Source of the DNA: an uncultured Methanobrevibacter sp.
GTDB lineage: Archaea > Methanobacteriota > Methanobacteria > Methanobacteriales > Methanobacteriaceae
DNA: 62,427 bases
Assembly: GCF_947166415.1 (NCBI RefSeq)
Contig: NZ_CAMVEE010000006.1
Span: forward strand, 1-62,427
Reading direction: 5' to 3'
Positions 1-62,427 of this stretch are shown in pieces (positions within the stretch are counted from its first letter, which is position 1; every line of letters starts with the position of its first letter). The notes under the pieces were generated by a model. It saw nothing but the letters and a program-made list of their open reading frames with translations, was not told where the DNA came from and searched no databases. The position numbers and the translations under genes are program-made.

Positions 1-1550
1 AAAAGAATTTGTTTGATTCCATATATAGAGCTGTAGATGATTTTAAAAAAGAAAATTGTTCACAAAAAAATCTATACCTTAAAAGAAAGCATGACATTTT
101 TTTAAATATTATAAAAGAGATTTACGAAGATTATGACTTATGGAATCAGGATGGTGGTTTGTATTACAATCGTGAAGTCACAAATGCTTTCAATTCAATT
201 GAAAATGGTGAGTTTAAAGAATATTATGAATATATTTTCATAGATGAGTATCAAGATATTAATTATGTTAGATGTAAATTATTACAGGAACTTCAAAAAA
301 TCAATAATTCAAAGCTTTTTGTGGTTGGAGATGATTGGCAATCAATTTATGGATTTAATGGGTCTGAAGTAAAGTTGTTTGTTGATTTTGATAAGTATTT
401 TCCAAATTCAGAGACTATTAAAATAAGTGAAAATCGCCGTAATTGCCAGGCTTTAATTGATATTTCTAGTACTTTTATCCGTAGAAATGAAAATCAAGAA
501 AAAAAGGAGTTAGAATATTACAAAAACGAGAATCCTATTAATATAGATCCGATTAAACTTGTACCATATGATAAAAAAGAAAATAAAATATTATATATTG
601 AGAAAGTAATTCAAGAAATAATTGAATCTAATCCTAAAAAAAATTTAGAAATTCTTTTATTAGGTCGTAAAAATAAAGATATTAATTTTTTAATTAATAA
701 TCGATTATTTAAACAAGTTTATGGAGATAAAAACTATAAAGAAATAGAATATTCTAAAAATGCTAATATAACGATTTATTTCATGTCAATTCATAAATCT
801 AAAGGATTGGAAAAGGATGAAGTAATTGTACTTAATTTTGAAAATTATGACTATGGTTTTCCAAATCAAGTGGATGATGATTCTGTTCTTAATTTTATTA
901 AAGAAAAAGAAGATTATTTATTTGCAGAAGAACGCAGGTTATTATATGTGGCATTAACAAGAACCCGTAAAAATGTTTACTTAATTTATCCAAAGAATAA
1001 TTATTCTGTTTTCATTAAAGAATTAAAAAAAGACTTTAAATTAGATGATTCACACTATAAAATTAATTCTGAAGATTTAATTGGCTTAAATGAATTTAAT
1101 CATTTTTATTGTGGAAATGATTACAAATATTGGTATTCTAATTCAATTCCAATACCAATTGAAGACATTGATTATTATTTTAAAATAAGGGATGATGGAT
1201 TTTTTAATGAAATAGAATTGGAGTTATATATATGGTACGAATATTTGTTGAAATATAATGACCCCTTGGAAAAGGCTTTTAAAAAATTAATAGGTTTTAA
1301 TAAAGGAAATAAATCAAAATTGAAAAATAAATCTTTAAAAATGAAAAAAAACATTATAAATTCTGATATTTCAGTTTTAGTTAACAATAAAAAATGTAAT
1401 TTTAAAATTTCAGGAATTGGATTTAAATCAATTAAATTTACAAAAAGAATAATTTTTGATGATGAACACATTAAAAAAGAATATACTGATACTATTTTAA
1501 GACGATATAACATTTCTATTGAAGATTTAGAGAGATTATTGGATATTTAA
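1..1550 (+). CDS. UvrD/Rep-like superfamily 1 DNA helicase, C-terminal part (cut by window edge)
   Basis: The reading frame is open to the left edge, so the N-terminus with the Walker A motif lies outside the window. Visible SF1 helicase motifs are, in order, IDEYQD (motif II), GDDWQSIYGFNGS (III), ENRRN (IV), SIHKSKGLE (V) and EERRLLYVALTRT (VI). These place it in the UvrD/Rep/PcrA group of ATP-dependent 3'-5' DNA translocases. About 150 residues follow motif VI, Lys/Asn-rich and without a domain I recognise. The gene is visibly more A-rich than the genes after it, which may mean recent transfer. A repair helicase or the helicase of a defence system are both possible; the upstream neighbour needed to decide is missing. 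Confidence 0.9.
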   Translation, partial: KNLFDSIYRAVDDFKKENCSQKNLYLKRKHDIFLNIIKEIYEDYDLWNQDGGLYYNREVTNAFNSIENGEFKEYYEYIFIDEYQDINYVRCKLLQELQKINNSKLFVVGDDWQSIYGFNGSEVKLFVDFDKYFPNSETIKISENRRNCQALIDISSTFIRRNENQEKKELEYYKNENPINIDPIKLVPYDKKENKILYIEKVIQEIIESNPKKNLEILLLGRKNKDINFLINNRLFKQVYGDKNYKEIEYSKNANITIYFMSIHKSKGLEKDEVIVLNFENYDYGFPNQVDDDSVLNFIKEKEDYLFAEERRLLYVALTRTRKNVYLIYPKNNYSVFIKELKKDFKLDDSHYKINSEDLIGLNEFNHFYCGNDYKYWYSNSIPIPIEDIDYYFKIRDDGFFNEIELELYIWYEYLLKYNDPLEKAFKKLIGFNKGNKSKLKNKSLKMKKNIINSDISVLVNNKKCNFKISGIGFKSIKFTKRIIFDDEHIKKEYTDTILRRYNISIEDLERLLDI

Positions 1551-1602
1551 ATGGATTAAATTTTTGATTATATAATTGATAAAACTTGAATGATGATGAA
1601 GT

Positions 1603-2019
1603 TTAAAGACCAATATAATCCAGAATATTTCTGATTTCATCATCATTTAGTATTTCAACGGACTTGCTTTCACATTCATTCAGAATACTTTCAATATTTT
1701 CATTTGAGCTGATTTCCTGAATGAACTCATATCCATGAATATCGCCGACCATTTTCAAAACGTGGCTTGATAGGTAAATGTCATCGATGTATCCGTAAGG
1801 GCCGTAGATGTTTTCAGGAATCACGTCATCAGGAGTCACATAATACGCAATTGCACCGCAAATTGGCAGTCTCAAAGAGGAGTCAATATCGGAATTCAGT
1901 AAATCGCATAAAAGCTTAAATAAGAGCGGTCCGTAATCGATGAAGGATTCATATTCTCCTGTATATGTTTCTAAATTTTCTATCAATGTGTCATGAAAAT
2001 CCTTAAGGGCTTTATCCAT
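1603..2019 (-). CDS. DUF1232 (YkvA-like) family protein
   Basis: This 138-residue protein has the DUF1232/YkvA signature around residues 45-80: a hydrophobic stretch, then TPDDVIPE and a GYIDD turn, matching the family pattern of hydrophobic helix, P-x-D-x-I-P and G-x-x-D-D. The family is widespread and of unknown biochemical function, often membrane-associated. The ATG is preceded on the minus strand by a GGTGA ribosome binding site, which supports this start. It is divergent from the large helix-turn-helix repeat gene at 2099, with about 80 bp between starts, so the two may share a control region. The family call is good; function is unknown. Confidence 0.75.
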   Translation of the reverse strand: MDKALKDFHDTLIENLETYTGEYESFIDYGPLLFKLLCDLLNSDIDSSLRLPICGAIAYYVTPDDVIPENIYGPYGYIDDIYLSSHVLKMVGDIHGYEFIQEISSNENIESILNECESKSVEILNDDEIRNILDYIGL

Positions 2020-2098
2020 TGTTTCACCTTATTCTTATTTTTATTTTCAAACTATTTAAATATTATATTGACACAATATTAGTACAGAGGTGTTATTA

Positions 2099-4768
2099 GT
2101 GTCTAACTTTGATTTTTTAAAGGATTATGACAATACATTATGGAAACTTGGAAATCGTATTGAGGCGCAGGTTAATACATCCCCTTCCGGTGTAAAGGCA
2201 GATGCTACAACATTTCTAGAACACATATTAAAAAAGCTACTCACCTTAGCTGGGTTAAAATACAACTCTAGAAAACCATTCACCGAACAGGTAGACGCGG
2301 TATTCAGATCTGATTTGAAAATGTCCAATACATACAGGGAAAAGATCAGAAGTGCATACAATTACAGAAAAAAGATTCATGATGATTTTGATGAAATAGA
2401 AAAGCATGAGTACCAGGATGCAATAAACCTGCACGAAAAGCTATATTATATTGCAAAGAAATTCTATCGGGATTATAGTGGAAAATATGACAGATATAAA
2501 GGAATTCCTGATTTCAAACCATTGGAATTGGATTTGTCTGATGATGAGCTTGAGCAGTTGAAGGTACCTGATTTCAATGAGATTATTGACATAAAATATG
2601 ATTATTGCGTAATATGCGGCAACCCTAACCATTATAGCTATTCACTTTGTTGTGAGGAGTGCAACCGCGAGCTTGACAATGCAAACAATTTCATTTCCAT
2701 GAGAAATGCTTTTGGAAAGGACTCCAAATTCTCAAAAGAGGATTTGATTGAGTTTGGAATTGCTGAAGCCTATGCCAATCAGCTCATAACATATCTTTCC
2801 AGACAGAATCTATTGATTGTGAAGGGAAGGGACATCACATTTAACAACATGAACATTGACAAATACATGGATAAGATTAACAAATATTTGTCAATCGGAG
2901 AGCTCATTACAAAATTCAGGGAGGATAAGATTTCACCATCAGAAATCAAACAGACCAAAGAATATAAGCAAGGAAGTCATAAAATAAGTCCATTTTATCA
3001 ATTTTACAAAGTTATCAATCATGAAATATTGGATAAATTTGAAAAGGACATCTTAACGACTGAAGATATACAAAAGAGCATTGAATATACAACAATCACT
3101 GAAAGCGAACTTCAAAGATGGTACATGATTAAAATGGGCCAGTATCAGAAGGGTGAAATAATCGAATCTTTTGTTGTCTTTAACGATTTGCTTCAGGAAG
3201 ATTATCTTGAACTAAAACGAAAGGGTCTTCTTGAAAGTGACATACGAAAAGAACTTAATGTAGATGAGTCCATCTTTGATTTCTGGTCCAAAACAGATAA
3301 TGATTTCTTGGAAAATCTCGACGCCATTAAAAAGGATTTGCTTATAAAAGCAATCAGTGAAGGTAAAACAAGGGATGAAGCTATTGAAATTGCCGGATTG
3401 ACCTCTAAGGAATATAATGATCTAGTTAAAGTTTCCGAATTCAAGGGGGATGATTTTTCAAAAATCAGAAATCAGGAACTCGAGCAAAGAAAACAACATC
3501 TGATAGAGTATTTGAAGACAAATGATGTTGAAACATCATGCAAGCTTGCTAAGGTATCCGTTGATGATTTTTATCTATGGTATGGAAAGGATATGTCTTC
3601 CGAATTCTATTTGAAGTCTACCGAAATATTGATGCATAATTTCCTGAACCAAAGAAGGAAAGGAAAAACAAAAGTGGAAGCAGCATCAGCAATAGGACTT
3701 GAATATGAGCATGTTGAACGCTGGTTTAACAGGACTTTGGACATATGTGAAAACTTTAAAAACAAACATATCCTTGTCATTGTTGATTTAATATATGCTG
3801 GATTTAAAAACAAACAATCCAAAAAGGAGATTTCCAAAACAGCCGATGTCAGTATAAACCGTATTAACACCTATTTAGATCTTGGAAAACGGGGTTACGG
3901 GGATTATAAAAGATTATATGATTATTATGAAACTGAAACTCTTCCAAGACAACTTGAAATATTTCTGGATGAACTTAAGCACAAGCCCCTTAAAAAGGCT
4001 TTAGAAATGTCTGAACTGTCTCAAGAGGAACTTGACTATTGTTGTCAACTGGGCATTGAGGGTAATGTCAGATTTAAGGAATTCTATCAGTCTTATTACG
4101 CCATAAAAATTGACATTTTCATGAACAATATAAATAAGGGTAAAGACCAGTCAAAAGCTTTAAGAAATGCTGATTTAACTAAAGAAGAATTGGCTGAATG
4201 TTATGAATTGGGTAAAAATGGTGATGATAGGTTTTCAGAGTTCTATAATAACTATTATGATAAAAAACTGGAAAGATATGTCAAAGAGATAATCAAAGGC
4301 AGAACTCAGTCCAAGGCATTAAAGAATTCAGGATTGGATGAGAACGAACTTCCAAATGATATCGATGAAATCATATTTGATGAAAAATTTGAGATAGTCA
4401 TCAAATCATTAAAACAGGACATGACAACCAAGCAAGCTGCAAATAAGGCAAATGTAAGTGTAAATGATGTTTATGACTGGTTTTTAAAAGGAAGGTCCGG
4501 TGATGAAAAATTCAAGGATTTTGCAGAATTGTACTATGAGGGTTATGTTAATCCAGGATCCCGTATTGTTCAAAAAGCTTTAAATGAGGATATTCCACTC
4601 AATTACATTTTAAAAAGAAGTAGAAAACATTTCAGTCGAGAAGATTATGATTTTTGGGTTAAAAATGGGTTCATGTTGGAAGCTAAAGAAGAATTAGAAA
4701 ATGAAGAAGATGTTGACGATGAGGAATTGGTTAAAGAATTGAAAAAAGAAATCGCAAATAGGTTATAA
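2099..4768 (+). CDS. Large zinc-ribbon protein with tandem HTH-like repeats
   Basis: The protein has about 889 residues. The GTG at 2099 is preferred over the GTG at 2090 because AGAGGTG lies at the right distance before it. Residues 1-130 are helical, resembling the HEPN/DUF4145-type N-terminal modules of nucleic-acid-associated proteins (weak similarity by eye). A four-Cys zinc ribbon (CVIC...CCEEC) lies near residues 170-195. The rest is a long array of roughly 52-53-residue repeats, each with a helix, a helix-turn-helix-like segment (for example KALRNADLTKEELAECYELG) and a closing RFxEFYxxYY block. The last full units start near LEIFLDEL, IDIFMNNI and LERYVKEI. The C-terminus is acidic. 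I do not know a named family. A DNA- or RNA-binding array is inferred from the HTH resemblance; alpha-solenoid protein binding is an alternative. Confidence 0.65.
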   Translation: MSNFDFLKDYDNTLWKLGNRIEAQVNTSPSGVKADATTFLEHILKKLLTLAGLKYNSRKPFTEQVDAVFRSDLKMSNTYREKIRSAYNYRKKIHDDFDEIEKHEYQDAINLHEKLYYIAKKFYRDYSGKYDRYKGIPDFKPLELDLSDDELEQLKVPDFNEIIDIKYDYCVICGNPNHYSYSLCCEECNRELDNANNFISMRNAFGKDSKFSKEDLIEFGIAEAYANQLITYLSRQNLLIVKGRDITFNNMNIDKYMDKINKYLSIGELITKFREDKISPSEIKQTKEYKQGSHKISPFYQFYKVINHEILDKFEKDILTTEDIQKSIEYTTITESELQRWYMIKMGQYQKGEIIESFVVFNDLLQEDYLELKRKGLLESDIRKELNVDESIFDFWSKTDNDFLENLDAIKKDLLIKAISEGKTRDEAIEIAGLTSKEYNDLVKVSEFKGDDFSKIRNQELEQRKQHLIEYLKTNDVETSCKLAKVSVDDFYLWYGKDMSSEFYLKSTEILMHNFLNQRRKGKTKVEAASAIGLEYEHVERWFNRTLDICENFKNKHILVIVDLIYAGFKNKQSKKEISKTADVSINRINTYLDLGKRGYGDYKRLYDYYETETLPRQLEIFLDELKHKPLKKALEMSELSQEELDYCCQLGIEGNVRFKEFYQSYYAIKIDIFMNNINKGKDQSKALRNADLTKEELAECYELGKNGDDRFSEFYNNYYDKKLERYVKEIIKGRTQSKALKNSGLDENELPNDIDEIIFDEKFEIVIKSLKQDMTTKQAANKANVSVNDVYDWFLKGRSGDEKFKDFAELYYEGYVNPGSRIVQKALNEDIPLNYILKRSRKHFSREDYDFWVKNGFMLEAKEELENEEDVDDEELVKELKKEIANRL

Positions 4769-4848
4769 ATTTTCTAAAAAAAAACAAAACTTTATTTACC
4801 ACTTGCACACAATATTTCAAACACCAAAGAATTTTTAGGAGTAAAACC

Positions 4849-4920
4849 ATGACCATATTTAATTCAAAACAAACAATTCAAGCGTCAAATTCCGGGAGGA
4901 ATCTAGATGATTTGTCCTAA
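4849..4920 (+). CDS. Possible 23-residue leader ORF overlapping the SseB-like gene
   Basis: This short ORF begins with ATG 7 bases after a strong AGGAG (4837-4841) and ends with TAA at 4918-4920, inside the next gene, which starts at 4907. The ribosome binding site of that next gene (GGGAGG, 4894-4899) lies within this ORF. The arrangement is what translational coupling or a leader peptide would look like. The peptide (starting MTIFNSKQ) is polar and matches no family I know. It could also be the remnant of an older start region. The evidence is only the ribosome binding site and the overlap. Confidence 0.35.
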   Translation: MTIFNSKQTIQASNSGRNLDDLS

Positions 4921-5368
4921 ATGCGGTGGAATAATCCACGTCGATGAAAACTGTGATAAGTGTGGAATTGATTATTATGAGATGATTGATTCAATCAGGC
5001 ATGACGAGATGAGAAAACTGTTTGTAAAAATAGAGGAATTACAATTGGAACATAAAAGGATTGGCATTGAGGAATCCCTTTTTGCAGTTGAACTGATGAA
5101 TTCATCCCTTTTGATTCCTCTTGACGTCATAGATAACCGTCTCTCGATAATGACAGTTTCGGATGGAAAACATGACTTCATTCTTTTATTTACAGACAAA
5201 GAGGCATATGAAAACTATGTTAAGGAGGATATCAAGCCCAGAACAAATCCATTCAATATGATATTAGATCTGCTGGATGATGACTTTGAGGGCTTTTTGA
5301 TAAATCTGGGCTCTGAGACATGTGCTATAGGAAGAAAATTCCTGGATAAATATTTTTTAGATAACTGA
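4907..5368 (+). CDS. Zinc-ribbon plus SseB-like domain protein
   Basis: The protein has 153 residues. Residues 1-20 form a small zinc ribbon (CPKCGG...CDKCG). From about residue 50 on there is one SseB-like domain: a strand with LLIPLDV, a central strand with FILLFTD followed by a helix (KEAYENYV), and an ending FEGFLINLGSETCAIGRKFLDKYF that matches the family's closing glycine-hydrophobic-N-P/L-x-S pattern. SseB-like domains occur in many bacteria; their biochemical role is poorly defined. A strong GGGAGG precedes the ATG. It is the first full gene of a tight same-strand run reaching 9605 and likely forms an operon with the double-SseB genes that follow. Confidence 0.65.
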   Translation: MICPKCGGIIHVDENCDKCGIDYYEMIDSIRHDEMRKLFVKIEELQLEHKRIGIEESLFAVELMNSSLLIPLDVIDNRLSIMTVSDGKHDFILLFTDKEAYENYVKEDIKPRTNPFNMILDLLDDDFEGFLINLGSETCAIGRKFLDKYFLDN

Positions 5369-5383
5369 CACCAAGGTGATACC

Positions 5384-6301
5384 ATGAGAAAACCAACCAT
5401 CAAACATGAATACTTAAGAAAGGCAATGGAAGAGATTGAAACAATGCAGGAGGAAATTCCCGATGAAACCGTTGAAAGGTTCATAAGGGAGCTCACACAC
5501 TCCTGCCTTCTTGTTGCAGGCGAGATTAATGGCGACAACATGAACATCATGACCGTGAAGACTGATAAGGGAGATTTCGGAATGCTTTTCACAGACATGG
5601 ATGAGCTTCAAAAAGTCTTTCCGGGCTTTGACTTGCAGGCTCGCGAATTTCCATTCGCACATTATATTGACCAGTTAAGCAAATCAGATATGTTGAGCTA
5701 TATTATCAATGTTGAAAGTGAATTCATGGTTTTAACAAAAGACCTTTTGTATTTAATTGATGAGTTACCGCAAAACACATATTCACCTGACAATGCATAT
5801 AGCTCAAGCGAGTTAAAAAGGGTGAAAGATTCAATTAACAATGACTCATTGGAAGAGTTTATAAGAAATCCCGATAATATTGGTAAGTATGAAGAGCTCT
5901 TCTGTGAGATTTCCTCATCAACATTGCTGACGCTCATGCTTTCAGCCGATGACTTGACTTCAATGGCAACAGACGGTGTGATATCAATGCTTGAGACAGG
6001 ACCTTTGGGATTCCTGTACATTGATGATGTCGGCGGAAACTATGCTACAGTCTATACATCTGAAGAAAAGATTGAAAATGTCTCAACCCCCTTGAGGAAG
6101 TACTCGCAGATTGTCAACTTCTCCCAGATGACCAATTTCATCCTGAATGACGACATGGACGGCATCATAATAAACCCGAATTCGGAAAACGTCATGCTTA
6201 CACGGGATGTGCTTTTGGAGTATTCAAACATTCTGGAGAAGACCTGCAACGATTCAAGGCTCAACTCAGCAATATTTCACATGTTCTTGATGGAGGGATA
6301 A
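5384..6301 (+). CDS. Double SseB-like domain protein
   Basis: The protein has 305 residues with two SseB-like units. Unit one covers about residues 10-125 (FGMLFTDMDELQKVF, then the closing strand and helix). Unit two covers about residues 150-300 and contains GPLGFLYIDDVGG, ATVYTSEEK and DGIIINPNSENVMLTRDVLLEYS. No signal peptide or membrane segment is visible, so it should be cytoplasmic. It starts 15 bp after the zinc-ribbon SseB gene and ends one base before the tiny zinc-ribbon gene at 6303. It is clearly a paralog of the gene at 6497; both share the unusual linker with SIxNxSLEEFI before unit two. Role unknown. Confidence 0.65.
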   Translation: MRKPTIKHEYLRKAMEEIETMQEEIPDETVERFIRELTHSCLLVAGEINGDNMNIMTVKTDKGDFGMLFTDMDELQKVFPGFDLQAREFPFAHYIDQLSKSDMLSYIINVESEFMVLTKDLLYLIDELPQNTYSPDNAYSSSELKRVKDSINNDSLEEFIRNPDNIGKYEELFCEISSSTLLTLMLSADDLTSMATDGVISMLETGPLGFLYIDDVGGNYATVYTSEEKIENVSTPLRKYSQIVNFSQMTNFILNDDMDGIIINPNSENVMLTRDVLLEYSNILEKTCNDSRLNSAIFHMFLMEG

Positions 6302-6302
6302 A

Positions 6303-6446
6303 ATGATAACATGCAACGTATGCGGATGTCTTAACGATTCATCAAATGCAGTCTGCATTGAATGCGGATCTGACCTGTCCGATTCAGAGGACTGGACTGG
6401 CGGCGATTTCGATGATGACTTTTTAGATGACGATGATGATTTCTAA
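6303..6446 (+). CDS. 47-residue zinc-ribbon protein with acidic tail
   Basis: A short gene that automated calling could miss. It starts with ATG one base after the stop of the double-SseB gene. The first 24 residues contain CNVCGC and CIECGS, two CxxC pairs spaced as in zinc-ribbon (zinc-finger ribbon) modules. The remaining half is almost entirely Asp, Gly and Phe (ending DDDDDF). This looks like a metal-bound mini-protein with a disordered acidic tail. The GGAGG at the end of the upstream gene serves as ribosome binding site and implies coupled translation. Similar stand-alone ribbons are common in methanogens; the partner is unknown, but the location suggests it works with the SseB-like proteins. 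Confidence 0.65.
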   Translation: MITCNVCGCLNDSSNAVCIECGSDLSDSEDWTGGDFDDDFLDDDDDF

Positions 6447-6496
6447 TTAGAAGTCATCAGCAATCAATAAATATCATCTAAAACAAAATAAGACCA

Positions 6497-7396
6497 ATGA
6501 CTAATCACAAACACCTGAGAAATGTAATAGAGGACATCTATTCAAACGGCAATCAGCTTACAGAAGAGCTGACATTCAAACTGATTAATGAATTCAGATA
6601 TTCAAATCTCTACATTCCGGCCAAAAGGGCAAACGGAACACTTAACTTCATCATCTACGAGGATGAGGACGGAAAGATAACACCGCTTTTTACTGATCTG
6701 GATGAGTTTCACAAGTTCTTTAAGGATGAGGACATCCAGGTAATCCAGAACTCATTTGAGCTTTACCAGAACATCCTCAAGACTTCAAACATTGAAGGGT
6801 ATATATTGAATCCATCTTCAGAAAAGTATCTTTTTAAAAAGGAATTCATATTAAGCATAAAGCACATTCCGAAAACCAACTTCTACTCTTCTAATCCATA
6901 CACCAAAGAGGAACTGAAGGATTTGAAGGATTCAATCGACAATACATCCTTAGAAGAGTTCATTGCTGATTCTGCAAATATCGGAAACAATGAGCTGCTC
7001 TTTGAAAAGATGAGCAATGCCACATTTTTGACTTTGATGCTTTCAGATTTGGATTTGAACCCTGAAAACGGCATTGTGGATATGCAGGAAATAGGACCTC
7101 AGGCATCAATGCATGTGGACAGAATCGGCGGGAAATACGCTACAATTTTCACTTCAGAAGAGAAAATGGGAGCTGTAAATACCACAAAACACAAATATTC
7201 TCAGATAATTAACCTTGCTACGCTGGTCAATTTCGTTTTAACAGAAGATTTGGACGGCATTGTCATAAATCCCGAAAGCGACAACGTGCTTATTACACGA
7301 CTGAACCTTTTGAAATACTCTTTAGGCTTTGAAAGGTTTGCAAACAATGAGAAGCTGTCAATGTCAATCTTTTATATGTTTCCAATTAAACAGTAA
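6497..7396 (+). CDS. Double SseB-like domain protein, paralog of the gene at 5384
   Basis: The 299-residue protein repeats the architecture of its upstream paralog. Unit one covers residues 10-125 (ITPLFTDLDEFHKFF, then GYILNPSSEKYLF). Unit two covers about residues 145-295 (IGPQASMHVDRIGG, ATIFTSEEK, DGIVINPESDNVLITR). It begins about 50 bp after the tiny zinc-ribbon gene and has no strong ribosome binding site at ATG 6497. A separate weak start or coupling is therefore possible. Divergence between the two paralogs is substantial, so the duplication is not recent. Function is unknown; they may form a heterodimer, which is inference. Confidence 0.65.
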   Translation: MTNHKHLRNVIEDIYSNGNQLTEELTFKLINEFRYSNLYIPAKRANGTLNFIIYEDEDGKITPLFTDLDEFHKFFKDEDIQVIQNSFELYQNILKTSNIEGYILNPSSEKYLFKKEFILSIKHIPKTNFYSSNPYTKEELKDLKDSIDNTSLEEFIADSANIGNNELLFEKMSNATFLTLMLSDLDLNPENGIVDMQEIGPQASMHVDRIGGKYATIFTSEEKMGAVNTTKHKYSQIINLATLVNFVLTEDLDGIVINPESDNVLITRLNLLKYSLGFERFANNEKLSMSIFYMFPIKQ

Positions 7397-7442
7397 GATT
7401 ATTTAGTTATTAAATCAGAAATATTATCAATAGGTGATTAAC

Positions 7443-7766
7443 ATGTCAAAATTTTGCCCAAACTGTGGAGAAGAATTAGTTGAAAACGCCAGATTTTGTA
7501 AAAAGTGCGGATATGATTTGGAAAATAAAAAGGAAAATGACTTTGCCCCTGCTTCAGGCCAGTACACTCCCCAAGTGGCTGAAAAAAGCCATACCATTGC
7601 TATCGTTATAGGTTATATCGCAGCAATATTGGTGCCTATAATCGGACTTATTATCGGTGTTTACCTCATGACACGTGATGAGGAAAAGGCCAAAAGACAC
7701 GGTAAATACGTAATCATTGTTGCAATTGTAGTATGGATTCTTAACTTCATTTTCATAATGAGATAA
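7443..7766 (+). CDS. Zinc-ribbon membrane protein
   Basis: The protein has 107 residues counted from the ATG at 7443, which is preceded by GGTGATT; an upstream GTG at 7434 lies inside that ribosome binding site and is rejected. Residues 3-26 form a zinc ribbon (CPNCGEEL...CKKCGYDL) of the kind common at the start of archaeal and Firmicutes membrane proteins. Two hydrophobic helices follow, around residues 50-75 and 88-107, with a short charged loop (TRDEEKAKRHGK) between them. The ribbon is predicted to be cytoplasmic. It sits one base before the metalloprotease-like gene and may be its membrane partner (inference). Confidence 0.65.
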   Translation: MSKFCPNCGEELVENARFCKKCGYDLENKKENDFAPASGQYTPQVAEKSHTIAIVIGYIAAILVPIIGLIIGVYLMTRDEEKAKRHGKYVIIVAIVVWILNFIFIMR

Positions 7767-7767
7767 T

Positions 7768-8991
7768 ATGGCTGATTTCAACAGATTAAGGAAGTTCACT
7801 CGCCTTGATGAGGACAAAAGGCAGGCATTGGGAAACCTTATTTCGGATAAGGCAGACTATGATTTTGAAGAGGATGTTCTCTATTCAAAAGGCGAAGAGG
7901 AACATGTTCTTAAACAGGAAATCGTTAAGGACATGTTCATTGAAAGGAAGGATGTTAATGAATTCCATGTTATATGTGAACGTTTTCCTTTGGATGATAT
8001 TGTTAGGGATGTCCATAAGCAATGTCCGGAATGCGGCCGCAAGTTCAGTGTTGATAATATCCACTGTCCTGATTGTCTTGTAAAGCTTAAAGTCATAACC
8101 GATTATGTGGACGTCAAATACATTGAATCAAAGCCGGAATTTGAGTTTATAGGTTCAACCGATTATGAAAGTTTTGATGGGCTTCTTTGTAAGGAAAACG
8201 CCGAATCTGTATCCCGATTCGATTTCGATAGTGGGGATTACGATTCGCTTGTAAGAAACATAAAAAGGCAGTCCTTCAAGAACCTGGATATTTTGGTTCA
8301 GGAAAATGATATTGAATTAGACGACCTGGAAATCCTCGACAAGGTAATTCTCTATGCCAAATCATTTGTCGAAGTTGATTTCAAGTCATACGGGGGAACA
8401 CTGGGATACTTTGAATACAATAGAATATTCGTTGACGACCGTCAGCGCAAGTCCCTTCAGATTACAACACTGATCCATGAGCTCACACACTTTTTAATAA
8501 AGGAGATTTTGACACGTGCGCTGTGCATCATACTGGATACCACCAAAAACGGGTACACTGAATCCTTCGTTACATATATATTGTCGGACTCGCCCTTGAA
8601 CCGGCTGGTCGATGAATATGCGGCCCATACCGTTGAGGGAAGATTCACCATATTCGGCTATCAGGACTACTCATCATTCGTATCCCTGCAAGGCCAGGTG
8701 CCTGAAGAGCATGTTGAAATAGCTAAAACAATAGGAAATACCTTTGCAAATTCAGTCAAGGACATTCTTGAAAGCTTTCTTGACTGGGATTTGAGGGAGG
8801 AAATTAAGGAACAGTTTTTAAAAGACACAATAGAAAGGCCAGATTACAGGCAGCTTGCCTTCGAAAGCTGCAACAAGCTGACCGATGAGGGTCTCCTGCA
8901 GGCGGTTCAGCTAATATTGTCCGAGGGTTTCATAAATCCGGATTTGGAGCTTTTGGAAAGGTACAGGAATGAATTTCAAATTGAATATTAA
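7768..8991 (+). CDS. HExxH metalloprotease-like protein with internal zinc ribbon
   Basis: The protein has 407 residues. A zinc ribbon with CPEC (86-89) and CPDC (100-103) lies after a helical N-terminal region. The gluzincin-type motif HELTH is at residues 237-241, preceded by ITTLI. DEYAAH at residues 282-287 supplies a plausible third zinc ligand about 41 residues later (E283). The strand YFEYNRIFVDD before the motif resembles the edge strand of zincin folds. No signal peptide is present, so this would be a cytoplasmic peptidase or an inactive relative. It begins two bases after the zinc-ribbon membrane gene. Catalysis is inferred only from the motif. Confidence 0.6.
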   Translation: MADFNRLRKFTRLDEDKRQALGNLISDKADYDFEEDVLYSKGEEEHVLKQEIVKDMFIERKDVNEFHVICERFPLDDIVRDVHKQCPECGRKFSVDNIHCPDCLVKLKVITDYVDVKYIESKPEFEFIGSTDYESFDGLLCKENAESVSRFDFDSGDYDSLVRNIKRQSFKNLDILVQENDIELDDLEILDKVILYAKSFVEVDFKSYGGTLGYFEYNRIFVDDRQRKSLQITTLIHELTHFLIKEILTRALCIILDTTKNGYTESFVTYILSDSPLNRLVDEYAAHTVEGRFTIFGYQDYSSFVSLQGQVPEEHVEIAKTIGNTFANSVKDILESFLDWDLREEIKEQFLKDTIERPDYRQLAFESCNKLTDEGLLQAVQLILSEGFINPDLELLERYRNEFQIEY

Positions 8992-9000
8992 GGTTATATC

Positions 9001-9315
9001 ATGAATTACAAGGAAAGATTTTTAGAAATGGAAAAGGAATTTGCAAAGGAAGCATCAAGAAGCCCGAAGGAAAACATTGAAGATCTGCTGGTTACATTCA
9101 TCTTCAAGTTCCAGATTTTCGAGCCATGCAAATACATATCAGAGGATGATGAATGGGTCACATTCCTGATACTTCCGCCTGATGATACCCTTGAAAGCCA
9201 GATTATGGCGCTTAGAAAGGATGAAATAGTAAGCTTCGGCATTGTAAACGAAAACAACCTGGCTGAAAACAGCAACTTCTTTAATCAGATAGAACCTGAG
9301 AGCCTGTACCAATGA
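9001..9315 (+). CDS. Small protein of unknown function
   Basis: A 104-residue protein that I do not recognise. It has an amphipathic N-terminal helix (KERFLEMEKEFAKEAS), a hydrophobic strand-rich centre (WVTFLILPPDD) and an acidic end. No Cys cluster or membrane segment is seen. It follows the metalloprotease-like gene by 9 bp, with AGGTT before ATG, and overlaps the next gene by four bases (ATGA). This indicates that the three are co-translated. Its shape is compatible with a small adaptor or an SseB-like fragment, but this is weak. Confidence 0.55.
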   Translation: MNYKERFLEMEKEFAKEASRSPKENIEDLLVTFIFKFQIFEPCKYISEDDEWVTFLILPPDDTLESQIMALRKDEIVSFGIVNENNLAENSNFFNQIEPESLYQ

Positions 9316-9605
9316 AGGAAATATTTTTTGACAAGGACTTTGACGTGGAAAACGTATCAGAAATAATAAACAGCATCATGTCAAGGTGGGCCATCCAGCT
9401 TATTGACATAAACGGTCCCCACTGGGCAATTTATGACTATGACATGATTCTGAAATGTCTAATCCACTTTGAAGTTGACTTCAATGACCTAGAAACCAGA
9501 ATAAAGCTTGAGGATTTGAAGCTTGACGTCATTCACCATATAGAATCCCTAAAGGATGAAACCACATATAGAGATAACCTTGTAAATGCAGTTTTTCTTG
9601 AATGA
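9312..9605 (+). CDS. Small protein of unknown function, last gene of the SseB-like cluster
   Basis: A 97-residue acidic protein without recognisable motifs. The ATG overlaps the stop of the upstream gene (ATGA), the usual mark of translational coupling. A conserved-looking aromatic core (WAIQLIDINGPHWAIYDYD) is followed by two charged helices. It ends the same-strand run that begins near 4849; the next gene is convergent. Role unknown. Confidence 0.55.
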   Translation: MKEIFFDKDFDVENVSEIINSIMSRWAIQLIDINGPHWAIYDYDMILKCLIHFEVDFNDLETRIKLEDLKLDVIHHIESLKDETTYRDNLVNAVFLE

Positions 9606-9607
9606 AA

Positions 9608-9644
9608 AAAATAAAAAAAGAAGAATTAACATCAGTTAATTCTT
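9608..9644 (-). terminator. Hairpin terminator of the minus-strand gene at 9632
   Basis: Two perfect 10-base arms (9621-9630 and 9635-9644, AAGAATTAAC and GTTAATTCTT) flank a 4-base loop that overlaps the stop codon of the minus-strand gene. Read on the minus strand the hairpin is followed by a long T-rich run (9605-9620). This is a typical intrinsic terminator for that direction; the plus-strand operand has no T-run here. Confidence 0.7.
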
Positions 9645-10009
9645 GTATTGTAATATCTTACACCGTCAGAGTCGTAGGTATACCATCTGTTGACTTCATC
9701 ATCGAATTTTTCACCGATAACCGGCACATATGAGTCAGTTTGAGGATTATATACCTTATGTGTTGTATTGTTTATAGCAGTTTCGTTTGCTCTAGGTGTA
9801 TTGTCACCAACAACGGTTGCATTGGTTGCGTTTGTGGTAGTGTTGGTTACGTTTGTAACATTGGTTTTGTTTGCATCATCCAAACTAACGTTAAGGTTAG
9901 TGATGTTTTTCAAGTCATTTCCCTGATTGTCAAGGACATATAGTCCGACTCCAACAAGAGCTATGACGAGAATTGCAATGATAACCAAAATGATATTTTT
10001 AAGTTCCAT
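9632..10009 (-). CDS. Membrane-anchored extracellular protein
   Basis: The protein has 125 residues. One strongly hydrophobic helix (residues 5-27) is followed by an Asn/Thr/Val-rich low-complexity linker (TNVTNTTTNATNAT), typical of glycosylated spacers in archaeal surface proteins. A small C-terminal part follows, with several Tyr residues (WYTYDSDGVRYYNTR). The predicted topology is N-terminal anchor with an outer domain. The start is supported by AGGTGA on the minus strand. It lies downstream of the broken cation-efflux gene, about 40 bp away, and ends in the hairpin at 9621-9644. Function unknown. Confidence 0.65.
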   Translation of the reverse strand: MELKNIILVIIAILVIALVGVGLYVLDNQGNDLKNITNLNVSLDDANKTNVTNVTNTTTNATNATVVGDNTPRANETAINNTTHKVYNPQTDSYVPVIGEKFDDEVNRWYTYDSDGVRYYNTRIN

Positions 10010-10049
10010 TGTTTTTTCACCTTGCTAATATTTATGTAAGTTTAAGTAT

Positions 10050-11141
10050 TTAATCGCTAACATCATAATCGTCGATTAGGATATATTCGAATTCAGGATA
10101 TTTGGTCTTGATTTTAGAAAGGACCTCTTTTTTGACCTTTTCCCTGTCGGCATCAAAGTCGACGATGATGTCAAAGGTAATCAGGTTTTTATCCTCATAC
10201 ACTATAAATCCGTGAATTTCAAGAATCTCCTCATATTCGGATGCGATGTTGTAAAGCTCGTCTCTGATATATGAGTATTTGTCGTTTCTTGCATAGATTC
10301 CCACGGTAAGGATAATGGAAAACTCCTCATATATTTTTACGGCAATCTGTCTTGTCAGTGCGTGGATTTCAAGTGCGCTCAGGCTGTCATCCACCTCGAA
10401 ATGAACAGACCCCTGCATGCTTTCAGGGCCGTAATTGTGAAGGGTCAAGTCATATGCTCCGTAAACGCCAGGAATTTCACAGATTGATTCCTTTATTTTT
10501 CTTGAAAGCTCGCTGTCTACCCTTTCACCTATCATGCTGTCTACGGTTTCCCGAAGCATGTCTATACTTGCCTTGATGATTACTATTGAAATGATGACTC
10601 CCAATATTCCCTCAAGTGATATGTGAAAAAATATTGAGATTATTGCCGCAATCAGAGTGGATAATGAAAGTATTGCATCGAAAAATGCGTCGCTTCCTGA
10701 TGCCACAAGGGCCTGTGAGTTGATGCTTTCACCGACATTTTTAACGTATTTTCCAAGGGCGAACTTGACTGCAACCGCCACAGCAATGATTACGAGTGAA
10801 ACTGTTGTATATGATGTTACGTCGGGATTGAATATCTTAGGCCATGACTCCATAAGCGCAGTGATACCTGCCCAGAGAACGATGGCTGCGATTATTACGG
10901 ATGAAAAGTATTCGATCCTTCCGTATCCGTAAGGGTGGGCCTTGTCCGGGGCCTTTCCTGCAAGCTTTGTCCCGATGATTGTTATGATTGAAGACAGTGC
11001 ATCGGTCAGGTTGTTGACCGCATCCAAAGTAATCGCGATGGAATTGACCAGAATTCATATTGTGGCCTTGAATGCAACCAGAATAAGGTTCACGATGATT
11101 CCTATGATGCTTGTTTTAACAATTTTATCTTGACGTGTCAT
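10050..11141 (-). pseudogene. Cation diffusion facilitator (CDF) transporter with in-frame TGA
   Basis: From 11027 down, the frame encodes a CDF family divalent-cation exporter: LDAVNNLTDA, the HPYGYGRIEY loop, several membrane helices, then a cytoplasmic C-terminal domain. Upstream the same frame starts at ATG 11141 (beginning MTRQDKIVKTSIIG) and continues the first helix, but is interrupted by TGA at 11055-11057. It lies at the position where family members usually have Gly in K-A-T-I-G-x-x-x-N-S-I-A, so GGA to TGA would explain it. Both sides of the stop read as perfect CDF sequence. Either the gene is newly inactivated, or an internal start (TTG at 11027) gives a protein lacking helix 1, or this is a sequencing error. 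Confidence 0.75.
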
Positions 11142-11215
11142 GATTAAATATTGTTTAACATTATAGATAAATTAATATACAAAAGTTGAATAAATACAAT
11201 TACGGAGGCATAACC

Positions 11216-11755
11216 ATGTCAGTATATGATTTTACAGTAAAAGACGGTGACGGAAACGACGTTTCCCTAAGCCAATACGAAGGAAAAGTACTTTTGATAG
11301 TCAACTCAGCAACCAAATGCGGTTTCACTCCACAATATACGGAATTGAATGAAATCTACAATGAATTCAACGAGGAAGGATTTGAAATCCTTGATTTCCC
11401 ATGCAACCAGTTCGGAGGCCAGGCACCTGGAACAACCGAAGAGATTACTGAAGTCTGCAGATCCAAATGGCTCGTTCCATACACAATATTTGAAAAGATT
11501 GATGTAAACGGCGAAAACGCAGACCCATTGTTCGAGTACCTTAAAAACGAACAGCCTTTTACAGACATTACAGGAAAAGGTGCAACCAAACTGAAACTTG
11601 TCTTGAAGGCCGTCGACAGGCACTACAAGGACAACAATGACATCAAATGGAATTTCACCAAGTTTCTGGTTGACCGCGAAGGGAATGCCGTTCGCAGGTT
11701 CGAACCTACCGAAGACTTGGGTGACGTAAAAGAGGCCATCAAGGCTCTTTTATAA
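11216..11755 (+). CDS. Glutathione peroxidase family (thioredoxin-like) peroxidase
   Basis: The protein has 179 residues starting at ATG 11216, preceded by GGAGG; an upstream in-frame start at 11186 lacks such a site. Peroxidatic Cys35 lies in NSATKCGFTPQY. The FPCNQFGGQ block contributes the Gln of the catalytic tetrad, and KWNFTKFLVD near residue 140 contributes Trp and Asn. This is the Cys-type class, which in most microbes uses thioredoxin rather than glutathione and reduces lipid or hydrogen peroxides. The expected role is oxygen defence in an anaerobe. It is a single gene transcribed away from the CDF gene. Confidence 0.9.
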   Translation: MSVYDFTVKDGDGNDVSLSQYEGKVLLIVNSATKCGFTPQYTELNEIYNEFNEEGFEILDFPCNQFGGQAPGTTEEITEVCRSKWLVPYTIFEKIDVNGENADPLFEYLKNEQPFTDITGKGATKLKLVLKAVDRHYKDNNDIKWNFTKFLVDREGNAVRRFEPTEDLGDVKEAIKALL

Positions 11756-11804
11756 TTACTTTTTTTTTAAAATTTTTTATATGTCAATGAACAAATCTTA
11801 GAGT

Positions 11805-12881
11805 ATGCAGCGGATAAAGTATTTTGATGCCTTAAGGTTTTTGGCAATTTTCGGCGTAGTTGCCCTGCACGTGTTTCAAAGCTTCAAAGATGTACCATTG
11901 GGTAGCATCAATGTGATGAGCTTTATTGAGATATTCGAGTTTGCAGTTCCGGTATTTCTAATGATAAGCGGAGCTTTGCTTTTGAATAGGGAAATGCCGA
12001 TAGACGAGTTTTTAAAAAGAAGGTTTTCAAGGCTGACTTATCCGTTCATCTTATACATGATTATTTATGCAGCGGTTCTGTTTTTATTGATGAGCTTTGT
12101 TTCTGGATTTTCAGGCCTTGTTCATTGGCTTTCCAATTTGCCATTGAACTACAACTGGTACTTCTGGACTATAGCAAGCCTCTATCTTGCAATTCCTATT
12201 TTGGCCAAGTTCGTCAGGCATTCATCATTCAGGGAACTGGAATATTTCATCACAGTTCTAATTATTGGCTGCATATTCTATCAGATCACTCTTCTTTTTG
12301 GAATAATGCATTACATTGATTTGAACCTCTTCGTAAGCCCTATGGCTTATCTTGTTTTAGGATATTACCTTGCAAACAAGGACTTTAAGATAAGCACAAA
12401 CAAAATCATTACAATAGCTCTGGCTTTATTTATATTAACAACATTATTCAAGATGTCAGGCCATATCCTGCCTGTTCCGATGCAGCTAATTGAAAACTAC
12501 GAGGCAACAAGGTCAATGATACTCTCATCATACATTGACATGGGACTTCCACAGATCATTCAGGCCGCATCTGTATTTGTTTTCTTCAGATATGTATATG
12601 AAAGCAAAAGCGGATTTTATCTGGCTTTAAGCAACTTTTTGAATGGAAGCTTCACAAGCAAGTTCATCCTCTCTGTCAGCATGGCAAGCTACGGCATGTA
12701 CCTTTTCCACCACACTCTGATTGAGCCTTTAAGGGAAGTCGTTAAAAACTATGCTTTCACAGGCCCTCAGACATTATTGCTGATAATCGTTTTGACAGTT
12801 TCAATCTTCATCATCTTATGGATAGTCGTGATGCTGATTAGCAAGATTCCATATATAGGAAAATATTCAGGATTCCACTAA
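11805..12881 (+). CDS. Acyltransferase 3 family membrane protein (O-acetylation)
   Basis: This 358-residue polytopic protein has about ten hydrophobic helices and the family start RIKYFDALRFLAIFGVVALHV, with the conserved R and H of acyltransferase 3 (OafA/WecH-like). Such enzymes move acyl groups, usually acetyl from acetyl-CoA, onto surface polysaccharides. A TATA-like stretch (TTTTTATATG) lies about 25 bases before the ATG and no ribosome binding site is seen, so the mRNA is probably leaderless. It opens the surface-polymer locus, suggesting the target is the glycan or polyol polymer made by its neighbours. Confidence 0.85.
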   Translation: MQRIKYFDALRFLAIFGVVALHVFQSFKDVPLGSINVMSFIEIFEFAVPVFLMISGALLLNREMPIDEFLKRRFSRLTYPFILYMIIYAAVLFLLMSFVSGFSGLVHWLSNLPLNYNWYFWTIASLYLAIPILAKFVRHSSFRELEYFITVLIIGCIFYQITLLFGIMHYIDLNLFVSPMAYLVLGYYLANKDFKISTNKIITIALALFILTTLFKMSGHILPVPMQLIENYEATRSMILSSYIDMGLPQIIQAASVFVFFRYVYESKSGFYLALSNFLNGSFTSKFILSVSMASYGMYLFHHTLIEPLREVVKNYAFTGPQTLLLIIVLTVSIFIILWIVVMLISKIPYIGKYSGFH

Positions 12882-12919
12882 GAAATATTATATTAACTAA
12901 AAGATACTTACATATTAAC

Positions 12920-14668
12920 ATGGGTTTTAAACAGAAGATTCGAAATATCAAGGATTGTAAGGACAATTCGTCAATATATGATGTATATTACAAAGAAAAC
13001 ATTGATGAAAGTTTAATATATTTCGAATCCAGAAATGGACGCGATTTTGCAGGAAACATTTTAAGGATAATTGAAGAGATTTCCACAGGAAGGTATGGGG
13101 ACTTCAATATCTGTGTTTTTGCAAATCCTGCAGTCAAGCTCAAGATTGAGGAGTTCAAGAAAAACTACAACCTTAAAATAGACAGAATCATCACCTCCGA
13201 AAAGGAAGCCTCAAAGACTCTTGAGAAAGCCAAATACATTTTCACTGATTCCGGAATCCAGTACAAATATGTCAAAAGGGACGGCCAGGTCTTCATTGAC
13301 CTGTGGCACGGAACCCCTTTGAAGCTGATGGGAATCGATTATGCCTCAGAAATAGCTTCAATTGGCCATATCCAGCACCCATTGCTTTCTTCTGATTATC
13401 TTCTATATCCGAATGAGTACATGATGGACATCATGCTTAGGGCATACCAGATTGAGAAAATCTATCCTGGAAAGATCATTCTTGAAGGATATCCGAGAAA
13501 TGCCGTGTTTTTTGATGATAAAAGACGTTTAGAAGTGAAAGAGAAACTGGGATTTGAGGATAGGGAAGTCTTCATATACATGCCGACCTACAGGGGAGAA
13601 GTTCAAAAAATCGATGACAATAGGGATTTCATTGTGGAGTTTTTAGCCAAAATGGATGAAATGCTTGATGAAAATCAACTTTTGATTGCTAAGCTGCATC
13701 CGTATGACGAATCTAACATTGACTATTCAAATTTCAATAATGTGATTACGTTTCCTGAGGGCTTTGAGACATATGATGTTTTGAATGTTTGTGACGTTTT
13801 GATAACAGATTATTCTAGCGTACTTTTTGACTTTGCAAATACGGGAAAAAAGATAATCCTCTATAATTATGATGAGGAAAATTATTTATCTTCAAGAGGC
13901 ATCTACATTCCGCTTGATGAACTGCCGTTTTCAAAGGTTCAGGATGCTGATGCATTGATAAACGAATTGAATACACCTAAAAATTATGATGATAATGACT
14001 TTTTGAAAAAGTTCTGTATTTTCGACAATATTGATGCCGCAGAAAGGCTTTGCAGGCACATATTCACCAATGAAAAGGTCTGTGAGGAAAGGGAAATCGA
14101 AAACTCCAAAGAAAATATCCTTATTTATCCCGGAAAGATTACAGATTCATTTATCAACTTTGCACAAACAATAAGTGAAAAGTACAATATATTCATCACA
14201 TACAACCAGTGGGATGCATATTTCAAGGAAAACTGTGCCGAAATCATTGAAAGGCTTCCTGAAAATGTTGAATTGCTGCCGTTCAGATTCAACCTGACAC
14301 TTACATTTGACGAAAAGAAGGATTACAATAGGTATTTCGCATCAAGTGACATGGAATGTCCGGACTCATTAAACAAACTGTTCAAAAGATCCTATGACAA
14401 GCAATACCAAAACATTGATTTCAAGGCAATAATTGACTTTGACGCCACCAATCCAAACGTTTCATCAATGTTTGCATTATCCAACTCCAATTCGGTCATA
14501 TGGATTCATGAGGACACATTTAAAAAGGCAAACGCCAATGTCTTGAAAAATCTATTGCCGAAATTCGGGACAGTTGTGGCGGATTCATCCGAACTGGCCA
14601 AAAAAGTCAGGGAAATTTCTGATGAATACATTAAAATATCCGAAAATATTGAAGACATTCTCTTTTAA
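12920..14668 (+). CDS. CDP-glycerol glycerophosphotransferase-like protein with a half GT-B domain
   Basis: The protein has 582 residues. Residues about 30-380 are a CDP-glycerol:poly(glycerophosphate) glycerophosphotransferase (TagF-like) domain: LWHGTPLK with His130, LYPNEYM, GYPRN, YMPTYRG, and TDYSSVLFDFA at 296-306. Residues about 395-582 look like only the N-terminal half of a GT-B glycosyltransferase (ILIYPGKITDSFINFAQ, then VIWIHEDTF and VVADSSELAKKV). The stop comes where the donor-binding half would begin. The first domain should transfer glycerol phosphate or another polyol phosphate onto a membrane-linked acceptor at the inner face. Leaderless start likely. Role in a teichoic-acid-like polymer is inferred from the neighbours GpsA and the nucleotidyltransferase. 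Confidence 0.8.
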   Translation: MGFKQKIRNIKDCKDNSSIYDVYYKENIDESLIYFESRNGRDFAGNILRIIEEISTGRYGDFNICVFANPAVKLKIEEFKKNYNLKIDRIITSEKEASKTLEKAKYIFTDSGIQYKYVKRDGQVFIDLWHGTPLKLMGIDYASEIASIGHIQHPLLSSDYLLYPNEYMMDIMLRAYQIEKIYPGKIILEGYPRNAVFFDDKRRLEVKEKLGFEDREVFIYMPTYRGEVQKIDDNRDFIVEFLAKMDEMLDENQLLIAKLHPYDESNIDYSNFNNVITFPEGFETYDVLNVCDVLITDYSSVLFDFANTGKKIILYNYDEENYLSSRGIYIPLDELPFSKVQDADALINELNTPKNYDDNDFLKKFCIFDNIDAAERLCRHIFTNEKVCEEREIENSKENILIYPGKITDSFINFAQTISEKYNIFITYNQWDAYFKENCAEIIERLPENVELLPFRFNLTLTFDEKKDYNRYFASSDMECPDSLNKLFKRSYDKQYQNIDFKAIIDFDATNPNVSSMFALSNSNSVIWIHEDTFKKANANVLKNLLPKFGTVVADSSELAKKVREISDEYIKISENIEDILF

Positions 14669-14731
14669 GTCAAGATTTTTAAAAGGATTTACTTGTTATT
14701 ATTTAACTCAGATGCTCTTTGATTTATCTAA

Positions 14732-14745
14732 TTCGATTAATCGAA
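14732..14745. promoter_or_regulatory. 14-bp perfect palindrome upstream of the methyltransferase gene
   Basis: TTCGATTAATCGAA reads the same on both strands and sits about 110 bases before the methyltransferase start, in the 187-bp gap after the TagF-like gene. A dimeric regulator could bind here. No regulator gene is adjacent, so this is only a candidate site. Confidence 0.3.
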
Positions 14746-14855
14746 CTTTATTTATGAAAATTCACTTTTGGCTGGAGCTCTCCAATGTGATTTGAATAAC
14801 ATTTATGTACCATTAACATTAAACCTTATTATAATGATACATTACGTGATGATAT

Positions 14856-15809
14856 ATGGCTGAAATCGAATTGAAAGCTGAAAAGTTGAGCGAAAATGAC
14901 AATTCAGAAAATGTGGAAATGAGCGAAGAGGAAATCTGGCTTATAAAGCATCTTATTGAAAAATATAATCCAAGAAAGATTGTCGAAATCGGCATTTCTG
15001 CCGGAGGAAACACAGTCAACCTGTTGAATTGGAAGGATGACAATGCCCAGCTGTTTTCCATTGACCTTGCAGAAAACTGGTATAAGGACAGCACAAAGCT
15101 ATCCGGATTCATGGCCGATGATGTGGAAAACAAGAAAAACTTTAAGATATACAGGGGATATGATTATCTTGATGTTTATGAGGAGATTGGAGATGGCATC
15201 GATTTCATAGTGATAGACACAGTCCATGCCATGCCTGGTGAATTTCTGACTTACATACTTGCTCTTCCCCAGCTTAAGGACGGATGTGTTGTCGTTTTCC
15301 ATGACATTCATTTGAACATGAAAAAAATCAAGAACAATAAGTTCAGGGATAATGAGGTCTCCATGTACTGCACAGGATTGCTGTACTCTTCAATAAGCGC
15401 CAATGAAAAATACAGTTTGCAGACTGATGTAATCTCCAATATCGGAGCGTTGATTGTTGATGATACCACACGAAACGGGGTTAAAGATGTCTTCAGAAGC
15501 CTATGCTCAAAATGGTTTAACTTTCCGGCTAACCTGAACCTTGACGGCTACCGGGAATATGTAAAGGAATATTATCCGATTGAATGCTATAACCTGTTTT
15601 GCATTTGCCTGGATTTCCAGGAAAAATACTTCAAAAATAAGGCCGCCGAAAGAAGGCAGTCCCTTCATGAATTGAAAGATAAAGAGGAAGAACTTGAATC
15701 CCTTCAAATGGAACTCGATTCAGCTAAAAAGGAAAATGAGCTGATTAAATCAACAGTCAGCTGGAAAATAACAAAGCCCTTAAGAGAGTTTAGAAAATTA
15801 ATCAAATAG
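14856..15809 (+). CDS. SAM-dependent methyltransferase with coiled-coil tail
   Basis: The 317-residue protein has a class I methyltransferase core at residues 30-210. It shows motif I KIVEIGISAGGNT, an acidic strand end SIDLA, then DFIVIDTVHAMPG and VVFHDIH, resembling the Methyltransf_24 group and cephalosporin-hydroxylase-like enzymes. Residues 260-317 form a coiled coil (KEEELESLQMELDSAKKENEL) ending in SWKITKPLREFRKLIK. That tail also occurs on glycosyltransferases and a pyruvyltransferase in this locus. It probably methylates a sugar or polymer end at the membrane (inference). The ATG is preceded by GTGATGAT. Confidence 0.75.
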   Translation: MAEIELKAEKLSENDNSENVEMSEEEIWLIKHLIEKYNPRKIVEIGISAGGNTVNLLNWKDDNAQLFSIDLAENWYKDSTKLSGFMADDVENKKNFKIYRGYDYLDVYEEIGDGIDFIVIDTVHAMPGEFLTYILALPQLKDGCVVVFHDIHLNMKKIKNNKFRDNEVSMYCTGLLYSSISANEKYSLQTDVISNIGALIVDDTTRNGVKDVFRSLCSKWFNFPANLNLDGYREYVKEYYPIECYNLFCICLDFQEKYFKNKAAERRQSLHELKDKEEELESLQMELDSAKKENELIKSTVSWKITKPLREFRKLIK

Positions 15810-15992
15810 AAAATTCGGAGCTTTAATTTTTCGATATTTGCCGCTTAAGCTTGCATATATTCAGGGATTTCGCCTTTTTCTTTTGAAAAATAAAAGCCAA
15901 CTTGAAAAATGACAAGGCAGTGTGCCCAAATTATCTAATTTTAAATACAATAATTTCCATATTTATTAATGTATAGTTACAGGAGTTTTTAA

Positions 15993-18900
15993 ATGAAAAC
16001 CAGAATAAGCGTTATTATTCCAATTTATAATGTTCATGAATTTTTAGAGGAGTGCATAGACTCCGTATTGGCCCAGACAATCAATGATTTGGAACTTACA
16101 GACGGCTATGAAAGAAACCTCCAAATCATTTTGATAGATGACGGATCCACTGACGATACCGCAGACATTGCAAAGGGGTATGTGGACAGATACGAAAACA
16201 TAGAATATCACTATGAGGAAAACCAGGGATTGGGCCATGCAAGAAACTACGGATGCGAATTTGCAGTCGGGGACTACATAATATTCCTTGACTCAGATGA
16301 CGTCATCTCACCCAATGCATACGAATGGATGTACACAGCAGCGGTTAAAAACGGAAGCGACATGACCATAGGAAACGTATGGCGTTTCAACTCCAAGGGA
16401 ACAATGATGAGCAACATCCACCAGACAGCATTCAACGTGAAAAAGGAAGTTACACACATCACTGAATCTCCTGAACTCTTTTATGATACAACAGCATGGA
16501 ATAAGTTAATAAAGCGCAGCTTCTGGGACAAACACGGCTTCAAGTTCCCTGAAGGAATATTATATGAGGACATACCTGTAACAATGCCTATGCACTTTCT
16601 TGCAAATAACGTTTCAATAGTACATGAAAACTGCTATTTGTGGAGGATAAGGGAAGGAAAGTCAAAATCCATCACACAGACAACAGCAGAAACCAAGAAC
16701 CTTACAGACAGGCTCTCTGTAATGAGAATGGTTGACAAGTTCTTTGATGAAAACGTGGCTGATGAGTATCTTCATCATGTAAAGACCATGAAATGGCTCA
16801 AAATAGACTTGAAGATATTCATAAACAAGCTCAAAAGCCTCAGGGAAGATGAATCACAGGAAATCATCAGGATGCTTCAGGAATACATCAATGAAAACAT
16901 TGACAGAAAAGAGTTCCAGAACCTGAACGAATTCGATGAACTGGAATACGAATACCTTATGGAAGGTGACTTCAAGAAGCTCTATGACGTATTGAATTTC
17001 GAATTCGATACATTGAAGGTGACAAAGGTATATCAGAAAGGTGGCCATGTGATGTTTGACGCCGATAAGAATTTATTTAAGAAATCACCATTCACAATCG
17101 ACAGATACGTGAGGGAAAACGTCAATTTCAAATACCTTCAGGAAGTCAAGTTCGGCGAGGAAAATGTTGAAATCAGAGGATTCTGTGTAATTCCAGGTTT
17201 GAACATCGACAATTACTCTGACAGAGAATATTCATTCGAGCTTGTAAATGCAAAAAGCAGGAAAAGGATTCCTCTTGAATATGAGGATGTCGAAACCGGA
17301 AGCCTCACTTCATTCGACATACGTTTCGGAAGAAGGTTCTCCTATAAAAAGGCAGGCTATAAGATAAACATTCCATATTCCAAGTTCTACAACAATCCTG
17401 ACTTTACAGGAGAAAACAGGATTATGGTTTCATTTACACAACAGGGCATCAATCACAACTTCTTTGCCGGATCAGCCAAGGTAAACGTTCGCGATTCAAG
17501 TAACATGCAGGCTAGGATATATGAAAATACCTATTTCAGATTCAAATACACACTTAAAAACGAGATAATCATTGAAATATTCCCATTGAAGAGAAGCTAC
17601 GATAAGGTTACAGTAGAAAACGGCAATCTGTGCATACACTCACCTCAATTTAATGGCGACCTCTTTGTTTACTATCCTGAAGATTCCCTGAACTGCGAAG
17701 TCAAGATGAAGTTTGACTGGGATGGCGAGAACAGCATTTATTCAATCGGAATCGACCAGCTCAGGAACATAAAGGGAAAGATAATCTATGAGGATGGTGA
17801 AACAGCCGTTTACACTTCAAAGGACCTCCTTGCTTTCGCCACACCGCAGGGTCAGGTAATAATTGACCCTTCCAAGGACTATTACATGGACATTTATAAG
17901 TATGAAAACACTACCTTGGTATCAGACGTTAAGCAGAACGGAGGCAGATTTGAAATAACAGCCAGGCTCATGTCAAAGCAATCAGCTGATTTGCAATCAG
18001 CAAAACTTTACTTCAAGGATGCATTGAACCTGCAGAAATACCATGTAAGCGACGCCAAAGTTTCAGGCGATACGCTCATGTTCAATTTGGACCTTTCAGA
18101 CAAGAGAGTTACCAAAAACCTCTACAAGGGAATGCATGACCTGTATGTGGGCTATGACGGTTTTGAAACTCCACTGCACATAGCATTCGATTATAACGAG
18201 ACATATCAAAAAGGATTATATGATTACATTGTTCACAGGGAAGATGAAAGCAGGTTAAGGGTTAATACAATAAGGAACTGGCCAATATACGAGGACACTC
18301 CTGGAAAAAGGCTAAAGCATTCAAAACTAACCTACAGGGCATTTCTCAAGTTGCCTATCAACAATAAAAGAATCATATTCGAATCCATGTGGGGTTCAAA
18401 ATACAGCTGCAATCCAAGATATCTCTATGAATTCATCAATGAGAACTATCCTGACTGGGATTGCATATGGGTTTTGGGAGATGAGCACATTCCAATCAAC
18501 GGATCAGGAAAGAGAGTCAGAAGGTTTTCCGTGAAATACTTCTATTACCTTGCGACTTCAAAGTTCTTTGTAAACAACGTCAATTTCCATGAGCATTACG
18601 TCAAAAGGCCAGGCCAGATTGAAATCCAGACCATGCATGGAACACCTTTAAAGACCCTGGGACTGGACGTTCCCGGTGATTTCCCAACCAAGAAAAGGGA
18701 AGAGGAGTTCATAGAAAAATGCAGCCATTGGGATTACCTCACCGTTCAAAGTGATTTCGTTGCAGACATATCCGAAAGATGCTTCCTCTTTAAAAAGGAA
18801 TTTTTAAAATACGGATATCCTAGAACTGATATCCTTTATACAAAAAACAATGAAGATGACATTAAAAAATTAAAGGAAAAGATGGGCATTCCAATGGACA

Positions 18901-19469
18901 AGAAGGTCATTTTATATGCACCTACATGGAGATTGAAAAACAAGTTTGACATGATGCTTGATTTGGAATCCCTTAAAAAGTCACTTTCAGATGAATACGT
19001 GCTGATTTTAAGGCTCCACCATTTCTCGGCCGAAGGATGGAAGCAGCCGCCTGAGGATGACTTCGTATATGACCTTACAGACTACGATTCAGTTGAGGAG
19101 ATATACCTTATTTCAGATATCATGATTACAGACTACTCTTCAGTCATGTTCGACTATGCGATACTGGGCAGGCCAATAATCCTTTTCGCATTTGACCTTG
19201 CTGAGTATAGGGAAAAGCTCAGGGGATTATATGTCGACATTGAGGACAACACTCCAGGACCAATCCTATATACATCAAAAGAGGTTGAAGATGCTATATT
19301 GAACATTGAAGAGACCAAAGCCCAGTCCAAAGATTTGATGGACAGGTTCTGTGAGAAGTTCATACAGTATGAATGCGAAAACTCATCCGAAAAGATATTT
19401 GATGAAGTGATGAAAAAGCATGGAAATGAAGGCATATTGAACAAGGTATTGAGAAAGATAATGCCATGA
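15993..19469 (+). CDS. Bifunctional GT2 glycosyltransferase / CDP-glycerol glycerophosphotransferase
   Basis: This is a 1158-residue fusion. Residues 1-330 are a GT2 (GT-A fold) domain: VIIPIYNVHEFLEECIDSVL, IDDGSTD, FLDSDDV as DxD metal site and LYEDIPV. Residues about 370-760 are strand-rich and may be linker beta-domains. Residues about 780-1150 are a TagF/TarF-like polymerase domain with MHGTPLK (His882), GYPRTD, YAPTWR and TDYSSVMFDYA (about 1046-1056). No signal peptide or membrane helix is seen. The design matches enzymes that alternately add sugar and polyol phosphate when building teichoic-acid-like chains. GpsA follows 75 bp later and would supply sn-glycerol-3-phosphate. Confidence 0.85.
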   Translation: MKTRISVIIPIYNVHEFLEECIDSVLAQTINDLELTDGYERNLQIILIDDGSTDDTADIAKGYVDRYENIEYHYEENQGLGHARNYGCEFAVGDYIIFLDSDDVISPNAYEWMYTAAVKNGSDMTIGNVWRFNSKGTMMSNIHQTAFNVKKEVTHITESPELFYDTTAWNKLIKRSFWDKHGFKFPEGILYEDIPVTMPMHFLANNVSIVHENCYLWRIREGKSKSITQTTAETKNLTDRLSVMRMVDKFFDENVADEYLHHVKTMKWLKIDLKIFINKLKSLREDESQEIIRMLQEYINENIDRKEFQNLNEFDELEYEYLMEGDFKKLYDVLNFEFDTLKVTKVYQKGGHVMFDADKNLFKKSPFTIDRYVRENVNFKYLQEVKFGEENVEIRGFCVIPGLNIDNYSDREYSFELVNAKSRKRIPLEYEDVETGSLTSFDIRFGRRFSYKKAGYKINIPYSKFYNNPDFTGENRIMVSFTQQGINHNFFAGSAKVNVRDSSNMQARIYENTYFRFKYTLKNEIIIEIFPLKRSYDKVTVENGNLCIHSPQFNGDLFVYYPEDSLNCEVKMKFDWDGENSIYSIGIDQLRNIKGKIIYEDGETAVYTSKDLLAFATPQGQVIIDPSKDYYMDIYKYENTTLVSDVKQNGGRFEITARLMSKQSADLQSAKLYFKDALNLQKYHVSDAKVSGDTLMFNLDLSDKRVTKNLYKGMHDLYVGYDGFETPLHIAFDYNETYQKGLYDYIVHREDESRLRVNTIRNWPIYEDTPGKRLKHSKLTYRAFLKLPINNKRIIFESMWGSKYSCNPRYLYEFINENYPDWDCIWVLGDEHIPINGSGKRVRRFSVKYFYYLATSKFFVNNVNFHEHYVKRPGQIEIQTMHGTPLKTLGLDVPGDFPTKKREEEFIEKCSHWDYLTVQSDFVADISERCFLFKKEFLKYGYPRTDILYTKNNEDDIKKLKEKMGIPMDKKVILYAPTWRLKNKFDMMLDLESLKKSLSDEYVLILRLHHFSAEGWKQPPEDDFVYDLTDYDSVEEIYLISDIMITDYSSVMFDYAILGRPIILFAFDLAEYREKLRGLYVDIEDNTPGPILYTSKEVEDAILNIEETKAQSKDLMDRFCEKFIQYECENSSEKIFDEVMKKHGNEGILNKVLRKIMP

Positions 19470-19544
19470 ATACTTAAAAATGGAACAGTTTAATAATTAA
19501 TAATAATAAAAATAATAAGAAAGAGTTACTTATCGGTGAAAATT

Positions 19545-20513
19545 ATGGATAAAGTAGGCGTTATTGGTGCCGGAAGTTTGGGAACTGCACTGGCACAAAC
19601 AATAGCACAGAATGTTGATGAGGTTTGTCTGCAATTGAGGCGTGAAAATCTGGCAAAGGCAATTAATGAAACTCGCTTCAACACAGAATATTATCCTAAT
19701 ACAAGATTATTGGATAATATTACTGCTACAACTGATTTGAATGACTTGAAAGACTGCAAAGTAATATTTTTATCTATACCCTCATCAGCTTTCAGAACAA
19801 CTTTGGAAAAGCTGAAAGATGTAGTTTCAGATGATGCCATTCTTGTTACAACAGCAAAGGGTATCGAGTATCCTTCACTAAAGACAATGGGAAATCTTGT
19901 TGAGGAATATTTCGATGATCAGTATGTGGCCCTTTCCGGACCTAATTTCGCATCTGAAATAGTATTGAACCAGCCGACAGTTTCAAACATAGCTTCAAAA
20001 AACAGGAAAAATGCCGAAACAGTCAAAAGGGTTCTCTCAACAGACCAGTATAAGGTGAAGATAATAGATGATGTGATTGGCCTTGAAATCTGCGGAGTGA
20101 TAAAGAACATCAACGCCATTGCAAACGGGATCTGTGAAGGAATGAACGTCAATGAAAACGCAAGATATGGCGTTCTGACAAAAGGATTCGATGATACAAT
20201 CAAGATTATTAAAAGTGTCGGGGGCATGGAGTCCACTGCAGGGGAGTACTGCGGATTCGGTGATCTGGTCCTGACATCAACATCATTTGAAAGCAGAAAC
20301 CACACATTAGGAATGCTTTACGGCCAAAGATTGATTGTCGATGAGAAGGCAAGCGGAGTTGTCTTTGAGGGAAAGAACTCAATCATGGCAATTAAGGACA
20401 TCTGCGATAATAACAATATCAAAAGCGTAATCGTAAACTTCGTATTTGATGTTATAGTAAATCAGATACCTCCAAAGATAGCATTTAGAGACTTATGGGA
20501 GAATATTGAATAG
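19545..20513 (+). CDS. gpsA: NAD(P)-dependent sn-glycerol-3-phosphate dehydrogenase
   Basis: The protein has 322 residues from ATG 19545, which follows a GGTGA site. The Rossmann motif GVIGAGSLGTALAQ opens the protein. TTAKGIEY, the LSGPNFASEI block with the substrate-binding region, and an internal GLEICGVIKNINAIANGI segment containing the catalytic Lys are all as in GpsA. It interconverts dihydroxyacetone phosphate and sn-glycerol-3-phosphate. Archaeal membrane lipids need the opposite isomer, sn-glycerol-1-phosphate, so GpsA here more likely feeds CDP-glycerol for the two TagF-like proteins. The nucleotidyltransferase gene begins 12 bp after it. Confidence 0.9.
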   Translation: MDKVGVIGAGSLGTALAQTIAQNVDEVCLQLRRENLAKAINETRFNTEYYPNTRLLDNITATTDLNDLKDCKVIFLSIPSSAFRTTLEKLKDVVSDDAILVTTAKGIEYPSLKTMGNLVEEYFDDQYVALSGPNFASEIVLNQPTVSNIASKNRKNAETVKRVLSTDQYKVKIIDDVIGLEICGVIKNINAIANGICEGMNVNENARYGVLTKGFDDTIKIIKSVGGMESTAGEYCGFGDLVLTSTSFESRNHTLGMLYGQRLIVDEKASGVVFEGKNSIMAIKDICDNNNIKSVIVNFVFDVIVNQIPPKIAFRDLWENIE

Positions 20514-20525
20514 CTAGTGATAAAT

Positions 20526-21290
20526 ATGATAGGTGTAATATTGGCAGCTGGAATGGGCACAAGACTTATGCCACTTACCAAGGAAATTCCAAAAGCTTTA
20601 TTGAAAATTAACGAAACCACATTGCTTGAAAGAATGATTATAAACTGCATTGATGCAGGAATATCAAAATTTATAGTCATTGTGGGATATAACAAGGACA
20701 AGGTCATTGACTTATGTCCAAAAATAGCTGAAAAATACGATATTGAAATAGAATGCATTGAAAACGATAAATATGAGGTTACAAACACATCCGTTTCCAC
20801 ATATCTTGCAAGCAAATACATAGAAGAAAATCCTGAAGACTTCATTCTGGTGAACGGAGACAATGTTGTTGACCCTGAAATAATCTCAAGAATCGCTGAA
20901 TGTGAAAATACAGGAATGATAATTGACAATTACAAGGATTTGAATGAGGAATCATTCAAATTGATTATAGATAACGAAACATTCAATGAGGACAAGTCCA
21001 TTTCAAACGGTGAAATCCACTCCATCGGAAAGGGCTTGGACATTCCGTCTTCAAGCGGAGAGTTCATTGGAGTTTCAAAAGTGATAAGCGAGGACATCAA
21101 AGATTTCAATCAGATCCTTTCCGGATTGATTGATGAAGACCCTCAAAATTACTACGATTTTGCTTATAAGGATTTAAGCAGAATCAAAACAATCGATTTT
21201 GTCCTAACCAACGGATTGAAATGGACAGAAATCGATGACCATACAGATTGGGAAAATGCCCAAAAACTTATTGGAGAATTAGAAAACTGA
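20526..21290 (+). CDS. Nucleotidyltransferase, LicC-like (possible CTP:glycerol-3-phosphate cytidylyltransferase)
   Basis: The 254-residue protein starts at ATG 20526. It opens with the sugar-nucleotidyltransferase signature LAAGMGTRLMPLTKEIPKAL and has a metal-binding VNGDNVVD at about residue 115. Size and pattern fit the LicC/IPCT branch that activates choline phosphate, inositol phosphate or similar alcohol phosphates with CTP, as well as sugar-1-phosphate uridylyl enzymes. It follows gpsA in the same operon, so I infer that it makes CDP-glycerol, replacing the unrelated TagD enzyme of Firmicutes. The substrate is not proven by sequence. Confidence 0.75.
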   Translation: MIGVILAAGMGTRLMPLTKEIPKALLKINETTLLERMIINCIDAGISKFIVIVGYNKDKVIDLCPKIAEKYDIEIECIENDKYEVTNTSVSTYLASKYIEENPEDFILVNGDNVVDPEIISRIAECENTGMIIDNYKDLNEESFKLIIDNETFNEDKSISNGEIHSIGKGLDIPSSSGEFIGVSKVISEDIKDFNQILSGLIDEDPQNYYDFAYKDLSRIKTIDFVLTNGLKWTEIDDHTDWENAQKLIGELEN

Positions 21291-21317
21291 AAATTGTATT
21301 TCTTAAGGTGTTAAATA

Positions 21318-21746
21318 ATGTATAAAAAGATTTTACTTCCAACCGACGGATCCGGTTATTCGGATGAAGAAGTTGAAAGGGCAACCAAATTGATTTCCGA
21401 TGACGGAGAAATAATCATTTTGTCAGTTGCAGGCAAATTGACATCCTCTGCATTCCAGTCAAGGTCCAATGTTAGAAAAATCAACAAGGGACTTCTTAAG
21501 GAGGCTCAGGAAAATGTCAAGTATATGAAAAAGCTCTTCGATGGTGAAAAGCTCAATATCAGAACCATCGTAAAGCCAGGTTTTCCTGCAGAAACAATCA
21601 TTAAGGTTGCTGAAGATGAAGAAGCGGACCTCATTATCATTTCATCTTCCGGAAAAAGCGGACTCCACAGGTTTATTCTTGGAAGCGTAACAGAAGAAGT
21701 TCTTAAAAACGCTGAAATCGATGTATTGCTAGTGCATAACAAATAG
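21318..21746 (+). CDS. Universal stress protein (UspA) family
   Basis: The 142-residue single Usp domain starts ILLPTDGSGYSDEEVERA and ends with the ATP-binding signature SSSGKSGLHRFILGSVTEEVL...VLLVHNK. It contains the spaced G-x-x-G...G-S pattern. These cytoplasmic dimers bind ATP or AMP and respond to stress; a specific role is not predictable. An AAGGTG ribosome binding site precedes the ATG. It lies 27 bp after the nucleotidyltransferase and 9 bp before the Ig-like protein. Confidence 0.9.
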   Translation: MYKKILLPTDGSGYSDEEVERATKLISDDGEIIILSVAGKLTSSAFQSRSNVRKINKGLLKEAQENVKYMKKLFDGEKLNIRTIVKPGFPAETIIKVAEDEEADLIIISSSGKSGLHRFILGSVTEEVLKNAEIDVLLVHNK

Positions 21747-21755
21747 GTGTATTTA

Positions 21756-22145
21756 ATGATAGACATGAAAAAGATAATAATTGCGGTAATTTTGATTTTG
21801 ATTGTGGCAATAGGCGCATTTGTATTTATCTCTGCAAATTCACACGCCACCAAAATGGAAGTTACAAGCAATCACACTTTAAAAAACGGGGACTTTGTAA
21901 CCGTGGTCTTGAAGGACCAATACAGAAACGTATACCCTAATCAAGTAATTGACGTTAAAATCTTGGATGATTCCGGTTGGGCAAACAAGTATAATGCAAC
22001 CACAGACAGCAGCGGTCAGGCAAACATTGCATTGGAAGGTCTTGAAAACGGAAACTACACCGTTCATGCCAACTTCAATGGAACAATATTTTTATCCTCA
22101 TCCAAAACTGTTTCTGATTTGGAAATTTATGACGGATACGGATAG
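21756..22145 (+). CDS. Secreted or membrane-anchored single Ig-like domain protein
   Basis: The protein has 129 residues starting at ATG 21756, after AGGTGTA; the upstream GTG at 21747 is inside that site. A hydrophobic signal or anchor helix covers residues 5-26. One immunoglobulin-like beta-sandwich of about 95 residues follows, with the bacterial Ig-like pattern GDFVTVVLKDQ, DSSGQANIALEGLENGNYTV and a closing strand. Such single domains repeat many times in methanogen adhesin-like proteins; here only one is present. It is likely exposed at the cell surface. The hairpin at 22146-22187 ends its transcript. Confidence 0.7.
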   Translation: MIDMKKIIIAVILILIVAIGAFVFISANSHATKMEVTSNHTLKNGDFVTVVLKDQYRNVYPNQVIDVKILDDSGWANKYNATTDSSGQANIALEGLENGNYTVHANFNGTIFLSSSKTVSDLEIYDGYG

Positions 22146-22187
22146 TATTTAAGCTTTAAAAAACAGCTTAAATATACTATTTTTTTA
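22146..22187 (+). terminator. Intrinsic terminator after the Ig-like protein gene
   Basis: A perfect 10-base inverted repeat (22146-22155 and 22165-22174, TATTTAAGCT and its complement) with a 9-base loop overlaps the stop codon region and is followed by a seven-base T run ending at 22187. It should end the operon running from gpsA. Confidence 0.7.
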
Positions 22188-22208
22188 TAATCCACATTGG
22201 GGAATATC

Positions 22209-23321
22209 ATGGTTGAAATTTCAGTTATAATGCCCGTCTACAATTGCGAAAATTATCTGGACGAATCAGTCCGCTCTATTTTAAATCAGACCTTCACGGA
22301 TTTTGAGTTGATTTGTGTTGATGACGGGTCAAAAGACAACTCATTAAGCATTCTTGAGGAATTTGCAAAAGATGAAAGTCGAATGAAAGTGTTCCACCAG
22401 GAAAATAAGGGCGGTGGAATAGCTAGGAATTTTGCGCTTTCAAAAACCTCAGGCAGATTCATTTGCTTTGTTGATGCCGATGATATCCTTGATGAGGTTG
22501 CCTTAAATGAAACCTATGAATTAATAACTGAAACTGATGCTGATTTTGTAATGTTTAAGGCCATAAACTTTGATGATGATAAAAAGAGGTACTACGAAAC
22601 CGAGTATTTTAGCATGAATGAGATATATGAAAGCGTTGGAAATGAGGCGTTTCATTACTCCGATTTGGGCGATTTGATTTTCAAGCTTTCCGTCACTCCC
22701 TGGGGAAAGCTCTACTCACGTGAACTTATTTTAAAATCCGAAGCGGAGTTTGCAGGGGGAATGTATCATGACAACAAGTTCTTCTGGAGGGCACTTCTAA
22801 ATTCCGAAAAAATCATCTTTTACAACAAGTGCCTTTATACAAGAAGAATCCATTCCGAATCCCTTCAAAGCTCTGATGATGAAAAGATCCTTTACATATT
22901 CGATGCATTCGATGCCATATTCGACATATTTATTGATGAAGGGGAATATGAGAAATACAAGTATCGGCTGTACAACTGGAAGATGGACTCGTTTCACTGT
23001 AAGTTCTTCCAGATAAGGGATGATTTGAAGCCGATGTTTTTAAGGAGATTGAAGCAGGACTTCCTGAAGATGATTGAAATCGACGGCAAAGATGATGTTA
23101 AAAGCAACTTGAATTCTAATTATGAAAAGGTATTCCATGAAGTGATGGCCTGTGAAAGCGACATGGAATTCAAGCTTTTGGCCGAAAAGTATAATTTAAA
23201 TAAGAAAGTTATTAAGTTACAAAAAGAAAATAATAGATTAAGAAGGAAAAATAGGGAAATTCTAAATTCCAGAAGTTGGAATATTACCAAACCTTTAAGG
23301 AAAATCAAAAATTTAAGGTGA
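22209..23321 (+). CDS. GT2 family glycosyltransferase with coiled-coil basic tail
   Basis: The protein has 370 residues counted from ATG 22209. The GT-A core shows VIMPVYNCENYLDESVRSIL, VDDGSKDNS, the FVDADDI metal-binding site, a GGMYHDNKFFW acceptor-side block and RRIHSES. The C-terminus (about residues 330-370) is a charged coiled coil followed by SRSWNITKPLRKIKNLR, the tail also present on the methyltransferase at 14856. It adds a sugar to a surface glycan at the cytoplasmic face; donor not predictable. UDP-glucose dehydrogenase starts 4 bp later, so the two are co-transcribed. Confidence 0.85.
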   Translation: MVEISVIMPVYNCENYLDESVRSILNQTFTDFELICVDDGSKDNSLSILEEFAKDESRMKVFHQENKGGGIARNFALSKTSGRFICFVDADDILDEVALNETYELITETDADFVMFKAINFDDDKKRYYETEYFSMNEIYESVGNEAFHYSDLGDLIFKLSVTPWGKLYSRELILKSEAEFAGGMYHDNKFFWRALLNSEKIIFYNKCLYTRRIHSESLQSSDDEKILYIFDAFDAIFDIFIDEGEYEKYKYRLYNWKMDSFHCKFFQIRDDLKPMFLRRLKQDFLKMIEIDGKDDVKSNLNSNYEKVFHEVMACESDMEFKLLAEKYNLNKKVIKLQKENNRLRRKNREILNSRSWNITKPLRKIKNLR

Positions 23322-23325
23322 TTCA

Positions 23326-24648
23326 ATGAAGATTACTGTTATCGGAACCGGTTATGTTGGACTTGTAACCGGCGCATGCTTTTCAAAAATGGGAAACAAG
23401 GTTTATTGCGTTGACATTGATGAGGAAAAGATTAACGGATTGAACAATAATATCCTGCCTATTTTTGAACCTAATCTGGATACAATAGTGAAGACTTCCC
23501 ATGACAGGGGAGATTTGATATTCACTACAAGCATCAGGGAAGCTCTTGATGATACTGATATTGTGTTCATCGCTGTGGGAACCCCTCTTGGTGAAGACGG
23601 AAGCGCCAATCTTGATTATATTTATGCTGCAGCAGATGATATTGCAGATAACATCACTCACGATTCACTGATTGTAATCAAGTCAACAGTTCCTGTTGGA
23701 ACATGCTTTGATGTTCGCGATAGGATTGAATCAGCTTTAAATAAAAGAGGCTGTGATGTGGAAATAGATATCGCCTCCAATCCAGAATTCCTTAAGGAAG
23801 GTAACGCCGTAAACGACTGCATGCATCCTGACAGAGTTGTAATCGGCGCTGAAAAGGCTGAAGTATTTGAAAGGTTAAAGGATTTATATTCATCATTCGT
23901 TCAAAACCATGACAGGTTTGTCCTTATGGATGTGAAAAGCTCTGAAATGACCAAATATGTTGCAAATGCAATGCTTGCAACCAAGATTTCATTCATGAAC
24001 GAGATGTCACACATCTGTGAAGCCACAGGTGCAAACATACAGAAGGTAAGACTTGGAATAGGATCAGACAAGAGAATAGGATATGATTTCATCTATGCCG
24101 GATGCGGATATGGGGGAAGCTGCTTTCCAAAGGACGTTCAGTCCCTGATCAATACCGCAAAGCAACATGGATACGAACCTAGGATACTGGCTGATGTGGA
24201 AGAGGTCAACAGGGAGCAGAAGATGGTTCTTGTAAACAAGGTAATAGACAGGTTCGGTGAGGACCTATCAGGCTTGAGCTTTGCAATCTGGGGTCTTTCA
24301 TTCAAGCCATATACCGATGATGTCCGTGAAGCCACATCCCTTGTTGTGGTAAGGCAACTGATTGAAAAGGGTGCTTCGATAAAGGCATATGACTCACATG
24401 CAATTGATGAGTTCAGAAGGGCTGTCGACAACGAATATCTTGATTCAATAGAATTTGTAGACAGCAGATATGGAGCCCTTGACGGCTGTGATGCTCTAAT
24501 ACTCATTACCGAATGGAAGGAGTTCAGAAACCCTGATTTCAGCATTCTATCCGAAAGACTTAACCAGAAGGTTATCTTTGACGGAAGGAACATCTATGAT
24601 AAGAAAATTATCGATTTGGGTTTTGAACTGTACCAAATTGGCTGTTAA
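23326..24648 (+). CDS. UDP-glucose 6-dehydrogenase
   Basis: The 440-residue protein has the NAD-binding start VIGTGYVGLVTGACF. A central domain contains EMTKYVANAMLATKISFMNE, the catalytic Cys266 lies in GYGGSCFPKDV, and the C-terminal UDP-binding domain has WGLSFKPYTDDVREA. It oxidises UDP-glucose twice to UDP-glucuronate. Among the three nucleotide-sugar dehydrogenases here this is the one of the classic Ugd/TuaD type. Its product would give acidic sugars to the surface polymer. It is followed by the T-rich stretch 24659-24690 and a separate transporter operon. Confidence 0.9.
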   Translation: MKITVIGTGYVGLVTGACFSKMGNKVYCVDIDEEKINGLNNNILPIFEPNLDTIVKTSHDRGDLIFTTSIREALDDTDIVFIAVGTPLGEDGSANLDYIYAAADDIADNITHDSLIVIKSTVPVGTCFDVRDRIESALNKRGCDVEIDIASNPEFLKEGNAVNDCMHPDRVVIGAEKAEVFERLKDLYSSFVQNHDRFVLMDVKSSEMTKYVANAMLATKISFMNEMSHICEATGANIQKVRLGIGSDKRIGYDFIYAGCGYGGSCFPKDVQSLINTAKQHGYEPRILADVEEVNREQKMVLVNKVIDRFGEDLSGLSFAIWGLSFKPYTDDVREATSLVVVRQLIEKGASIKAYDSHAIDEFRRAVDNEYLDSIEFVDSRYGALDGCDALILITEWKEFRNPDFSILSERLNQKVIFDGRNIYDKKIIDLGFELYQIGC

Positions 24649-24798
24649 ACACCAATCTTTTTTTCTTATTTTCTTATTATTTTTAAATGAATTAATATTA
24701 ATCTCATTTTCGAATAGATATTTTTCAGTATATGAATCTTGATTATTTGTAAATTTGAATATAAATACATAAATATATTGAAAAATAAAAAATAGTAT

Positions 24799-24833
24799 AG
24801 TAGAAAAAATTCTACTGAGATAGTTATAACTAT
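24799..24833. promoter_or_regulatory. Two inverted repeats directly upstream of the amino-acid ABC transporter
   Basis: The first element is AGTAGAA-AAAA-TTCTACT (24799-24816, perfect 7-base arms). The second is the 14-bp palindrome ATAGTTATAACTAT (24820-24833), ending three bases before the GGTG ribosome binding site. Both fall in the 5' leader or around the transcription start of the transporter genes. They are candidate operators or an RNA hairpin. No regulator gene is adjacent. Confidence 0.45.
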
Positions 24834-24845
24834 TTGGTGTTTTAT

Positions 24846-25673
24846 ATGAATAAAAAGATAGGTTTTATTTTAGCTTTAGTCGTAATATCCTTAGTGATGT
24901 TAGGTACTGTAAGCGCAGGATTTTTTGACTTTTTAGGAGGGAACAACGCCAATCAAACAGCAAATGATGAAAACACTTTCATTGTAGGTTTCGATGCAGA
25001 ATTCCCACCTTACGGATATAAGGACGACAGTGGAAACTACACCGGTTTCGACTTAGACTTAGCAAAAGAAGTTTGTGAAAGAAACAATTGGACATTTAAA
25101 GCTCAACCTATTGATTGGGACGCTAAAGATGCTGAATTAGAATCAGGTTCTATCGACTGTATCTGGAACGGTTTCACAATCGATGGTAGGGAAAACGATT
25201 ACACCTGGTCAAATCCTTACTTTGACAACAAACAAATATTCGTTGTTAAAAATGATTCAAACATCAAAACAATCGCTGATTTATCAGGTAAAACCGTAGA
25301 AACACAAAAAGATTCATCTGCTTTAGCTGCTCTTCAAGGTGACAACAAAACTATTGCAAGCACTTTCGCAACCTTAACCGAAGTTGCTGACTATAACACC
25401 GCATTTATGGATTTAGAATCCGGTGCATGTGATGCTGTAGCTATGGATATTGGTGTTGCAGAATACGACATCGATAAAAAAGACAACTCAGATGATTATT
25501 CCATCTTAAATGAATCAATCACTACCGAAAAATACGGTATCGGATTCAAAAAAGGAAATGATGCATTAAAAGACAAAGTACAATCCACATTAGATGAAAT
25601 GTTCAAAGATGGTACTGTCGTAAAAATCGCAGAAAAATACGGTATTTCCCAAGATGCTTTAATCCAACCATAA
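24846..25673 (+). CDS. Amino-acid ABC transporter substrate-binding protein
   Basis: The 275-residue protein starts at ATG 24846, preceded by TTGGTGT. A signal or anchor helix (residues 5-27) ends in VSAGFF and is followed by an Asn-rich spacer. The rest is a type II periplasmic-binding (SBP_bac_3) domain: FDAEFPPYGYKD, FDLDLAKEV, DCIWNGFTIDGREN, then LSGKTVETQKDSSA and FMDLESGACDAVAMD. It binds a polar amino acid outside the membrane. Codon use is notably uniform compared with the neighbours, suggesting high expression. The permease and ATPase follow in one operon. Confidence 0.9.
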   Translation: MNKKIGFILALVVISLVMLGTVSAGFFDFLGGNNANQTANDENTFIVGFDAEFPPYGYKDDSGNYTGFDLDLAKEVCERNNWTFKAQPIDWDAKDAELESGSIDCIWNGFTIDGRENDYTWSNPYFDNKQIFVVKNDSNIKTIADLSGKTVETQKDSSALAALQGDNKTIASTFATLTEVADYNTAFMDLESGACDAVAMDIGVAEYDIDKKDNSDDYSILNESITTEKYGIGFKKGNDALKDKVQSTLDEMFKDGTVVKIAEKYGISQDALIQP

Positions 25674-25700
25674 ATATTTAGTTAGAAGGGAGAAGTAGTA

Positions 25701-26351
25701 ATGATATTGAGTATGGTTATACAACAGTTGCTTGAAGGTATGGTAACCTCAATAGAAATTTTCTTGCTTACTCTACTTTTTTCCCTTCCTTTAGGCCTTG
25801 CTGTGGCCGGAGGAAGAATGAGTAAGTTTGGCCCGTTGAGATGGCTCATGAAGATCTACATTTCTATAATGAGAGGTACACCATTGATGTTGCAGTTGAT
25901 TATAGTATTTTTCGCACCGTATTATGTGTTCGGAATAAACCTTTCCAGTGATTACAGATTCATTGCAGTAATTATAGCATTCACTATAAACTACGCCGCA
26001 TATTTCGCTGAAATCTACAGGGGAGGAATCGAGTCAATCAACAGCGGACAATATGAAGCTGCACAGGTTTTAGGCTACAGCAAGCTTGAAACATTCTTCA
26101 TTATAATCATGCCTCAAGTATTCAAAATCATTCTTCCTTCAGTAACTAATGAAGTTATAACTCTCGTAAAAGATACATCACTTTCATTTGTTATTGCAAT
26201 TCCGGAAATGTTTACAGTGGCAAAACAGATTGCGGCTGCCGATGCTTCAATCGCTGCATTGTTGGTTGCAGGTATATTCTATTATGTATTCAACGTGCTT
26301 GTTGCATTTGTAATGGAACACCTAGAAAACAGAATGGATTATTATGAATAG
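25701..26351 (+). CDS. Amino-acid ABC transporter permease (HisM/GlnP type)
   Basis: The 216-residue protein has about five membrane helices. It carries MRGTPLMLQL near residue 55 and the cytoplasmic EAA loop YEAAQVLGYSKLETFFIIIMPQ, both diagnostic of the HisMQ permease family. It contacts the ATPase encoded 9 bp downstream and works as a homodimer, since no second permease is present. GGGAG precedes its ATG. Confidence 0.92.
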   Translation: MILSMVIQQLLEGMVTSIEIFLLTLLFSLPLGLAVAGGRMSKFGPLRWLMKIYISIMRGTPLMLQLIIVFFAPYYVFGINLSSDYRFIAVIIAFTINYAAYFAEIYRGGIESINSGQYEAAQVLGYSKLETFFIIIMPQVFKIILPSVTNEVITLVKDTSLSFVIAIPEMFTVAKQIAAADASIAALLVAGIFYYVFNVLVAFVMEHLENRMDYYE

Positions 26352-26360
26352 AGGGATATT

Positions 26361-27044
26361 ATGAGTTTATTGGAAGTTAAAAATCTTAAGAAAAGTTTTG
26401 ATGACAACGTAGTATTGAAGGATATTTCTCTTAATGTTGAAAAAGGTGAAGTTCTAGGTATCATCGGACCGTCAGGTTCAGGAAAATCAACATTGCTCAG
26501 ATGCATTACAGGCTTGGAACATGAAGACAGCGGAGTAATCGATTTTGAAGGAACATTCGGTTTGGTATTTCAGAATTTCAATCTGTTCCCTCACCATTCT
26601 GTGATGAAGAACATTACCAATGCACCTATCAGGGTTCAGAAAAGAAAAAAGGATGAAGTTTATGAACATGCACGTGACCTTTTAAGGAAAATGGGTCTTG
26701 AGGATAAGGAAGACGCTTACCCTTGCGAGCTTTCCGGAGGACAGCAGCAAAGGGTTTCAATTGCACGTGCGCTTGCGATGAATCCGGACATTCTTTTCTT
26801 TGACGAGCCGACATCAGCGCTTGATCCTGAACTGACCGGGGAAATCCTCACAGTAATCAAGGAACTTGCCGCAGAGCACATGACAATGGTCATCGTTACT
26901 CACGAGATGGCTTTTGCACGTAACGTTGCCGATACAATAATCTTCATGGATGGAGGAGTTATTGTAGAGAAAGGAACTCCTGAAGAGGTATTTTCATCAG
27001 ATAACCAAAGGATGAAAGACTTTTTGGGAAAATTCTATGATTAA
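26361..27044 (+). CDS. Amino-acid ABC transporter ATP-binding protein (GlnQ type)
   Basis: The 227-residue ATPase has Walker [10 protein letters not shown], the Q-loop in [10 protein letters not shown], signature LSGGQQQR, Walker [13 protein letters not shown] and the switch His in VTHEM. The segment between VIDFEG and FGLVFQ lacks roughly 15-20 residues that GlnQ proteins usually have before the Q-loop. The family minimum is still present, so it is probably active. It powers uptake by the permease and binding protein upstream. Confidence 0.93.
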
Positions 27045-27081
27045 GATATATTTCATATATCTTCTTTTTACTCTTTTTTTG
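27043..27081 (+). terminator. Intrinsic terminator of the ABC transporter operon
   Basis: Perfect 9-base arms AAGATATAT and ATATATCTT (27043-27051 and 27055-27063) with a TTC loop overlap the stop codon. A T-rich tract ending near 27081 follows. It closes the three-gene transporter operon. Confidence 0.75.
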
Positions 27082-27147
27082 AATAACTTTATTTAACATT
27101 GTGGATAAAGTATTATTAACTAATATTTACGTGAGGTTGTTAGTTAT

Positions 27148-27819
27148 ATGATATGTCCCAACTGTAAAAGTGAAAATGCAGAGGGCGCCAAGTTTTGCAA
27201 AAAATGCGGTGCTCCATTAAAGAAGACAATTAGTCATGAAAAAATGATTAATTCAATGAGCGGAGATAAGTCTGACAATACCACAAAAATCATTATAGCT
27301 GCATTAATCATTATAGCTGTTGTCTTGGCAGGTGCATTCATTTATCTGCAGACTTCAGGAAACAGCGCGTCAACACAGCATTCCAGTGATGCGCAAAATG
27401 CCGCATCCAGTATCAGCAACAACAATGCAGCAGATTCATCACAGCCATCACAGGCTACACAATCCAGCTCATCTTCCCAACCGTCACAGTCCTCTTCAAA
27501 CATGAAAATCTTGGGAGGAACCTTTTCTACCGGAAGTGAACTGGAAGACAAGACTTATGCACATATTAATGTAGGACGTGAAAATGCAGGCAAAAGCGTT
27601 ATCGTTCAAATATGGTATTCAAGAGATGGAAATACCTTAAATCATGGAAATATGGTTCCTGTTACTGTTGATTCTAGTGGTTATCTTGATGTATCCAGTG
27701 CTGATGCATATGCATATTATCCGGACTTTGCTGAAATCAACTTATTCGACAGCAACTCCAAACTTCTGGATACACAAAGCGTTTCATTATCTCCAACCAG
27801 TGGTACTCAAAGCTTTTAG
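27148..27819 (+). CDS. Zinc-ribbon, single-helix, outer-domain protein
   Basis: The protein has 223 residues. Residues 1-25 are a zinc ribbon (CPNCKSEN...CKKCGAPL). A membrane helix lies at about 50-70. A Ser/Gln/Ala-rich low-complexity linker spans about 72-120. A C-terminal domain of about 100 residues is strand-rich (KSVIVQIWYSRDGNTLNHG, VDVSSADAYAYYPD). The ribbon would be inside and the strand-rich domain outside. Similar ribbon-anchor-outer-domain layouts are common in methanogens. Function unknown. It is a single-gene unit bounded by terminators. Confidence 0.65.
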   Translation: MICPNCKSENAEGAKFCKKCGAPLKKTISHEKMINSMSGDKSDNTTKIIIAALIIIAVVLAGAFIYLQTSGNSASTQHSSDAQNAASSISNNNAADSSQPSQATQSSSSSQPSQSSSNMKILGGTFSTGSELEDKTYAHINVGRENAGKSVIVQIWYSRDGNTLNHGNMVPVTVDSSGYLDVSSADAYAYYPDFAEINLFDSNSKLLDTQSVSLSPTSGTQSF

Positions 27820-27841
27820 CTGAGTACACTTTTTTTTATTT
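27799..27841 (+). terminator. Intrinsic terminator after the zinc-ribbon membrane gene
   Basis: Arms GTACTCA (27803-27809) and TGAGTAC (27821-27827), with AGCT pairing inside (27811-27814 with 27818-27821), are followed by T8 and T7 runs. The stop codon lies in the loop. Confidence 0.7.
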
Positions 27842-27931
27842 TTTTAAATCCTCTTTTCAATAGCTATTTATAAGTTCAGCTATATAATTTAATTTAGTTT
27901 TTAAAGACAATTATTTGATTATGGTGCAGTC

Positions 27932-29170
27932 ATGTCTCTTAAGGATAGGATATTGGAAAAAAGTGGCAGTTACAATTATTACAAGGATAACTATGGCCGC
28001 CTAAAAAAGCAGCTTAAAACAAAAAACAGCAAGATTAAGGATTATGAAGCTCTTATTCATAGTTTTGAGACAAGATTCGACAAATCAGATGGTCTGAAAA
28101 AGGATGCCAAGGATATAAACATTGCATATGTACTGTATGCGTTTCCTATCCATTCCCAGACATTCGTTGTAAATGAAGTCAGATGGCTTGTGGAAAACGG
28201 ATATAATGTTGTCATATTCACCAAAGCGGATTCCGACAAGCCGGTTGAACTTGACTTTGCTGTTGAAAATTACAGGTTCTCCAATACCACCCAACTGGAA
28301 GCGCTCTTTTTAGAGCATGACATAGACATTGCACACACTCATTTTATCTATCCCATGTGCACCAACTTCACATATCCGGTTTGCGAAAGGCTTAAAATGC
28401 CTTTTACAGTGTTCGTCCATGCATATGACATATTCAGAAAGGACAATGATGAGCGAAACAAGATTGATGAGATAAGCAATTCCGAGTGCTGCAGGGCAAT
28501 ATTTACCTTAAGCGAATTTCATAAAGATTACCTGCTTGAAAGGAATGTGCGTGAAGATAAGATTGTAATCACAAAGCAGGCAACAAGCTATGAACTCGCC
28601 CCATTGGCCAGAACGGATAGGAAAATCAAAAACATCATTTCAATTTCAAGATTTGTTGAAAAGAAGGGTCTCGATGTTTTAATCGATGCGGCCAAGCTTC
28701 TTGAAGATGAGGATTTCACCTTTGAGATATATGGATTCGGTGACCTTCACAATCAACTGCAAAGCCAGATAGATGAATTGGGATGCAGAAACATTTCCAT
28801 TAAAGGAGAGCTCCAACCTAATGAGGTTCAGGATAAACTGATGGAAGCAGACCTGTTGGCCGCCCCATGCAAGATAGCCAAAAACGGGGATATGGATGGA
28901 TTTCCGACAGTAATCTTTGAGGCCATGGCATGCGGCCTTCCATATGTAACCACAAAGGTTTCCGCAATTCCAGAAATAGTTGAAGATGGCGTGAACGGTT
29001 TTATAACAGAGCCGGCAAGCCCTGAACTCTTTGCTCAAAAAATCATTGAAGTGTCAAGATTATCCAGCGATGAACTCTTTGAAGTGATAAGGAAAGCCCA
29101 GGAAGATGTGGAAAACATCTCCAGCGTTGAAAAGACAATGAACAGGTTCATCGATACAATCAAAGAATAA
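27932..29170 (+). CDS. GT4 family glycosyltransferase
   Basis: The protein has 412 residues. A short coiled coil (residues 10-50) precedes a GT-B enzyme. The acceptor half has IAYVLYAFPIHSQTFVVNEV and IDIAHTHFIYP. The donor half has ISISRFVEKKGLDVLIDAAK, FEIYGFGDL and the family signature DGFPTVIFEAMACGLPYVTTKVSAIPEIV. It most resembles colanic-acid WcaL/AmsK-type retaining enzymes. It is a clear paralog of the gene at 39984, including the coiled-coil start MSxKDxxLxKS. It begins a run of same-strand glycan genes. Confidence 0.88.
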   Translation: MSLKDRILEKSGSYNYYKDNYGRLKKQLKTKNSKIKDYEALIHSFETRFDKSDGLKKDAKDINIAYVLYAFPIHSQTFVVNEVRWLVENGYNVVIFTKADSDKPVELDFAVENYRFSNTTQLEALFLEHDIDIAHTHFIYPMCTNFTYPVCERLKMPFTVFVHAYDIFRKDNDERNKIDEISNSECCRAIFTLSEFHKDYLLERNVREDKIVITKQATSYELAPLARTDRKIKNIISISRFVEKKGLDVLIDAAKLLEDEDFTFEIYGFGDLHNQLQSQIDELGCRNISIKGELQPNEVQDKLMEADLLAAPCKIAKNGDMDGFPTVIFEAMACGLPYVTTKVSAIPEIVEDGVNGFITEPASPELFAQKIIEVSRLSSDELFEVIRKAQEDVENISSVEKTMNRFIDTIKE

Positions 29171-29180
29171 GTGTTTTATT

Positions 29181-30563
29181 ATGAATTTAAGTAAAATCAT
29201 CAACAATAAATTCAAAAGCAAATACAGATTTACATTTTCTATTATTATAGCCGTCTATAATGCCGAAAAGTATTTGGATGAAACCATTCAGTCAATATTG
29301 TCACAGTCATTCAAGTTCAATAAGGTTCAGGTCATTCTTGTAGATGACGGATCCACAGACGGCTCAGGGGATATCTGCAACAGATATATGGAAAGATATC
29401 CGGACAATTTCATATACCTATACCAGAAAAACCAGGGACAGTCAGTTGCAAGAAACAACGGCTTAAACCATGTTGAAGGAAAATTCGTCAACTTTTTGGA
29501 CAGCGACGATTTATTGGAGACTAATGCATTGAAGGATGTTTACCAGCATTTCAAGTCATGGGGAAGTAAAATTGACGTGATTTCAATTCCAAGATTCACG
29601 TTCGGCCGTGTTAGCGAACCTGCGAAGTTTTATGATAAATATATGGAAAGCCGTGTAGTCGACATAGTGAAGGAATATGACTTTCCTCAGGTTTCAGTGA
29701 GTGCGTCATTCATCAGGACAAGCTCCATCGAGGATAAGTTCAACCGCGATTTGGTGATATCAGAGGATTCACTTTTTTTAAACAAGATCATACTTAAGAA
29801 ATGCAGATTCGGTGTTGTGGGCACTTCAAGGTACATGTACAGGAAGCGTGAAGATGAAGACTCCACAATTGATACAAGAAAATCAAGAAAGGAATATTTC
29901 ACGCCAAGAATGGAGATGTATTTCAATGAACTGATACTTGAATCACAGAATAGGCATAGAAAGGTCTTGAAATATATCCAAAACGTGCTTTTGTATGATC
30001 TCTACTGGATGCTTACACAAAATAGCGAAGTCGGAGTGCTTGATGATGCTGAAACCGAAGACTTCTATGAGCATATTCATGACGTTTTCCAGTATATCGA
30101 TGATGATGTGATTCTATCACAAAGCTACAGGAAATCATTGAAATATCACATGCTCAGCGTAAAATACGGCAATGAGGATTTTGACGTGAAAGATGACATT
30201 CTGCAAATCAATAGCAGGGACTTTGACAGGCTCGCCAATTACGCAATACACATTACGGATATTAAAAAAGATTCAAATAATGTGAGAATCGACTTTTATT
30301 ATGAATTTTACCCTATTGATTTTGGCCTGAAGGCATCCGCTGACGGCAATGAATATGATTTGGATTTCAAATCAGTTGATGAAACCATTTCAATGGGAAG
30401 ATGCATATTGAACAAATATTACTATTCCATCACTTTGGGAAATGAAAAGGAGATTTCATTTAAAAGAATGATGTCAGGTGATGAATATCCTGTTAGACTA
30501 ATGGATGAAGCTGAAAATGATGGCTTTGATATAAGCGATTACTCCATAACAATTAGAAATTGA
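29181..30563 (+). CDS. GT2 family glycosyltransferase
   Basis: The 460-residue protein has a GT-A core at 15-250 with SIIIAVYNAEKYLDETIQSIL, VDDGSTDGSGD, FLDSDDL and SEDSLFLNKI, followed by YRKREDEDSTID. The C-terminal 170 residues (after about 290) are helical then strand-rich and match no family I know. It starts 10 bp after the GT4 gene and ends 4 bp before the CgeB-like gene, so the three are one transcription unit. It belongs to the polymer-forming GT2 group; substrate unknown. Confidence 0.85.
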   Translation: MNLSKIINNKFKSKYRFTFSIIIAVYNAEKYLDETIQSILSQSFKFNKVQVILVDDGSTDGSGDICNRYMERYPDNFIYLYQKNQGQSVARNNGLNHVEGKFVNFLDSDDLLETNALKDVYQHFKSWGSKIDVISIPRFTFGRVSEPAKFYDKYMESRVVDIVKEYDFPQVSVSASFIRTSSIEDKFNRDLVISEDSLFLNKIILKKCRFGVVGTSRYMYRKREDEDSTIDTRKSRKEYFTPRMEMYFNELILESQNRHRKVLKYIQNVLLYDLYWMLTQNSEVGVLDDAETEDFYEHIHDVFQYIDDDVILSQSYRKSLKYHMLSVKYGNEDFDVKDDILQINSRDFDRLANYAIHITDIKKDSNNVRIDFYYEFYPIDFGLKASADGNEYDLDFKSVDETISMGRCILNKYYYSITLGNEKEISFKRMMSGDEYPVRLMDEAENDGFDISDYSITIRN

Positions 30564-30567
30564 TAAC

Positions 30568-32028
30568 ATGATTCTTGATAAGATTAAAAGCAAACTGAAA
30601 AGGGAAAAGAAGATAAAGAATTTGAGGGACATTAAGGTAGCCCTCATTGCAGACCAGTTCACCTATGACTCATATAAATATGAATTCAATGCAATAACAA
30701 TAAACCCTGATGACTGGAAGGAGAAATTCAAAACTGAAAAGCCTGACATATTCCTCTGTGAATCAGCATGGGACGGGCATAACTTTGAAGGTCTCTACGG
30801 CCCTTGGAGAGAAAAGATTTATCAGAAGCTGAATGAAAAGGAAAACAGGACAATTCTTTTTGAAATCCTGGAGTACTGCCGTAAAAACTCAATTCCTACA
30901 GTTTTCTGGAACAAGGAGGACCCTCCACATTATAAAGATCACAGATTGTCATATGCAGACACCGCAAGCAGGTTCGACTATATATTCACAACCTCTGCAA
31001 ACTGCATCAAGCATTACAAAAAGGACTTCAATCATCCTCATGTATATTCCCTGATGTTTGCAGGCCAGCCTAGGCTGTTCAATCCATTAAACATGTCAGG
31101 AGAGACAATAGAGGATGTTGTCTTTGCAGGTTCATATTATGAGGACAAGCCTGAAAGGGCAAGGCTTATGGATGACATCTTCGACAGGCTCATTGCCGAA
31201 GGCGTTAACTTGAGAATCTATGACCGCCAGCATTTCAAAAACTGGGGAAACTATCCTGAAAGGTTTCAGGCATATACACTACCACCTATTGATTATAAGG
31301 ATACTGCAGATATCTATAAGAAAATGAAATGGGGACTTAATTTTAACATAGTTACTGACTCAGAAACCATGTTTGCAAGAAGGGTTTTTGAATTAGCTTT
31401 AAGCAATGTGTACATCATCACAAACTATTCTTTGGGAGTATGTAAAATATTCGATGATAACATTTTTGTCTTTGACCGGGAGGAGGGAATACCTGACTTC
31501 ACCAAAGACTATGAAAGAGAAAGAATGAATAACCTATACAATGTTCTTGAAAACCATACCTACAAGAACAGATGGAAACAGGTCCTTGATACAATCGGAT
31601 TTGAATATAAGCAAGACCCAGAAGACATTGCAGTCATATACAGGCTGGATGATGAAAGTGAAATGGATGCAATCATTAATGATTTCAACAGTATAGATTA
31701 TCCTGAAAAGACCCTCAACATCATCGCTGATGAAAGCCTTAAAGGTCTTAAGGAAAAATATGGCGCAATCGATGGAATCTATCCAAGTTTGGATAAACTT
31801 AAAAAAGACATTTCCACCCAATATCTAATCCTGATTGATGGTGCCATCGATAATGACTTTATCAGAAAGGCAATTTTGCACTACCAGTATCTTGACAAGG
31901 ACATTGCAATAGCAGAAGGTAGCGATAAATTTAGCTTAAACGCTGAAAAGGGCATTGAAAACAAGGTAATTCCTTTAAGAAATTATGATCTCATTGAAGA
32001 TGGAGAAATCAATGTTTATTATATCTAA
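30568..32028 (+). CDS. CgeB-like glycosyltransferase
   Basis: The protein has 486 residues. A basic start is followed by NLRDIKVALIADQFTYDSY and then a GT-B fold of the CgeB/Glyco_trans_1_2 type: FLCESAWDG, IPTVFWNKEDPPHY, FDYIFTTSANCI, VVFAGSYYEDKPERA, then MKWGLNFN, SETMFARRVFELALSNVYIITN. The last 110 residues resemble a degenerate GT2-like fold ending VYYI. It is a close paralog of 34726-36369, which carries an extra N-terminal coiled coil. Members of this family glycosylate surface layers or spore coats. No stable donor prediction. Confidence 0.8.
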   Translation: MILDKIKSKLKREKKIKNLRDIKVALIADQFTYDSYKYEFNAITINPDDWKEKFKTEKPDIFLCESAWDGHNFEGLYGPWREKIYQKLNEKENRTILFEILEYCRKNSIPTVFWNKEDPPHYKDHRLSYADTASRFDYIFTTSANCIKHYKKDFNHPHVYSLMFAGQPRLFNPLNMSGETIEDVVFAGSYYEDKPERARLMDDIFDRLIAEGVNLRIYDRQHFKNWGNYPERFQAYTLPPIDYKDTADIYKKMKWGLNFNIVTDSETMFARRVFELALSNVYIITNYSLGVCKIFDDNIFVFDREEGIPDFTKDYERERMNNLYNVLENHTYKNRWKQVLDTIGFEYKQDPEDIAVIYRLDDESEMDAIINDFNSIDYPEKTLNIIADESLKGLKEKYGAIDGIYPSLDKLKKDISTQYLILIDGAIDNDFIRKAILHYQYLDKDIAIAEGSDKFSLNAEKGIENKVIPLRNYDLIEDGEINVYYI

Positions 32029-32244
32029 ATCAATCATATATTTTGCGATAGATCACGCTCAAGATGAAGATAAACAGATAGCTATTTTTGAATTATTAAA
32101 CATTATTTTGTTTATTTTTCGATTTTATAATAAATGTAGTTAAATATGATGAAAAATAAAAATATACAGTAATATAATTAAATTTAAGAAAGATTTAAAT
32201 TACATGGGATAAAAATAATATAATAATTTAAGGGAGTGATTTTT

Positions 32245-33483
32245 ATGAAAGTATGTATTATAGGTCAAGGATATATCGGATTGCCGACTGCAGCATTGTT
32301 TGCAAAAAATGACTGCGAAGTCGTTGGTGTGGATGTTATAGAATCCGTTGTTGAAATGTTGAATAAAGGTGAAATCCACATCGAAGAGCCTGGACTTGGC
32401 GAAATCATTAAGACAGCTTTGGATAAGGGAGTATACAAGGCAAGCTTAACTCCTGAAAAGGCTGACGCATTTATCATTACCGTACCAACACCATACATAG
32501 TCGAAAACTACAGCTGCGATTTGAGTTACGTAATCAGCGCATGCGAATCAATTTTACCGTTTGTTGAAAAGGGCAACACCATTATCGTTGAATCCACTAT
32601 CGCTCCATTATCAACTGATGAAACCGTAAAGCCTATATTTGAAAATGCCGGCTTTACCATTGGTGAGGATTTATACCTTGCCCATTGTCCTGAAAGGGTG
32701 CTTCCAGGTCAAATCATATATGAATTGGTTAACAACAACCGTATTATTGGAGGAGTCACTCCTGAATGTTCCAAAAAGGCCGCTGAAGTTTACGGCCAAT
32801 TCGTAAAAGGTGAATTGATGCTTACTGAAGCAAAAACCGCGGAACTTTCAAAATGTATGGAAAATACTTTCCGTGACGTCAATATCGCTTTGGTAAATGA
32901 GCTTACCAAAATCTGTGCTGAAATTGGTGTAAACGCATTGGACGTTATTGAAGTTGCAAACAAGCACCCTAGAGTAAACCTTCACTCACCGGGACCTGGT
33001 GTTGGAGGACACTGCCTTGCAATCGATCCATACTTCATATATGCAAAAGCCCCTGAAACCGCAAAGATAATCAAGTTGGCACGTGATACCAACAGATCAA
33101 TGCCTGGCTTTGTGGCTGAAAACGTCAGAAAGATTATTCCTGATGGAAAAATCGCAGTTTTAGGAATATCATACAAAGGAAACACTGACGATGACAGGGA
33201 AAGTCCTGCATATGAGATAATCGCTTTGCTTGACAACGATTATGAAATAGCTGTACATGACCCTCATATAGACAAGGAAAATCTAGTAGGTTTTGATGAG
33301 GCGATTGACGGTGCGGACTTGATTCTAGTTCTATGTGATCATGATGAGTTCAAGAAAATGGACTACGATTTAATTAAGGACAAATCTTCCAAACCAATTA
33401 TATTCGATACCAAAAACGTTGTTGAGGATGTCCCTGAAGACATAACATTATACAACTTCGGAAACCTATACAAATTAAACTAA
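32245..33483 (+). CDS. wecC: UDP-N-acetyl-D-mannosamine dehydrogenase
   Basis: The 412-residue protein starts at ATG 32245 after GGGAGTGA. It shows the Rossmann motif IIGQGYIGLPTAALF, AHCPERVLPGQ, and Cys257 in GVGGHCLAIDPYF. The C-terminal domain has LGISYKGNTDDDRESP. These features group with WecC-type enzymes that oxidise UDP-ManNAc to UDP-ManNAcA. ManNAc-uronate-type sugars are known in methanogen surface glycans. It has its own promoter region (216 bp upstream) and precedes the alpha/beta-hydrolase-like gene by 16 bp. Confidence 0.85.
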   Translation: MKVCIIGQGYIGLPTAALFAKNDCEVVGVDVIESVVEMLNKGEIHIEEPGLGEIIKTALDKGVYKASLTPEKADAFIITVPTPYIVENYSCDLSYVISACESILPFVEKGNTIIVESTIAPLSTDETVKPIFENAGFTIGEDLYLAHCPERVLPGQIIYELVNNNRIIGGVTPECSKKAAEVYGQFVKGELMLTEAKTAELSKCMENTFRDVNIALVNELTKICAEIGVNALDVIEVANKHPRVNLHSPGPGVGGHCLAIDPYFIYAKAPETAKIIKLARDTNRSMPGFVAENVRKIIPDGKIAVLGISYKGNTDDDRESPAYEIIALLDNDYEIAVHDPHIDKENLVGFDEAIDGADLILVLCDHDEFKKMDYDLIKDKSSKPIIFDTKNVVEDVPEDITLYNFGNLYKLN

Positions 33484-33499
33484 TCATTTGGTTGTTATC

Positions 33500-34585
33500 A
33501 TGAGCAAATACAAGCTGACAGCAGAACTGCAGGACTCAGTGGACAATGTAATGTCCAGTCTTGTAGATAACATCATCAAGCTTAAAATGGATGAGATTGA
33601 TGATTATGAATTTCCGTTGGATGAGCCTTTCGGACTCCAGATAATCCATAATGATGAGATATACTGCTTCATGATCAGGTTTTCATCCACAAACAAGAAT
33701 TTTATCTGTTTGGGTCCTGGAGCCCATAACAGGGATGTGCTGGACAAGAATGGAAACGTGAAAAAACCTCCATTTTTCGTCCGTTGGTCCTGGTATAAGC
33801 ACCTGGAAGAGTCCACTATTGCATATGCAGACCCTATGATGTTTCACAGCGATGAAATAGTGATTACCTGGTTTACCGGTGGTGAAAACCATTGGCAAAT
33901 GGAGGATGTTGCTGCAATCATTGAAAAGCTTGCTGAAAACCAGAAGGTAATTAATGAAAACATACTCTTTTTCGGCTCATCCGGTGGCGGCTTTTCATCA
34001 GTGATGCTTGGAACATTGATAAAAGGTTCAAAAGTCCTTGTCAATAATGCTCAATTCTTTGTCATGAATTACGGAAAGCAGTTCGTGGACAGGATATTTG
34101 AACTTTTGGAAGTTGAATTCAACGGACTTTCAAGAGAGGAAATTATTGAAAAGTACAAATTCAGAATCGATGCTCTTGAACTGTTCAGAAGGGAAAAGTA
34201 CACTCCGCCGATAACATATTACATCAACTCAAAGGCTAAAATCGACATCAAGCTGCAGCTTCCACCATTGGTCGACGGATATTTTGACATATACGGGGTA
34301 AACCCATTAAAGATTATTTTATATGAAGATCCTGAAATCGAAAGGCCTCACAATCCGTTGCCTACAGATGAAACCCTTGATATAATTCGTCTTTTCTGCA
34401 ATAATAATTTGTATAATTCTGGCGATGAGGGCGATGATGGAAACATTATCCCGAAAGGACATTTCGACGATTCAATCATCAACGATGAACTCGAATCCAA
34501 AAACCGGGAAATTGCAAAATTGAAAAGTGAGCTTGAAAGCATCAAATCTTCCAAATCCTATAGAATTTTAAATAAATTCAGATAA
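33500..34585 (+). CDS. Alpha/beta-hydrolase-like glycan-locus protein
   Basis: The 361-residue protein starts at ATG 33500. The nucleophile elbow FFGSSGGGFSS puts Ser161 in a GxSxG context. EDPE and PHNPLP near residues 275-290 offer Asp and His for a Ser-Asp-His triad. No signal peptide is present. The C-terminus is a coiled coil ending in SSKSYRILNKFR, a relative of the Ser-aromatic basic tail on other locus enzymes. It resembles no enzyme I can name. An acyl esterase or acyltransferase acting on glycan intermediates is inferred. It is a paralog of 36384-37652. Confidence 0.6.
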   Translation: MSKYKLTAELQDSVDNVMSSLVDNIIKLKMDEIDDYEFPLDEPFGLQIIHNDEIYCFMIRFSSTNKNFICLGPGAHNRDVLDKNGNVKKPPFFVRWSWYKHLEESTIAYADPMMFHSDEIVITWFTGGENHWQMEDVAAIIEKLAENQKVINENILFFGSSGGGFSSVMLGTLIKGSKVLVNNAQFFVMNYGKQFVDRIFELLEVEFNGLSREEIIEKYKFRIDALELFRREKYTPPITYYINSKAKIDIKLQLPPLVDGYFDIYGVNPLKIILYEDPEIERPHNPLPTDETLDIIRLFCNNNLYNSGDEGDDGNIIPKGHFDDSIINDELESKNREIAKLKSELESIKSSKSYRILNKFR

Positions 34586-34606
34586 ACAATCAACTCTTTT
34601 TTTTTA
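34586..34606 (+). terminator. Poly-T terminator candidate after the hydrolase-like gene
   Basis: A run of T bases beginning near 34597 lies 10 bases after the stop codon, with no strong hairpin. Archaeal RNA polymerase can end at such tracts. The next gene starts 120 bp downstream with its own TATA-rich leader. Confidence 0.35.
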
Positions 34607-34725
34607 CTTATATTTTTTAATAATATTTATTAGTATTGAATAATAGAAATTAAAATAATATAAGATATTTATCGAATGTTTTCGATATTATAGATTTATT
34701 TTAATAGGAATTGTTGGTGTAAATA

Positions 34726-36369
34726 ATGGATAGGTCAAGAAATTGGAAGGAACTCCTGGAGATATATAAGCTACAGGATAAAATCGAGTCATTGGAAAAG
34801 GAAAACAGTGAGCTTAAAAATAAAAATGCTCATTTCAAATCCAGCAAGGCATACAGCACATGGATGAAATCCTCTGAATTCAAGGGAAAAATTAAGAAAA
34901 CCAAGAAATCAGGCCCTAAAGTTAAGAATTTAAGGGACATCAAGGTAGCAATAATCGCCGATGAGTTTACCTTCAACTGCTACAGGCATGAATTCACTCC
35001 TTTGCCTATCACTCCTAAAAACTGGAGGAAAGTATTTGCTGAAGAGGAACCTGACTTATTCTTCTGTGAATCCGCATGGAGAGGCTATGACGGCATCAAT
35101 AAGGATCCTTGGAGATATAAGGTTCCTAAAGTATATACAAGAAAGGATCAGAGCAATAGAGATGAACTTTTTGACATACTCAAATACTGTAAAGCAAACA
35201 ACATTCCAACCGTATTCTGGAACAAGGAGGACCCATTCCATTACAAAAACGATAAGATTTCCTATGCTGATACTGCAAGGCATTTCGACTACATATTTAC
35301 AACTTCCCAGCAATGTGTAGAACAATATAAAAAGGATTTCAATCATCCTCACGTCTACAACCTGATGTTTGCAGGACAGCCTACCATATTCAACCCAATG
35401 AAACTGACCGACGAGGAAGAGGAAAGGGTCGTTTTTGCAGGTTCCTATTATCCAAACCACCCTGAAAGGTCAGCGCTTATGGAAGTAATTTTCGATAAGA
35501 TCATTGACCAGTGGGACGGAAAGCTGAAGATATTCGACAGAATCTACTATGAGGCATGGGCAGACTATCCTGACAGGTTCAAGCCATACACATATCCTCC
35601 GATTCCATACGAGCAGACTGCCGTGGAATACAGAAACGCCAACTGGGGATTGAACTTCAATACAATCACAGACTCAGAAACAATGTTTGCAAGAAGGGTA
35701 TTCGAATTGGCTTTGAGCTATACATACATCATAACAAACTATTCAGTAGGTGTTGAAAAGATTTTCGGTGACAACGTATTTTTCTTCGACAAAATGGATG
35801 AACTGCCGGATTTCGATTATGATAACGATGAAATGAAACTGGATAACCTGTATAATGTATTGAGAAACCATACATACACCATCCGCTGGAAACAGATATT
35901 GGATACCATCGGAATGAAATATAAGGAAGACTCAATTAATGTCGCCTGCGTCTATTATGTGGACTGCGCCGATGATATAGAAAAGGCAATCGCTAAATTC
36001 AAAAATATCAATTATGATAAAAAATATCTGAAACTGGTAATCAACGATGACAGCTTCACAAACAATGATGTTGACAAGGCATATAACCAATACAGTGAAA
36101 TCGACAGGATATACTTCAAGACAAAAGACATCAACAAGACCATCGCAAGCCATACAAATGCCGATTATCTGATATTTGTTGATGATGACATTGACCCTGA
36201 ATTCATCAATCTTGCACTCTTGCATTACCAATACGTTAACAAAAGGATTGCTATAGGAATGAGTGACGATAAGTTCAGATTGGCTGTTGAAACTGATGGA
36301 TATAACAAACTGTTACCTAATAAATTGTTTAAAAACTTTAATAAAGAAATTGAGGTATATTACATATAG
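34726..36369 (+). CDS. CgeB-like glycosyltransferase with N-terminal coiled coil
   Basis: The protein has 547 residues. Residues 1-45 are a coiled coil (KLQDKIESLEKENSELKNK) followed by SSKAYSTWMKSSEFKGKIKK, resembling the tail that other proteins of the locus carry at their C-terminus. Then come NLRDIKVAIIADEFTF and the full CgeB-like GT-B fold: FFCESAWRGYDG, IPTVFWNKEDPFHY, FAGSYYPNHPERSALM, NWGLNFNTITDSETMFARRVFELALSYTYIITN. The last 110 residues are the same degenerate GT2-like domain as in 30568-32028. A TTGGTG site precedes the ATG. It is 14 bp before the next hydrolase-like paralog. Confidence 0.8.
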   Translation: MDRSRNWKELLEIYKLQDKIESLEKENSELKNKNAHFKSSKAYSTWMKSSEFKGKIKKTKKSGPKVKNLRDIKVAIIADEFTFNCYRHEFTPLPITPKNWRKVFAEEEPDLFFCESAWRGYDGINKDPWRYKVPKVYTRKDQSNRDELFDILKYCKANNIPTVFWNKEDPFHYKNDKISYADTARHFDYIFTTSQQCVEQYKKDFNHPHVYNLMFAGQPTIFNPMKLTDEEEERVVFAGSYYPNHPERSALMEVIFDKIIDQWDGKLKIFDRIYYEAWADYPDRFKPYTYPPIPYEQTAVEYRNANWGLNFNTITDSETMFARRVFELALSYTYIITNYSVGVEKIFGDNVFFFDKMDELPDFDYDNDEMKLDNLYNVLRNHTYTIRWKQILDTIGMKYKEDSINVACVYYVDCADDIEKAIAKFKNINYDKKYLKLVINDDSFTNNDVDKAYNQYSEIDRIYFKTKDINKTIASHTNADYLIFVDDDIDPEFINLALLHYQYVNKRIAIGMSDDKFRLAVETDGYNKLLPNKLFKNFNKEIEVYYI

Positions 36370-36383
36370 ATAAGGGTGTTTGC

Positions 36384-37652
36384 ATGTATATAACTGATGA
36401 TCTTATAGACAAAGTAACAGCATCAATGGGTGATTTGGTGGATAATGTCATCAAGGTCGATTTCGATGACATTGAAAGCTATGATTTCCCGCAGGATGTA
36501 CCATTCGGTTTGATGACAGAGCGTCACAATGAATTGTACTGCTTAATTATCAGATTTTCATCTAAACACAAGAATTTCATGTGCATGGGTCCCGGAGCCC
36601 ATCCGAGAAACAAGAAGACCAAAGATGGAAAGGACATTGATCCTCCGTTCTTTGTGAGATGGAAATGGTACAACTACTTTGATGATTCCGTAATTGCATA
36701 TGCAGACCCGGTAATGTTTCACGATGATGACATCACTCTTACATGGTTTGCCGGAAATAAGGATTACTGGCCACTGGAAGACGTTGCAGAAATCATAGAG
36801 AAATTGGCGATTAACCAAGAGGTTATGAATGATAACATAATGTTTTTCGGTTCATCAGGAGGAGGATTTTCCTCAGTGATGCTCGGCGCATTGGTAAAGA
36901 ATTCAAAGGTACTGGTCAACAATCCGCAGATGTTTGTATTGAATTACTATAAAACTCATGTAGATACCTTAATGAACTTATTATGCAAAGAATTTGAAGG
37001 AATTTCTCGAGAGGAGATTATAAGCAAAATCAGATATAGGCTTGATTCAATTGAATTATTTAAAAGGGAGGACTATGCTCCACCTATAACAGCTTATATT
37101 AACATTAAATCATGCAATGATGTGGAATCTCAAATATTCCCATTCATAAAGCAATATTATGATTTTGAAAATCCGGTTTACTTGAATGTTATCTATTATC
37201 ATGATCCTGCTGTGCCGAAGGCACATGACCCCCTTCCGACTCCAGAAACTCTGGACATCATATGGGAATTTGCAGCTAACTATCTGAATAATAGTGAAGA
37301 AACAATAAAGGGTAATGAAGACCGTGTATTGGATAAAAGAAACAGTATTGAAGTATTGACTGATGAACTGACTGATTTAAGATATCAAAACAAACAATTG
37401 AATAGGCACAAGGTTAGATTCAAAAAACAGATTAGTGAATTATCAGATAATAATCGTAAATTGAACTGGAAAGTTGATTCACTTAGAAATTCAAACAATA
37501 GACTGAAAAACGAAATAGAAACCAGAAAAAAAATCCAGAAATCTCAGGCATTTGAGGTAAACAAGTATAAAAAAAATCTGGATGAAATTAAATCCGCAAA
37601 AACATATAGGCTTTGGCAGAAGTTTGCAAAGCTTAAAAGAAAGATTAAATAA
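36384..37652 (+). CDS. Alpha/beta-hydrolase-like glycan-locus protein with long coiled coil
   Basis: The protein has 422 residues. Its first 310 residues are a paralog of 33500-34585: FFGSSGGGFSSVML with Ser158, YYHDPAVPKAHDPLP with Asp and His. Residues 315-405 form a long coiled coil (LRYQNKQLNRHKVRFKKQ and onward). The tail is SAKTYRLWQKFAKLKRKIK, of the same Ser-aromatic-basic type as on neighbours. The conserved Ser, Asp and His in both paralogs support catalysis. The reaction is unknown; deacetylase or acyltransferase are the obvious alternatives. Confidence 0.6.
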   Translation: MYITDDLIDKVTASMGDLVDNVIKVDFDDIESYDFPQDVPFGLMTERHNELYCLIIRFSSKHKNFMCMGPGAHPRNKKTKDGKDIDPPFFVRWKWYNYFDDSVIAYADPVMFHDDDITLTWFAGNKDYWPLEDVAEIIEKLAINQEVMNDNIMFFGSSGGGFSSVMLGALVKNSKVLVNNPQMFVLNYYKTHVDTLMNLLCKEFEGISREEIISKIRYRLDSIELFKREDYAPPITAYINIKSCNDVESQIFPFIKQYYDFENPVYLNVIYYHDPAVPKAHDPLPTPETLDIIWEFAANYLNNSEETIKGNEDRVLDKRNSIEVLTDELTDLRYQNKQLNRHKVRFKKQISELSDNNRKLNWKVDSLRNSNNRLKNEIETRKKIQKSQAFEVNKYKKNLDEIKSAKTYRLWQKFAKLKRKIK

Positions 37653-37667
37653 GGGGGTGTGGTTAAT

Positions 37668-38966
37668 ATGTTTGAAGAGTTATGCAGTAAAAATAAAACA
37701 GTTGCAATTGTAGGATTAGGTTATGTAGGTTTGCCTTTAGCCGTTTTGTTTTCCAAAAAATATGATGTCATAGGTTTCGACATCGATGATGAAAAAATCG
37801 AGTTATATAAAAGGGGAATTGACATGACCTGTGAACTGCCTGAAGGCAGTTTAGAAAATTCAAGCATAAGATTCACATCCGATGAAAATGACCTGAAATC
37901 CGCATCATTCATCATAGTATCTGTTCCAACCCCAATTAATGACAACAACAATCCCGATTTCAGATTCGTCATATCAGCATCAGAGGTTGTAGGAAGAAAT
38001 CTGCAGAAGGATTCCATAGTCGTATATGAGTCAACCGTATATCCCGGTGTGACTGAAGACTTATGCATTCCTATTCTGGAAAATGAATCTAATCTGAAAT
38101 GCATTGATGATTTCAAGGTAGGATATTCTCCTGAAAGGATCAATCCGGGCGATAAGAAAAACAAGGTTGAAAACATTACCAAAATCGTTTCAGGAATCGA
38201 CGATGAATCCCTTGATGTGATTTCTAAAGTCTATGATAATGTTTTGAACAATGGAGTTTATGAAGCCGATTCAATAAAAGTTGCTGAAGCCGCCAAGATT
38301 GTTGAAAACATTACTCGTGACGTTAATATTGCACTTGTAAATGAATTTGCAATGATTTTTGACAAGATGGGAATCAATACTGTGGACGTCATAGAAGCTG
38401 CAGGAACCAAATGGAACTTCCAAAAATATTATCCTGGCCTGGTTGGAGGGCACTGCATAGGTATTGACCCGTATTATCTTCTATACAAAAGCAAAAAATT
38501 GAATTTCAATCCTAAATTGATTGAAGTGAGCAGGGAAATCAATGAAAACCTATCCGATTTCATTATAAAGAATATCATTTATCAGATGATTGAAAATGAT
38601 GTTGTTGTTAAGAAGTCCAAGGTTTTGGTTTTGGGCATAACATTTAAGGAGAATTGCAATGACATCAGAAACAGCAAAATAATCAATGTCATTAATGAAT
38701 TGGATAAATTAGGAATAGATATTACTGTTTCAGACTATTTTGCTGATGAAAATCAAGTCAAAAAGATATATGGAATTGATTTGAAAAATGATTATGATGG
38801 ACAGTATGATGCAGTCATAATCGCGGTGGCTCATGACAGGTATAAGGAAATTACTTATGAGCAACTTGTAAATCTATCAAAAAACAAGCCTATCGTCATA
38901 GACTTGAAATCTATCCTTAGTGAAGACATTAGAAAAAATGAAAATATAAGCTATTGGTCATTATGA
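37668..38966 (+). CDS. Nucleotide-sugar dehydrogenase, TviB/WbpO type
   Basis: The 432-residue protein starts at ATG 37668 after GGGGGTG. It shows AIVGLGYVGLPLAVLFSKKYDVIGFDID, VSVPTPIND, SPERINPGDKKN, and Cys263 in GLVGGHCIGIDPYYL. The C-terminal domain has LGITFKENCNDIRNSK. The ERINPGD pattern and the VGGHCIGIDP context place it with enzymes that oxidise UDP-GlcNAc or UDP-GalNAc (TviB, WbpO). It would provide a third acidic sugar besides glucuronate and ManNAc-uronate. It overlaps no neighbour and is followed by GT2 and GT4 genes on the same strand. Confidence 0.8.
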   Translation: MFEELCSKNKTVAIVGLGYVGLPLAVLFSKKYDVIGFDIDDEKIELYKRGIDMTCELPEGSLENSSIRFTSDENDLKSASFIIVSVPTPINDNNNPDFRFVISASEVVGRNLQKDSIVVYESTVYPGVTEDLCIPILENESNLKCIDDFKVGYSPERINPGDKKNKVENITKIVSGIDDESLDVISKVYDNVLNNGVYEADSIKVAEAAKIVENITRDVNIALVNEFAMIFDKMGINTVDVIEAAGTKWNFQKYYPGLVGGHCIGIDPYYLLYKSKKLNFNPKLIEVSREINENLSDFIIKNIIYQMIENDVVVKKSKVLVLGITFKENCNDIRNSKIINVINELDKLGIDITVSDYFADENQVKKIYGIDLKNDYDGQYDAVIIAVAHDRYKEITYEQLVNLSKNKPIVIDLKSILSEDIRKNENISYWSL

Positions 38967-38984
38967 ATATTTTAAGGGAAAATC

Positions 38985-39953
38985 ATGTCTATTAAAAATA
39001 AAATCTCATTCCACAAAAATACTGAAAGCAAACAAGGAACTTTCAGGGAATATGAAGATGGAATCAGCGTCATCATACCTTCATATAAGGCTCAAAATCA
39101 TATAAAACCCCTTTTGGATTCCCTAGAAAAGCAAACCTTGAATCCGTCAAGTTTTGACTTGATCTTTATTTTAAACGGTGAGCTTGACTCAACAATTTAC
39201 ATTTTAGAGGACTTCATGAAAAGAAATCCTGAACTGAATGTTCTTGTTACATTCACCAGTGTTGGCGGTGTTTCAAATGCAAGGAACCTGGGTCTTTCAA
39301 TTGCAAAAAGGGAATTTGTCACATTTGTCGATGATGATGATTTTATAAGTCCAAATTATTTGAAAAAGCTTTATCAGTATTCCAAGCCAAACAGAATAGT
39401 CATGACCAATTTTATGGACGTGATAGAGGAAACTGGTGAAAAGATAGAATCAAGAGTAGTTCCATTTTCCGTCAGCCAGCACGGATTGATTGAAAATGCT
39501 TATGTTGACTTTCAATCACTAATCAACGTTACAGTTGCAAAAATCATTCCCACATATGCCGCAAAGCAAGTTGAATTCAACACGGCATTAAGAAGTGGAG
39601 TGGACGTATCATACTATTCAAGGCTATATGCCAAATTTGACTTTGAATTTTACTTCATTGATAAAAAAGAAGAAGCCACATATTACAGAATCATCAGATC
39701 CGGGTCAATTTCAAGGCAAAAATTGACTTTTGACTTTAATGTAATTCAAAGGCTGCAGGTCATTGACGATATAAACAGGGCATTCGAATATACTGATGAT
39801 GAAATCAAAATAGATTATTTGAAATTAAGAACACTTGGGCAGTGCAGCTTCATGATCAGATATCTGAGGGAATATCCTGAAGACAAGCAAAGGGTCATTG
39901 ATGAAATTGAAAAGCACAATCTAACATATTTCCCATATGAAAAATTGCCATGA
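38985..39953 (+). CDS. GT2 family glycosyltransferase (compact)
   Basis: The 322-residue protein is a single GT-A domain: SVIIPSYKAQNHIKPLLDSLEKQ, LNGELD in place of the usual DDGS turn, GVSNARNLGLSIAKREFVTFVDDDDF with the metal-binding acidic cluster, then a variant acceptor region (RSGVDVSYYSRLY) and RIIRSGSISRQ. The altered donor turn suggests an unusual nucleotide sugar or loss of activity. It sits in the second set of glycan genes, 18 bp after the dehydrogenase and 30 bp before the GT4. Confidence 0.75.
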   Translation: MSIKNKISFHKNTESKQGTFREYEDGISVIIPSYKAQNHIKPLLDSLEKQTLNPSSFDLIFILNGELDSTIYILEDFMKRNPELNVLVTFTSVGGVSNARNLGLSIAKREFVTFVDDDDFISPNYLKKLYQYSKPNRIVMTNFMDVIEETGEKIESRVVPFSVSQHGLIENAYVDFQSLINVTVAKIIPTYAAKQVEFNTALRSGVDVSYYSRLYAKFDFEFYFIDKKEEATYYRIIRSGSISRQKLTFDFNVIQRLQVIDDINRAFEYTDDEIKIDYLKLRTLGQCSFMIRYLREYPEDKQRVIDEIEKHNLTYFPYEKLP

Positions 39954-39983
39954 GGACTTCATAAATGCCAATGGATGATTTAA

Positions 39984-41321
39984 ATGAGTATTAAGGATAA
40001 GTTTTTAAACAAAAGCAACAGCTTCAAGTTTTATAAGGAAAACTATGAGAAACTGAAAAACAATGAAAAGATTCTTAATGATGAGCTTGAAAAGAGTGGA
40101 AAATCAATCAAATCTTTGAAATCAGAATTGGATTCAAGCAAAAAGGAATGTGACAGCCTTAATGAAAAGATATCTGAGTTAAATAAGTCCATTGAACTTT
40201 TAAAACAAAGGGTGGATTATTCCAATGAGTTTTATAAGACTGATTTGAAAGATTTGAACATTGCATATGTATTAAATTCATTTCCTAACGTTTCAGAAAC
40301 CTTCATTGTTAATGAAGTAAAATGGCTTGTTGAAAATGGATATAATGTTAAGGTCTTCATGAAAACAGATGCCGTGAAATTTGTTGAAATAGACTTTGAA
40401 GTCGATATCATCAAATTCGATTCCATGGAGCATTTGGAAGAGCTGCTGGTGGACAATAAAATTGATATTATGCATACCCATTACGCATTTCCAATCTGCA
40501 ATAACATTACATATCCAATTGCAGAAAAGCTATGCATTCCGTTCACGTTCTTTGCCCATGCCGTAGACATATTTGCTGAAAGAAGCAATGAACTTAACAA
40601 TATAGCTGAAGTAAGCAGATCCAAATATTGCCTGGCCATTTTTACATTAAGTGAATATCATAAGAATTATCTCATTGAGCGCAATGTCCCTGAAAGCAAG
40701 ATAGTCATCACGAAACAGGCTACCGGATATGAAATTGTAGATATAAAGCCTAAATCCAACAAAATTAAAAGAATAATTTCAATTTCAAGATTTGTTGAAA
40801 AGAAAGGTTTGGACGTGTTAATAGATGCCGCCAAAATGCTTGAAGGCGAAGATTTTGTGTTTGAGATATATGGTTTCGGCAAACTCCAATCAGATTTACA
40901 AAAACAAATCGACGATTTGGAGTGCACTAACATTTCTATCAAAGGCGAATTAAAACCCTCTGAAGTTAAAGACATATTGTTGAATTCCGATTTATTGGCA
41001 TCCCCCGTTAGAATAGCTGAAAATGGTGATAGGGACGGTTTTCCAACAGTCATATTTGAAGCTATGGCAAACGGCCTGCCGGTTGTAACAACCAAGGTTT
41101 CGGCAATTCCTGAAATAATCAGCGATTACGACAACGGATTTATCATCGACCCGGAAAATCCTCAACTTTTAGCGGATAAGATTATTGAGATTTCAAAATT
41201 ATCAAATGAAAAGTTATTTGAAATTAGAAAAAAGGCACAGGAAGATGTTAAAAACATTTCAAGTGTTGATAAGACCATGAACAGGTATCTTGATACAATT
41301 AAAGAGAAAATGTGTGATTGA
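39984..41321 (+). CDS. GT4 family glycosyltransferase, paralog of 27932
   Basis: The protein has 445 residues. Its coiled coil (residues 20-75) is longer than in its paralog. The acceptor half has IAYVLNSFPNVSETFIVNEVKWLVENGYNV. The donor half has ISISRFVEKKGLDVLIDAAK, FEIYGFGKL and DGFPTVIFEAMANGLPVVTTKVSAIPEI. Several stretches of ten or more residues are identical to 27932-29170, so the two arose by duplication. Its stop codon directly abuts the ATG of the pyruvyltransferase-like gene. Confidence 0.88.
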   Translation: MSIKDKFLNKSNSFKFYKENYEKLKNNEKILNDELEKSGKSIKSLKSELDSSKKECDSLNEKISELNKSIELLKQRVDYSNEFYKTDLKDLNIAYVLNSFPNVSETFIVNEVKWLVENGYNVKVFMKTDAVKFVEIDFEVDIIKFDSMEHLEELLVDNKIDIMHTHYAFPICNNITYPIAEKLCIPFTFFAHAVDIFAERSNELNNIAEVSRSKYCLAIFTLSEYHKNYLIERNVPESKIVITKQATGYEIVDIKPKSNKIKRIISISRFVEKKGLDVLIDAAKMLEGEDFVFEIYGFGKLQSDLQKQIDDLECTNISIKGELKPSEVKDILLNSDLLASPVRIAENGDRDGFPTVIFEAMANGLPVVTTKVSAIPEIISDYDNGFIIDPENPQLLADKIIEISKLSNEKLFEIRKKAQEDVKNISSVDKTMNRYLDTIKEKMCD

Positions 41322-42611
41322 ATGAAATTTGGATTAATGTGTTATGATTATACAACCAATTTGGGCAATGAAATTCAAAGCATTGCCGCAAGAAGATTCC
41401 TGCCTAAAGTAGATTACTATATAGAGCATGAAAAATTGGAAAGGTTTGATGAGGATATCAACGTTAAGATGATAATGAACGGATGGTATCTTGACTGTCC
41501 GCAGGCATGGCCTCCTTCAGAAAACATTGATCCGTTACTCATTTCAATGCATTTTACGACAAGGACAGAGGAGCGAAAGGCAGCTATACTGACTGATGAA
41601 AGCAGAGATTTTTTCAAAAGACATGGTCCTGTAGGATGCAGGGATTTGCATACTGTGGATTTTTTAAAAGAAAATGACATTGATGCTTTCTTCACCGGCT
41701 GTTTGACTTTAACTTTGGATTCCGGTGCCGATAAAATCAAAACTGAAGATGATGATGGATATATTGTCATCAATGTCAATAATCCGGATGAGGTTTTAAG
41801 TTTCCTAAAGGAAAAAACCGACAGGAGGATTTATGTAATACATCAGGACATGATACCCTCCTATGAAAAGGCTTTTCCTGAAACTATGGGGAGCGGTGTA
41901 TATACTCTGACTTCATTATATGACTATAAAGAGAAACTGTTCATGGCTGAAAACCTGTTGAGGATATATGAAAATGCATATTGCGTCGTCACAGACCGGT
42001 TGCATTGCGCTTTACCGTGTCTGGCTTTTAAAACACCGGTGCTGCTAATCAAAGATGAGCGTATGCAGGAGAGATTTGATGGAATCAGCGAACTTTTGAA
42101 CGTTTCATCATATGACGGATATGTCAATGAATATTCCATTTTTGATGTTGACAATCCCCGCGAAAATCCCAAGGATTATCTTAAAATAAGAAAAGACCTG
42201 ATTGAGAGATGTGAAAAGTTTACAGGACATGTAAATGATTCATGTTATATTGATATATCCTATCAGGAATTGTTGGAAAATAATGCAAAAATATTGTCTA
42301 AAACTTCCTTTGAAACTAGAAATTACATGAAAACTATAGTTAATGATTATAGAAGAAGCATCACTAGATCAGATAGATATCTTGGCATGATTCGTGATTA
42401 TAAAATAGAAATCAGGGACATGGCTTTGAAAAATGAAAATCAAAGTGAAACAATCGCAAATCTCACTAAAAAGATAGATAGCTTGAATGCTAAAGTCGAT
42501 GATTTAAATGATGAAATCAAAAGCAGGGAAAAGATTATAAATGAAATTACTTCTTCAAACAGCTGGAAAGTTACAGCACCTATGAGAAAAATAAAAAAGA
42601 ATTTAAAATGA
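41322..42611 (+). CDS. Polysaccharide pyruvyltransferase-like protein
   Basis: The protein has 429 residues. Residues 1-290 resemble the polysaccharide pyruvyl transferase family (CsaB, PF04230): LMCYDYTTNLGNEIQSIAARRFLP, GPVGCRDLHTVDFLKENDIDAFFTGCLTLTL, then AYCVVTDRLHCALPCLAFKTPVLLI with the conserved RLHC. Residues 330-429 form a coiled coil ending SSNSWKVTAPMRKIKKNLK, the shared tail. It would add pyruvate ketals from phosphoenolpyruvate to a sugar of the polymer, giving negative charge. Confidence 0.78.
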   Translation: MKFGLMCYDYTTNLGNEIQSIAARRFLPKVDYYIEHEKLERFDEDINVKMIMNGWYLDCPQAWPPSENIDPLLISMHFTTRTEERKAAILTDESRDFFKRHGPVGCRDLHTVDFLKENDIDAFFTGCLTLTLDSGADKIKTEDDDGYIVINVNNPDEVLSFLKEKTDRRIYVIHQDMIPSYEKAFPETMGSGVYTLTSLYDYKEKLFMAENLLRIYENAYCVVTDRLHCALPCLAFKTPVLLIKDERMQERFDGISELLNVSSYDGYVNEYSIFDVDNPRENPKDYLKIRKDLIERCEKFTGHVNDSCYIDISYQELLENNAKILSKTSFETRNYMKTIVNDYRRSITRSDRYLGMIRDYKIEIRDMALKNENQSETIANLTKKIDSLNAKVDDLNDEIKSREKIINEITSSNSWKVTAPMRKIKKNLK

Positions 42612-42627
42612 TTATTTTGTGATTCGT

Positions 42628-44388
42628 ATGAAATCATCTGAAATGTATCCTTCAAAATTAATCCAGTCAAATGAGGAAAATACTGGTTATAGGCAATTCA
42701 GAGAAATGGACAACATCAAAAATTCCGATTCGACCTTTGCCCAAACCGGTGAAATCGAACCAAAAAGCGGAAAGCACAAGACACCATCACTGATTCAAGC
42801 AAACCATTTTAATTTCAATATTCCTCATGACTCAAAGATAAAAAGGATTACTGTGGAATTTGCTCACAAATCAACTGGAAATATCGATGTTTCAGCCCCA
42901 ACAGTTGAGCTAATAGGTATTGAAATGAAAAAGGCAAATCCAATCACTGATGATTTGACAAAAAATGCCGTATCCTTCGACGTCAATCTCAGCGTATTTA
43001 AGGTCAACTCACCTAATTTTGGAGTTAGGCTGAAGTATCCTGCCAATAAAAGCGAAAATACTGGAAGCATTATGATTCAATACCTTAAGGTCATTGTCTC
43101 GTATGATGTGCAAGATAAGCTTAAGGGAAAATTAAAATCCAAGGAATTTATAAAAATCACAGATGTTGATGTTGAAGGCACTAGGATATCCTATAAATTT
43201 GAGACATCACCTCTTCTGGATGACGTATTCATTAAAAAGGAGATGTTTGTCGAATACATGAACATTGGAAATGATGATCTGAAATCCGTTCCTGAAAGCA
43301 TTCTGGTCATTCCTCTGATTTCCAATCTGTTGCCAATCGTTTGGCTTTTGGATTGTAAACTGATTGTCAATGAATTGGACAAGGATTATTATGATTCAAT
43401 TCCAAATATGAAGCAGGGATATATGTACATGTACAGGACAGCTCCGTTCAAAGGTGAAATATCTGTCAAATCCTTAAAAAGCAATGAATATGAATATGAA
43501 AACAAGTATTTGGCGCTATTCAGTAACGGCGTCGATTCATTAAATACTGTTCTTAAGTATATTGATAGCAAGCCTATGCTTTTGACTCTTTGGGGTTCTG
43601 ACATTCCATTAGACCATCATGAAGGATGGAATACCATGAAAGATAACATTGACGAATTTGCAAGGGATTTTAATTTGGACAATTTTTATGTAAAATCAGA
43701 TTTCAGAAAGTTCATCAATGTTAACGGGTTATATAATACTTTCAGGCAATATCTGGAGTCTGACAGCAATTGGTGGCATGCAGTACAGCATGGCATAGCC
43801 ATATTGAGCCAGGCAACGGTATTGGCATATATTTTTAAGGTGGAAAAGATACTCTTTGCATCCACTCATGCATATGCAAAGGAAGACCTTTTGAATAAGA
43901 CAAACATTGTTCCATGCGCTTCTTCCCCATTCATAGACAATGAGTTCAGATTTTCAGGCTGCAGCGTCATTCATGATGGCTGTGAGTTCAGCCGTGCTGA
44001 AAAATTGGACAACATAGTTGATTATTCAAATAAGCATGATGCCAGATTCAACATGCATGTATGCTGGTCTGATTTGACCGGAGTCAACTGCAATGTCTGT
44101 GAGAAATGTGCAAGGACCTATATGTACCTGATGGCTTTAGGGGAAAATCCTAATGATTATGGATTCAGCGTAGATGATGAAACTATGCTTCAGGTTGAAA
44201 AGAACTTCAAGGATGTGATTTTCAATAAGAAAAGAATTGCCGGTTGGGCAATTCATTCCCAAACATTGAATTTCTGGAAGGTGAACCAGGATAAATTCAG
44301 GGAAAATGAGGATTATTGGAAAGATACTTGTATAAAGTGGTTTTTGGATTTGGACATTGATGAAATCAAGAACAATTTGGACAGATGA
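42628..44388 (+). CDS. Beta-sandwich plus PP-loop (MurL-like) protein
   Basis: The protein has 586 residues from ATG 42628. Residues 20-170 are strand-rich with a beta-sandwich look (NHFNFNIPHDSKIKRITVEFAHK, KVIVSYDV). Residues about 290-560 contain LALFSNGVDSLNTVLKY, a variant of the PP-loop SGGxDS that binds ATP. They also contain WHAVQHGIAILSQATVLAYIF, LFASTHAYAKED, and NCNVCEKCARTYMYLMALGE, a likely zinc site. The order is like MurL, the muramyl-peptide Glu epimerase, and related ATP-pyrophosphatases. The Gly to Asn change in the loop is unusual. It probably adenylates a carboxylate in surface-polymer synthesis (inference). Confidence 0.6.
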   Translation: MKSSEMYPSKLIQSNEENTGYRQFREMDNIKNSDSTFAQTGEIEPKSGKHKTPSLIQANHFNFNIPHDSKIKRITVEFAHKSTGNIDVSAPTVELIGIEMKKANPITDDLTKNAVSFDVNLSVFKVNSPNFGVRLKYPANKSENTGSIMIQYLKVIVSYDVQDKLKGKLKSKEFIKITDVDVEGTRISYKFETSPLLDDVFIKKEMFVEYMNIGNDDLKSVPESILVIPLISNLLPIVWLLDCKLIVNELDKDYYDSIPNMKQGYMYMYRTAPFKGEISVKSLKSNEYEYENKYLALFSNGVDSLNTVLKYIDSKPMLLTLWGSDIPLDHHEGWNTMKDNIDEFARDFNLDNFYVKSDFRKFINVNGLYNTFRQYLESDSNWWHAVQHGIAILSQATVLAYIFKVEKILFASTHAYAKEDLLNKTNIVPCASSPFIDNEFRFSGCSVIHDGCEFSRAEKLDNIVDYSNKHDARFNMHVCWSDLTGVNCNVCEKCARTYMYLMALGENPNDYGFSVDDETMLQVEKNFKDVIFNKKRIAGWAIHSQTLNFWKVNQDKFRENEDYWKDTCIKWFLDLDIDEIKNNLDR

Positions 44389-44392
44389 TAGG

Positions 44393-45391
44393 ATGACAAA
44401 AATTTCTGTAATATTGCCTGTTTATAATGGAGAAAAGTATATTAAAAAAGCCGTTGATTCTGTTTTGGAACAATCGCTGACTGATTTTGAATTGATCATT
44501 ATAAATGATGGCTCTACAGATTCCACTTTAGATATAATTAACGGATTTGATGATAGAAGAATCATGCTGATTGATCAGGAAAACCTCGGTCCGGGCAATG
44601 CCCGAAACAAAGCATTGGATATTGCCCGTGGGGAATATGTGATGTATCTTGACAGCGATGACTGGTTTTGCCGGGATGCATTTGAAATAGCTTACGGTGA
44701 AGCGAAATCAAAAGACACTGATTTAACTTTTTTTCAAATGATTAACTATGATGATGTAACCCATGAAACATATCCGAATGACTGGTTTGATTTGAAAACT
44801 TTTGATTCAAGCTTTGACGATAGGGTATTCGGGCCTCAGGAAACCAAAGGATCAATTTTTGATTTGTCTGTAGGGGTTTGCCAGAAGATATACAATAGGA
44901 AATTTCTGATTGATATTGATGCCAAGTTTCCGGAAGGAATATTCTTTGAGGACATGCCCTTTTTCTATTATGTTTATCTTAAGGCCACAAGAATTTCGAT
45001 AATACGCCAGTATCTCTATTACAGAAGAAAGCATGACCAGTCAATAACACATGTCGTTGACGAGAAGTTCCTTGATACAGTGCGTGCGGGACAGATATTG
45101 ATGGACATTTTCATCAAAAATGATTGGTATGATACATACAAATTCGATTTGATTGCTTACAAAATTAATGGTCCTCGTTTTGCTTTAAGAGACCTTCCAT
45201 TAAAATGTAAGAAACCAATGTATGAATTAATTAAAAAAGACTACGATGCAATTAAAATGAGTGAATATTATTTTGACTTTTTGGAAAATCTTGGTCCAGT
45301 AAAGAAAAAGTTCTTTGAAGACATAATAATGTCAAACAGCTATGAGGAATTTATGACATTGAACCAGACAAACTCTTCACCTGCAAAGTAG
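44393..45391 (+). CDS. GT2 family glycosyltransferase
   Basis: The 332-residue protein starts at ATG 44393, 5 bp after the preceding stop; earlier in-frame starts lie inside the upstream gene. The GT-A core has SVILPVYNGEKYIKKAVDSVLEQ, INDGSTDS, YLDSDDWF, FPEGIFFEDMPFFYYV and YYRRKHDQSI. The family's helical C-terminus follows. It is the last gene of the plus-strand glycan run. Its final 52 bp overlap the convergent PAP2-like gene, a rather long antisense overlap. Confidence 0.85.
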   Translation: MTKISVILPVYNGEKYIKKAVDSVLEQSLTDFELIIINDGSTDSTLDIINGFDDRRIMLIDQENLGPGNARNKALDIARGEYVMYLDSDDWFCRDAFEIAYGEAKSKDTDLTFFQMINYDDVTHETYPNDWFDLKTFDSSFDDRVFGPQETKGSIFDLSVGVCQKIYNRKFLIDIDAKFPEGIFFEDMPFFYYVYLKATRISIIRQYLYYRRKHDQSITHVVDEKFLDTVRAGQILMDIFIKNDWYDTYKFDLIAYKINGPRFALRDLPLKCKKPMYELIKKDYDAIKMSEYYFDFLENLGPVKKKFFEDIIMSNSYEEFMTLNQTNSSPAK

Positions 45392-46218
45392 CTTATCAGA
45401 ATTGATGTGATTGAAACCAGAATATAAATGATGGTCACATCCAAAGGCGCAAATGTTAAAAACATCACAAGGAATATTATTTCAAACAGATAAAATACTA
45501 TTTTTGATTTGCCCACATGGATATAGCTCAAGAATCCAAGAAGGACAGGTGTTGCAATTATTGCAAGAACAAAGAGTGACGCAAGATATAGGCTTACCAG
45601 ATTTCCGACATCAAACCTTAATATGTATATGAAAAGATACATCTCGAATATTGTAAGGAAGAATCCCTGAACGGCTCCGCAGATTGCCTGTGCCAGAGTA
45701 TGCTTTTTTAAAAGAACCCTTGACCAGACCAGGATTGGATAAAGTATGCCGAGAAGTGCGCCGATTGGTCCCAATAGCAATATCAAAGCTCCGACCGGAC
45801 CGCTCAAACCGGTTGTATGTACGCTGATTTTCCATTTGGTTGTAATGAGCATTACGATGAAAGTGTTTACGCTGTAGCATAAAAGCAGAACTGTCAAAAA
45901 GTTGTCTGCATTTAAAACAAATGATATCAGGAATCCAATGAAATAGGAAACCACACCCACAATCAATGGAGTGAATCGATCTTCACGATTTGAAATGTCA
46001 CTGTCTGTGTTAAGCTTTTTTGCCCAGAATACGATAATTGCCATTGGCAGTATTGAAGCAAATACTATTGAGATTGACTCCAAAAGAATGAATTTGGCAA
46101 AATTGAACTGGCCGTTTTCAAATGACAATACGATAGATATAATCAGGAACAGTGGAATGCATATGATTGGAGGGTTTGTAAATGTTGATATTGCCTTAGC
46201 TATTTTTAATTTGTCCAT
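45340..46218 (-). CDS. PAP2-like membrane phosphatase
   Basis: The 292-residue protein has about eight membrane helices. A charged segment REDRF lies near residue 80. KISVHTTGLSG near residue 135 and WSRVLLKKHTLAQ near residue 170 match the second and third motifs of PAP2-type phosphatases (S-x-H and S-R-x5-H). They would remove phosphate from polyprenyl diphosphate or similar lipids, recycling the carrier used by glycan assembly. The match to the first motif is loose, hence moderate confidence. The ATG on the minus strand has a weak GGTAG site. Confidence 0.7.
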   Translation of the reverse strand: MDKLKIAKAISTFTNPPIICIPLFLIISIVLSFENGQFNFAKFILLESISIVFASILPMAIIVFWAKKLNTDSDISNREDRFTPLIVGVVSYFIGFLISFVLNADNFLTVLLLCYSVNTFIVMLITTKWKISVHTTGLSGPVGALILLLGPIGALLGILYPILVWSRVLLKKHTLAQAICGAVQGFFLTIFEMYLFIYILRFDVGNLVSLYLASLFVLAIIATPVLLGFLSYIHVGKSKIVFYLFEIIFLVMFLTFAPLDVTIIYILVSITSILISYFAGEEFVWFNVINSS

Positions 46219-46372
46219 AATACTACCTTGAAAAATTTATACTTTCATCATTAATTACATCCTTTTTAAAATCTTCATTATTGTAAATAAAAAAAATTTC
46301 ATGGGATATGGATTGTTCTTGTTTTTCTTTTTACTATTTGAATAATTTAACTCTTTTGTCAACATTCCGATT

Positions 46373-46415
46373 AAATGTTGCAAGTGCAATAGTTGTCAAT
46401 GCAACATTTATATAT
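46373..46415 (+). promoter_or_regulatory. MarR-type operator overlapping the promoter of the flavodoxin-MarR-MATE operon
   Basis: A perfect 10-base inverted repeat, AAATGTTGCA (46373-46382) and TGCAACATTT (46400-46409), spans the BRE region and runs into the TATA box TTTATATAT (46407-46415). Further GCAA/TTG half-sites lie between the arms. The TATA centre is about 26 bases before the ATG at 46438 and no ribosome binding site is present, so the transcript is likely leaderless. The MarR protein encoded at 46903 is the natural candidate to repress here. Confidence 0.6.
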
Positions 46416-46437
46416 GATGAAGTCATAATAAGATAGT

Positions 46438-46893
46438 ATGAAATCATTAGTAGCTTATTATTCAAGAACAAATACAACAAAAAAACTAGCAGAAAGTATC
46501 GCAAACAGCGTTAATGCAGACATTGAAGAAGTAAAACCTAAAGTTAACTACCAAGGAAAAATAGGATTCGCACGTGGTGGAAAGGATGCGCTTCAGGCAA
46601 AAATAGTGGACCTTGAAGACTTGAAATATGACCCTGCCGACTATGATGTGGTATACCTTGGAGCTCCGGTTTGGGCAGGAAAAGCTGCAAACCCATTAAT
46701 CTCATACATCAAACAGAACGAGGGCAAGTTCAGCAATGTCAAGTTCTTCATCACAGCAGGAGGCGAAGGATTTGACGGCGCACTAAAACAGCTTGAAGAG
46801 GCTACAACCAAACCTCAAAAGACATTGTCATTAACAACAAAAGAAGTCAAAAAAGACTTGTTTGAAGACAAATTAAACTCATTTGTGGAATAG
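46438..46893 (+). CDS. Flavodoxin family protein
   Basis: The 151-residue protein opens with LVAYYSRTNTTKKLAESIA, the FMN-phosphate loop of flavodoxin_4-type proteins. LGAPVWAGKAANPLISYI and TAGGEGFDGALKQLEE follow, which bind the isoalloxazine ring. It would act as a cytoplasmic one- or two-electron carrier or quinone reductase. It heads an operon with a MarR regulator (9 bp downstream) and a MATE pump, pointing to a response to redox-active or toxic compounds. Confidence 0.88.
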   Translation: MKSLVAYYSRTNTTKKLAESIANSVNADIEEVKPKVNYQGKIGFARGGKDALQAKIVDLEDLKYDPADYDVVYLGAPVWAGKAANPLISYIKQNEGKFSNVKFFITAGGEGFDGALKQLEEATTKPQKTLSLTTKEVKKDLFEDKLNSFVE

Positions 46894-46902
46894 GTGTTTC
46901 GG

Positions 46903-47370
46903 GTGTCCTGCGAGGAGTTAGAAAAGATTGATGCTGAAAGCATTCCTGTCGGAAAGCTTCTCTATATGATTGCTAAAGGATATTATAGGTATGTAAATCA
47001 TCATATAGAAAAATTCGGCATCAACACTACCCAGCTTCATTTGCTTTTTGAAATTTCACATCAATCCAATTTGAACCAGGAACAAATAGCTTCACTGTGC
47101 AACATAAATAAGGGTGCAGTCGCAAGATCCATTAAAAAGCTTGAAGACAAAGGACTGGTCATTAGAAAAATTGATGAAAACAACAGAAGGCAGAATATTA
47201 TCTCATTGACTGAAGAGGGTGAGGAGGTTCTTGAGAAATCCGCTGAGATTATTGACCGCTGGGAAGATGAGATAATTCTGGAAAAGGGATACATTGAAAA
47301 GGAATTATTGCAAAAGGTTTTAAAGGATATCGCAATTAAAACCATGGAACTGAATCAAAAGGAGAATTGA
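46903..47370 (+). CDS. MarR family transcriptional regulator
   Basis: The protein has 155 residues if translation starts at GTG 46903, six bases after TAGGTG; the GTG at 46894 is inside that site. The winged helix is at residues 45-110: LNQEQIASLCNINKGAVARSIKKLEDKGLVIRKIDENNRRQNIISLTEEG. MarR dimers usually repress drug or oxidant response genes and release on ligand binding. It lies between flavodoxin and a MATE pump, and a matching inverted repeat covers the operon promoter. Confidence 0.9.
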   Translation: MSCEELEKIDAESIPVGKLLYMIAKGYYRYVNHHIEKFGINTTQLHLLFEISHQSNLNQEQIASLCNINKGAVARSIKKLEDKGLVIRKIDENNRRQNIISLTEEGEEVLEKSAEIIDRWEDEIILEKGYIEKELLQKVLKDIAIKTMELNQKEN

Positions 47371-47371
47371 A

Positions 47372-48766
47372 ATGGCTAAAAAAACTAAAAATATTGAAAT
47401 GATTACAGGTGACCCTAAAAAGGCTATTATCAAATTGGCTCTTCCAATGATGCTTTCCATGTTCCTGATAATGCTGTACAACCTTGCAGACAGTATATGG
47501 GTGGCAGGCCTTGGTGCAGATGCACTTGCTGCAATCGGTTTCATCACTCCGCTGTTTATGGTATTGATAGGACTTGGAAACGGAATAGGTGCAGGTGCAA
47601 ATTCACTGATTGCAAGAAACATCGGAGCAAAGAACTATGCGCAGGCAAACAATGCAGGTTTGCATGCAATCCTATTGTCAATAATCATATCTGTCATATT
47701 CACAATCCTTATTGAAGGGTTCATGGTACCTATCCTTCAGTTCATGGGTGCTGGAAGCACTATCCAGTATGCGATGGACTACAGCTACATAATCTTCGGA
47801 TTCCTGTTCATCTTCGTATATTCTGGAGTGGCGTCAGCTATTTTCAGGTCTGAAGGAGACATGAGACGCGCAACAATAGCAATTGCAGTAACTGCAATCA
47901 TGAACATCATTCTGGATCCAGTATTCATCTATGTATTGAATTTGGGAATAGCTGGAGCGGCTTGGGCAACAGTATTATCAGCTACATTGTCCTGTCTTGT
48001 AATGAGCTATTGGATATGGGGCAAAAAGGATTTATACCTTGACTTATCTCCGAAAAACTTTGAATATTCCGGTCATTTGATGTTGGACATCCTTCAGGTT
48101 GCAATACCTTCCACATTGGAAAACATCGTATTTTCAGCACTTGCAATAATCATCAACAGTATGCTGGTATTGGCTTCAGGAACAACAGCCGTAGCGGTAT
48201 ATACAGCTTCAATGAGAATCGTTCAGCTATGTATGATTCCTCTGATAGGTCTTGGAACCGCAGTATTGACAGTTGCGGGAGTTGCATACGGTGCTCATAA
48301 CTACAACAACCTAAAGACTGCCCATTCATATTCTATAAAGGTTGGATTTGCAGTATCAATTGTCCTTGGGGCTATAATGTTCATATTTTCCGAACAGATT
48401 GCAACTGTCTTTGCATATACTTCAGCAAGTGCAGCAATGGCACCTCAAATTGCAAACGCATTGAGCGTACTGACTCTCTTTGTCCTTGCAATTCCACACG
48501 GTATGATGTCATCCATGATGTTTCAGGGCGTAGGGAAAGGAACATATTCCCTTTTGATTACACTTCTCAGATCATTAATCCTTGAAAGTGTATTTGCATA
48601 TCTCTTCTGCTTCATCTTCGGAGGGGGATTGACCGGAATCTATGCAGGAGTCGTGTTCGGATGCTTCGTTGGAGGAACCGTTGGCTATATCTGGGCAAAA
48701 TTCTTCATCAAAAAATTCAAGGAAATATCCATCAGAAAATATAAACCTTCACAAAATAGTCCTTAG
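47372..48766 (+). CDS. MATE family efflux transporter
   Basis: The 464-residue protein has about twelve helices in two MatE halves: KLALPMMLSMFLIMLYNLADSIWVAGLGADALAAIGF at the start, GNGIGAGANSLIARNIGAKN and later VAIPSTLENIVFSALAIIINSM, then GLGTAVLTVAGVAYGAHN. It exports cationic compounds using Na+ or H+. The start codon follows the MarR stop by one base. A hairpin terminator overlaps its stop codon. Confidence 0.92.
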   Translation: MAKKTKNIEMITGDPKKAIIKLALPMMLSMFLIMLYNLADSIWVAGLGADALAAIGFITPLFMVLIGLGNGIGAGANSLIARNIGAKNYAQANNAGLHAILLSIIISVIFTILIEGFMVPILQFMGAGSTIQYAMDYSYIIFGFLFIFVYSGVASAIFRSEGDMRRATIAIAVTAIMNIILDPVFIYVLNLGIAGAAWATVLSATLSCLVMSYWIWGKKDLYLDLSPKNFEYSGHLMLDILQVAIPSTLENIVFSALAIIINSMLVLASGTTAVAVYTASMRIVQLCMIPLIGLGTAVLTVAGVAYGAHNYNNLKTAHSYSIKVGFAVSIVLGAIMFIFSEQIATVFAYTSASAAMAPQIANALSVLTLFVLAIPHGMMSSMMFQGVGKGTYSLLITLLRSLILESVFAYLFCFIFGGGLTGIYAGVVFGCFVGGTVGYIWAKFFIKKFKEISIRKYKPSQNSP

Positions 48767-48780
48767 GGGCTATTTTTTAT
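48754..48780 (+). terminator. Intrinsic terminator of the MATE operon
   Basis: AAATAG-T-CC (48754-48762) pairs with GG-G-CTATTT (48767-48775) around a 4-base loop, with one G-T pair. The right arm merges into a six-T run. The stop codon TAG is within the hairpin. Confidence 0.65.
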
Positions 48781-48803
48781 ACTATTTTTAACTAACTATT
48801 ATT

Positions 48804-49298
48804 ATGGAATTCATTCTCAACAACAGGAAATATCTCATTCAAAACCATGAACTTTTCATTAACTATCTCATTGTAGACAGCTATTTCAGGCAAGGCTACA
48901 GCAAATATGACTACAATATAAACTTTGATTTTGTTGAGCCTATTCTTGAAAAGGATAAGGTTGAATTTGAGGATATCCTAGAAAACACCAAGGTTTTGGA
49001 GGAGCTTATCGAAAGGGAGGAAATCTCCATAATCCCCAATGGCTTGAGAATAGATGAGCATGTAAACGGCAACTTCAGGATTTCATATCAGGATTTGACT
49101 TTCAACAACATACATGTAGGAGAAGCAATTCCATTGATAATTACCCTAAACACTCTTTTAAACCATAAACCAATAGTTAGCCTAAGCCAAATTGAAGATG
49201 AAATTAACAATTTCATTGAAATGTTCAGGCAATACAACGAAACTTTTCTGAAGAGTGAAAATAGCAATATTTTAAACCTATTAAATACATACTATTAA
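48804..49298 (+). CDS. Protein of unknown function
   Basis: A 164-residue acidic protein that I do not recognise. It has no signal peptide or Cys cluster. Alternating strands and helices (LNNRKYLIQNHELFINYLIVDSYF, IEREEISIIPNGLRIDEH) suggest a small globular fold. A TATA-like TTTTTTATACT lies about 27 bases before the ATG and no ribosome binding site is seen, so it is probably leaderless. It is followed 20 bp later by the coiled-coil gene. Confidence 0.55.
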   Translation: MEFILNNRKYLIQNHELFINYLIVDSYFRQGYSKYDYNINFDFVEPILEKDKVEFEDILENTKVLEELIEREEISIIPNGLRIDEHVNGNFRISYQDLTFNNIHVGEAIPLIITLNTLLNHKPIVSLSQIEDEINNFIEMFRQYNETFLKSENSNILNLLNTYY

Positions 49299-49317
49299 TA
49301 AATACAGAGGTTTTATC

Positions 49318-49692
49318 ATGGTGGAAAAAACAATCGAATTAACAGAGGAACAAATGAAAAAAGTAGAACAGTTGGAAGCCCATGGAATCAGTGTTGGAAA
49401 AGCTATCGACATGCTTTATGATGTACAGGACAATCTTAAAGACTACAGTCATACATATATAGACAATAAGATTACTGATGCACATGCAGAAAAAGCATCA
49501 CTTGAAGCAGAACTCAAAAAAATTGAAGATGAAATTGAAATATACCACAAACTTAAGGATTCATCACTAGACCTTAATCAGAAAAAGGAAATTTTAGAAA
49601 AAGAATACAGTGCTTTGGACGATTCATACGAAATGAAAGCACAACAGTTCAAACGCAACATCAGTTGGGCTCATGATTTCTTCAAATTCTAA
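49318..49692 (+). CDS. Coiled-coil protein of unknown function
   Basis: The protein has 124 residues. Residues 5-35 have an RHH-like or short helical start (ELTEEQMKKVEQLEAHGISVGKAIDML). Residues 55-105 are a coiled coil (EKASLEAELKKIEDEIEIYHKL). The C-terminus ends ISWAHDFFKF. Cytoplasmic and probably dimeric. ATG is preceded by AGAGG. The family is common in related methanogens as a hypothetical protein, as far as I recall. Confidence 0.55.
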   Translation: MVEKTIELTEEQMKKVEQLEAHGISVGKAIDMLYDVQDNLKDYSHTYIDNKITDAHAEKASLEAELKKIEDEIEIYHKLKDSSLDLNQKKEILEKEYSALDDSYEMKAQQFKRNISWAHDFFKF

Positions 49693-49723
49693 ATTTTTTT
49701 TTATTTTTTTTAATTATCTTTTT
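49693..49723. terminator. Poly-T tract between convergent genes
   Basis: Two T8-10 runs lie directly after the stop of the coiled-coil gene and before the stop of the minus-strand mntP-like gene. They can terminate the plus-strand transcript; no clear hairpin serves the minus strand. Confidence 0.4.
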
Positions 49724-50278
49724 TTATAATCCTAAAAGTATTTTTATTCCTATCAAAATGAGTATGACACCGCCGAGGATTTGGAACTTGTCACCGAAGT
49801 AGTCTCCCAGTTTTTTGCCTAGAAATATTCCTGCAATGCTGAAAGCGAATGCAATGATACCGATTATTATTGATGATATCCATATAGGATCGTTAAAGAG
49901 TGCGAATGTTATTCCAACAGCAAATGCGTCAATGCTTGTAGCTATCGCAAGCAGAGTCACTTCCTTAAATGAAAATTCGTCAGTCACTTCCCCATCATCG
50001 GATGATAAGCTTTCACGAATCATGTTCAATCCAATAGCTAAAAGCAATACAAATCCGATTATTGATGCAAAAGATTCTATGGCGCTTGAGATTGTGCTTA
50101 CACAGTAATATCCTATTACTGGCATCATAAATTGGAAGAATCCGAAAAACAGGCCGTAATATAATATCTGCTCTTTTTTTAGTTGCGGCTGTGTAAATCC
50201 TTTGGTCAATGATACGCTGAATGCGTCCATTGCAAGTGCAACAGCTATCAGAAATACGGAAATAAAATTAAGTGACAT
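49724..50278 (-). CDS. mntP: Putative Mn2+ efflux pump MntP
   Basis: This 184-residue protein has six hydrophobic helices in two similar halves, each with the conserved Asp motif of the family (AMDAFSVSLTKG near residue 17, SIDAFAVGITFA near residue 115). That pattern and length match MntP (DUF204), which exports excess Mn2+ across the membrane. It is divergent from the MarR gene at 50380, with the operator-like repeat between them. In bacteria MntP is often under Mn-riboswitch control; I see no such element here. Confidence 0.9.
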   Translation of the reverse strand: MSLNFISVFLIAVALAMDAFSVSLTKGFTQPQLKKEQILYYGLFFGFFQFMMPVIGYYCVSTISSAIESFASIIGFVLLLAIGLNMIRESLSSDDGEVTDEFSFKEVTLLAIATSIDAFAVGITFALFNDPIWISSIIIGIIAFAFSIAGIFLGKKLGDYFGDKFQILGGVILILIGIKILLGL

Positions 50279-50332
50279 TAACCTTATTTTGTAAATTGTT
50301 TTATTTAAAATTTTTATTGTTTAAAAATTAAC

Positions 50333-50359
50333 TGTTTCAAAAGAAACATTTAAATATAT
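50333..50359 (+). promoter_or_regulatory. Inverted repeat and TATA box at the MarR-MFS promoter
   Basis: TGTTTC-AAAA-GAAACA (50333-50348) is a perfect repeat immediately followed by the TATA-like TTTAAATATAT (50349-50359). The ATG at 50380 lies about 25 bases further and has no ribosome binding site, so the mRNA is probably leaderless. The repeat covers the TFB recognition position, a place where a MarR dimer would block initiation. Confidence 0.55.
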
Positions 50360-50379
50360 TTGAAAGATAAAATAACATT

Positions 50380-50829
50380 ATGCAAGAAGAAAGTTATGAA
50401 GGAATATATGATAATTCACCGTTCATTGCCTGGATTCACAATATAAGCAAAAATCAATTCAAGTATTTGAATTCAAGAATAGCTGAAATTGACATGGGCC
50501 ATGAAATGCGTTTTATCATGATGATTTACGACAATCCGAACATTTCACAGGATGGTCTTGTAAATATGTCCGGCCAAAGCAAGGCAAACATAGCCAAATC
50601 ACTTAAAAAGCTGGAGGACGAAGGTTACATAAAAAGGGAGGTCAACCCTAAAAACAGACGGAAGTACATGCTTAAAACAACACCAAAAGGTGATGATGTA
50701 GTTCCAAAGATAAGGCAAATTTCCAAGGATTGGGAAAGGGAAGTTGGAATTACCGAAGATGATGTAGAATTAAGAAAAAGAATAAAGGAAATAGCAATAA
50801 ACGGAATGAATCTAACGGAGGAATTGTAA
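50380..50829 (+). CDS. MarR family transcriptional regulator
   Basis: The 149-residue protein has a winged helix at residues 50-115 (ISQDGLVNMSGQSKANIAKSLKKLEDEGYIKREVNPKNRRKYMLKTTPKG). It overlaps the start of the first MFS gene by one base (TAATG), so repressor and pump are co-translated. Autoregulation through the repeat at 50333-50348 is likely. Confidence 0.9.
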   Translation: MQEESYEGIYDNSPFIAWIHNISKNQFKYLNSRIAEIDMGHEMRFIMMIYDNPNISQDGLVNMSGQSKANIAKSLKKLEDEGYIKREVNPKNRRKYMLKTTPKGDDVVPKIRQISKDWEREVGITEDDVELRKRIKEIAINGMNLTEEL

Positions 50830-52208
50830 TGGAAATAAACTCTGATTCATATGTAGTGTTTGTTGCATTCATAACATCATTTTTTGCTGTCTTTTTATCA
50901 GTTGGTATAGTTTTGGGAGTTCCTGCAATCGCAGCAGAATTCGGAATGAACAATGTCATTCAAAATTGGATTACAACATTAACTGCCCTTGTAATAGCCA
51001 TATTTACCCTTCCTGCAGGCCAGATTTCAGGAAAATATGGGGTAAAACAATCATTGATATTCGGCGTTTCAGTCTATCTTTTGGCTTCAATCGGTGCATG
51101 CTTGTCATTTTCAGCAGAACTATTTTTAATATTCAGAATATTGCAGGGAATAGGAATAGCCTTTTCAAACGTGTCTGCGATTGCAATGGTGGTCCAGGCT
51201 GTAAAACCTGAAAACAGAGGAAAATCATTGGGATTTACAGTAACCGGAGTCTATTTGGCAGGGTCCCTTTCACCAGTAATAAGCGGATTTCTCGTATACA
51301 ACTTTGGATGGAGATCCATGTTTTACTTTGTAATACCGTTTTTGATATTGTGTATTGTATTGATGATTTTGAAAATACCTCAAGAGTGGAAAACATATGA
51401 AGGAAGTAAAATAGATGCAACAGGCTATATTCTATACGGAATTGGAATCTCACTTTTCATATACGGAATTACCAACCTTATGAATGGCTTTGGAGCCATA
51501 TTGCTCTTTATTGGATTGATTATGTTAATCATTTTCGGATATTATGAGCTCAGGATTGATAGTCCAGCATTCAACATGAACCTGTTTAAAAATATGAAGT
51601 TCACTTCTTCAAACATTGCCGCATTATGCAGCTATCTTGCCATAGCTTCAATCACAACCATCCTTAACTATCACTTCCAGTATGTCAGGGGATGGAATGC
51701 ACAGATGTCCAGGATAATGCTGATAATAACTCCTATAATCATGGCGATACTAGCCCCAAATGCTGGCAAACTTTCAGATAAAATCCATCCACAAAAACTT
51801 GCGGCAATTGGAATGAGCATTGCAACAGTGCCATTAGTTATTCTGGTATTTTTGGATGCTCAAACCCCTATTTATCTGATTGTAATAGCTATGATTCTGC
51901 AGGGTATTGGAATGGGACTGTTTACAACCCCAAATACAAATGCAATCATGAGTTCAGTTCCTCCAAATGAAACTCCTAACGCCTCAGCAGCACAATCCGC
52001 CATGAGGACAATTGGACAAACAATGAGTTTAGGTCTTTTGACACTTGTGTTTGCTTGGATAATGGGCAGCTTAAAGCTTTCATCTGCTTATGCGAATTTA
52101 ATAGTTCAAAGTTCACAGTTAATTAGTTTAATATGCACAATTTTATGTATAATTGCAATCTTTGCTTCTTTAGTAGGTATTCGTTCTAAAGATGCATTCA
52201 ATAATTAA
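50829..52208 (+). CDS. MFS drug efflux transporter (DHA2/EmrB-like), copy 1
   Basis: The 459-residue polytopic protein has about 14 helices. LPAGQISGKYGVKQS is the motif A-like loop, FRILQGIGIAF and VTGVYLAGSLSPVISGFLVYNFGWRSMFY are the DHA2 motif B and C regions, and SAAQSAMRTIGQTMSLGLL lies in the second half. It is an H+-coupled exporter. The protein at 52223 is a close tandem duplicate. Confidence 0.92.
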   Translation: MEINSDSYVVFVAFITSFFAVFLSVGIVLGVPAIAAEFGMNNVIQNWITTLTALVIAIFTLPAGQISGKYGVKQSLIFGVSVYLLASIGACLSFSAELFLIFRILQGIGIAFSNVSAIAMVVQAVKPENRGKSLGFTVTGVYLAGSLSPVISGFLVYNFGWRSMFYFVIPFLILCIVLMILKIPQEWKTYEGSKIDATGYILYGIGISLFIYGITNLMNGFGAILLFIGLIMLIIFGYYELRIDSPAFNMNLFKNMKFTSSNIAALCSYLAIASITTILNYHFQYVRGWNAQMSRIMLIITPIIMAILAPNAGKLSDKIHPQKLAAIGMSIATVPLVILVFLDAQTPIYLIVIAMILQGIGMGLFTTPNTNAIMSSVPPNETPNASAAQSAMRTIGQTMSLGLLTLVFAWIMGSLKLSSAYANLIVQSSQLISLICTILCIIAIFASLVGIRSKDAFNN

Positions 52209-52222
52209 AAGAGGGAAATGAA

Positions 52223-53614
52223 ATGAAGATAGAATTTGAAACATATGTAGTGTTTGTATCATTCATAACATCATTTTTTGCAGTCTTTCTTTCAAACGGA
52301 ATAATCATTGGTGTTCCGGCAATAGCACAAGACTTTGCAATGAATAATGTTATCCAGAATTGGATACCTACAATATTTTTCTTGGTAGTGGCCGTATTTA
52401 CGGTTCCGGCAGGTCAGATTTCAGGGAAATTCGGAGTTAAAAAATCATTGATGGCAGGAATTCTGGTGTTCCTTATAGGATCAATCGGAGCTTGCCTTGC
52501 ATTTTCAACAGAATCATTTTTAGTGTTTAGAGTAATTCAGGGAGCAGGAGTTGCATTCTTAAACGTGTCTGCAATGGCAATGGTAGTTCAAGCAGTAAAA
52601 CCTCAAAACAGGGGAAAAGCACTTGGTTTTACAGTTACAGGAGTATATCTTGCGACTTCTCTTTCACCGGTAATTTGCGGATTCCTGGTTCATAACCTTG
52701 GATGGAGATCAATGTTTTACTTTGTGATTCCATTTTTGGTATTGTGTATTGTATTGATGGTTTTAAAGATACCTCAAGAGTGGAAAACATATGAAAATGA
52801 CAAGATCGATAAGGTCGGTTCAATATTATACGCATTGGGAATTTTAGCGTTCATCTACGGATTTACAACACTCATTACACCAACAGGTAAGATATTGACA
52901 CTTGCAGGAATCGTTTTACTTATAGTATTCGGAGCATATGAGCTTAGGCAGAAATCTCCGGTATTCAATATGAACCTTTTCAAAAACAAGAAGTTTACAT
53001 CATCCAACATTGCGGCATTATGCAGTTATTTGGCCATTATGGTTGTTACAACAATTCTTAACTACCATTTCCAATACGTAAGGGGATGGGATGCCCAAAT
53101 GTCAGGTATGATACTGATAATCACACCAATCATTATGGCAATTATGGCTCCAAATGCAGGTAAGCTATCAGATAAGATTCATCCTCAGAAATTGGCAGCA
53201 TTAGGAATAGGCATTGCCGCTGTAGCCCTTGCAATATTGACATTCCTTACTGGGGAAACACCTATTTATATTGTTATTTTAGCGATGGTCCTGCAGGGTA
53301 TAGGCATGGGTCTTTTCTCAAGCCCGAACATGAATGCAATCATGAGTTCAGTTCCGCCAAAAGACGCCCCGACAGCATCCGCTTCACAGGCAACAATGAG
53401 AACAATAGGCCAGACCATGAGTTTAGGTCTCTTGACCTTAGTATTTGCTTGGGTAATGGGCAGTCTGGAGCTTGCACCTCAATATGCAAGCATGATTGTA
53501 CAGGCTTCACAGACAATCTGTCTTATTTGTACCATAGCTTGTGTATTGGCAATATTCGCTTCCTTGGTTGGAATCAAATCAAAGGATTCATTCAATACAG
53601 ACAGACAAAGCTGA
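52223..53614 (+). CDS. MFS drug efflux transporter (DHA2/EmrB-like), copy 2
   Basis: The 463-residue protein is a tandem duplicate of the upstream pump; long stretches such as NIAALCSYLAI, GMGLF and RTIGQTMSLGLLTLVFAW are shared. It has its own GAGGGAAATG ribosome binding site and starts 14 bp after copy 1. Differences cluster in helices 6-8 and in the substrate half, which would allow different specificity. A hairpin terminator overlaps its stop. Confidence 0.92.
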   Translation: MKIEFETYVVFVSFITSFFAVFLSNGIIIGVPAIAQDFAMNNVIQNWIPTIFFLVVAVFTVPAGQISGKFGVKKSLMAGILVFLIGSIGACLAFSTESFLVFRVIQGAGVAFLNVSAMAMVVQAVKPQNRGKALGFTVTGVYLATSLSPVICGFLVHNLGWRSMFYFVIPFLVLCIVLMVLKIPQEWKTYENDKIDKVGSILYALGILAFIYGFTTLITPTGKILTLAGIVLLIVFGAYELRQKSPVFNMNLFKNKKFTSSNIAALCSYLAIMVVTTILNYHFQYVRGWDAQMSGMILIITPIIMAIMAPNAGKLSDKIHPQKLAALGIGIAAVALAILTFLTGETPIYIVILAMVLQGIGMGLFSSPNMNAIMSSVPPKDAPTASASQATMRTIGQTMSLGLLTLVFAWVMGSLELAPQYASMIVQASQTICLICTIACVLAIFASLVGIKSKDSFNTDRQS

Positions 53615-53645
53615 TTAGTTAATTATTTAACTAATCACTTATTTT
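53613..53645 (+). terminator. Intrinsic terminator after the tandem MFS genes
   Basis: Perfect 10-base arms GATTAGTTAA and TTAACTAATC (53613-53622 and 53627-53636) with a TTAT loop are followed by an eight-T run. The convergent flavoprotein gene ends three bases later. Confidence 0.75.
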
Positions 53646-53647
53646 TT

Positions 53648-54379
53648 TTATTTTATTACCAGCTTTAAAAATTTAAACATTATCTTTGAGAATGCTTTTT
53701 TTGCAATGTTAATCTTGACTTCCGGAGCAAAATCGTTTTTTACAAGGCCTGTGTCAAACCAATATTTTCTGTCGGCTTCAATATGGTCTTTTGACAATGC
53801 CATGGCTTTCCAGACATTGAAAAATACCAAATCATTGAGTTTTGGAGAGTGCAGTTTACCGGATTCAACATCCTTTGCGAATTGCTTTGAAGTCTTGTCA
53901 ATATCTTTAGTTTCAAGATAATCCTTTCCTCCACAGGCCATTGATATTTTATATACCTTATTAACACCCCAATGCCTTAATGTTTCATCCATATATTTAG
54001 ACACATCCTTTTGTCCGGCCCCAGCAGTTGTAACTATAACTAATGCCTTTTTTGTAAAAAATTCCGGGCGGTGATAAAGGTAAGCCGTATGGTCAAAGAA
54101 GTTTTTCAAAAGTCCGCTTACGTTCATTGCATATACAGGCGAAGTGATTATCACTCCATCCGCTTTTTTAATCTTTTCCATAATCGGACCAATCCTATCA
54201 AAGTGAGGGCATTTGTCTTCGCCTTCCATAATGCATTTGAAGCATCCGTTACACATAGGTATCTTTTTTTTCAACAAGTGTATCTCTTCAAACTCGCCGT
54301 CCATATTTTTCATTGCCTGCTTGGTCACTTTCCAAGTATTCTTCTTTCTTGGAGACCCATTTATAACAACATATTTCAT
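53648..54379 (-). CDS. Flavoprotein, NADPH-dependent FMN reductase / iron-sulfur flavoprotein-like
   Basis: The protein has 243 residues. The FMN-phosphate loop INGSPRKKNTW is at the start. CNGCFKC...DKCPHFD near residues 43-62 is a Cys cluster as in iron-sulfur flavoproteins of methanogens. SPVYAMNVSGLLKNFFDH and TTAGAG bind the flavin. The C-terminal 60 residues are basic and helical. It would shuttle electrons or reduce oxygen and quinones. It is the third gene of a TetR-GNAT-flavoprotein operon; the start directly abuts the GNAT stop. Confidence 0.82.
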   Translation of the reverse strand: MKYVVINGSPRKKNTWKVTKQAMKNMDGEFEEIHLLKKKIPMCNGCFKCIMEGEDKCPHFDRIGPIMEKIKKADGVIITSPVYAMNVSGLLKNFFDHTAYLYHRPEFFTKKALVIVTTAGAGQKDVSKYMDETLRHWGVNKVYKISMACGGKDYLETKDIDKTSKQFAKDVESGKLHSPKLNDLVFFNVWKAMALSKDHIEADRKYWFDTGLVKNDFAPEVKINIAKKAFSKIMFKFLKLVIK

Positions 54380-54997
54380 CTAAACACCCAATTGTCCTTC
54401 TAATACCAGTTTTTCCTTATAATCAAAATTCCTGTCAAATTCGTCAACTTCATCTTCATCCACATCGAACACATCCGGATTGTGGAATATTCCCATTTTT
54501 CCTGTAATTTCAATTTCATTGAATATCTTAATCATGAAAAAAGGATTTTCCTCTTTAATATCTGTTCCCTCAAGATACAGTTTATATTTTGATGCTGATT
54601 CAAATCCGAATCTTGAGTAGTAATCCTCATCACCGACAACAAAAACGAAGGGAATATTCTCCTTTTTTGCCAAATCGAGAGTGCATTCAATCAATTTTGA
54701 ACCGTATCCTTGTGACTGGAAATCCTTATCTATTGCAAGAGGCCCCAATATGACTGCCGGTTTTGATGAATCATCATAATCTATCTTTCCTGTTGAATAA
54801 TTGATATGGCCAATGATTTTATCATCCTTTTCTATGACATATGCCAATTTGCTTATGAAGCTTTCATCCTCTCTTAAATTGTGTACAATGAAATGTTCAT
54901 AAGCTCCAGGCCGATATATATTCCAGAATGAATTTCGAACAAGGTTTTCCACTTCCAGATAGTCTTTTTCATTTTCAGGCCTTATTTCAAACATCAA
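54380..54997 (-). CDS. GNAT family N-acetyltransferase
   Basis: The 205-residue protein has a GNAT fold with AVILGPLAIDKDFQSQGYGSKLIECTLDLAKKE (motif A, Q-x-x-G-x-G/S acetyl-CoA loop). Then come PFVFVVGDEDYYSRFGFESA, the YhbS-like pattern, and a 50-residue C-terminal extension. It probably acetylates a small molecule or protein. The gene overlaps the TetR stop by four bases, marking an operon under that repressor. Confidence 0.85.
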   Translation of the reverse strand: MMFEIRPENEKDYLEVENLVRNSFWNIYRPGAYEHFIVHNLREDESFISKLAYVIEKDDKIIGHINYSTGKIDYDDSSKPAVILGPLAIDKDFQSQGYGSKLIECTLDLAKKENIPFVFVVGDEDYYSRFGFESASKYKLYLEGTDIKEENPFFMIKIFNEIEITGKMGIFHNPDVFDVDEDEVDEFDRNFDYKEKLVLEGQLGV

Positions 54998-55608
54998 ACC
55001 ACCTGCACCCTAACTGAATTGAAAATCATTTTCGCATGATTTTTTGTTTTTTCTAAAAAGTCATTGAGGAATTTCTCGTCATCTTCCGGATAGTTGACAA
55101 TGAAATGCTCATACAAGAGAAACATTCCATAATAGAAAAATGATTCTGAAAGCTGCCTTGCATCACAGTCCTTTTGAATCATTCCTTTGCTTTTCATCAG
55201 ATTGAACAATTCAATCCAGCCTGCAACAGGAGCATCAATTATATGTTCTTTAAGGAAATTTCTCACTTCATCGTTGTGATATGATTCGATGAACATGAGC
55301 CTTGTAATCTTCATCATCCTGTCTTCCTCAAGCTTGGATAAAAACGCGTCACATCCAGCATTATAGAAATAGTCAAATCCCCTATCCAGATTTAAATCTG
55401 CCTGCTGCAATGGTATTTCATCGCTTACCATCTCTTCAACATAATAATTTAATATGGAGTTCAATATGGCCTGCTTATTGGGATAATGGTTGTAAATCGA
55501 GCTTTCCCTTATTCCCACTTCACCTGCAATCTGTCTTATTGAAACGCCGTCATAGCCATATTTTGAAAAAAGATCTATTGATACTTCAAGAATTTTGTTT
55601 TTGGTCAT
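54994..55608 (-). CDS. TetR/AcrR family transcriptional regulator
   Basis: The 204-residue protein has an N-terminal HTH (KNKILEVSIDLFSKYGYDGVSIRQIAGEVGIRESSIYNHYPNKQAILNSIL) and an all-helical ligand domain of about 140 residues. Such dimers repress efflux or detoxification genes until a small molecule binds. Two matching inverted repeats lie directly upstream (55620-55679), supporting autoregulation of the TetR-GNAT-flavoprotein operon. Confidence 0.9.
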   Translation of the reverse strand: MTKNKILEVSIDLFSKYGYDGVSIRQIAGEVGIRESSIYNHYPNKQAILNSILNYYVEEMVSDEIPLQQADLNLDRGFDYFYNAGCDAFLSKLEEDRMMKITRLMFIESYHNDEVRNFLKEHIIDAPVAGWIELFNLMKSKGMIQKDCDARQLSESFFYYGMFLLYEHFIVNYPEDDEKFLNDFLEKTKNHAKMIFNSVRVQVV

Positions 55609-55619
55609 AATATCATTAC

Positions 55620-55679
55620 ACTAACGCTTGTTAGTTAATATAGTGATTTCAACAAATATAAAACTAACGATTGTTAGTT
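55620..55679 (-). promoter_or_regulatory. Two TetR operators flanking the operon promoter
   Basis: Operator 1, ACTAAC-GCTT-GTTAGT (55620-55635), and operator 2, AACTAAC-GATT-GTTAGTT (55662-55679), are perfect inverted repeats with the same half-site CTAAC and a 4-base spacer. Their centres are 43 bp apart. A TATA-like TTTTATATTT (minus strand, about 55654-55663) lies between them, so operator 2 covers the TFB site and operator 1 covers the expected transcription start. Confidence 0.75.
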
Positions 55680-55737
55680 GAATTGTTTAATAACAAAAAA
55701 AAGTGCGTTCTGTGATGATTTAATTAGAAAAATACAT

Positions 55738-56226
55738 TCAAAACAAGTCATTGACATCATATTCAATCAAATCAGATACATCATAATGGTCGGCTATTCC
55801 AACTTTATAACCATCCACATCGAAGAGATTGAATTTTAAGTTTTTATCATCATTTTTCAGTCTGATTTTATCTTCAATAATTATTTCAAAGCTATCAAGA
55901 TTCAGATTGAAACCCAATCCTGTGTATTTCATGTAGCTTTCCTTTAAAACCCAATAGCTGAAAAATTTGTCTGAGGGATTTTGAGAATTCATGATGCTTT
56001 CGAATTCGCTGTTGTAGAAGTAGTTCTTAGCTATGTCTAAATCGATTTCAGGGTCATTAAATTCAACATCAACCCCTACTTCCCTATCGGATATTGAACA
56101 TAAAACCAATTTATCGCAATGGCTAAAGTTAAAATAAATGTTTTCATGATTAGATATGTATGCCTTGCCATATTTTCCAGTTTTAAATATGGGATTATCT
56201 ATATTTTCCTCAGATAATAATTTCAT
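55738..56226 (-). pseudogene. 4'-phosphopantetheinyl transferase, 5' truncated
   Basis: Sfp-type motifs are intact: VGVDVEFNDP (metal-binding G-x-D-x-E) and FSYWVLKESYMKYTGLG (W-x-x-K-E...K). The remaining protein is about 162 residues from ATG 56226, while Sfp-like proteins have roughly 200-230. Upstream of the ATG the same frame still reads like the family (SAGAYLLLMKLL) until a stop at 56260-56262, after which opposite-strand MATE sequence begins. The first 40-60 residues therefore seem to be lost by a rearrangement. The enzyme would activate acyl or peptidyl carrier proteins; the truncated form is probably inactive, although translation from the ATG is possible. Confidence 0.7.
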
Positions 56227-56231
56227 CAAAA

Positions 56232-57046
56232 GAAGGTAGGCTCCAGCGCTTAGCTTCAGTTAAAAGATCATTGAAAATTGTATTGGTTTCAAGCTTGGCA
56301 CTTTCCGTTTTGCTGATTGTTTATCCTCAAGCAATATTGTTCTTGTATAGCGTTAAAAATGTAACTCATATTCCTGTCGTATTGAATGCATTAAGGATAT
56401 TCGCAATAAGCTATTTCGGAACTGCAATTACATTCATGTATACATTTTATGCTCAAGCCATTCAGAAAAATCAATTGTCACAATTATTTCGTTTCTTGAA
56501 GGTCTTGTATTACCAATTTCCCTTGCAATCATATTAACCTATGTGTTTGGAGCAGATGGAATTTGGATTTCATTTGCAATTGCAGAAGCATTAACAATAC
56601 TCTTCATCTTCATTTATTCAAGACTTCTCAACAAAAAGACCAATGGGGAATACACAGGATTTTTCATCAACAAACACAACGATGATGCAAGAGTATTTGA
56701 ACATACCATTCAAGGCAATGTTGAAGAGGCTATTAATTTGTCACGTGAAGTTCAGGATTACCTGAAAGGCAATAAATCAGCCACTTTAGTTAGTTTGGCT
56801 ATTGAGGAAATGATTGTAAACATCATAAATATCAATGAAAGTGTTGATGCTATAGATGTTATCGTTAGAAAAAATGAGGATAATATTCTAATTGCAGTAA
56901 AAGATAATGGTATTGACTTCAATCCAGTTGTCGAAAATGCTGAGCTTCAATTTGATAATATAAGTGTTTTAAATAAAATTGCAGAAAAAATTGATTACTC
57001 CAGGGTTTTAGGGTTGAACAGTACTGTGATCACAATCAACAATTGA
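56232..57046 (+). pseudogene. Remnant of a MATE transporter-HATPase fusion, truncated and frameshifted
   Basis: From about 56235 the plus strand reads as the second half of a MATE transporter (SLKIVLVSSLALSVLLIVYPQAILFLYS, then FYAQAIQKNQLS). At about 56477-56482 the frame breaks; one added base restores STIISFLEGLVLPISLAIILTYVFGADG and continues to the stop at 57046. The final 110 residues form a HATPase_c_2-like ATP-binding domain: LAIEEMIVNII (N-box), VKDNGIDFNP and LGLNSTVITI. The first roughly 250 residues of a normal MATE protein are missing at the junction with the phosphopantetheinyl transferase. Two disruptions make this a pseudogene. Confidence 0.8.
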
Positions 57047-57645
57047 TGAAATTTAATATTTGGATTATTATTTCAAATAAATTTCTGTAAAATTTATAAT
57101 TATTAAAAAGAAAAATAAAATTTAATAATTTAAACGATATAAAGGATTGTTTTGGTGAAAAAATAAAGATACTTTAATAATATTTTTAACATTGCCAAAT
57201 CAAACCTTATTTTTCTATTTCGCCATTGAGTAATCTTTTATATTAAAAAACATGTTCCCCTATTCTTTATTTTTAGTGGAATTACTGTTAGTGTAATATT
57301 ACAGTAGTCGGAATTGTATTTCCGTATATTATACTTAAATAATATAAATATATAAAATAAGATATTAAGGCACTAATAGACATAATACTATTAATATTAT
57401 AAGTAGATATTTACTTATTATATGATTAATAGTAATATGAGTATTATACTCTAATAAGGAAAGTATGTATTTAACCTATTTCTGTAAATACAGAAAGTAT
57501 ATATTATACATATTTTACCACTAGTGCTCAAGTAATATTGAGAAAGTGTTATAAATCAACTGCTCCATATATATCAATCGATTGATTTATAGTATTTTCA
57601 TCAATTTTGTTATTTTTTAATAAAAAATATGGAAATTAATAAATT
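57047..57645. other. AT-rich intergenic region with several palindromes
   Basis: No gene is seen. The region holds perfect short inverted repeats: TGTAATATTACA (57292-57303), nested within TACTGT...ACAGTA (57283-57306); GAGTAT-T-ATACTC (57439-57451); TTTCTGTA-AA-TACAGAAA (57479-57496); and TATAAATCAA...TTGATTTATA (57550-57591), with the 14-bp palindrome ATCAATCGATTGAT at 57573-57586. The tyrosine recombinase gene lies about 1.1 kb downstream. Recombination sites, regulator sites or mere effects of base composition are all possible. Confidence 0.5.
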
Positions 57646-58665
57646 TTATCGTCGTCTGTTATTATGGTATCTCATATTTTGGACAACTTTTGAAACTAGA
57701 ACATACAACAATCCAACGAGAATTGCAAATAGTACAAGTGTAGTTAAAATCAATATTTTTGGAGCGCGGAAACCATTATCAGGAAATGCCATTGTTCCTA
57801 AGCTTTTGTAATTCGGAGCAATTGGAATATTTTCAGCTGGAAAAAGAGTATTATTGAAATAAACGTTATCCACTTTATCTCGACAGTTCATTGCATACAT
57901 GGATCCGTCATCATTGGATATATAAGCATCAATGATATTACCTTTATATGTCTCATTATCAACATGGTGATAATAAAATGTAGTAATATCCCTTCTGGCA
58001 AGTCCAAACATGTCTGAAGCGGCCAATTCAGTCATAGTTCCAATTTTGTTTTGAGAATTGAGGGAAATATTACCTGATCGGAAGTAATTATAGTTATTTG
58101 GAACGGATACATAGTCTCCAGGATTCAATTTTCCAGTAAAATGGGTTGTAGCAGTAGCAATACCATAATTTCCATTTGGAGCTTTAATGACAACATGTCC
58201 TATTTTGTATCTCTTTTTAATCTCCTGAATTTTAATTAAACCGTCTTCAGAGATTGAATTGTCATCGGAAATCATTTCTGAAGTAATTTCTTCAATCTTC
58301 TTGTTATCATCACCGTCGTCTTTACCTCCGTAACCAATAACCCAACCATCTTCGGTTATGATTACCTGACAGAAATACCCTCCTTCTGTTTTATATTGTT
58401 TCATGGCAGGAGTGCCGTGCCAATCAATATATTCCACAGTTATGTCGGCTGTTAGGTTTGCATCTCTTCTGAATGACATGATAGTGTCGTTTCCATCCAG
58501 CTGCAAAACAACAGAACAACAACCAGTCATGTCAGATGCATTGGTATTTTCCAAAATATAGTTGATATCATAGACATTTTGACTATTATCAGATGCACAG
58601 ACGCATAGAAGTGATAAAAAAATCAAAAAAACACTTAATATGAAAATTTTTCCCTTTAACCTCAT
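57646..58665 (-). CDS. Exported, C-terminally anchored protein of unknown function
   Basis: The protein has 339 residues. A signal peptide (KGKIFILSVFLIFLSLLCVCAS) is followed by a large outer part with VVLQLDGNDTIMSFRRDAN, GWVIGYGGKDDGDDNKK, HVVIKAPNGNYGIATATTHFTG and LAASDMFGLARRD. A membrane helix near 305-327 follows, then a short basic tail (RYHNNRRR). The topology is outside with a cytoplasmic stub. The TGCCSVVLQ start of the mature part recalls Ntn-hydrolase-like or carcinine-hydrolase-like folds, but I cannot assign it. It lies between the palindrome region and the recombinase. Confidence 0.6.
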   Translation of the reverse strand: MRLKGKIFILSVFLIFLSLLCVCASDNSQNVYDINYILENTNASDMTGCCSVVLQLDGNDTIMSFRRDANLTADITVEYIDWHGTPAMKQYKTEGGYFCQVIITEDGWVIGYGGKDDGDDNKKIEEITSEMISDDNSISEDGLIKIQEIKKRYKIGHVVIKAPNGNYGIATATTHFTGKLNPGDYVSVPNNYNYFRSGNISLNSQNKIGTMTELAASDMFGLARRDITTFYYHHVDNETYKGNIIDAYISNDDGSMYAMNCRDKVDNVYFNNTLFPAENIPIAPNYKSLGTMAFPDNGFRAPKILILTTLVLFAILVGLLYVLVSKVVQNMRYHNNRRR

Positions 58666-58778
58666 AGAATCCCAAATAATAAGTTAATATATAATAATAT
58701 TATATATATTTTAAACAAATACTATTTAAATTATTCTAATTTCAAAATTAAGAAAAATTAATCGCCAAAACTAAAAAG

Positions 58779-59861
58779 TTAAATGATAAACTTATTATTA
58801 TTGGCTTTTAATTTTTGTTTCATTTGTTCTCTGTCAACATGTATATATTTGTCAGTAGTTTGGCTGTTTGAATGTCCTGCGATGGTTTGAACCTCAGCAA
58901 CTGTCAGAATTTCAGCATAATGGCTTAAAGCGGTGTGTCTGAGGATATGCACACTGACATTTTTGCTGTAATCTACCGGACAATCAATGTTGTTGGCTTC
59001 GATTCTATCATTGGTGAGATTTGCATATTTCTTTACGATATCCTGAACTCCACGTTTACCAATTCTCTTTCCTTTTATATTGGTAAAGAGTTCTTCTCTA
59101 GTAACCTCTTCAGCAGCCTTGTTCCTTTGAATCACTGGCCTGTAAACATCATTTGTGTTTTTCCTGAGTTTTGTGATGCGATCATAAATCATGTCATTTA
59201 TTGAAACCAATGTATCGTAGGTGATGAAAGTAGTACGGTCCTTCAATTCCCCTTTTGTAGTTTCTGCACGCAGATTGATATCAATGAACTCATTGGAGTC
59301 CTTTGGAAGTATGTAAAACCCTTTTTCATCAAGAGGCACTTGGATATCTTCCTTGTTCAGCAATACCAGTTCCTTAAGCCTCATTCCAGAATCGATGAAA
59401 GTTCTGCAAATTGCGTAATCTCTCTTGTTTCCACTCTGTTCAATAGTATCTAGGAAAAATGAGCTTTGTTCCCTTGTCAGACTAATCTTTTCAATTCTTT
59501 TTTTGGCAGTCTCTGGATCTTCCGCCTTTACTTCAATGATATCCTTCATTTTGATTGGATCATGCTGGATTTCTTCCTGAACATCTTCTGAATTGATGAA
59601 TTCCAGAATGTTCATCATATATGTCTTGACGGTTGTCCTTTTGTTTCCACGCTGCTTCAAACAATGTCTACGGTACTGTCTCAATTGCTTTTTGACATTG
59701 CTGCTGTTCAGTTCATCTATTCCCTCATTTTCAAGAAATTCAATGAATTTGGATATATTAAATGTCTGTTTTTTTATTGTTTCCTGAGTCAAGTTTTTTA
59801 CTTCTTGCTTTTCTTCTAAGTATTCATCTAGGTAGTCCGTTAGCTCATCGACTTCAATCAT
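58779..59861 (-). CDS. Tyrosine recombinase/integrase (XerD-like)
   Basis: The protein has 360 residues. The N-terminal SAM-like core-binding domain is at 20-100. The catalytic domain carries Arg161 in SGMRLKEL, His305 and Arg308 in HILRH, His330 in AGHS and the nucleophile Tyr339 in KYIHV, so the active site is complete. A GGAGG on the minus strand precedes the ATG at 59861. It could act in integration of an element, chromosome dimer resolution, or DNA inversion at the neighbouring adhesin. The surrounding AT-rich non-coding DNA and the truncated genes nearby fit a site of rearrangement. Confidence 0.92.
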   Translation of the reverse strand: MIEVDELTDYLDEYLEEKQEVKNLTQETIKKQTFNISKFIEFLENEGIDELNSSNVKKQLRQYRRHCLKQRGNKRTTVKTYMMNILEFINSEDVQEEIQHDPIKMKDIIEVKAEDPETAKKRIEKISLTREQSSFFLDTIEQSGNKRDYAICRTFIDSGMRLKELVLLNKEDIQVPLDEKGFYILPKDSNEFIDINLRAETTKGELKDRTTFITYDTLVSINDMIYDRITKLRKNTNDVYRPVIQRNKAAEEVTREELFTNIKGKRIGKRGVQDIVKKYANLTNDRIEANNIDCPVDYSKNVSVHILRHTALSHYAEILTVAEVQTIAGHSNSQTTDKYIHVDREQMKQKLKANNNKFII

Positions 59862-60434
59862 AAGCTTTTTGCCTCCTAAATATATTTACTCAAACCCTTG
59901 TTATATTATTGATTTTTTTAGTATATAAATACATCGTATCTTTTCTTTTTTACTGTATATTATTACATAAAATATACGTTCTTTTTATATATAAAATTTA
60001 GTTAATTTGGAGTTTTTTTGAGAAGTATTGAAAGTTAAGTAACACATATACATCACGTTGTGGAAAAAAGGTAATTTCTTCAATTTTTAATTTTTTAATA
60101 AATTTTTCACAAATAGTAATATCACTATTTCCTAAAAAATATTTACTCAAGTAAAATTTATCAAAAATATAAAATAATGTAATAAATTTATTAAAATATA
60201 TAAGAGTTTTTATAAAATATGAGTAATGTAAAATAAATATACCAATAAGTATTTATTTGTTTTAAAAAAGATATAACAACTGATAATTACAATTATATGA
60301 TTGTCATGTATTTTTATGAGATGATTCGATTTGGCTATTAATCTATAGATATTCTAATTGAAATTTGATTAAAAATATGCTCGTACGGTTATAAAAGTTG
60401 TTTTTATCATGAAATTAGACTGGAGAAAAATTAA
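59862..60434. other. AT-rich intergenic region between divergent integrase and adhesin genes
   Basis: No gene is seen. It includes inverted repeats AAATAGT...ACTATTT (60111-60130) and TTTACT-CA-AGTAAA (60142-60155). The 11-mer TATTTACTCAA occurs both at 59883-59893, just before the integrase start, and at 60140-60150. A TATA-like GTTATAAAA (60388-60396) and the GGAG at 60422-60425 serve the adhesin gene at 60435. Confidence 0.5.
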
Positions 60435-62427
60435 ATGAAACTGATTAGCAAGAGAAATTTAATAATTTCAATGGTTATGTTCCTTTTATTTATAACAGTT
60501 GCATCAGTAAGCGCTGTTGATGTAATTAATCAAGGGGATATAGCTGCTGAAACACAGTCATCAAGTGATGATGTTTCAATTTTAACACAAGAAGTTGAAA
60601 TTGACTCTGTTGATGATTCAATTGACTCTGCTAATTCCGAAGAGATATTATCTGCTGTAACGGTTGAACCTGCGGAAACACAGGATATACTTGGTACTTC
60701 ATACGAACACCCTGATGAAACCATGATCGACATGTTCGAACCTGATAAGAATTATAGTGACAACCACCATTTTACATTATTAGATGAACATGGTGTATCC
60801 CATACTCCACAAGCTGATGCCCTTGAATTCTTATCCCATTTCAGGGAGATTTCAGGAGGATTCGCATATAGAGCTAATCCAAACCACCCAATAGATTTAT
60901 ATTGGACCGCTGTTGAAGATGGAACTATGTACCTTATTTTGAACGGTTGGGAAACTGAATTTAAGGATTTGCATGGAAAATTGTTTATTGGTGATGAGGA
61001 AATCCCCGCTACTGACGATTATATCGATGTAGTAAGGAGAAATGGTGAGGAATATCAATGGATCTGTGTTGAAAAATTCACAGGAATTGCTGCAACAACA
61101 GCAAATGCTGCCTTTGAAACAAATCGTAACCATGGTCCACCTATTAAAATTCCAGGCGTAATTACGGTTGCAAATTCAACTAATATTACTTTATGGGTTA
61201 ATGATAAATTTGAAGACACAATTTATCTAGGGGATAGTGCTACTTTGCATGCTATTGTTACTCACTTCCCGGAAATCAGTGAAATTATTACAAATGGTAT
61301 AGTCTATTATAATAATTCCGCTGTAAACGACTTGGATATTATATATCATACAGGTACTAGCGAACCGGGTGGAAGCATTATTTTCACTCCTGGTGAATTA
61401 GGTACTTATTACTTTAAAGCGTGGTATCCAGAATATCTTAATTCGACTACTGGCGAGCATAATTTTGAATCTCACTCTAACATTGTAATATTACATGTTA
61501 TAGAAAGACCGCCATCAGTCAATTTTACTGTGAATAAAACATGGAATGACAGTGACGACCAAGACGGCCTCAGGCAAAAAAACGTAACTGTAGCCTTACT
61601 TGCAGATGATAATGAAGTTAATCAAACAAACTTGAACGAAGCTAACGGTTGGACATATACTTTCGAGAATTTACCTACCCGAAATGAAAACGGTGAATTA
61701 ATTACCTATACTGTTAAAGAGTTGGATCTTAGCGATTATTATACAGCAACATACAGTTATAAAGATAATTATAACTGCACAATTACAAACACTCACATTG
61801 CTGAAGTGACCAATGTTACTGTAAATAAGAAATGGAATGATAGTGATAACCAAGACGGTGTTAGACCAGAAAGTGTTACAATTGAATTATTTGCTAACGG
61901 AGAATATGTGGGCCAAATTATACTCAGCGAAGCTAACGATTGGACATATACCTTCGAAAACCTTGATGTGAATGATCAAGGAAAAGCAATTAAATACACT
62001 ATTCAAGAAAACGATTTAAGTCCGGAATACATTGTAACATACACAAACAATACCGCCTACAACTTAACTGCTATTAACACCCACAAAGCTGAAGTTACCA
62101 ACAAAACCGTAACCAAAGTATGGAACGATAGTGACGACCAAGACGGACAAAGACCAGAAAGCGTATCAATTACTTTAAAAGGCAGTGATGGTAACAACTA
62201 CACTGCAACAATAACAGAAATTGACGGAACCTGGACCTACACATTCGAAAACTTACCAGTATACTACAACCACGGTACAGAAATCGAATACACCGTCCAA
62301 GAAACAGTCCCGGCAAACTACACAGAAACATACAACCAGGACAACTTAACAATCACTAACACACATACACCAGAAGTTACCAACAAAACCGTAACCAAAG
62401 TATGGAACGATAGTGACGACCAAGACG
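60435..62427 (+). CDS. Adhesin-like surface protein with CnaB repeats (3' end outside window)
   Basis: The frame is open from ATG 60435 (GGAG before it) to the window end, about 664 codons. A signal peptide (LIISMVMFLLFITVASVSA) starts it. An acidic Ser/Asp/Glu-rich linker covers 30-90. An unassigned region spans 95-260 (HFREISGGFAYRANPNHP, IYWTAVEDGTMYLILNGWE). A beta-sandwich covers 260-355. CnaB-type domains begin near residue 362, each with V-x-x-x-W-N-D-S-D-x-Q-D-G, W-T-Y-T-F-E-N-L and Y-T-V-x-E. Three are complete and a fourth is starting. The protein should be exported and exposed, binding host or bacterial partners. Confidence 0.88.
   Translation, partial: MKLISKRNLIISMVMFLLFITVASVSAVDVINQGDIAAETQSSSDDVSILTQEVEIDSVDDSIDSANSEEILSAVTVEPAETQDILGTSYEHPDETMIDMFEPDKNYSDNHHFTLLDEHGVSHTPQADALEFLSHFREISGGFAYRANPNHPIDLYWTAVEDGTMYLILNGWETEFKDLHGKLFIGDEEIPATDDYIDVVRRNGEEYQWICVEKFTGIAATTANAAFETNRNHGPPIKIPGVITVANSTNITLWVNDKFEDTIYLGDSATLHAIVTHFPEISEIITNGIVYYNNSAVNDLDIIYHTGTSEPGGSIIFTPGELGTYYFKAWYPEYLNSTTGEHNFESHSNIVILHVIERPPSVNFTVNKTWNDSDDQDGLRQKNVTVALLADDNEVNQTNLNEANGWTYTFENLPTRNENGELITYTVKELDLSDYYTATYSYKDNYNCTITNTHIAEVTNVTVNKKWNDSDNQDGVRPESVTIELFANGEYVGQIILSEANDWTYTFENLDVNDQGKAIKYTIQENDLSPEYIVTYTNNTAYNLTAINTHKAEVTNKTVTKVWNDSDDQDGQRPESVSITLKGSDGNNYTATITEIDGTWTYTFENLPVYYNHGTEIEYTVQETVPANYTETYNQDNLTITNTHTPEVTNKTVTKVWNDSDDQD
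61519..62427 (+). repeat. Tandem CnaB-domain coding repeat
   Basis: The Trp codons of the WNDSD motif are at 61542, 61833, 62121 and 62403, giving unit lengths of 291, 288 and 282 bp. Units three and four are identical over the 55 bp compared (62091-62145 and 62373-62427), while unit one is clearly diverged. That suggests recent duplication or gene conversion at the 3' side, and further copies probably lie beyond the window. Confidence 0.85.

Follow-up and report, generated by a model that had tools for sequence, protein, structure and literature searches.

In the order Methanobacteriales, the genes for the sn-glycerol-3-phosphate dehydrogenase GpsA, a LicC-type nucleotidyltransferase (NTase) and TagF-type transferases are associated far beyond chance. 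We consider it likely that one such locus, found in 62,427 nucleotides from an uncultured Methanobrevibacter sp. (the whole stretch analysed, hereafter the window), represents a CDP-glycerol branch feeding TagF-type transferases, with the LicC-family NTase as activating enzyme. In the lipid-divide debate, the bacterial-type GpsA of Methanobacteria has remained hard to place (PMC5059525, PMC6431249). No polymer has so far been identified for the phosphate-rich cell walls of M. ruminantium, although teichoic-gene homologues and the idea of a teichoic-acid-like polymer have already been published for this species (PMC2812497). The linkage offers one testable answer to both, whereby sn-glycerol-3-phosphate would be converted to CDP-glycerol and directed to the envelope rather than to lipids. 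Such a pathway would explain why these archaea retain gpsA, and with it the "bacterial" form of glycerol phosphate. Its further predictions are a novel cytidylyltransferase activity and, on rumen and gut methanogens, a surface antigen. What is new here is the gpsA-NTase-TagF linkage, together with a probable non-TagD CTP:glycerol-3-phosphate enzyme.

Gene content of the locus

The contig is part of a Methanobacteriales genome of 1.72 Mb that is 91.7% complete, and statements on its whole gene content derive from family searches. A preliminary description had placed two TagF-like proteins, GpsA and a LicC-like NTase within 8.4 kb, and we found all four present and intact, as uninterrupted ORFs on the + strand. 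The locus and its surroundings comprise:

11805..12881, + strand: acyltransferase-3 family protein (PF01757, 1.7e-32)
12920..14668, + strand: TagF-A, 582 aa (PF04464, 208 bits, 2.8e-61; best PDB match Cps3D 8qoy, 1.8e-46)
14856..15809, + strand: methyltransferase-like protein, between both TagF genes (PF13578, 6.8e-11)
15993..19469, + strand: TagF-B (GT2+TagF), 1158 aa (PF00535, 123 bits, 1.2e-35; PF04464, 370 bits, 1.8e-110)
19536..20513, + strand: GpsA-1, NAD(P)H-dependent sn-glycerol-3-phosphate dehydrogenase (PF01210, PF07479, NF000942; PDB 1z82, 5.3e-40)
20526..21290, + strand: LicC-type NTase, proposed CTP:sn-glycerol-3-phosphate cytidylyltransferase (PF00483, 61 bits; LicC 1jyk, E 6.7e-14)
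22197..24648, + strand: GT2 glycosyltransferase and UDP-sugar 6-dehydrogenase (PF00535, 6.1e-37; PF03721, 1.2e-63)
27932..45391, + strand: more surface-polysaccharide genes (GT1/GT2/GT4-type transferases, two further nucleotide-sugar dehydrogenases, a polysaccharide pyruvyl transferase)

Orthologue alignment favours the initially assigned ATG at 20526 as start of the NTase over a longer GTG ORF at 20517, and the gap between gpsA and this ATG is 12 nt. The acyltransferase-3 protein might possibly O-acylate the polymer. The genes at 22197..24648 are a continuation of the surface-glycan cluster. In a closed relative (G027), the gpsA, NTase and TagF genes lie between orthologues of the window's own flanks (50-87% identity), and bacterial contamination as the origin of the locus is therefore ruled out by this shared flanking synteny.

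Conservation and linkage across Methanobacteriales

Among 150 Methanobacteriales genomes, 48 of the 50 carrying the NTase also possess gpsA (Fisher p 1e-21, a value that overstates independence because the counted genomes are related), the two exceptions being MAGs of 83-84% completeness. TagF is present in every gpsA genome (66/66). The NTase directly adjoins gpsA in 39 of 54 copies, and in a further eight the two share a strand at a distance of 2-9 kb, while some cytidylyltransferase is found within 3 kb of 78 of the 83 gpsA copies. Four kinds occur near gpsA: the LicC-like one and, adjoining other gpsA copies, a TarI-like enzyme (20), a distant LicC/PntC-like NTase (9) and a TagD-like enzyme fused to a Gfo/Idh/MocA reductase (7). 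In some genomes the gpsA-NTase pair stands by itself next to gatB, and the nearest 6 kb or so contain no recognised TagF.

These data support the original CDP-glycerol reading insofar as Methanobacteriales conserve GpsA, NTase and TagF as a functional unit, but not its claim that each step is present in the 8.4 kb. No primer/linkage enzyme or exporter was recognised within that region; contigs C11 and C34 carry PF00953 (TagO/MraY-family) genes, and contigs C1 and C18 Wzx-type ones.

In the pathway that we propose, GpsA would convert dihydroxyacetone phosphate to sn-glycerol-3-phosphate, from which the NTase, with CTP, would make CDP-glycerol, taking over the job performed in bacteria by the non-related TagD/GCT. 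The TagF domains would then transfer glycerol phosphate from CDP-glycerol to a lipid-linked glycan, TagF-B probably alternating sugar and glycerol phosphate to build a poly(glycosyl-glycerol-phosphate), and primer and export would be supplied by the genes on other contigs. The sequences themselves show the presence of the genes, their intact motifs and conserved linkage, and the lack of TagD and PlsY; the substrates, the product and its location are what we infer.

The TagF-type transferases

Both TagF-type proteins lie above the curated PF04464 cut-off (22.1 bits), and they miss the threshold of the TarF equivalog NF041712, scoring 280 and 107 bits where 550 would be needed. TagF-A consists of a TagF-like glycerol-phosphate transferase domain (aa 20-382) followed by the N-terminal half of a GT4-type domain, and is missing the complete C-terminal GT domain of its orthologues of 795-801 aa; its conserved histidine motifs are LWHGTPLK (13301-13324) and AKLHPYDE (13688-13711). 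Its probable role is that of a simple glycerol-phosphate transferase. TagF-B combines an N-terminal GT2 (GT-A) domain and a C-terminal TagF domain, with the motifs DDGSTD (16137-16154), QTMHGTPLK (18627-18653) and LRLHHF (19008-19025), and matches S. epidermidis TagF in the PDB (3l7i, 3.6e-75). The catalytic histidines, which in the S. epidermidis enzyme we take to be H444 and H584, are kept in both proteins: HGTPLK and LRLHHF/KLHPYD align where 3l7j and 3l7m carry mutations. By its domain content, TagF-B is a candidate poly(glycosyl-glycerol-phosphate) polymerase.

CDP-glycerol might instead be made solely to decorate a glycan or glycoprotein with single glycerol-phosphate units, with no polymer formed, a sub-case compatible with the first steps of our best explanation. 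The TagF family does include one-unit primases (TagB/TarB), and TagF-A lacks half of its second transferase domain; however, the best score of TagF-B is with a polymer-forming TagF (3l7i), and its GT-A plus TagF architecture is that of known capsule polymerases (PMC8262930). We give this alternative a minor but appreciable chance. As TagF occurs without gpsA in 62 of the 150 genomes, a TagF domain does not always indicate glycerol, and hexose phosphate transfer is also possible for TagF-like domains (PMC8262930).

A LicC-type nucleotidyltransferase

The suggestion of a non-TagD cytidylyltransferase is upheld, the NTase belonging to a cytidylyltransferase family unrelated to TagD. Its best solved relative by sequence is LicC (1jyk), and the top PDB folds retrieved by Foldseek with its AF2 model (pLDDT 93.9) are PntC and LicC, which places its nearest relatives in both sequence and fold in the COG1213/LicC type. 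Orthologues with at least 52% identity are restricted to Methanobacteriaceae, mostly beside gpsA and often TagF. TagD (TIGR01518) exceeds its cut-off in one of the 150 genomes; none does so in the assembly of the window, where the best match (E 3.7e-7) falls below the cut-off, although this assembly is 92% complete and TagD could therefore be missing from it.

Fold does not settle the substrate class, since Foldseek scores are nearly equal for LicC (6.2e-16) and for sugar-1-phosphate NTases (3.6e-15, only slightly worse), and the fold family includes GalU and RmlA types. With a window rich in glycosyltransferases and nucleotide-sugar dehydrogenases, the NTase might activate a sugar-1-phosphate for the nearby glycan cluster, gpsA serving another purpose and the neighbourhood being incidental. 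We find this unlikely, given that the nearest relatives LicC and PntC are CTP enzymes, that the gpsA-NTase pair is retained beside gatB, outside any glycan cluster, and that the NTase occurs without gpsA in incomplete MAGs only.

Equally doubtful is a true LicC/PntC-type activity that would decorate the polymer with phosphocholine, phosphoethanolamine or a phosphonate, with CDP-glycerol made by another enzyme, as could be suggested by the best PDB matches and by the presence, on contig 18 of the same genome, of a phosphonate cluster that includes PEP mutase and LicD. A CTP_transf domain and a TarI-like enzyme are, however, already encoded within the phosphonate cluster itself, while LicD is found in a minority of NTase loci and PEP mutase in no archaeal one. 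Moreover, gpsA-paired archaeal NTases display TNTS and NGD motifs, the corresponding residues being YNN and DAD/EAD in bacterial LicC-type neighbours.

As to glycerol phosphate as substrate, the related COG1213 enzyme CpgD of Caulobacter, a CTP:phosphoglycerate cytidylyltransferase, makes CDP-glycerate (PMC12275187, PMC13228409), and the fold is therefore able to take a three-carbon phosphate. Judged from published descriptions, R16, K26 and N110-G111-D112 of CpgD have apparent counterparts in the NTase, a comparison that is unable to discriminate its substrate because NGD occurs in sugar NTases as well and no CpgD chain is among the PDB search matches of the NTase.

GpsA and the proposed use of sn-glycerol-3-phosphate

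GpsA scores above the NF000942 cut-off (265 bits against 257), and its NAD-binding and substrate-site stretches align with 1z82 (GAGSLG, AKG, SGPNFA, KN-A--G, GFGDL-LT-TS--SRN). In a tree including 15 bacterial sequences the archaeal ones form one clade; branches in this tree are long and its sampling is narrow. Extending the gpsA search to the whole phylum brought in 152 genomes, a set nearly identical to that for the order. GpsA has previously been reported in Methanobacteria (PMC5059525). A GpsA that supplied bacterial-type lipids with sn-glycerol-3-phosphate, or made it for glycerol storage or redox balance, would match the usual bacterial role of the enzyme and its place in the lipid-divide literature (PMC5059525, PMC6431249), but is very improbable: PlsY occurs in a single genome of the 150, namely a MAG that is 8% contaminated, hence our rejection of GpsA as feeding bacterial-type lipids, the G1P dehydrogenase EgsA, which serves archaeal lipids, is encoded elsewhere in the same genome, and the neighbours of gpsA are cytidylyltransferases, not lipid genes.

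We lean, less firmly than for the locus itself, towards a general division of labour in which G1P would serve lipids and G3P the wall. Methanobacteriales GpsA would be devoted to supplying surface polymers with activated glycerol phosphate, and would have been paired with at least four cytidylyltransferase types, the LicC-like one constituting a new, non-homologous CTP:sn-glycerol-3-phosphate cytidylyltransferase family.

Relation to known systems

The proposed CDP-glycerol branch shares with the Gram-positive wall teichoic acid pathway (TagD/TarD, TagB, TagF) its CDP-glycerol-type donor logic and the TagF catalytic histidines, but has a LicC-type cytidylyltransferase instead of TagD, gpsA within the unit and an archaeal host with pseudomurein, and TagA and TagGH are unrecognised in the cluster. 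Cps3D, Cps7D and Cps11D of Actinobacillus pleuropneumoniae likewise join a TagF domain to a GT-A or GT-B domain (PMC8262930); these capsule systems employ a TagD-type GCT (Cps3B/7B), and the GT4 domain of TagF-A is incomplete in comparison. LicC (CTP:phosphocholine) and PntC (CTP:2-aminoethylphosphonate) share 23% and 20% identity with the NTase in the fold alignment and are partnered by LicA/LicD or AEP-transaminase rather than gpsA, in addition to the TNTS/NGD difference, while the CDP-glycerate made by CpgD is destined for a sphingolipid head group.

CDP-glycerol synthesis in an archaeon has a precedent in the glycerol-phosphate cytidylyltransferases of Archaeoglobus and Aquifex (Rodrigues 2017, as related in PMC8262930). 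According to the latter account, the Archaeoglobus activity prefers Gro1P and serves glycerophosphoinositol, and the enzymes of Aquifex are members of different families. Finally, a Parcubacterial locus displays the gene order Wzx, NTase-HAD, GpsA, TagF.

Gene content and genomic setting

Contig C6 of the source genome, a member of the Methanobacteriales of 1.72 Mb, makes up the whole window. There the two TagF proteins (PF04464), GpsA and the nucleotidyltransferase (NTase) claimed by the preliminary description all proved to be real and intact, and the genes from TagF-A through the NTase lie in the same direction:

12920-14668, TagF-A, intact
14856-15809, methyltransferase-like gene between TagF-A and TagF-B, intact
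15993-19469, TagF-B, a GT2+TagF fusion, intact
19536-20513, GpsA (sn-glycerol-3-phosphate dehydrogenase), intact
20526-21290, LicC-type NTase, intact

The ATG start of the NTase follows gpsA after 12 nt, and the locus continues into a longer surface-glycan cluster coding for glycosyltransferases, nucleotide-sugar dehydrogenases and a pyruvyl transferase. Because a closed relative genome carries a gpsA-NTase-TagF set between orthologues of the same flanking genes, gene order indicates that the locus is native to the archaeon.

Two proteins of the glycan cluster had no match in a Pfam search (33488-34585, 365 aa; 42619-44388, 589 aa); the first and a third (36384-37652, 422 aa) look like paralogues, each preceded by a DUF3880/GT-like gene.

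M. ruminantium has been reported to have phosphate-rich walls and teichoic-acid gene homologues (PMC2812497), one TagF gene being placed under teichoic acid biosynthesis (PMC5816558). GpsA has been reported in Methanobacteria without a role (PMC5059525), and bacterial-type genes of archaea were considered unlikely to have a lipid role (PMC6431249). In the searchable literature, which mostly excludes subscription papers and so leaves absence unproven, we found no report joining archaeal GpsA, a LicC-type cytidylyltransferase and TagF.

GpsA and the NTase

GpsA scores above the NCBIfam subfamily cut-off, and its nucleotide and substrate stretches align with those of a solved GpsA; it would convert DHAP to sn-G3P, from which the NTase would make CDP-glycerol with CTP. 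A role of GpsA in bacterial-type lipids appears ruled against, since the G3P acyltransferase PlsY occurs in 1/150 Methanobacteriales genomes (a MAG with 8% contamination) and the archaeal G1P dehydrogenase EgsA is present on contig C24 of the source genome.

Concerning the NTase, LicC and PntC are nearest both by sequence and by fold (AF2 model, pLDDT 93.9, pTM 0.91). Sugar-1-phosphate NTases are close runners-up among the fold matches, so the fold by itself is not decisive for the substrate. Archaeal NTases paired with gpsA have TNTS and NGD motifs in common; at these positions bacterial LicC-type proteins show YNN and DAD/EAD. CpgD is a COG1213 enzyme able to activate a three-carbon phosphate (PMC12275187, PMC13228409). 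TagD passed its cut-off in 1/150 genomes and was not found above it in the source genome by family profile search, in keeping with the non-TagD cytidylyltransferase originally proposed.

Linkage across Methanobacteriales

Orthologues of the NTase were found in 50 of the 150 genomes compared within the order; 48 of these have gpsA, and the other two are MAGs, 83-84% complete. When gpsA and TagF-like genes were compared for co-occurrence in this set, as had been suggested for methanogens, 66/66 gpsA genomes had a TagF (two TagF-negative genomes, unnamed in the TagF listing, were inferred from it). The NTase has 54 copies, of which 39 are immediate neighbours of gpsA, 8 lie at 2-9 kb from it on the same strand, and 7 are on contigs without gpsA. 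The gpsA-NTase pair is a unit in itself, since some Methanobrevibacter carry it beside gatB with nothing else of the locus.

Other enzymes occupy the same place. A TarI-like enzyme lies beside 20 gpsA copies (17 directly, three at 0.6-1.6 kb); its best PDB match is a ribitol-5-phosphate cytidylyltransferase (1.5e-54), and the copy in the source genome passes NF001183. A distant NTase, best matched in the PDB by PntC and LicC, lies beside 9 copies, and a Gfo/Idh/MocA reductase with a fused TagD-like domain beside 7. Overall, a cytidylyltransferase adjoins or is close to gpsA in 75/83 copies and lies within 3 kb in 78/83, counts drawn from related genomes and thus not independent events; two of the five exceptions sit at contig ends. 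Unless GpsA feeds CTP activation, such repeated placement of unlike enzymes is difficult to account for. The earlier interpretation is supported in part: its CDP-glycerol part is likely, its polymer part plausible.

The TagD-like fusion (~440 aa; L097:3750-5078; best PDB match TarD, 3.9e-34) occurs in about 40 genomes, in 7 of which it is the direct neighbour of gpsA. On a Parcubacterial contig, Wzx is followed in turn by an NTase-HAD hydrolase fusion, GpsA and TagF; the last three (L138:2772-6547) make up a distinct bacterial form of this trio. Contig C18 of the source genome (L080:1104-9904) holds a second gpsA, preceded by LicD and directly followed by the TarI-like cytidylyltransferase; the adjoining cytidylyltransferase-PEP mutase fusion and TPP enzyme suggest a phosphonate-bearing surface polymer.

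TagF proteins and the putative polymer

TagF-B matches S. epidermidis TagF (3.6e-75), keeps both histidines mutated in the solved variants 3l7j and 3l7m, and combines GT-A with TagF, one of two arrangements known for TagF-like capsule polymerases (PMC8262930). The best match of TagF-A is Cps3D. Its second transferase domain (GT4-type) ends halfway, the C-terminal half being missing; the domain is complete in orthologues of 795-801 aa, and the 187-bp gap 3' of TagF-A holds no remnant of it.

The TagF domains would transfer glycerol phosphate onto a lipid-linked glycan, TagF-B probably alternating it with sugar. Candidate lipid-carrier (PF00953; contigs C11 and C34) and flippase (PF01943; C1 and C18) genes are unlinked to the locus.

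TagF alone does not mean glycerol, as 62 of the 150 genomes carry it without gpsA. A stand-alone 366-aa TagF-like gene on contig C4 of the source genome (53422-54459; L081:7375-8475) belongs to another cluster, one that also includes a distant NTase; since TagF genes of similar length recur in many gpsA-free genomes, its product probably uses another donor.
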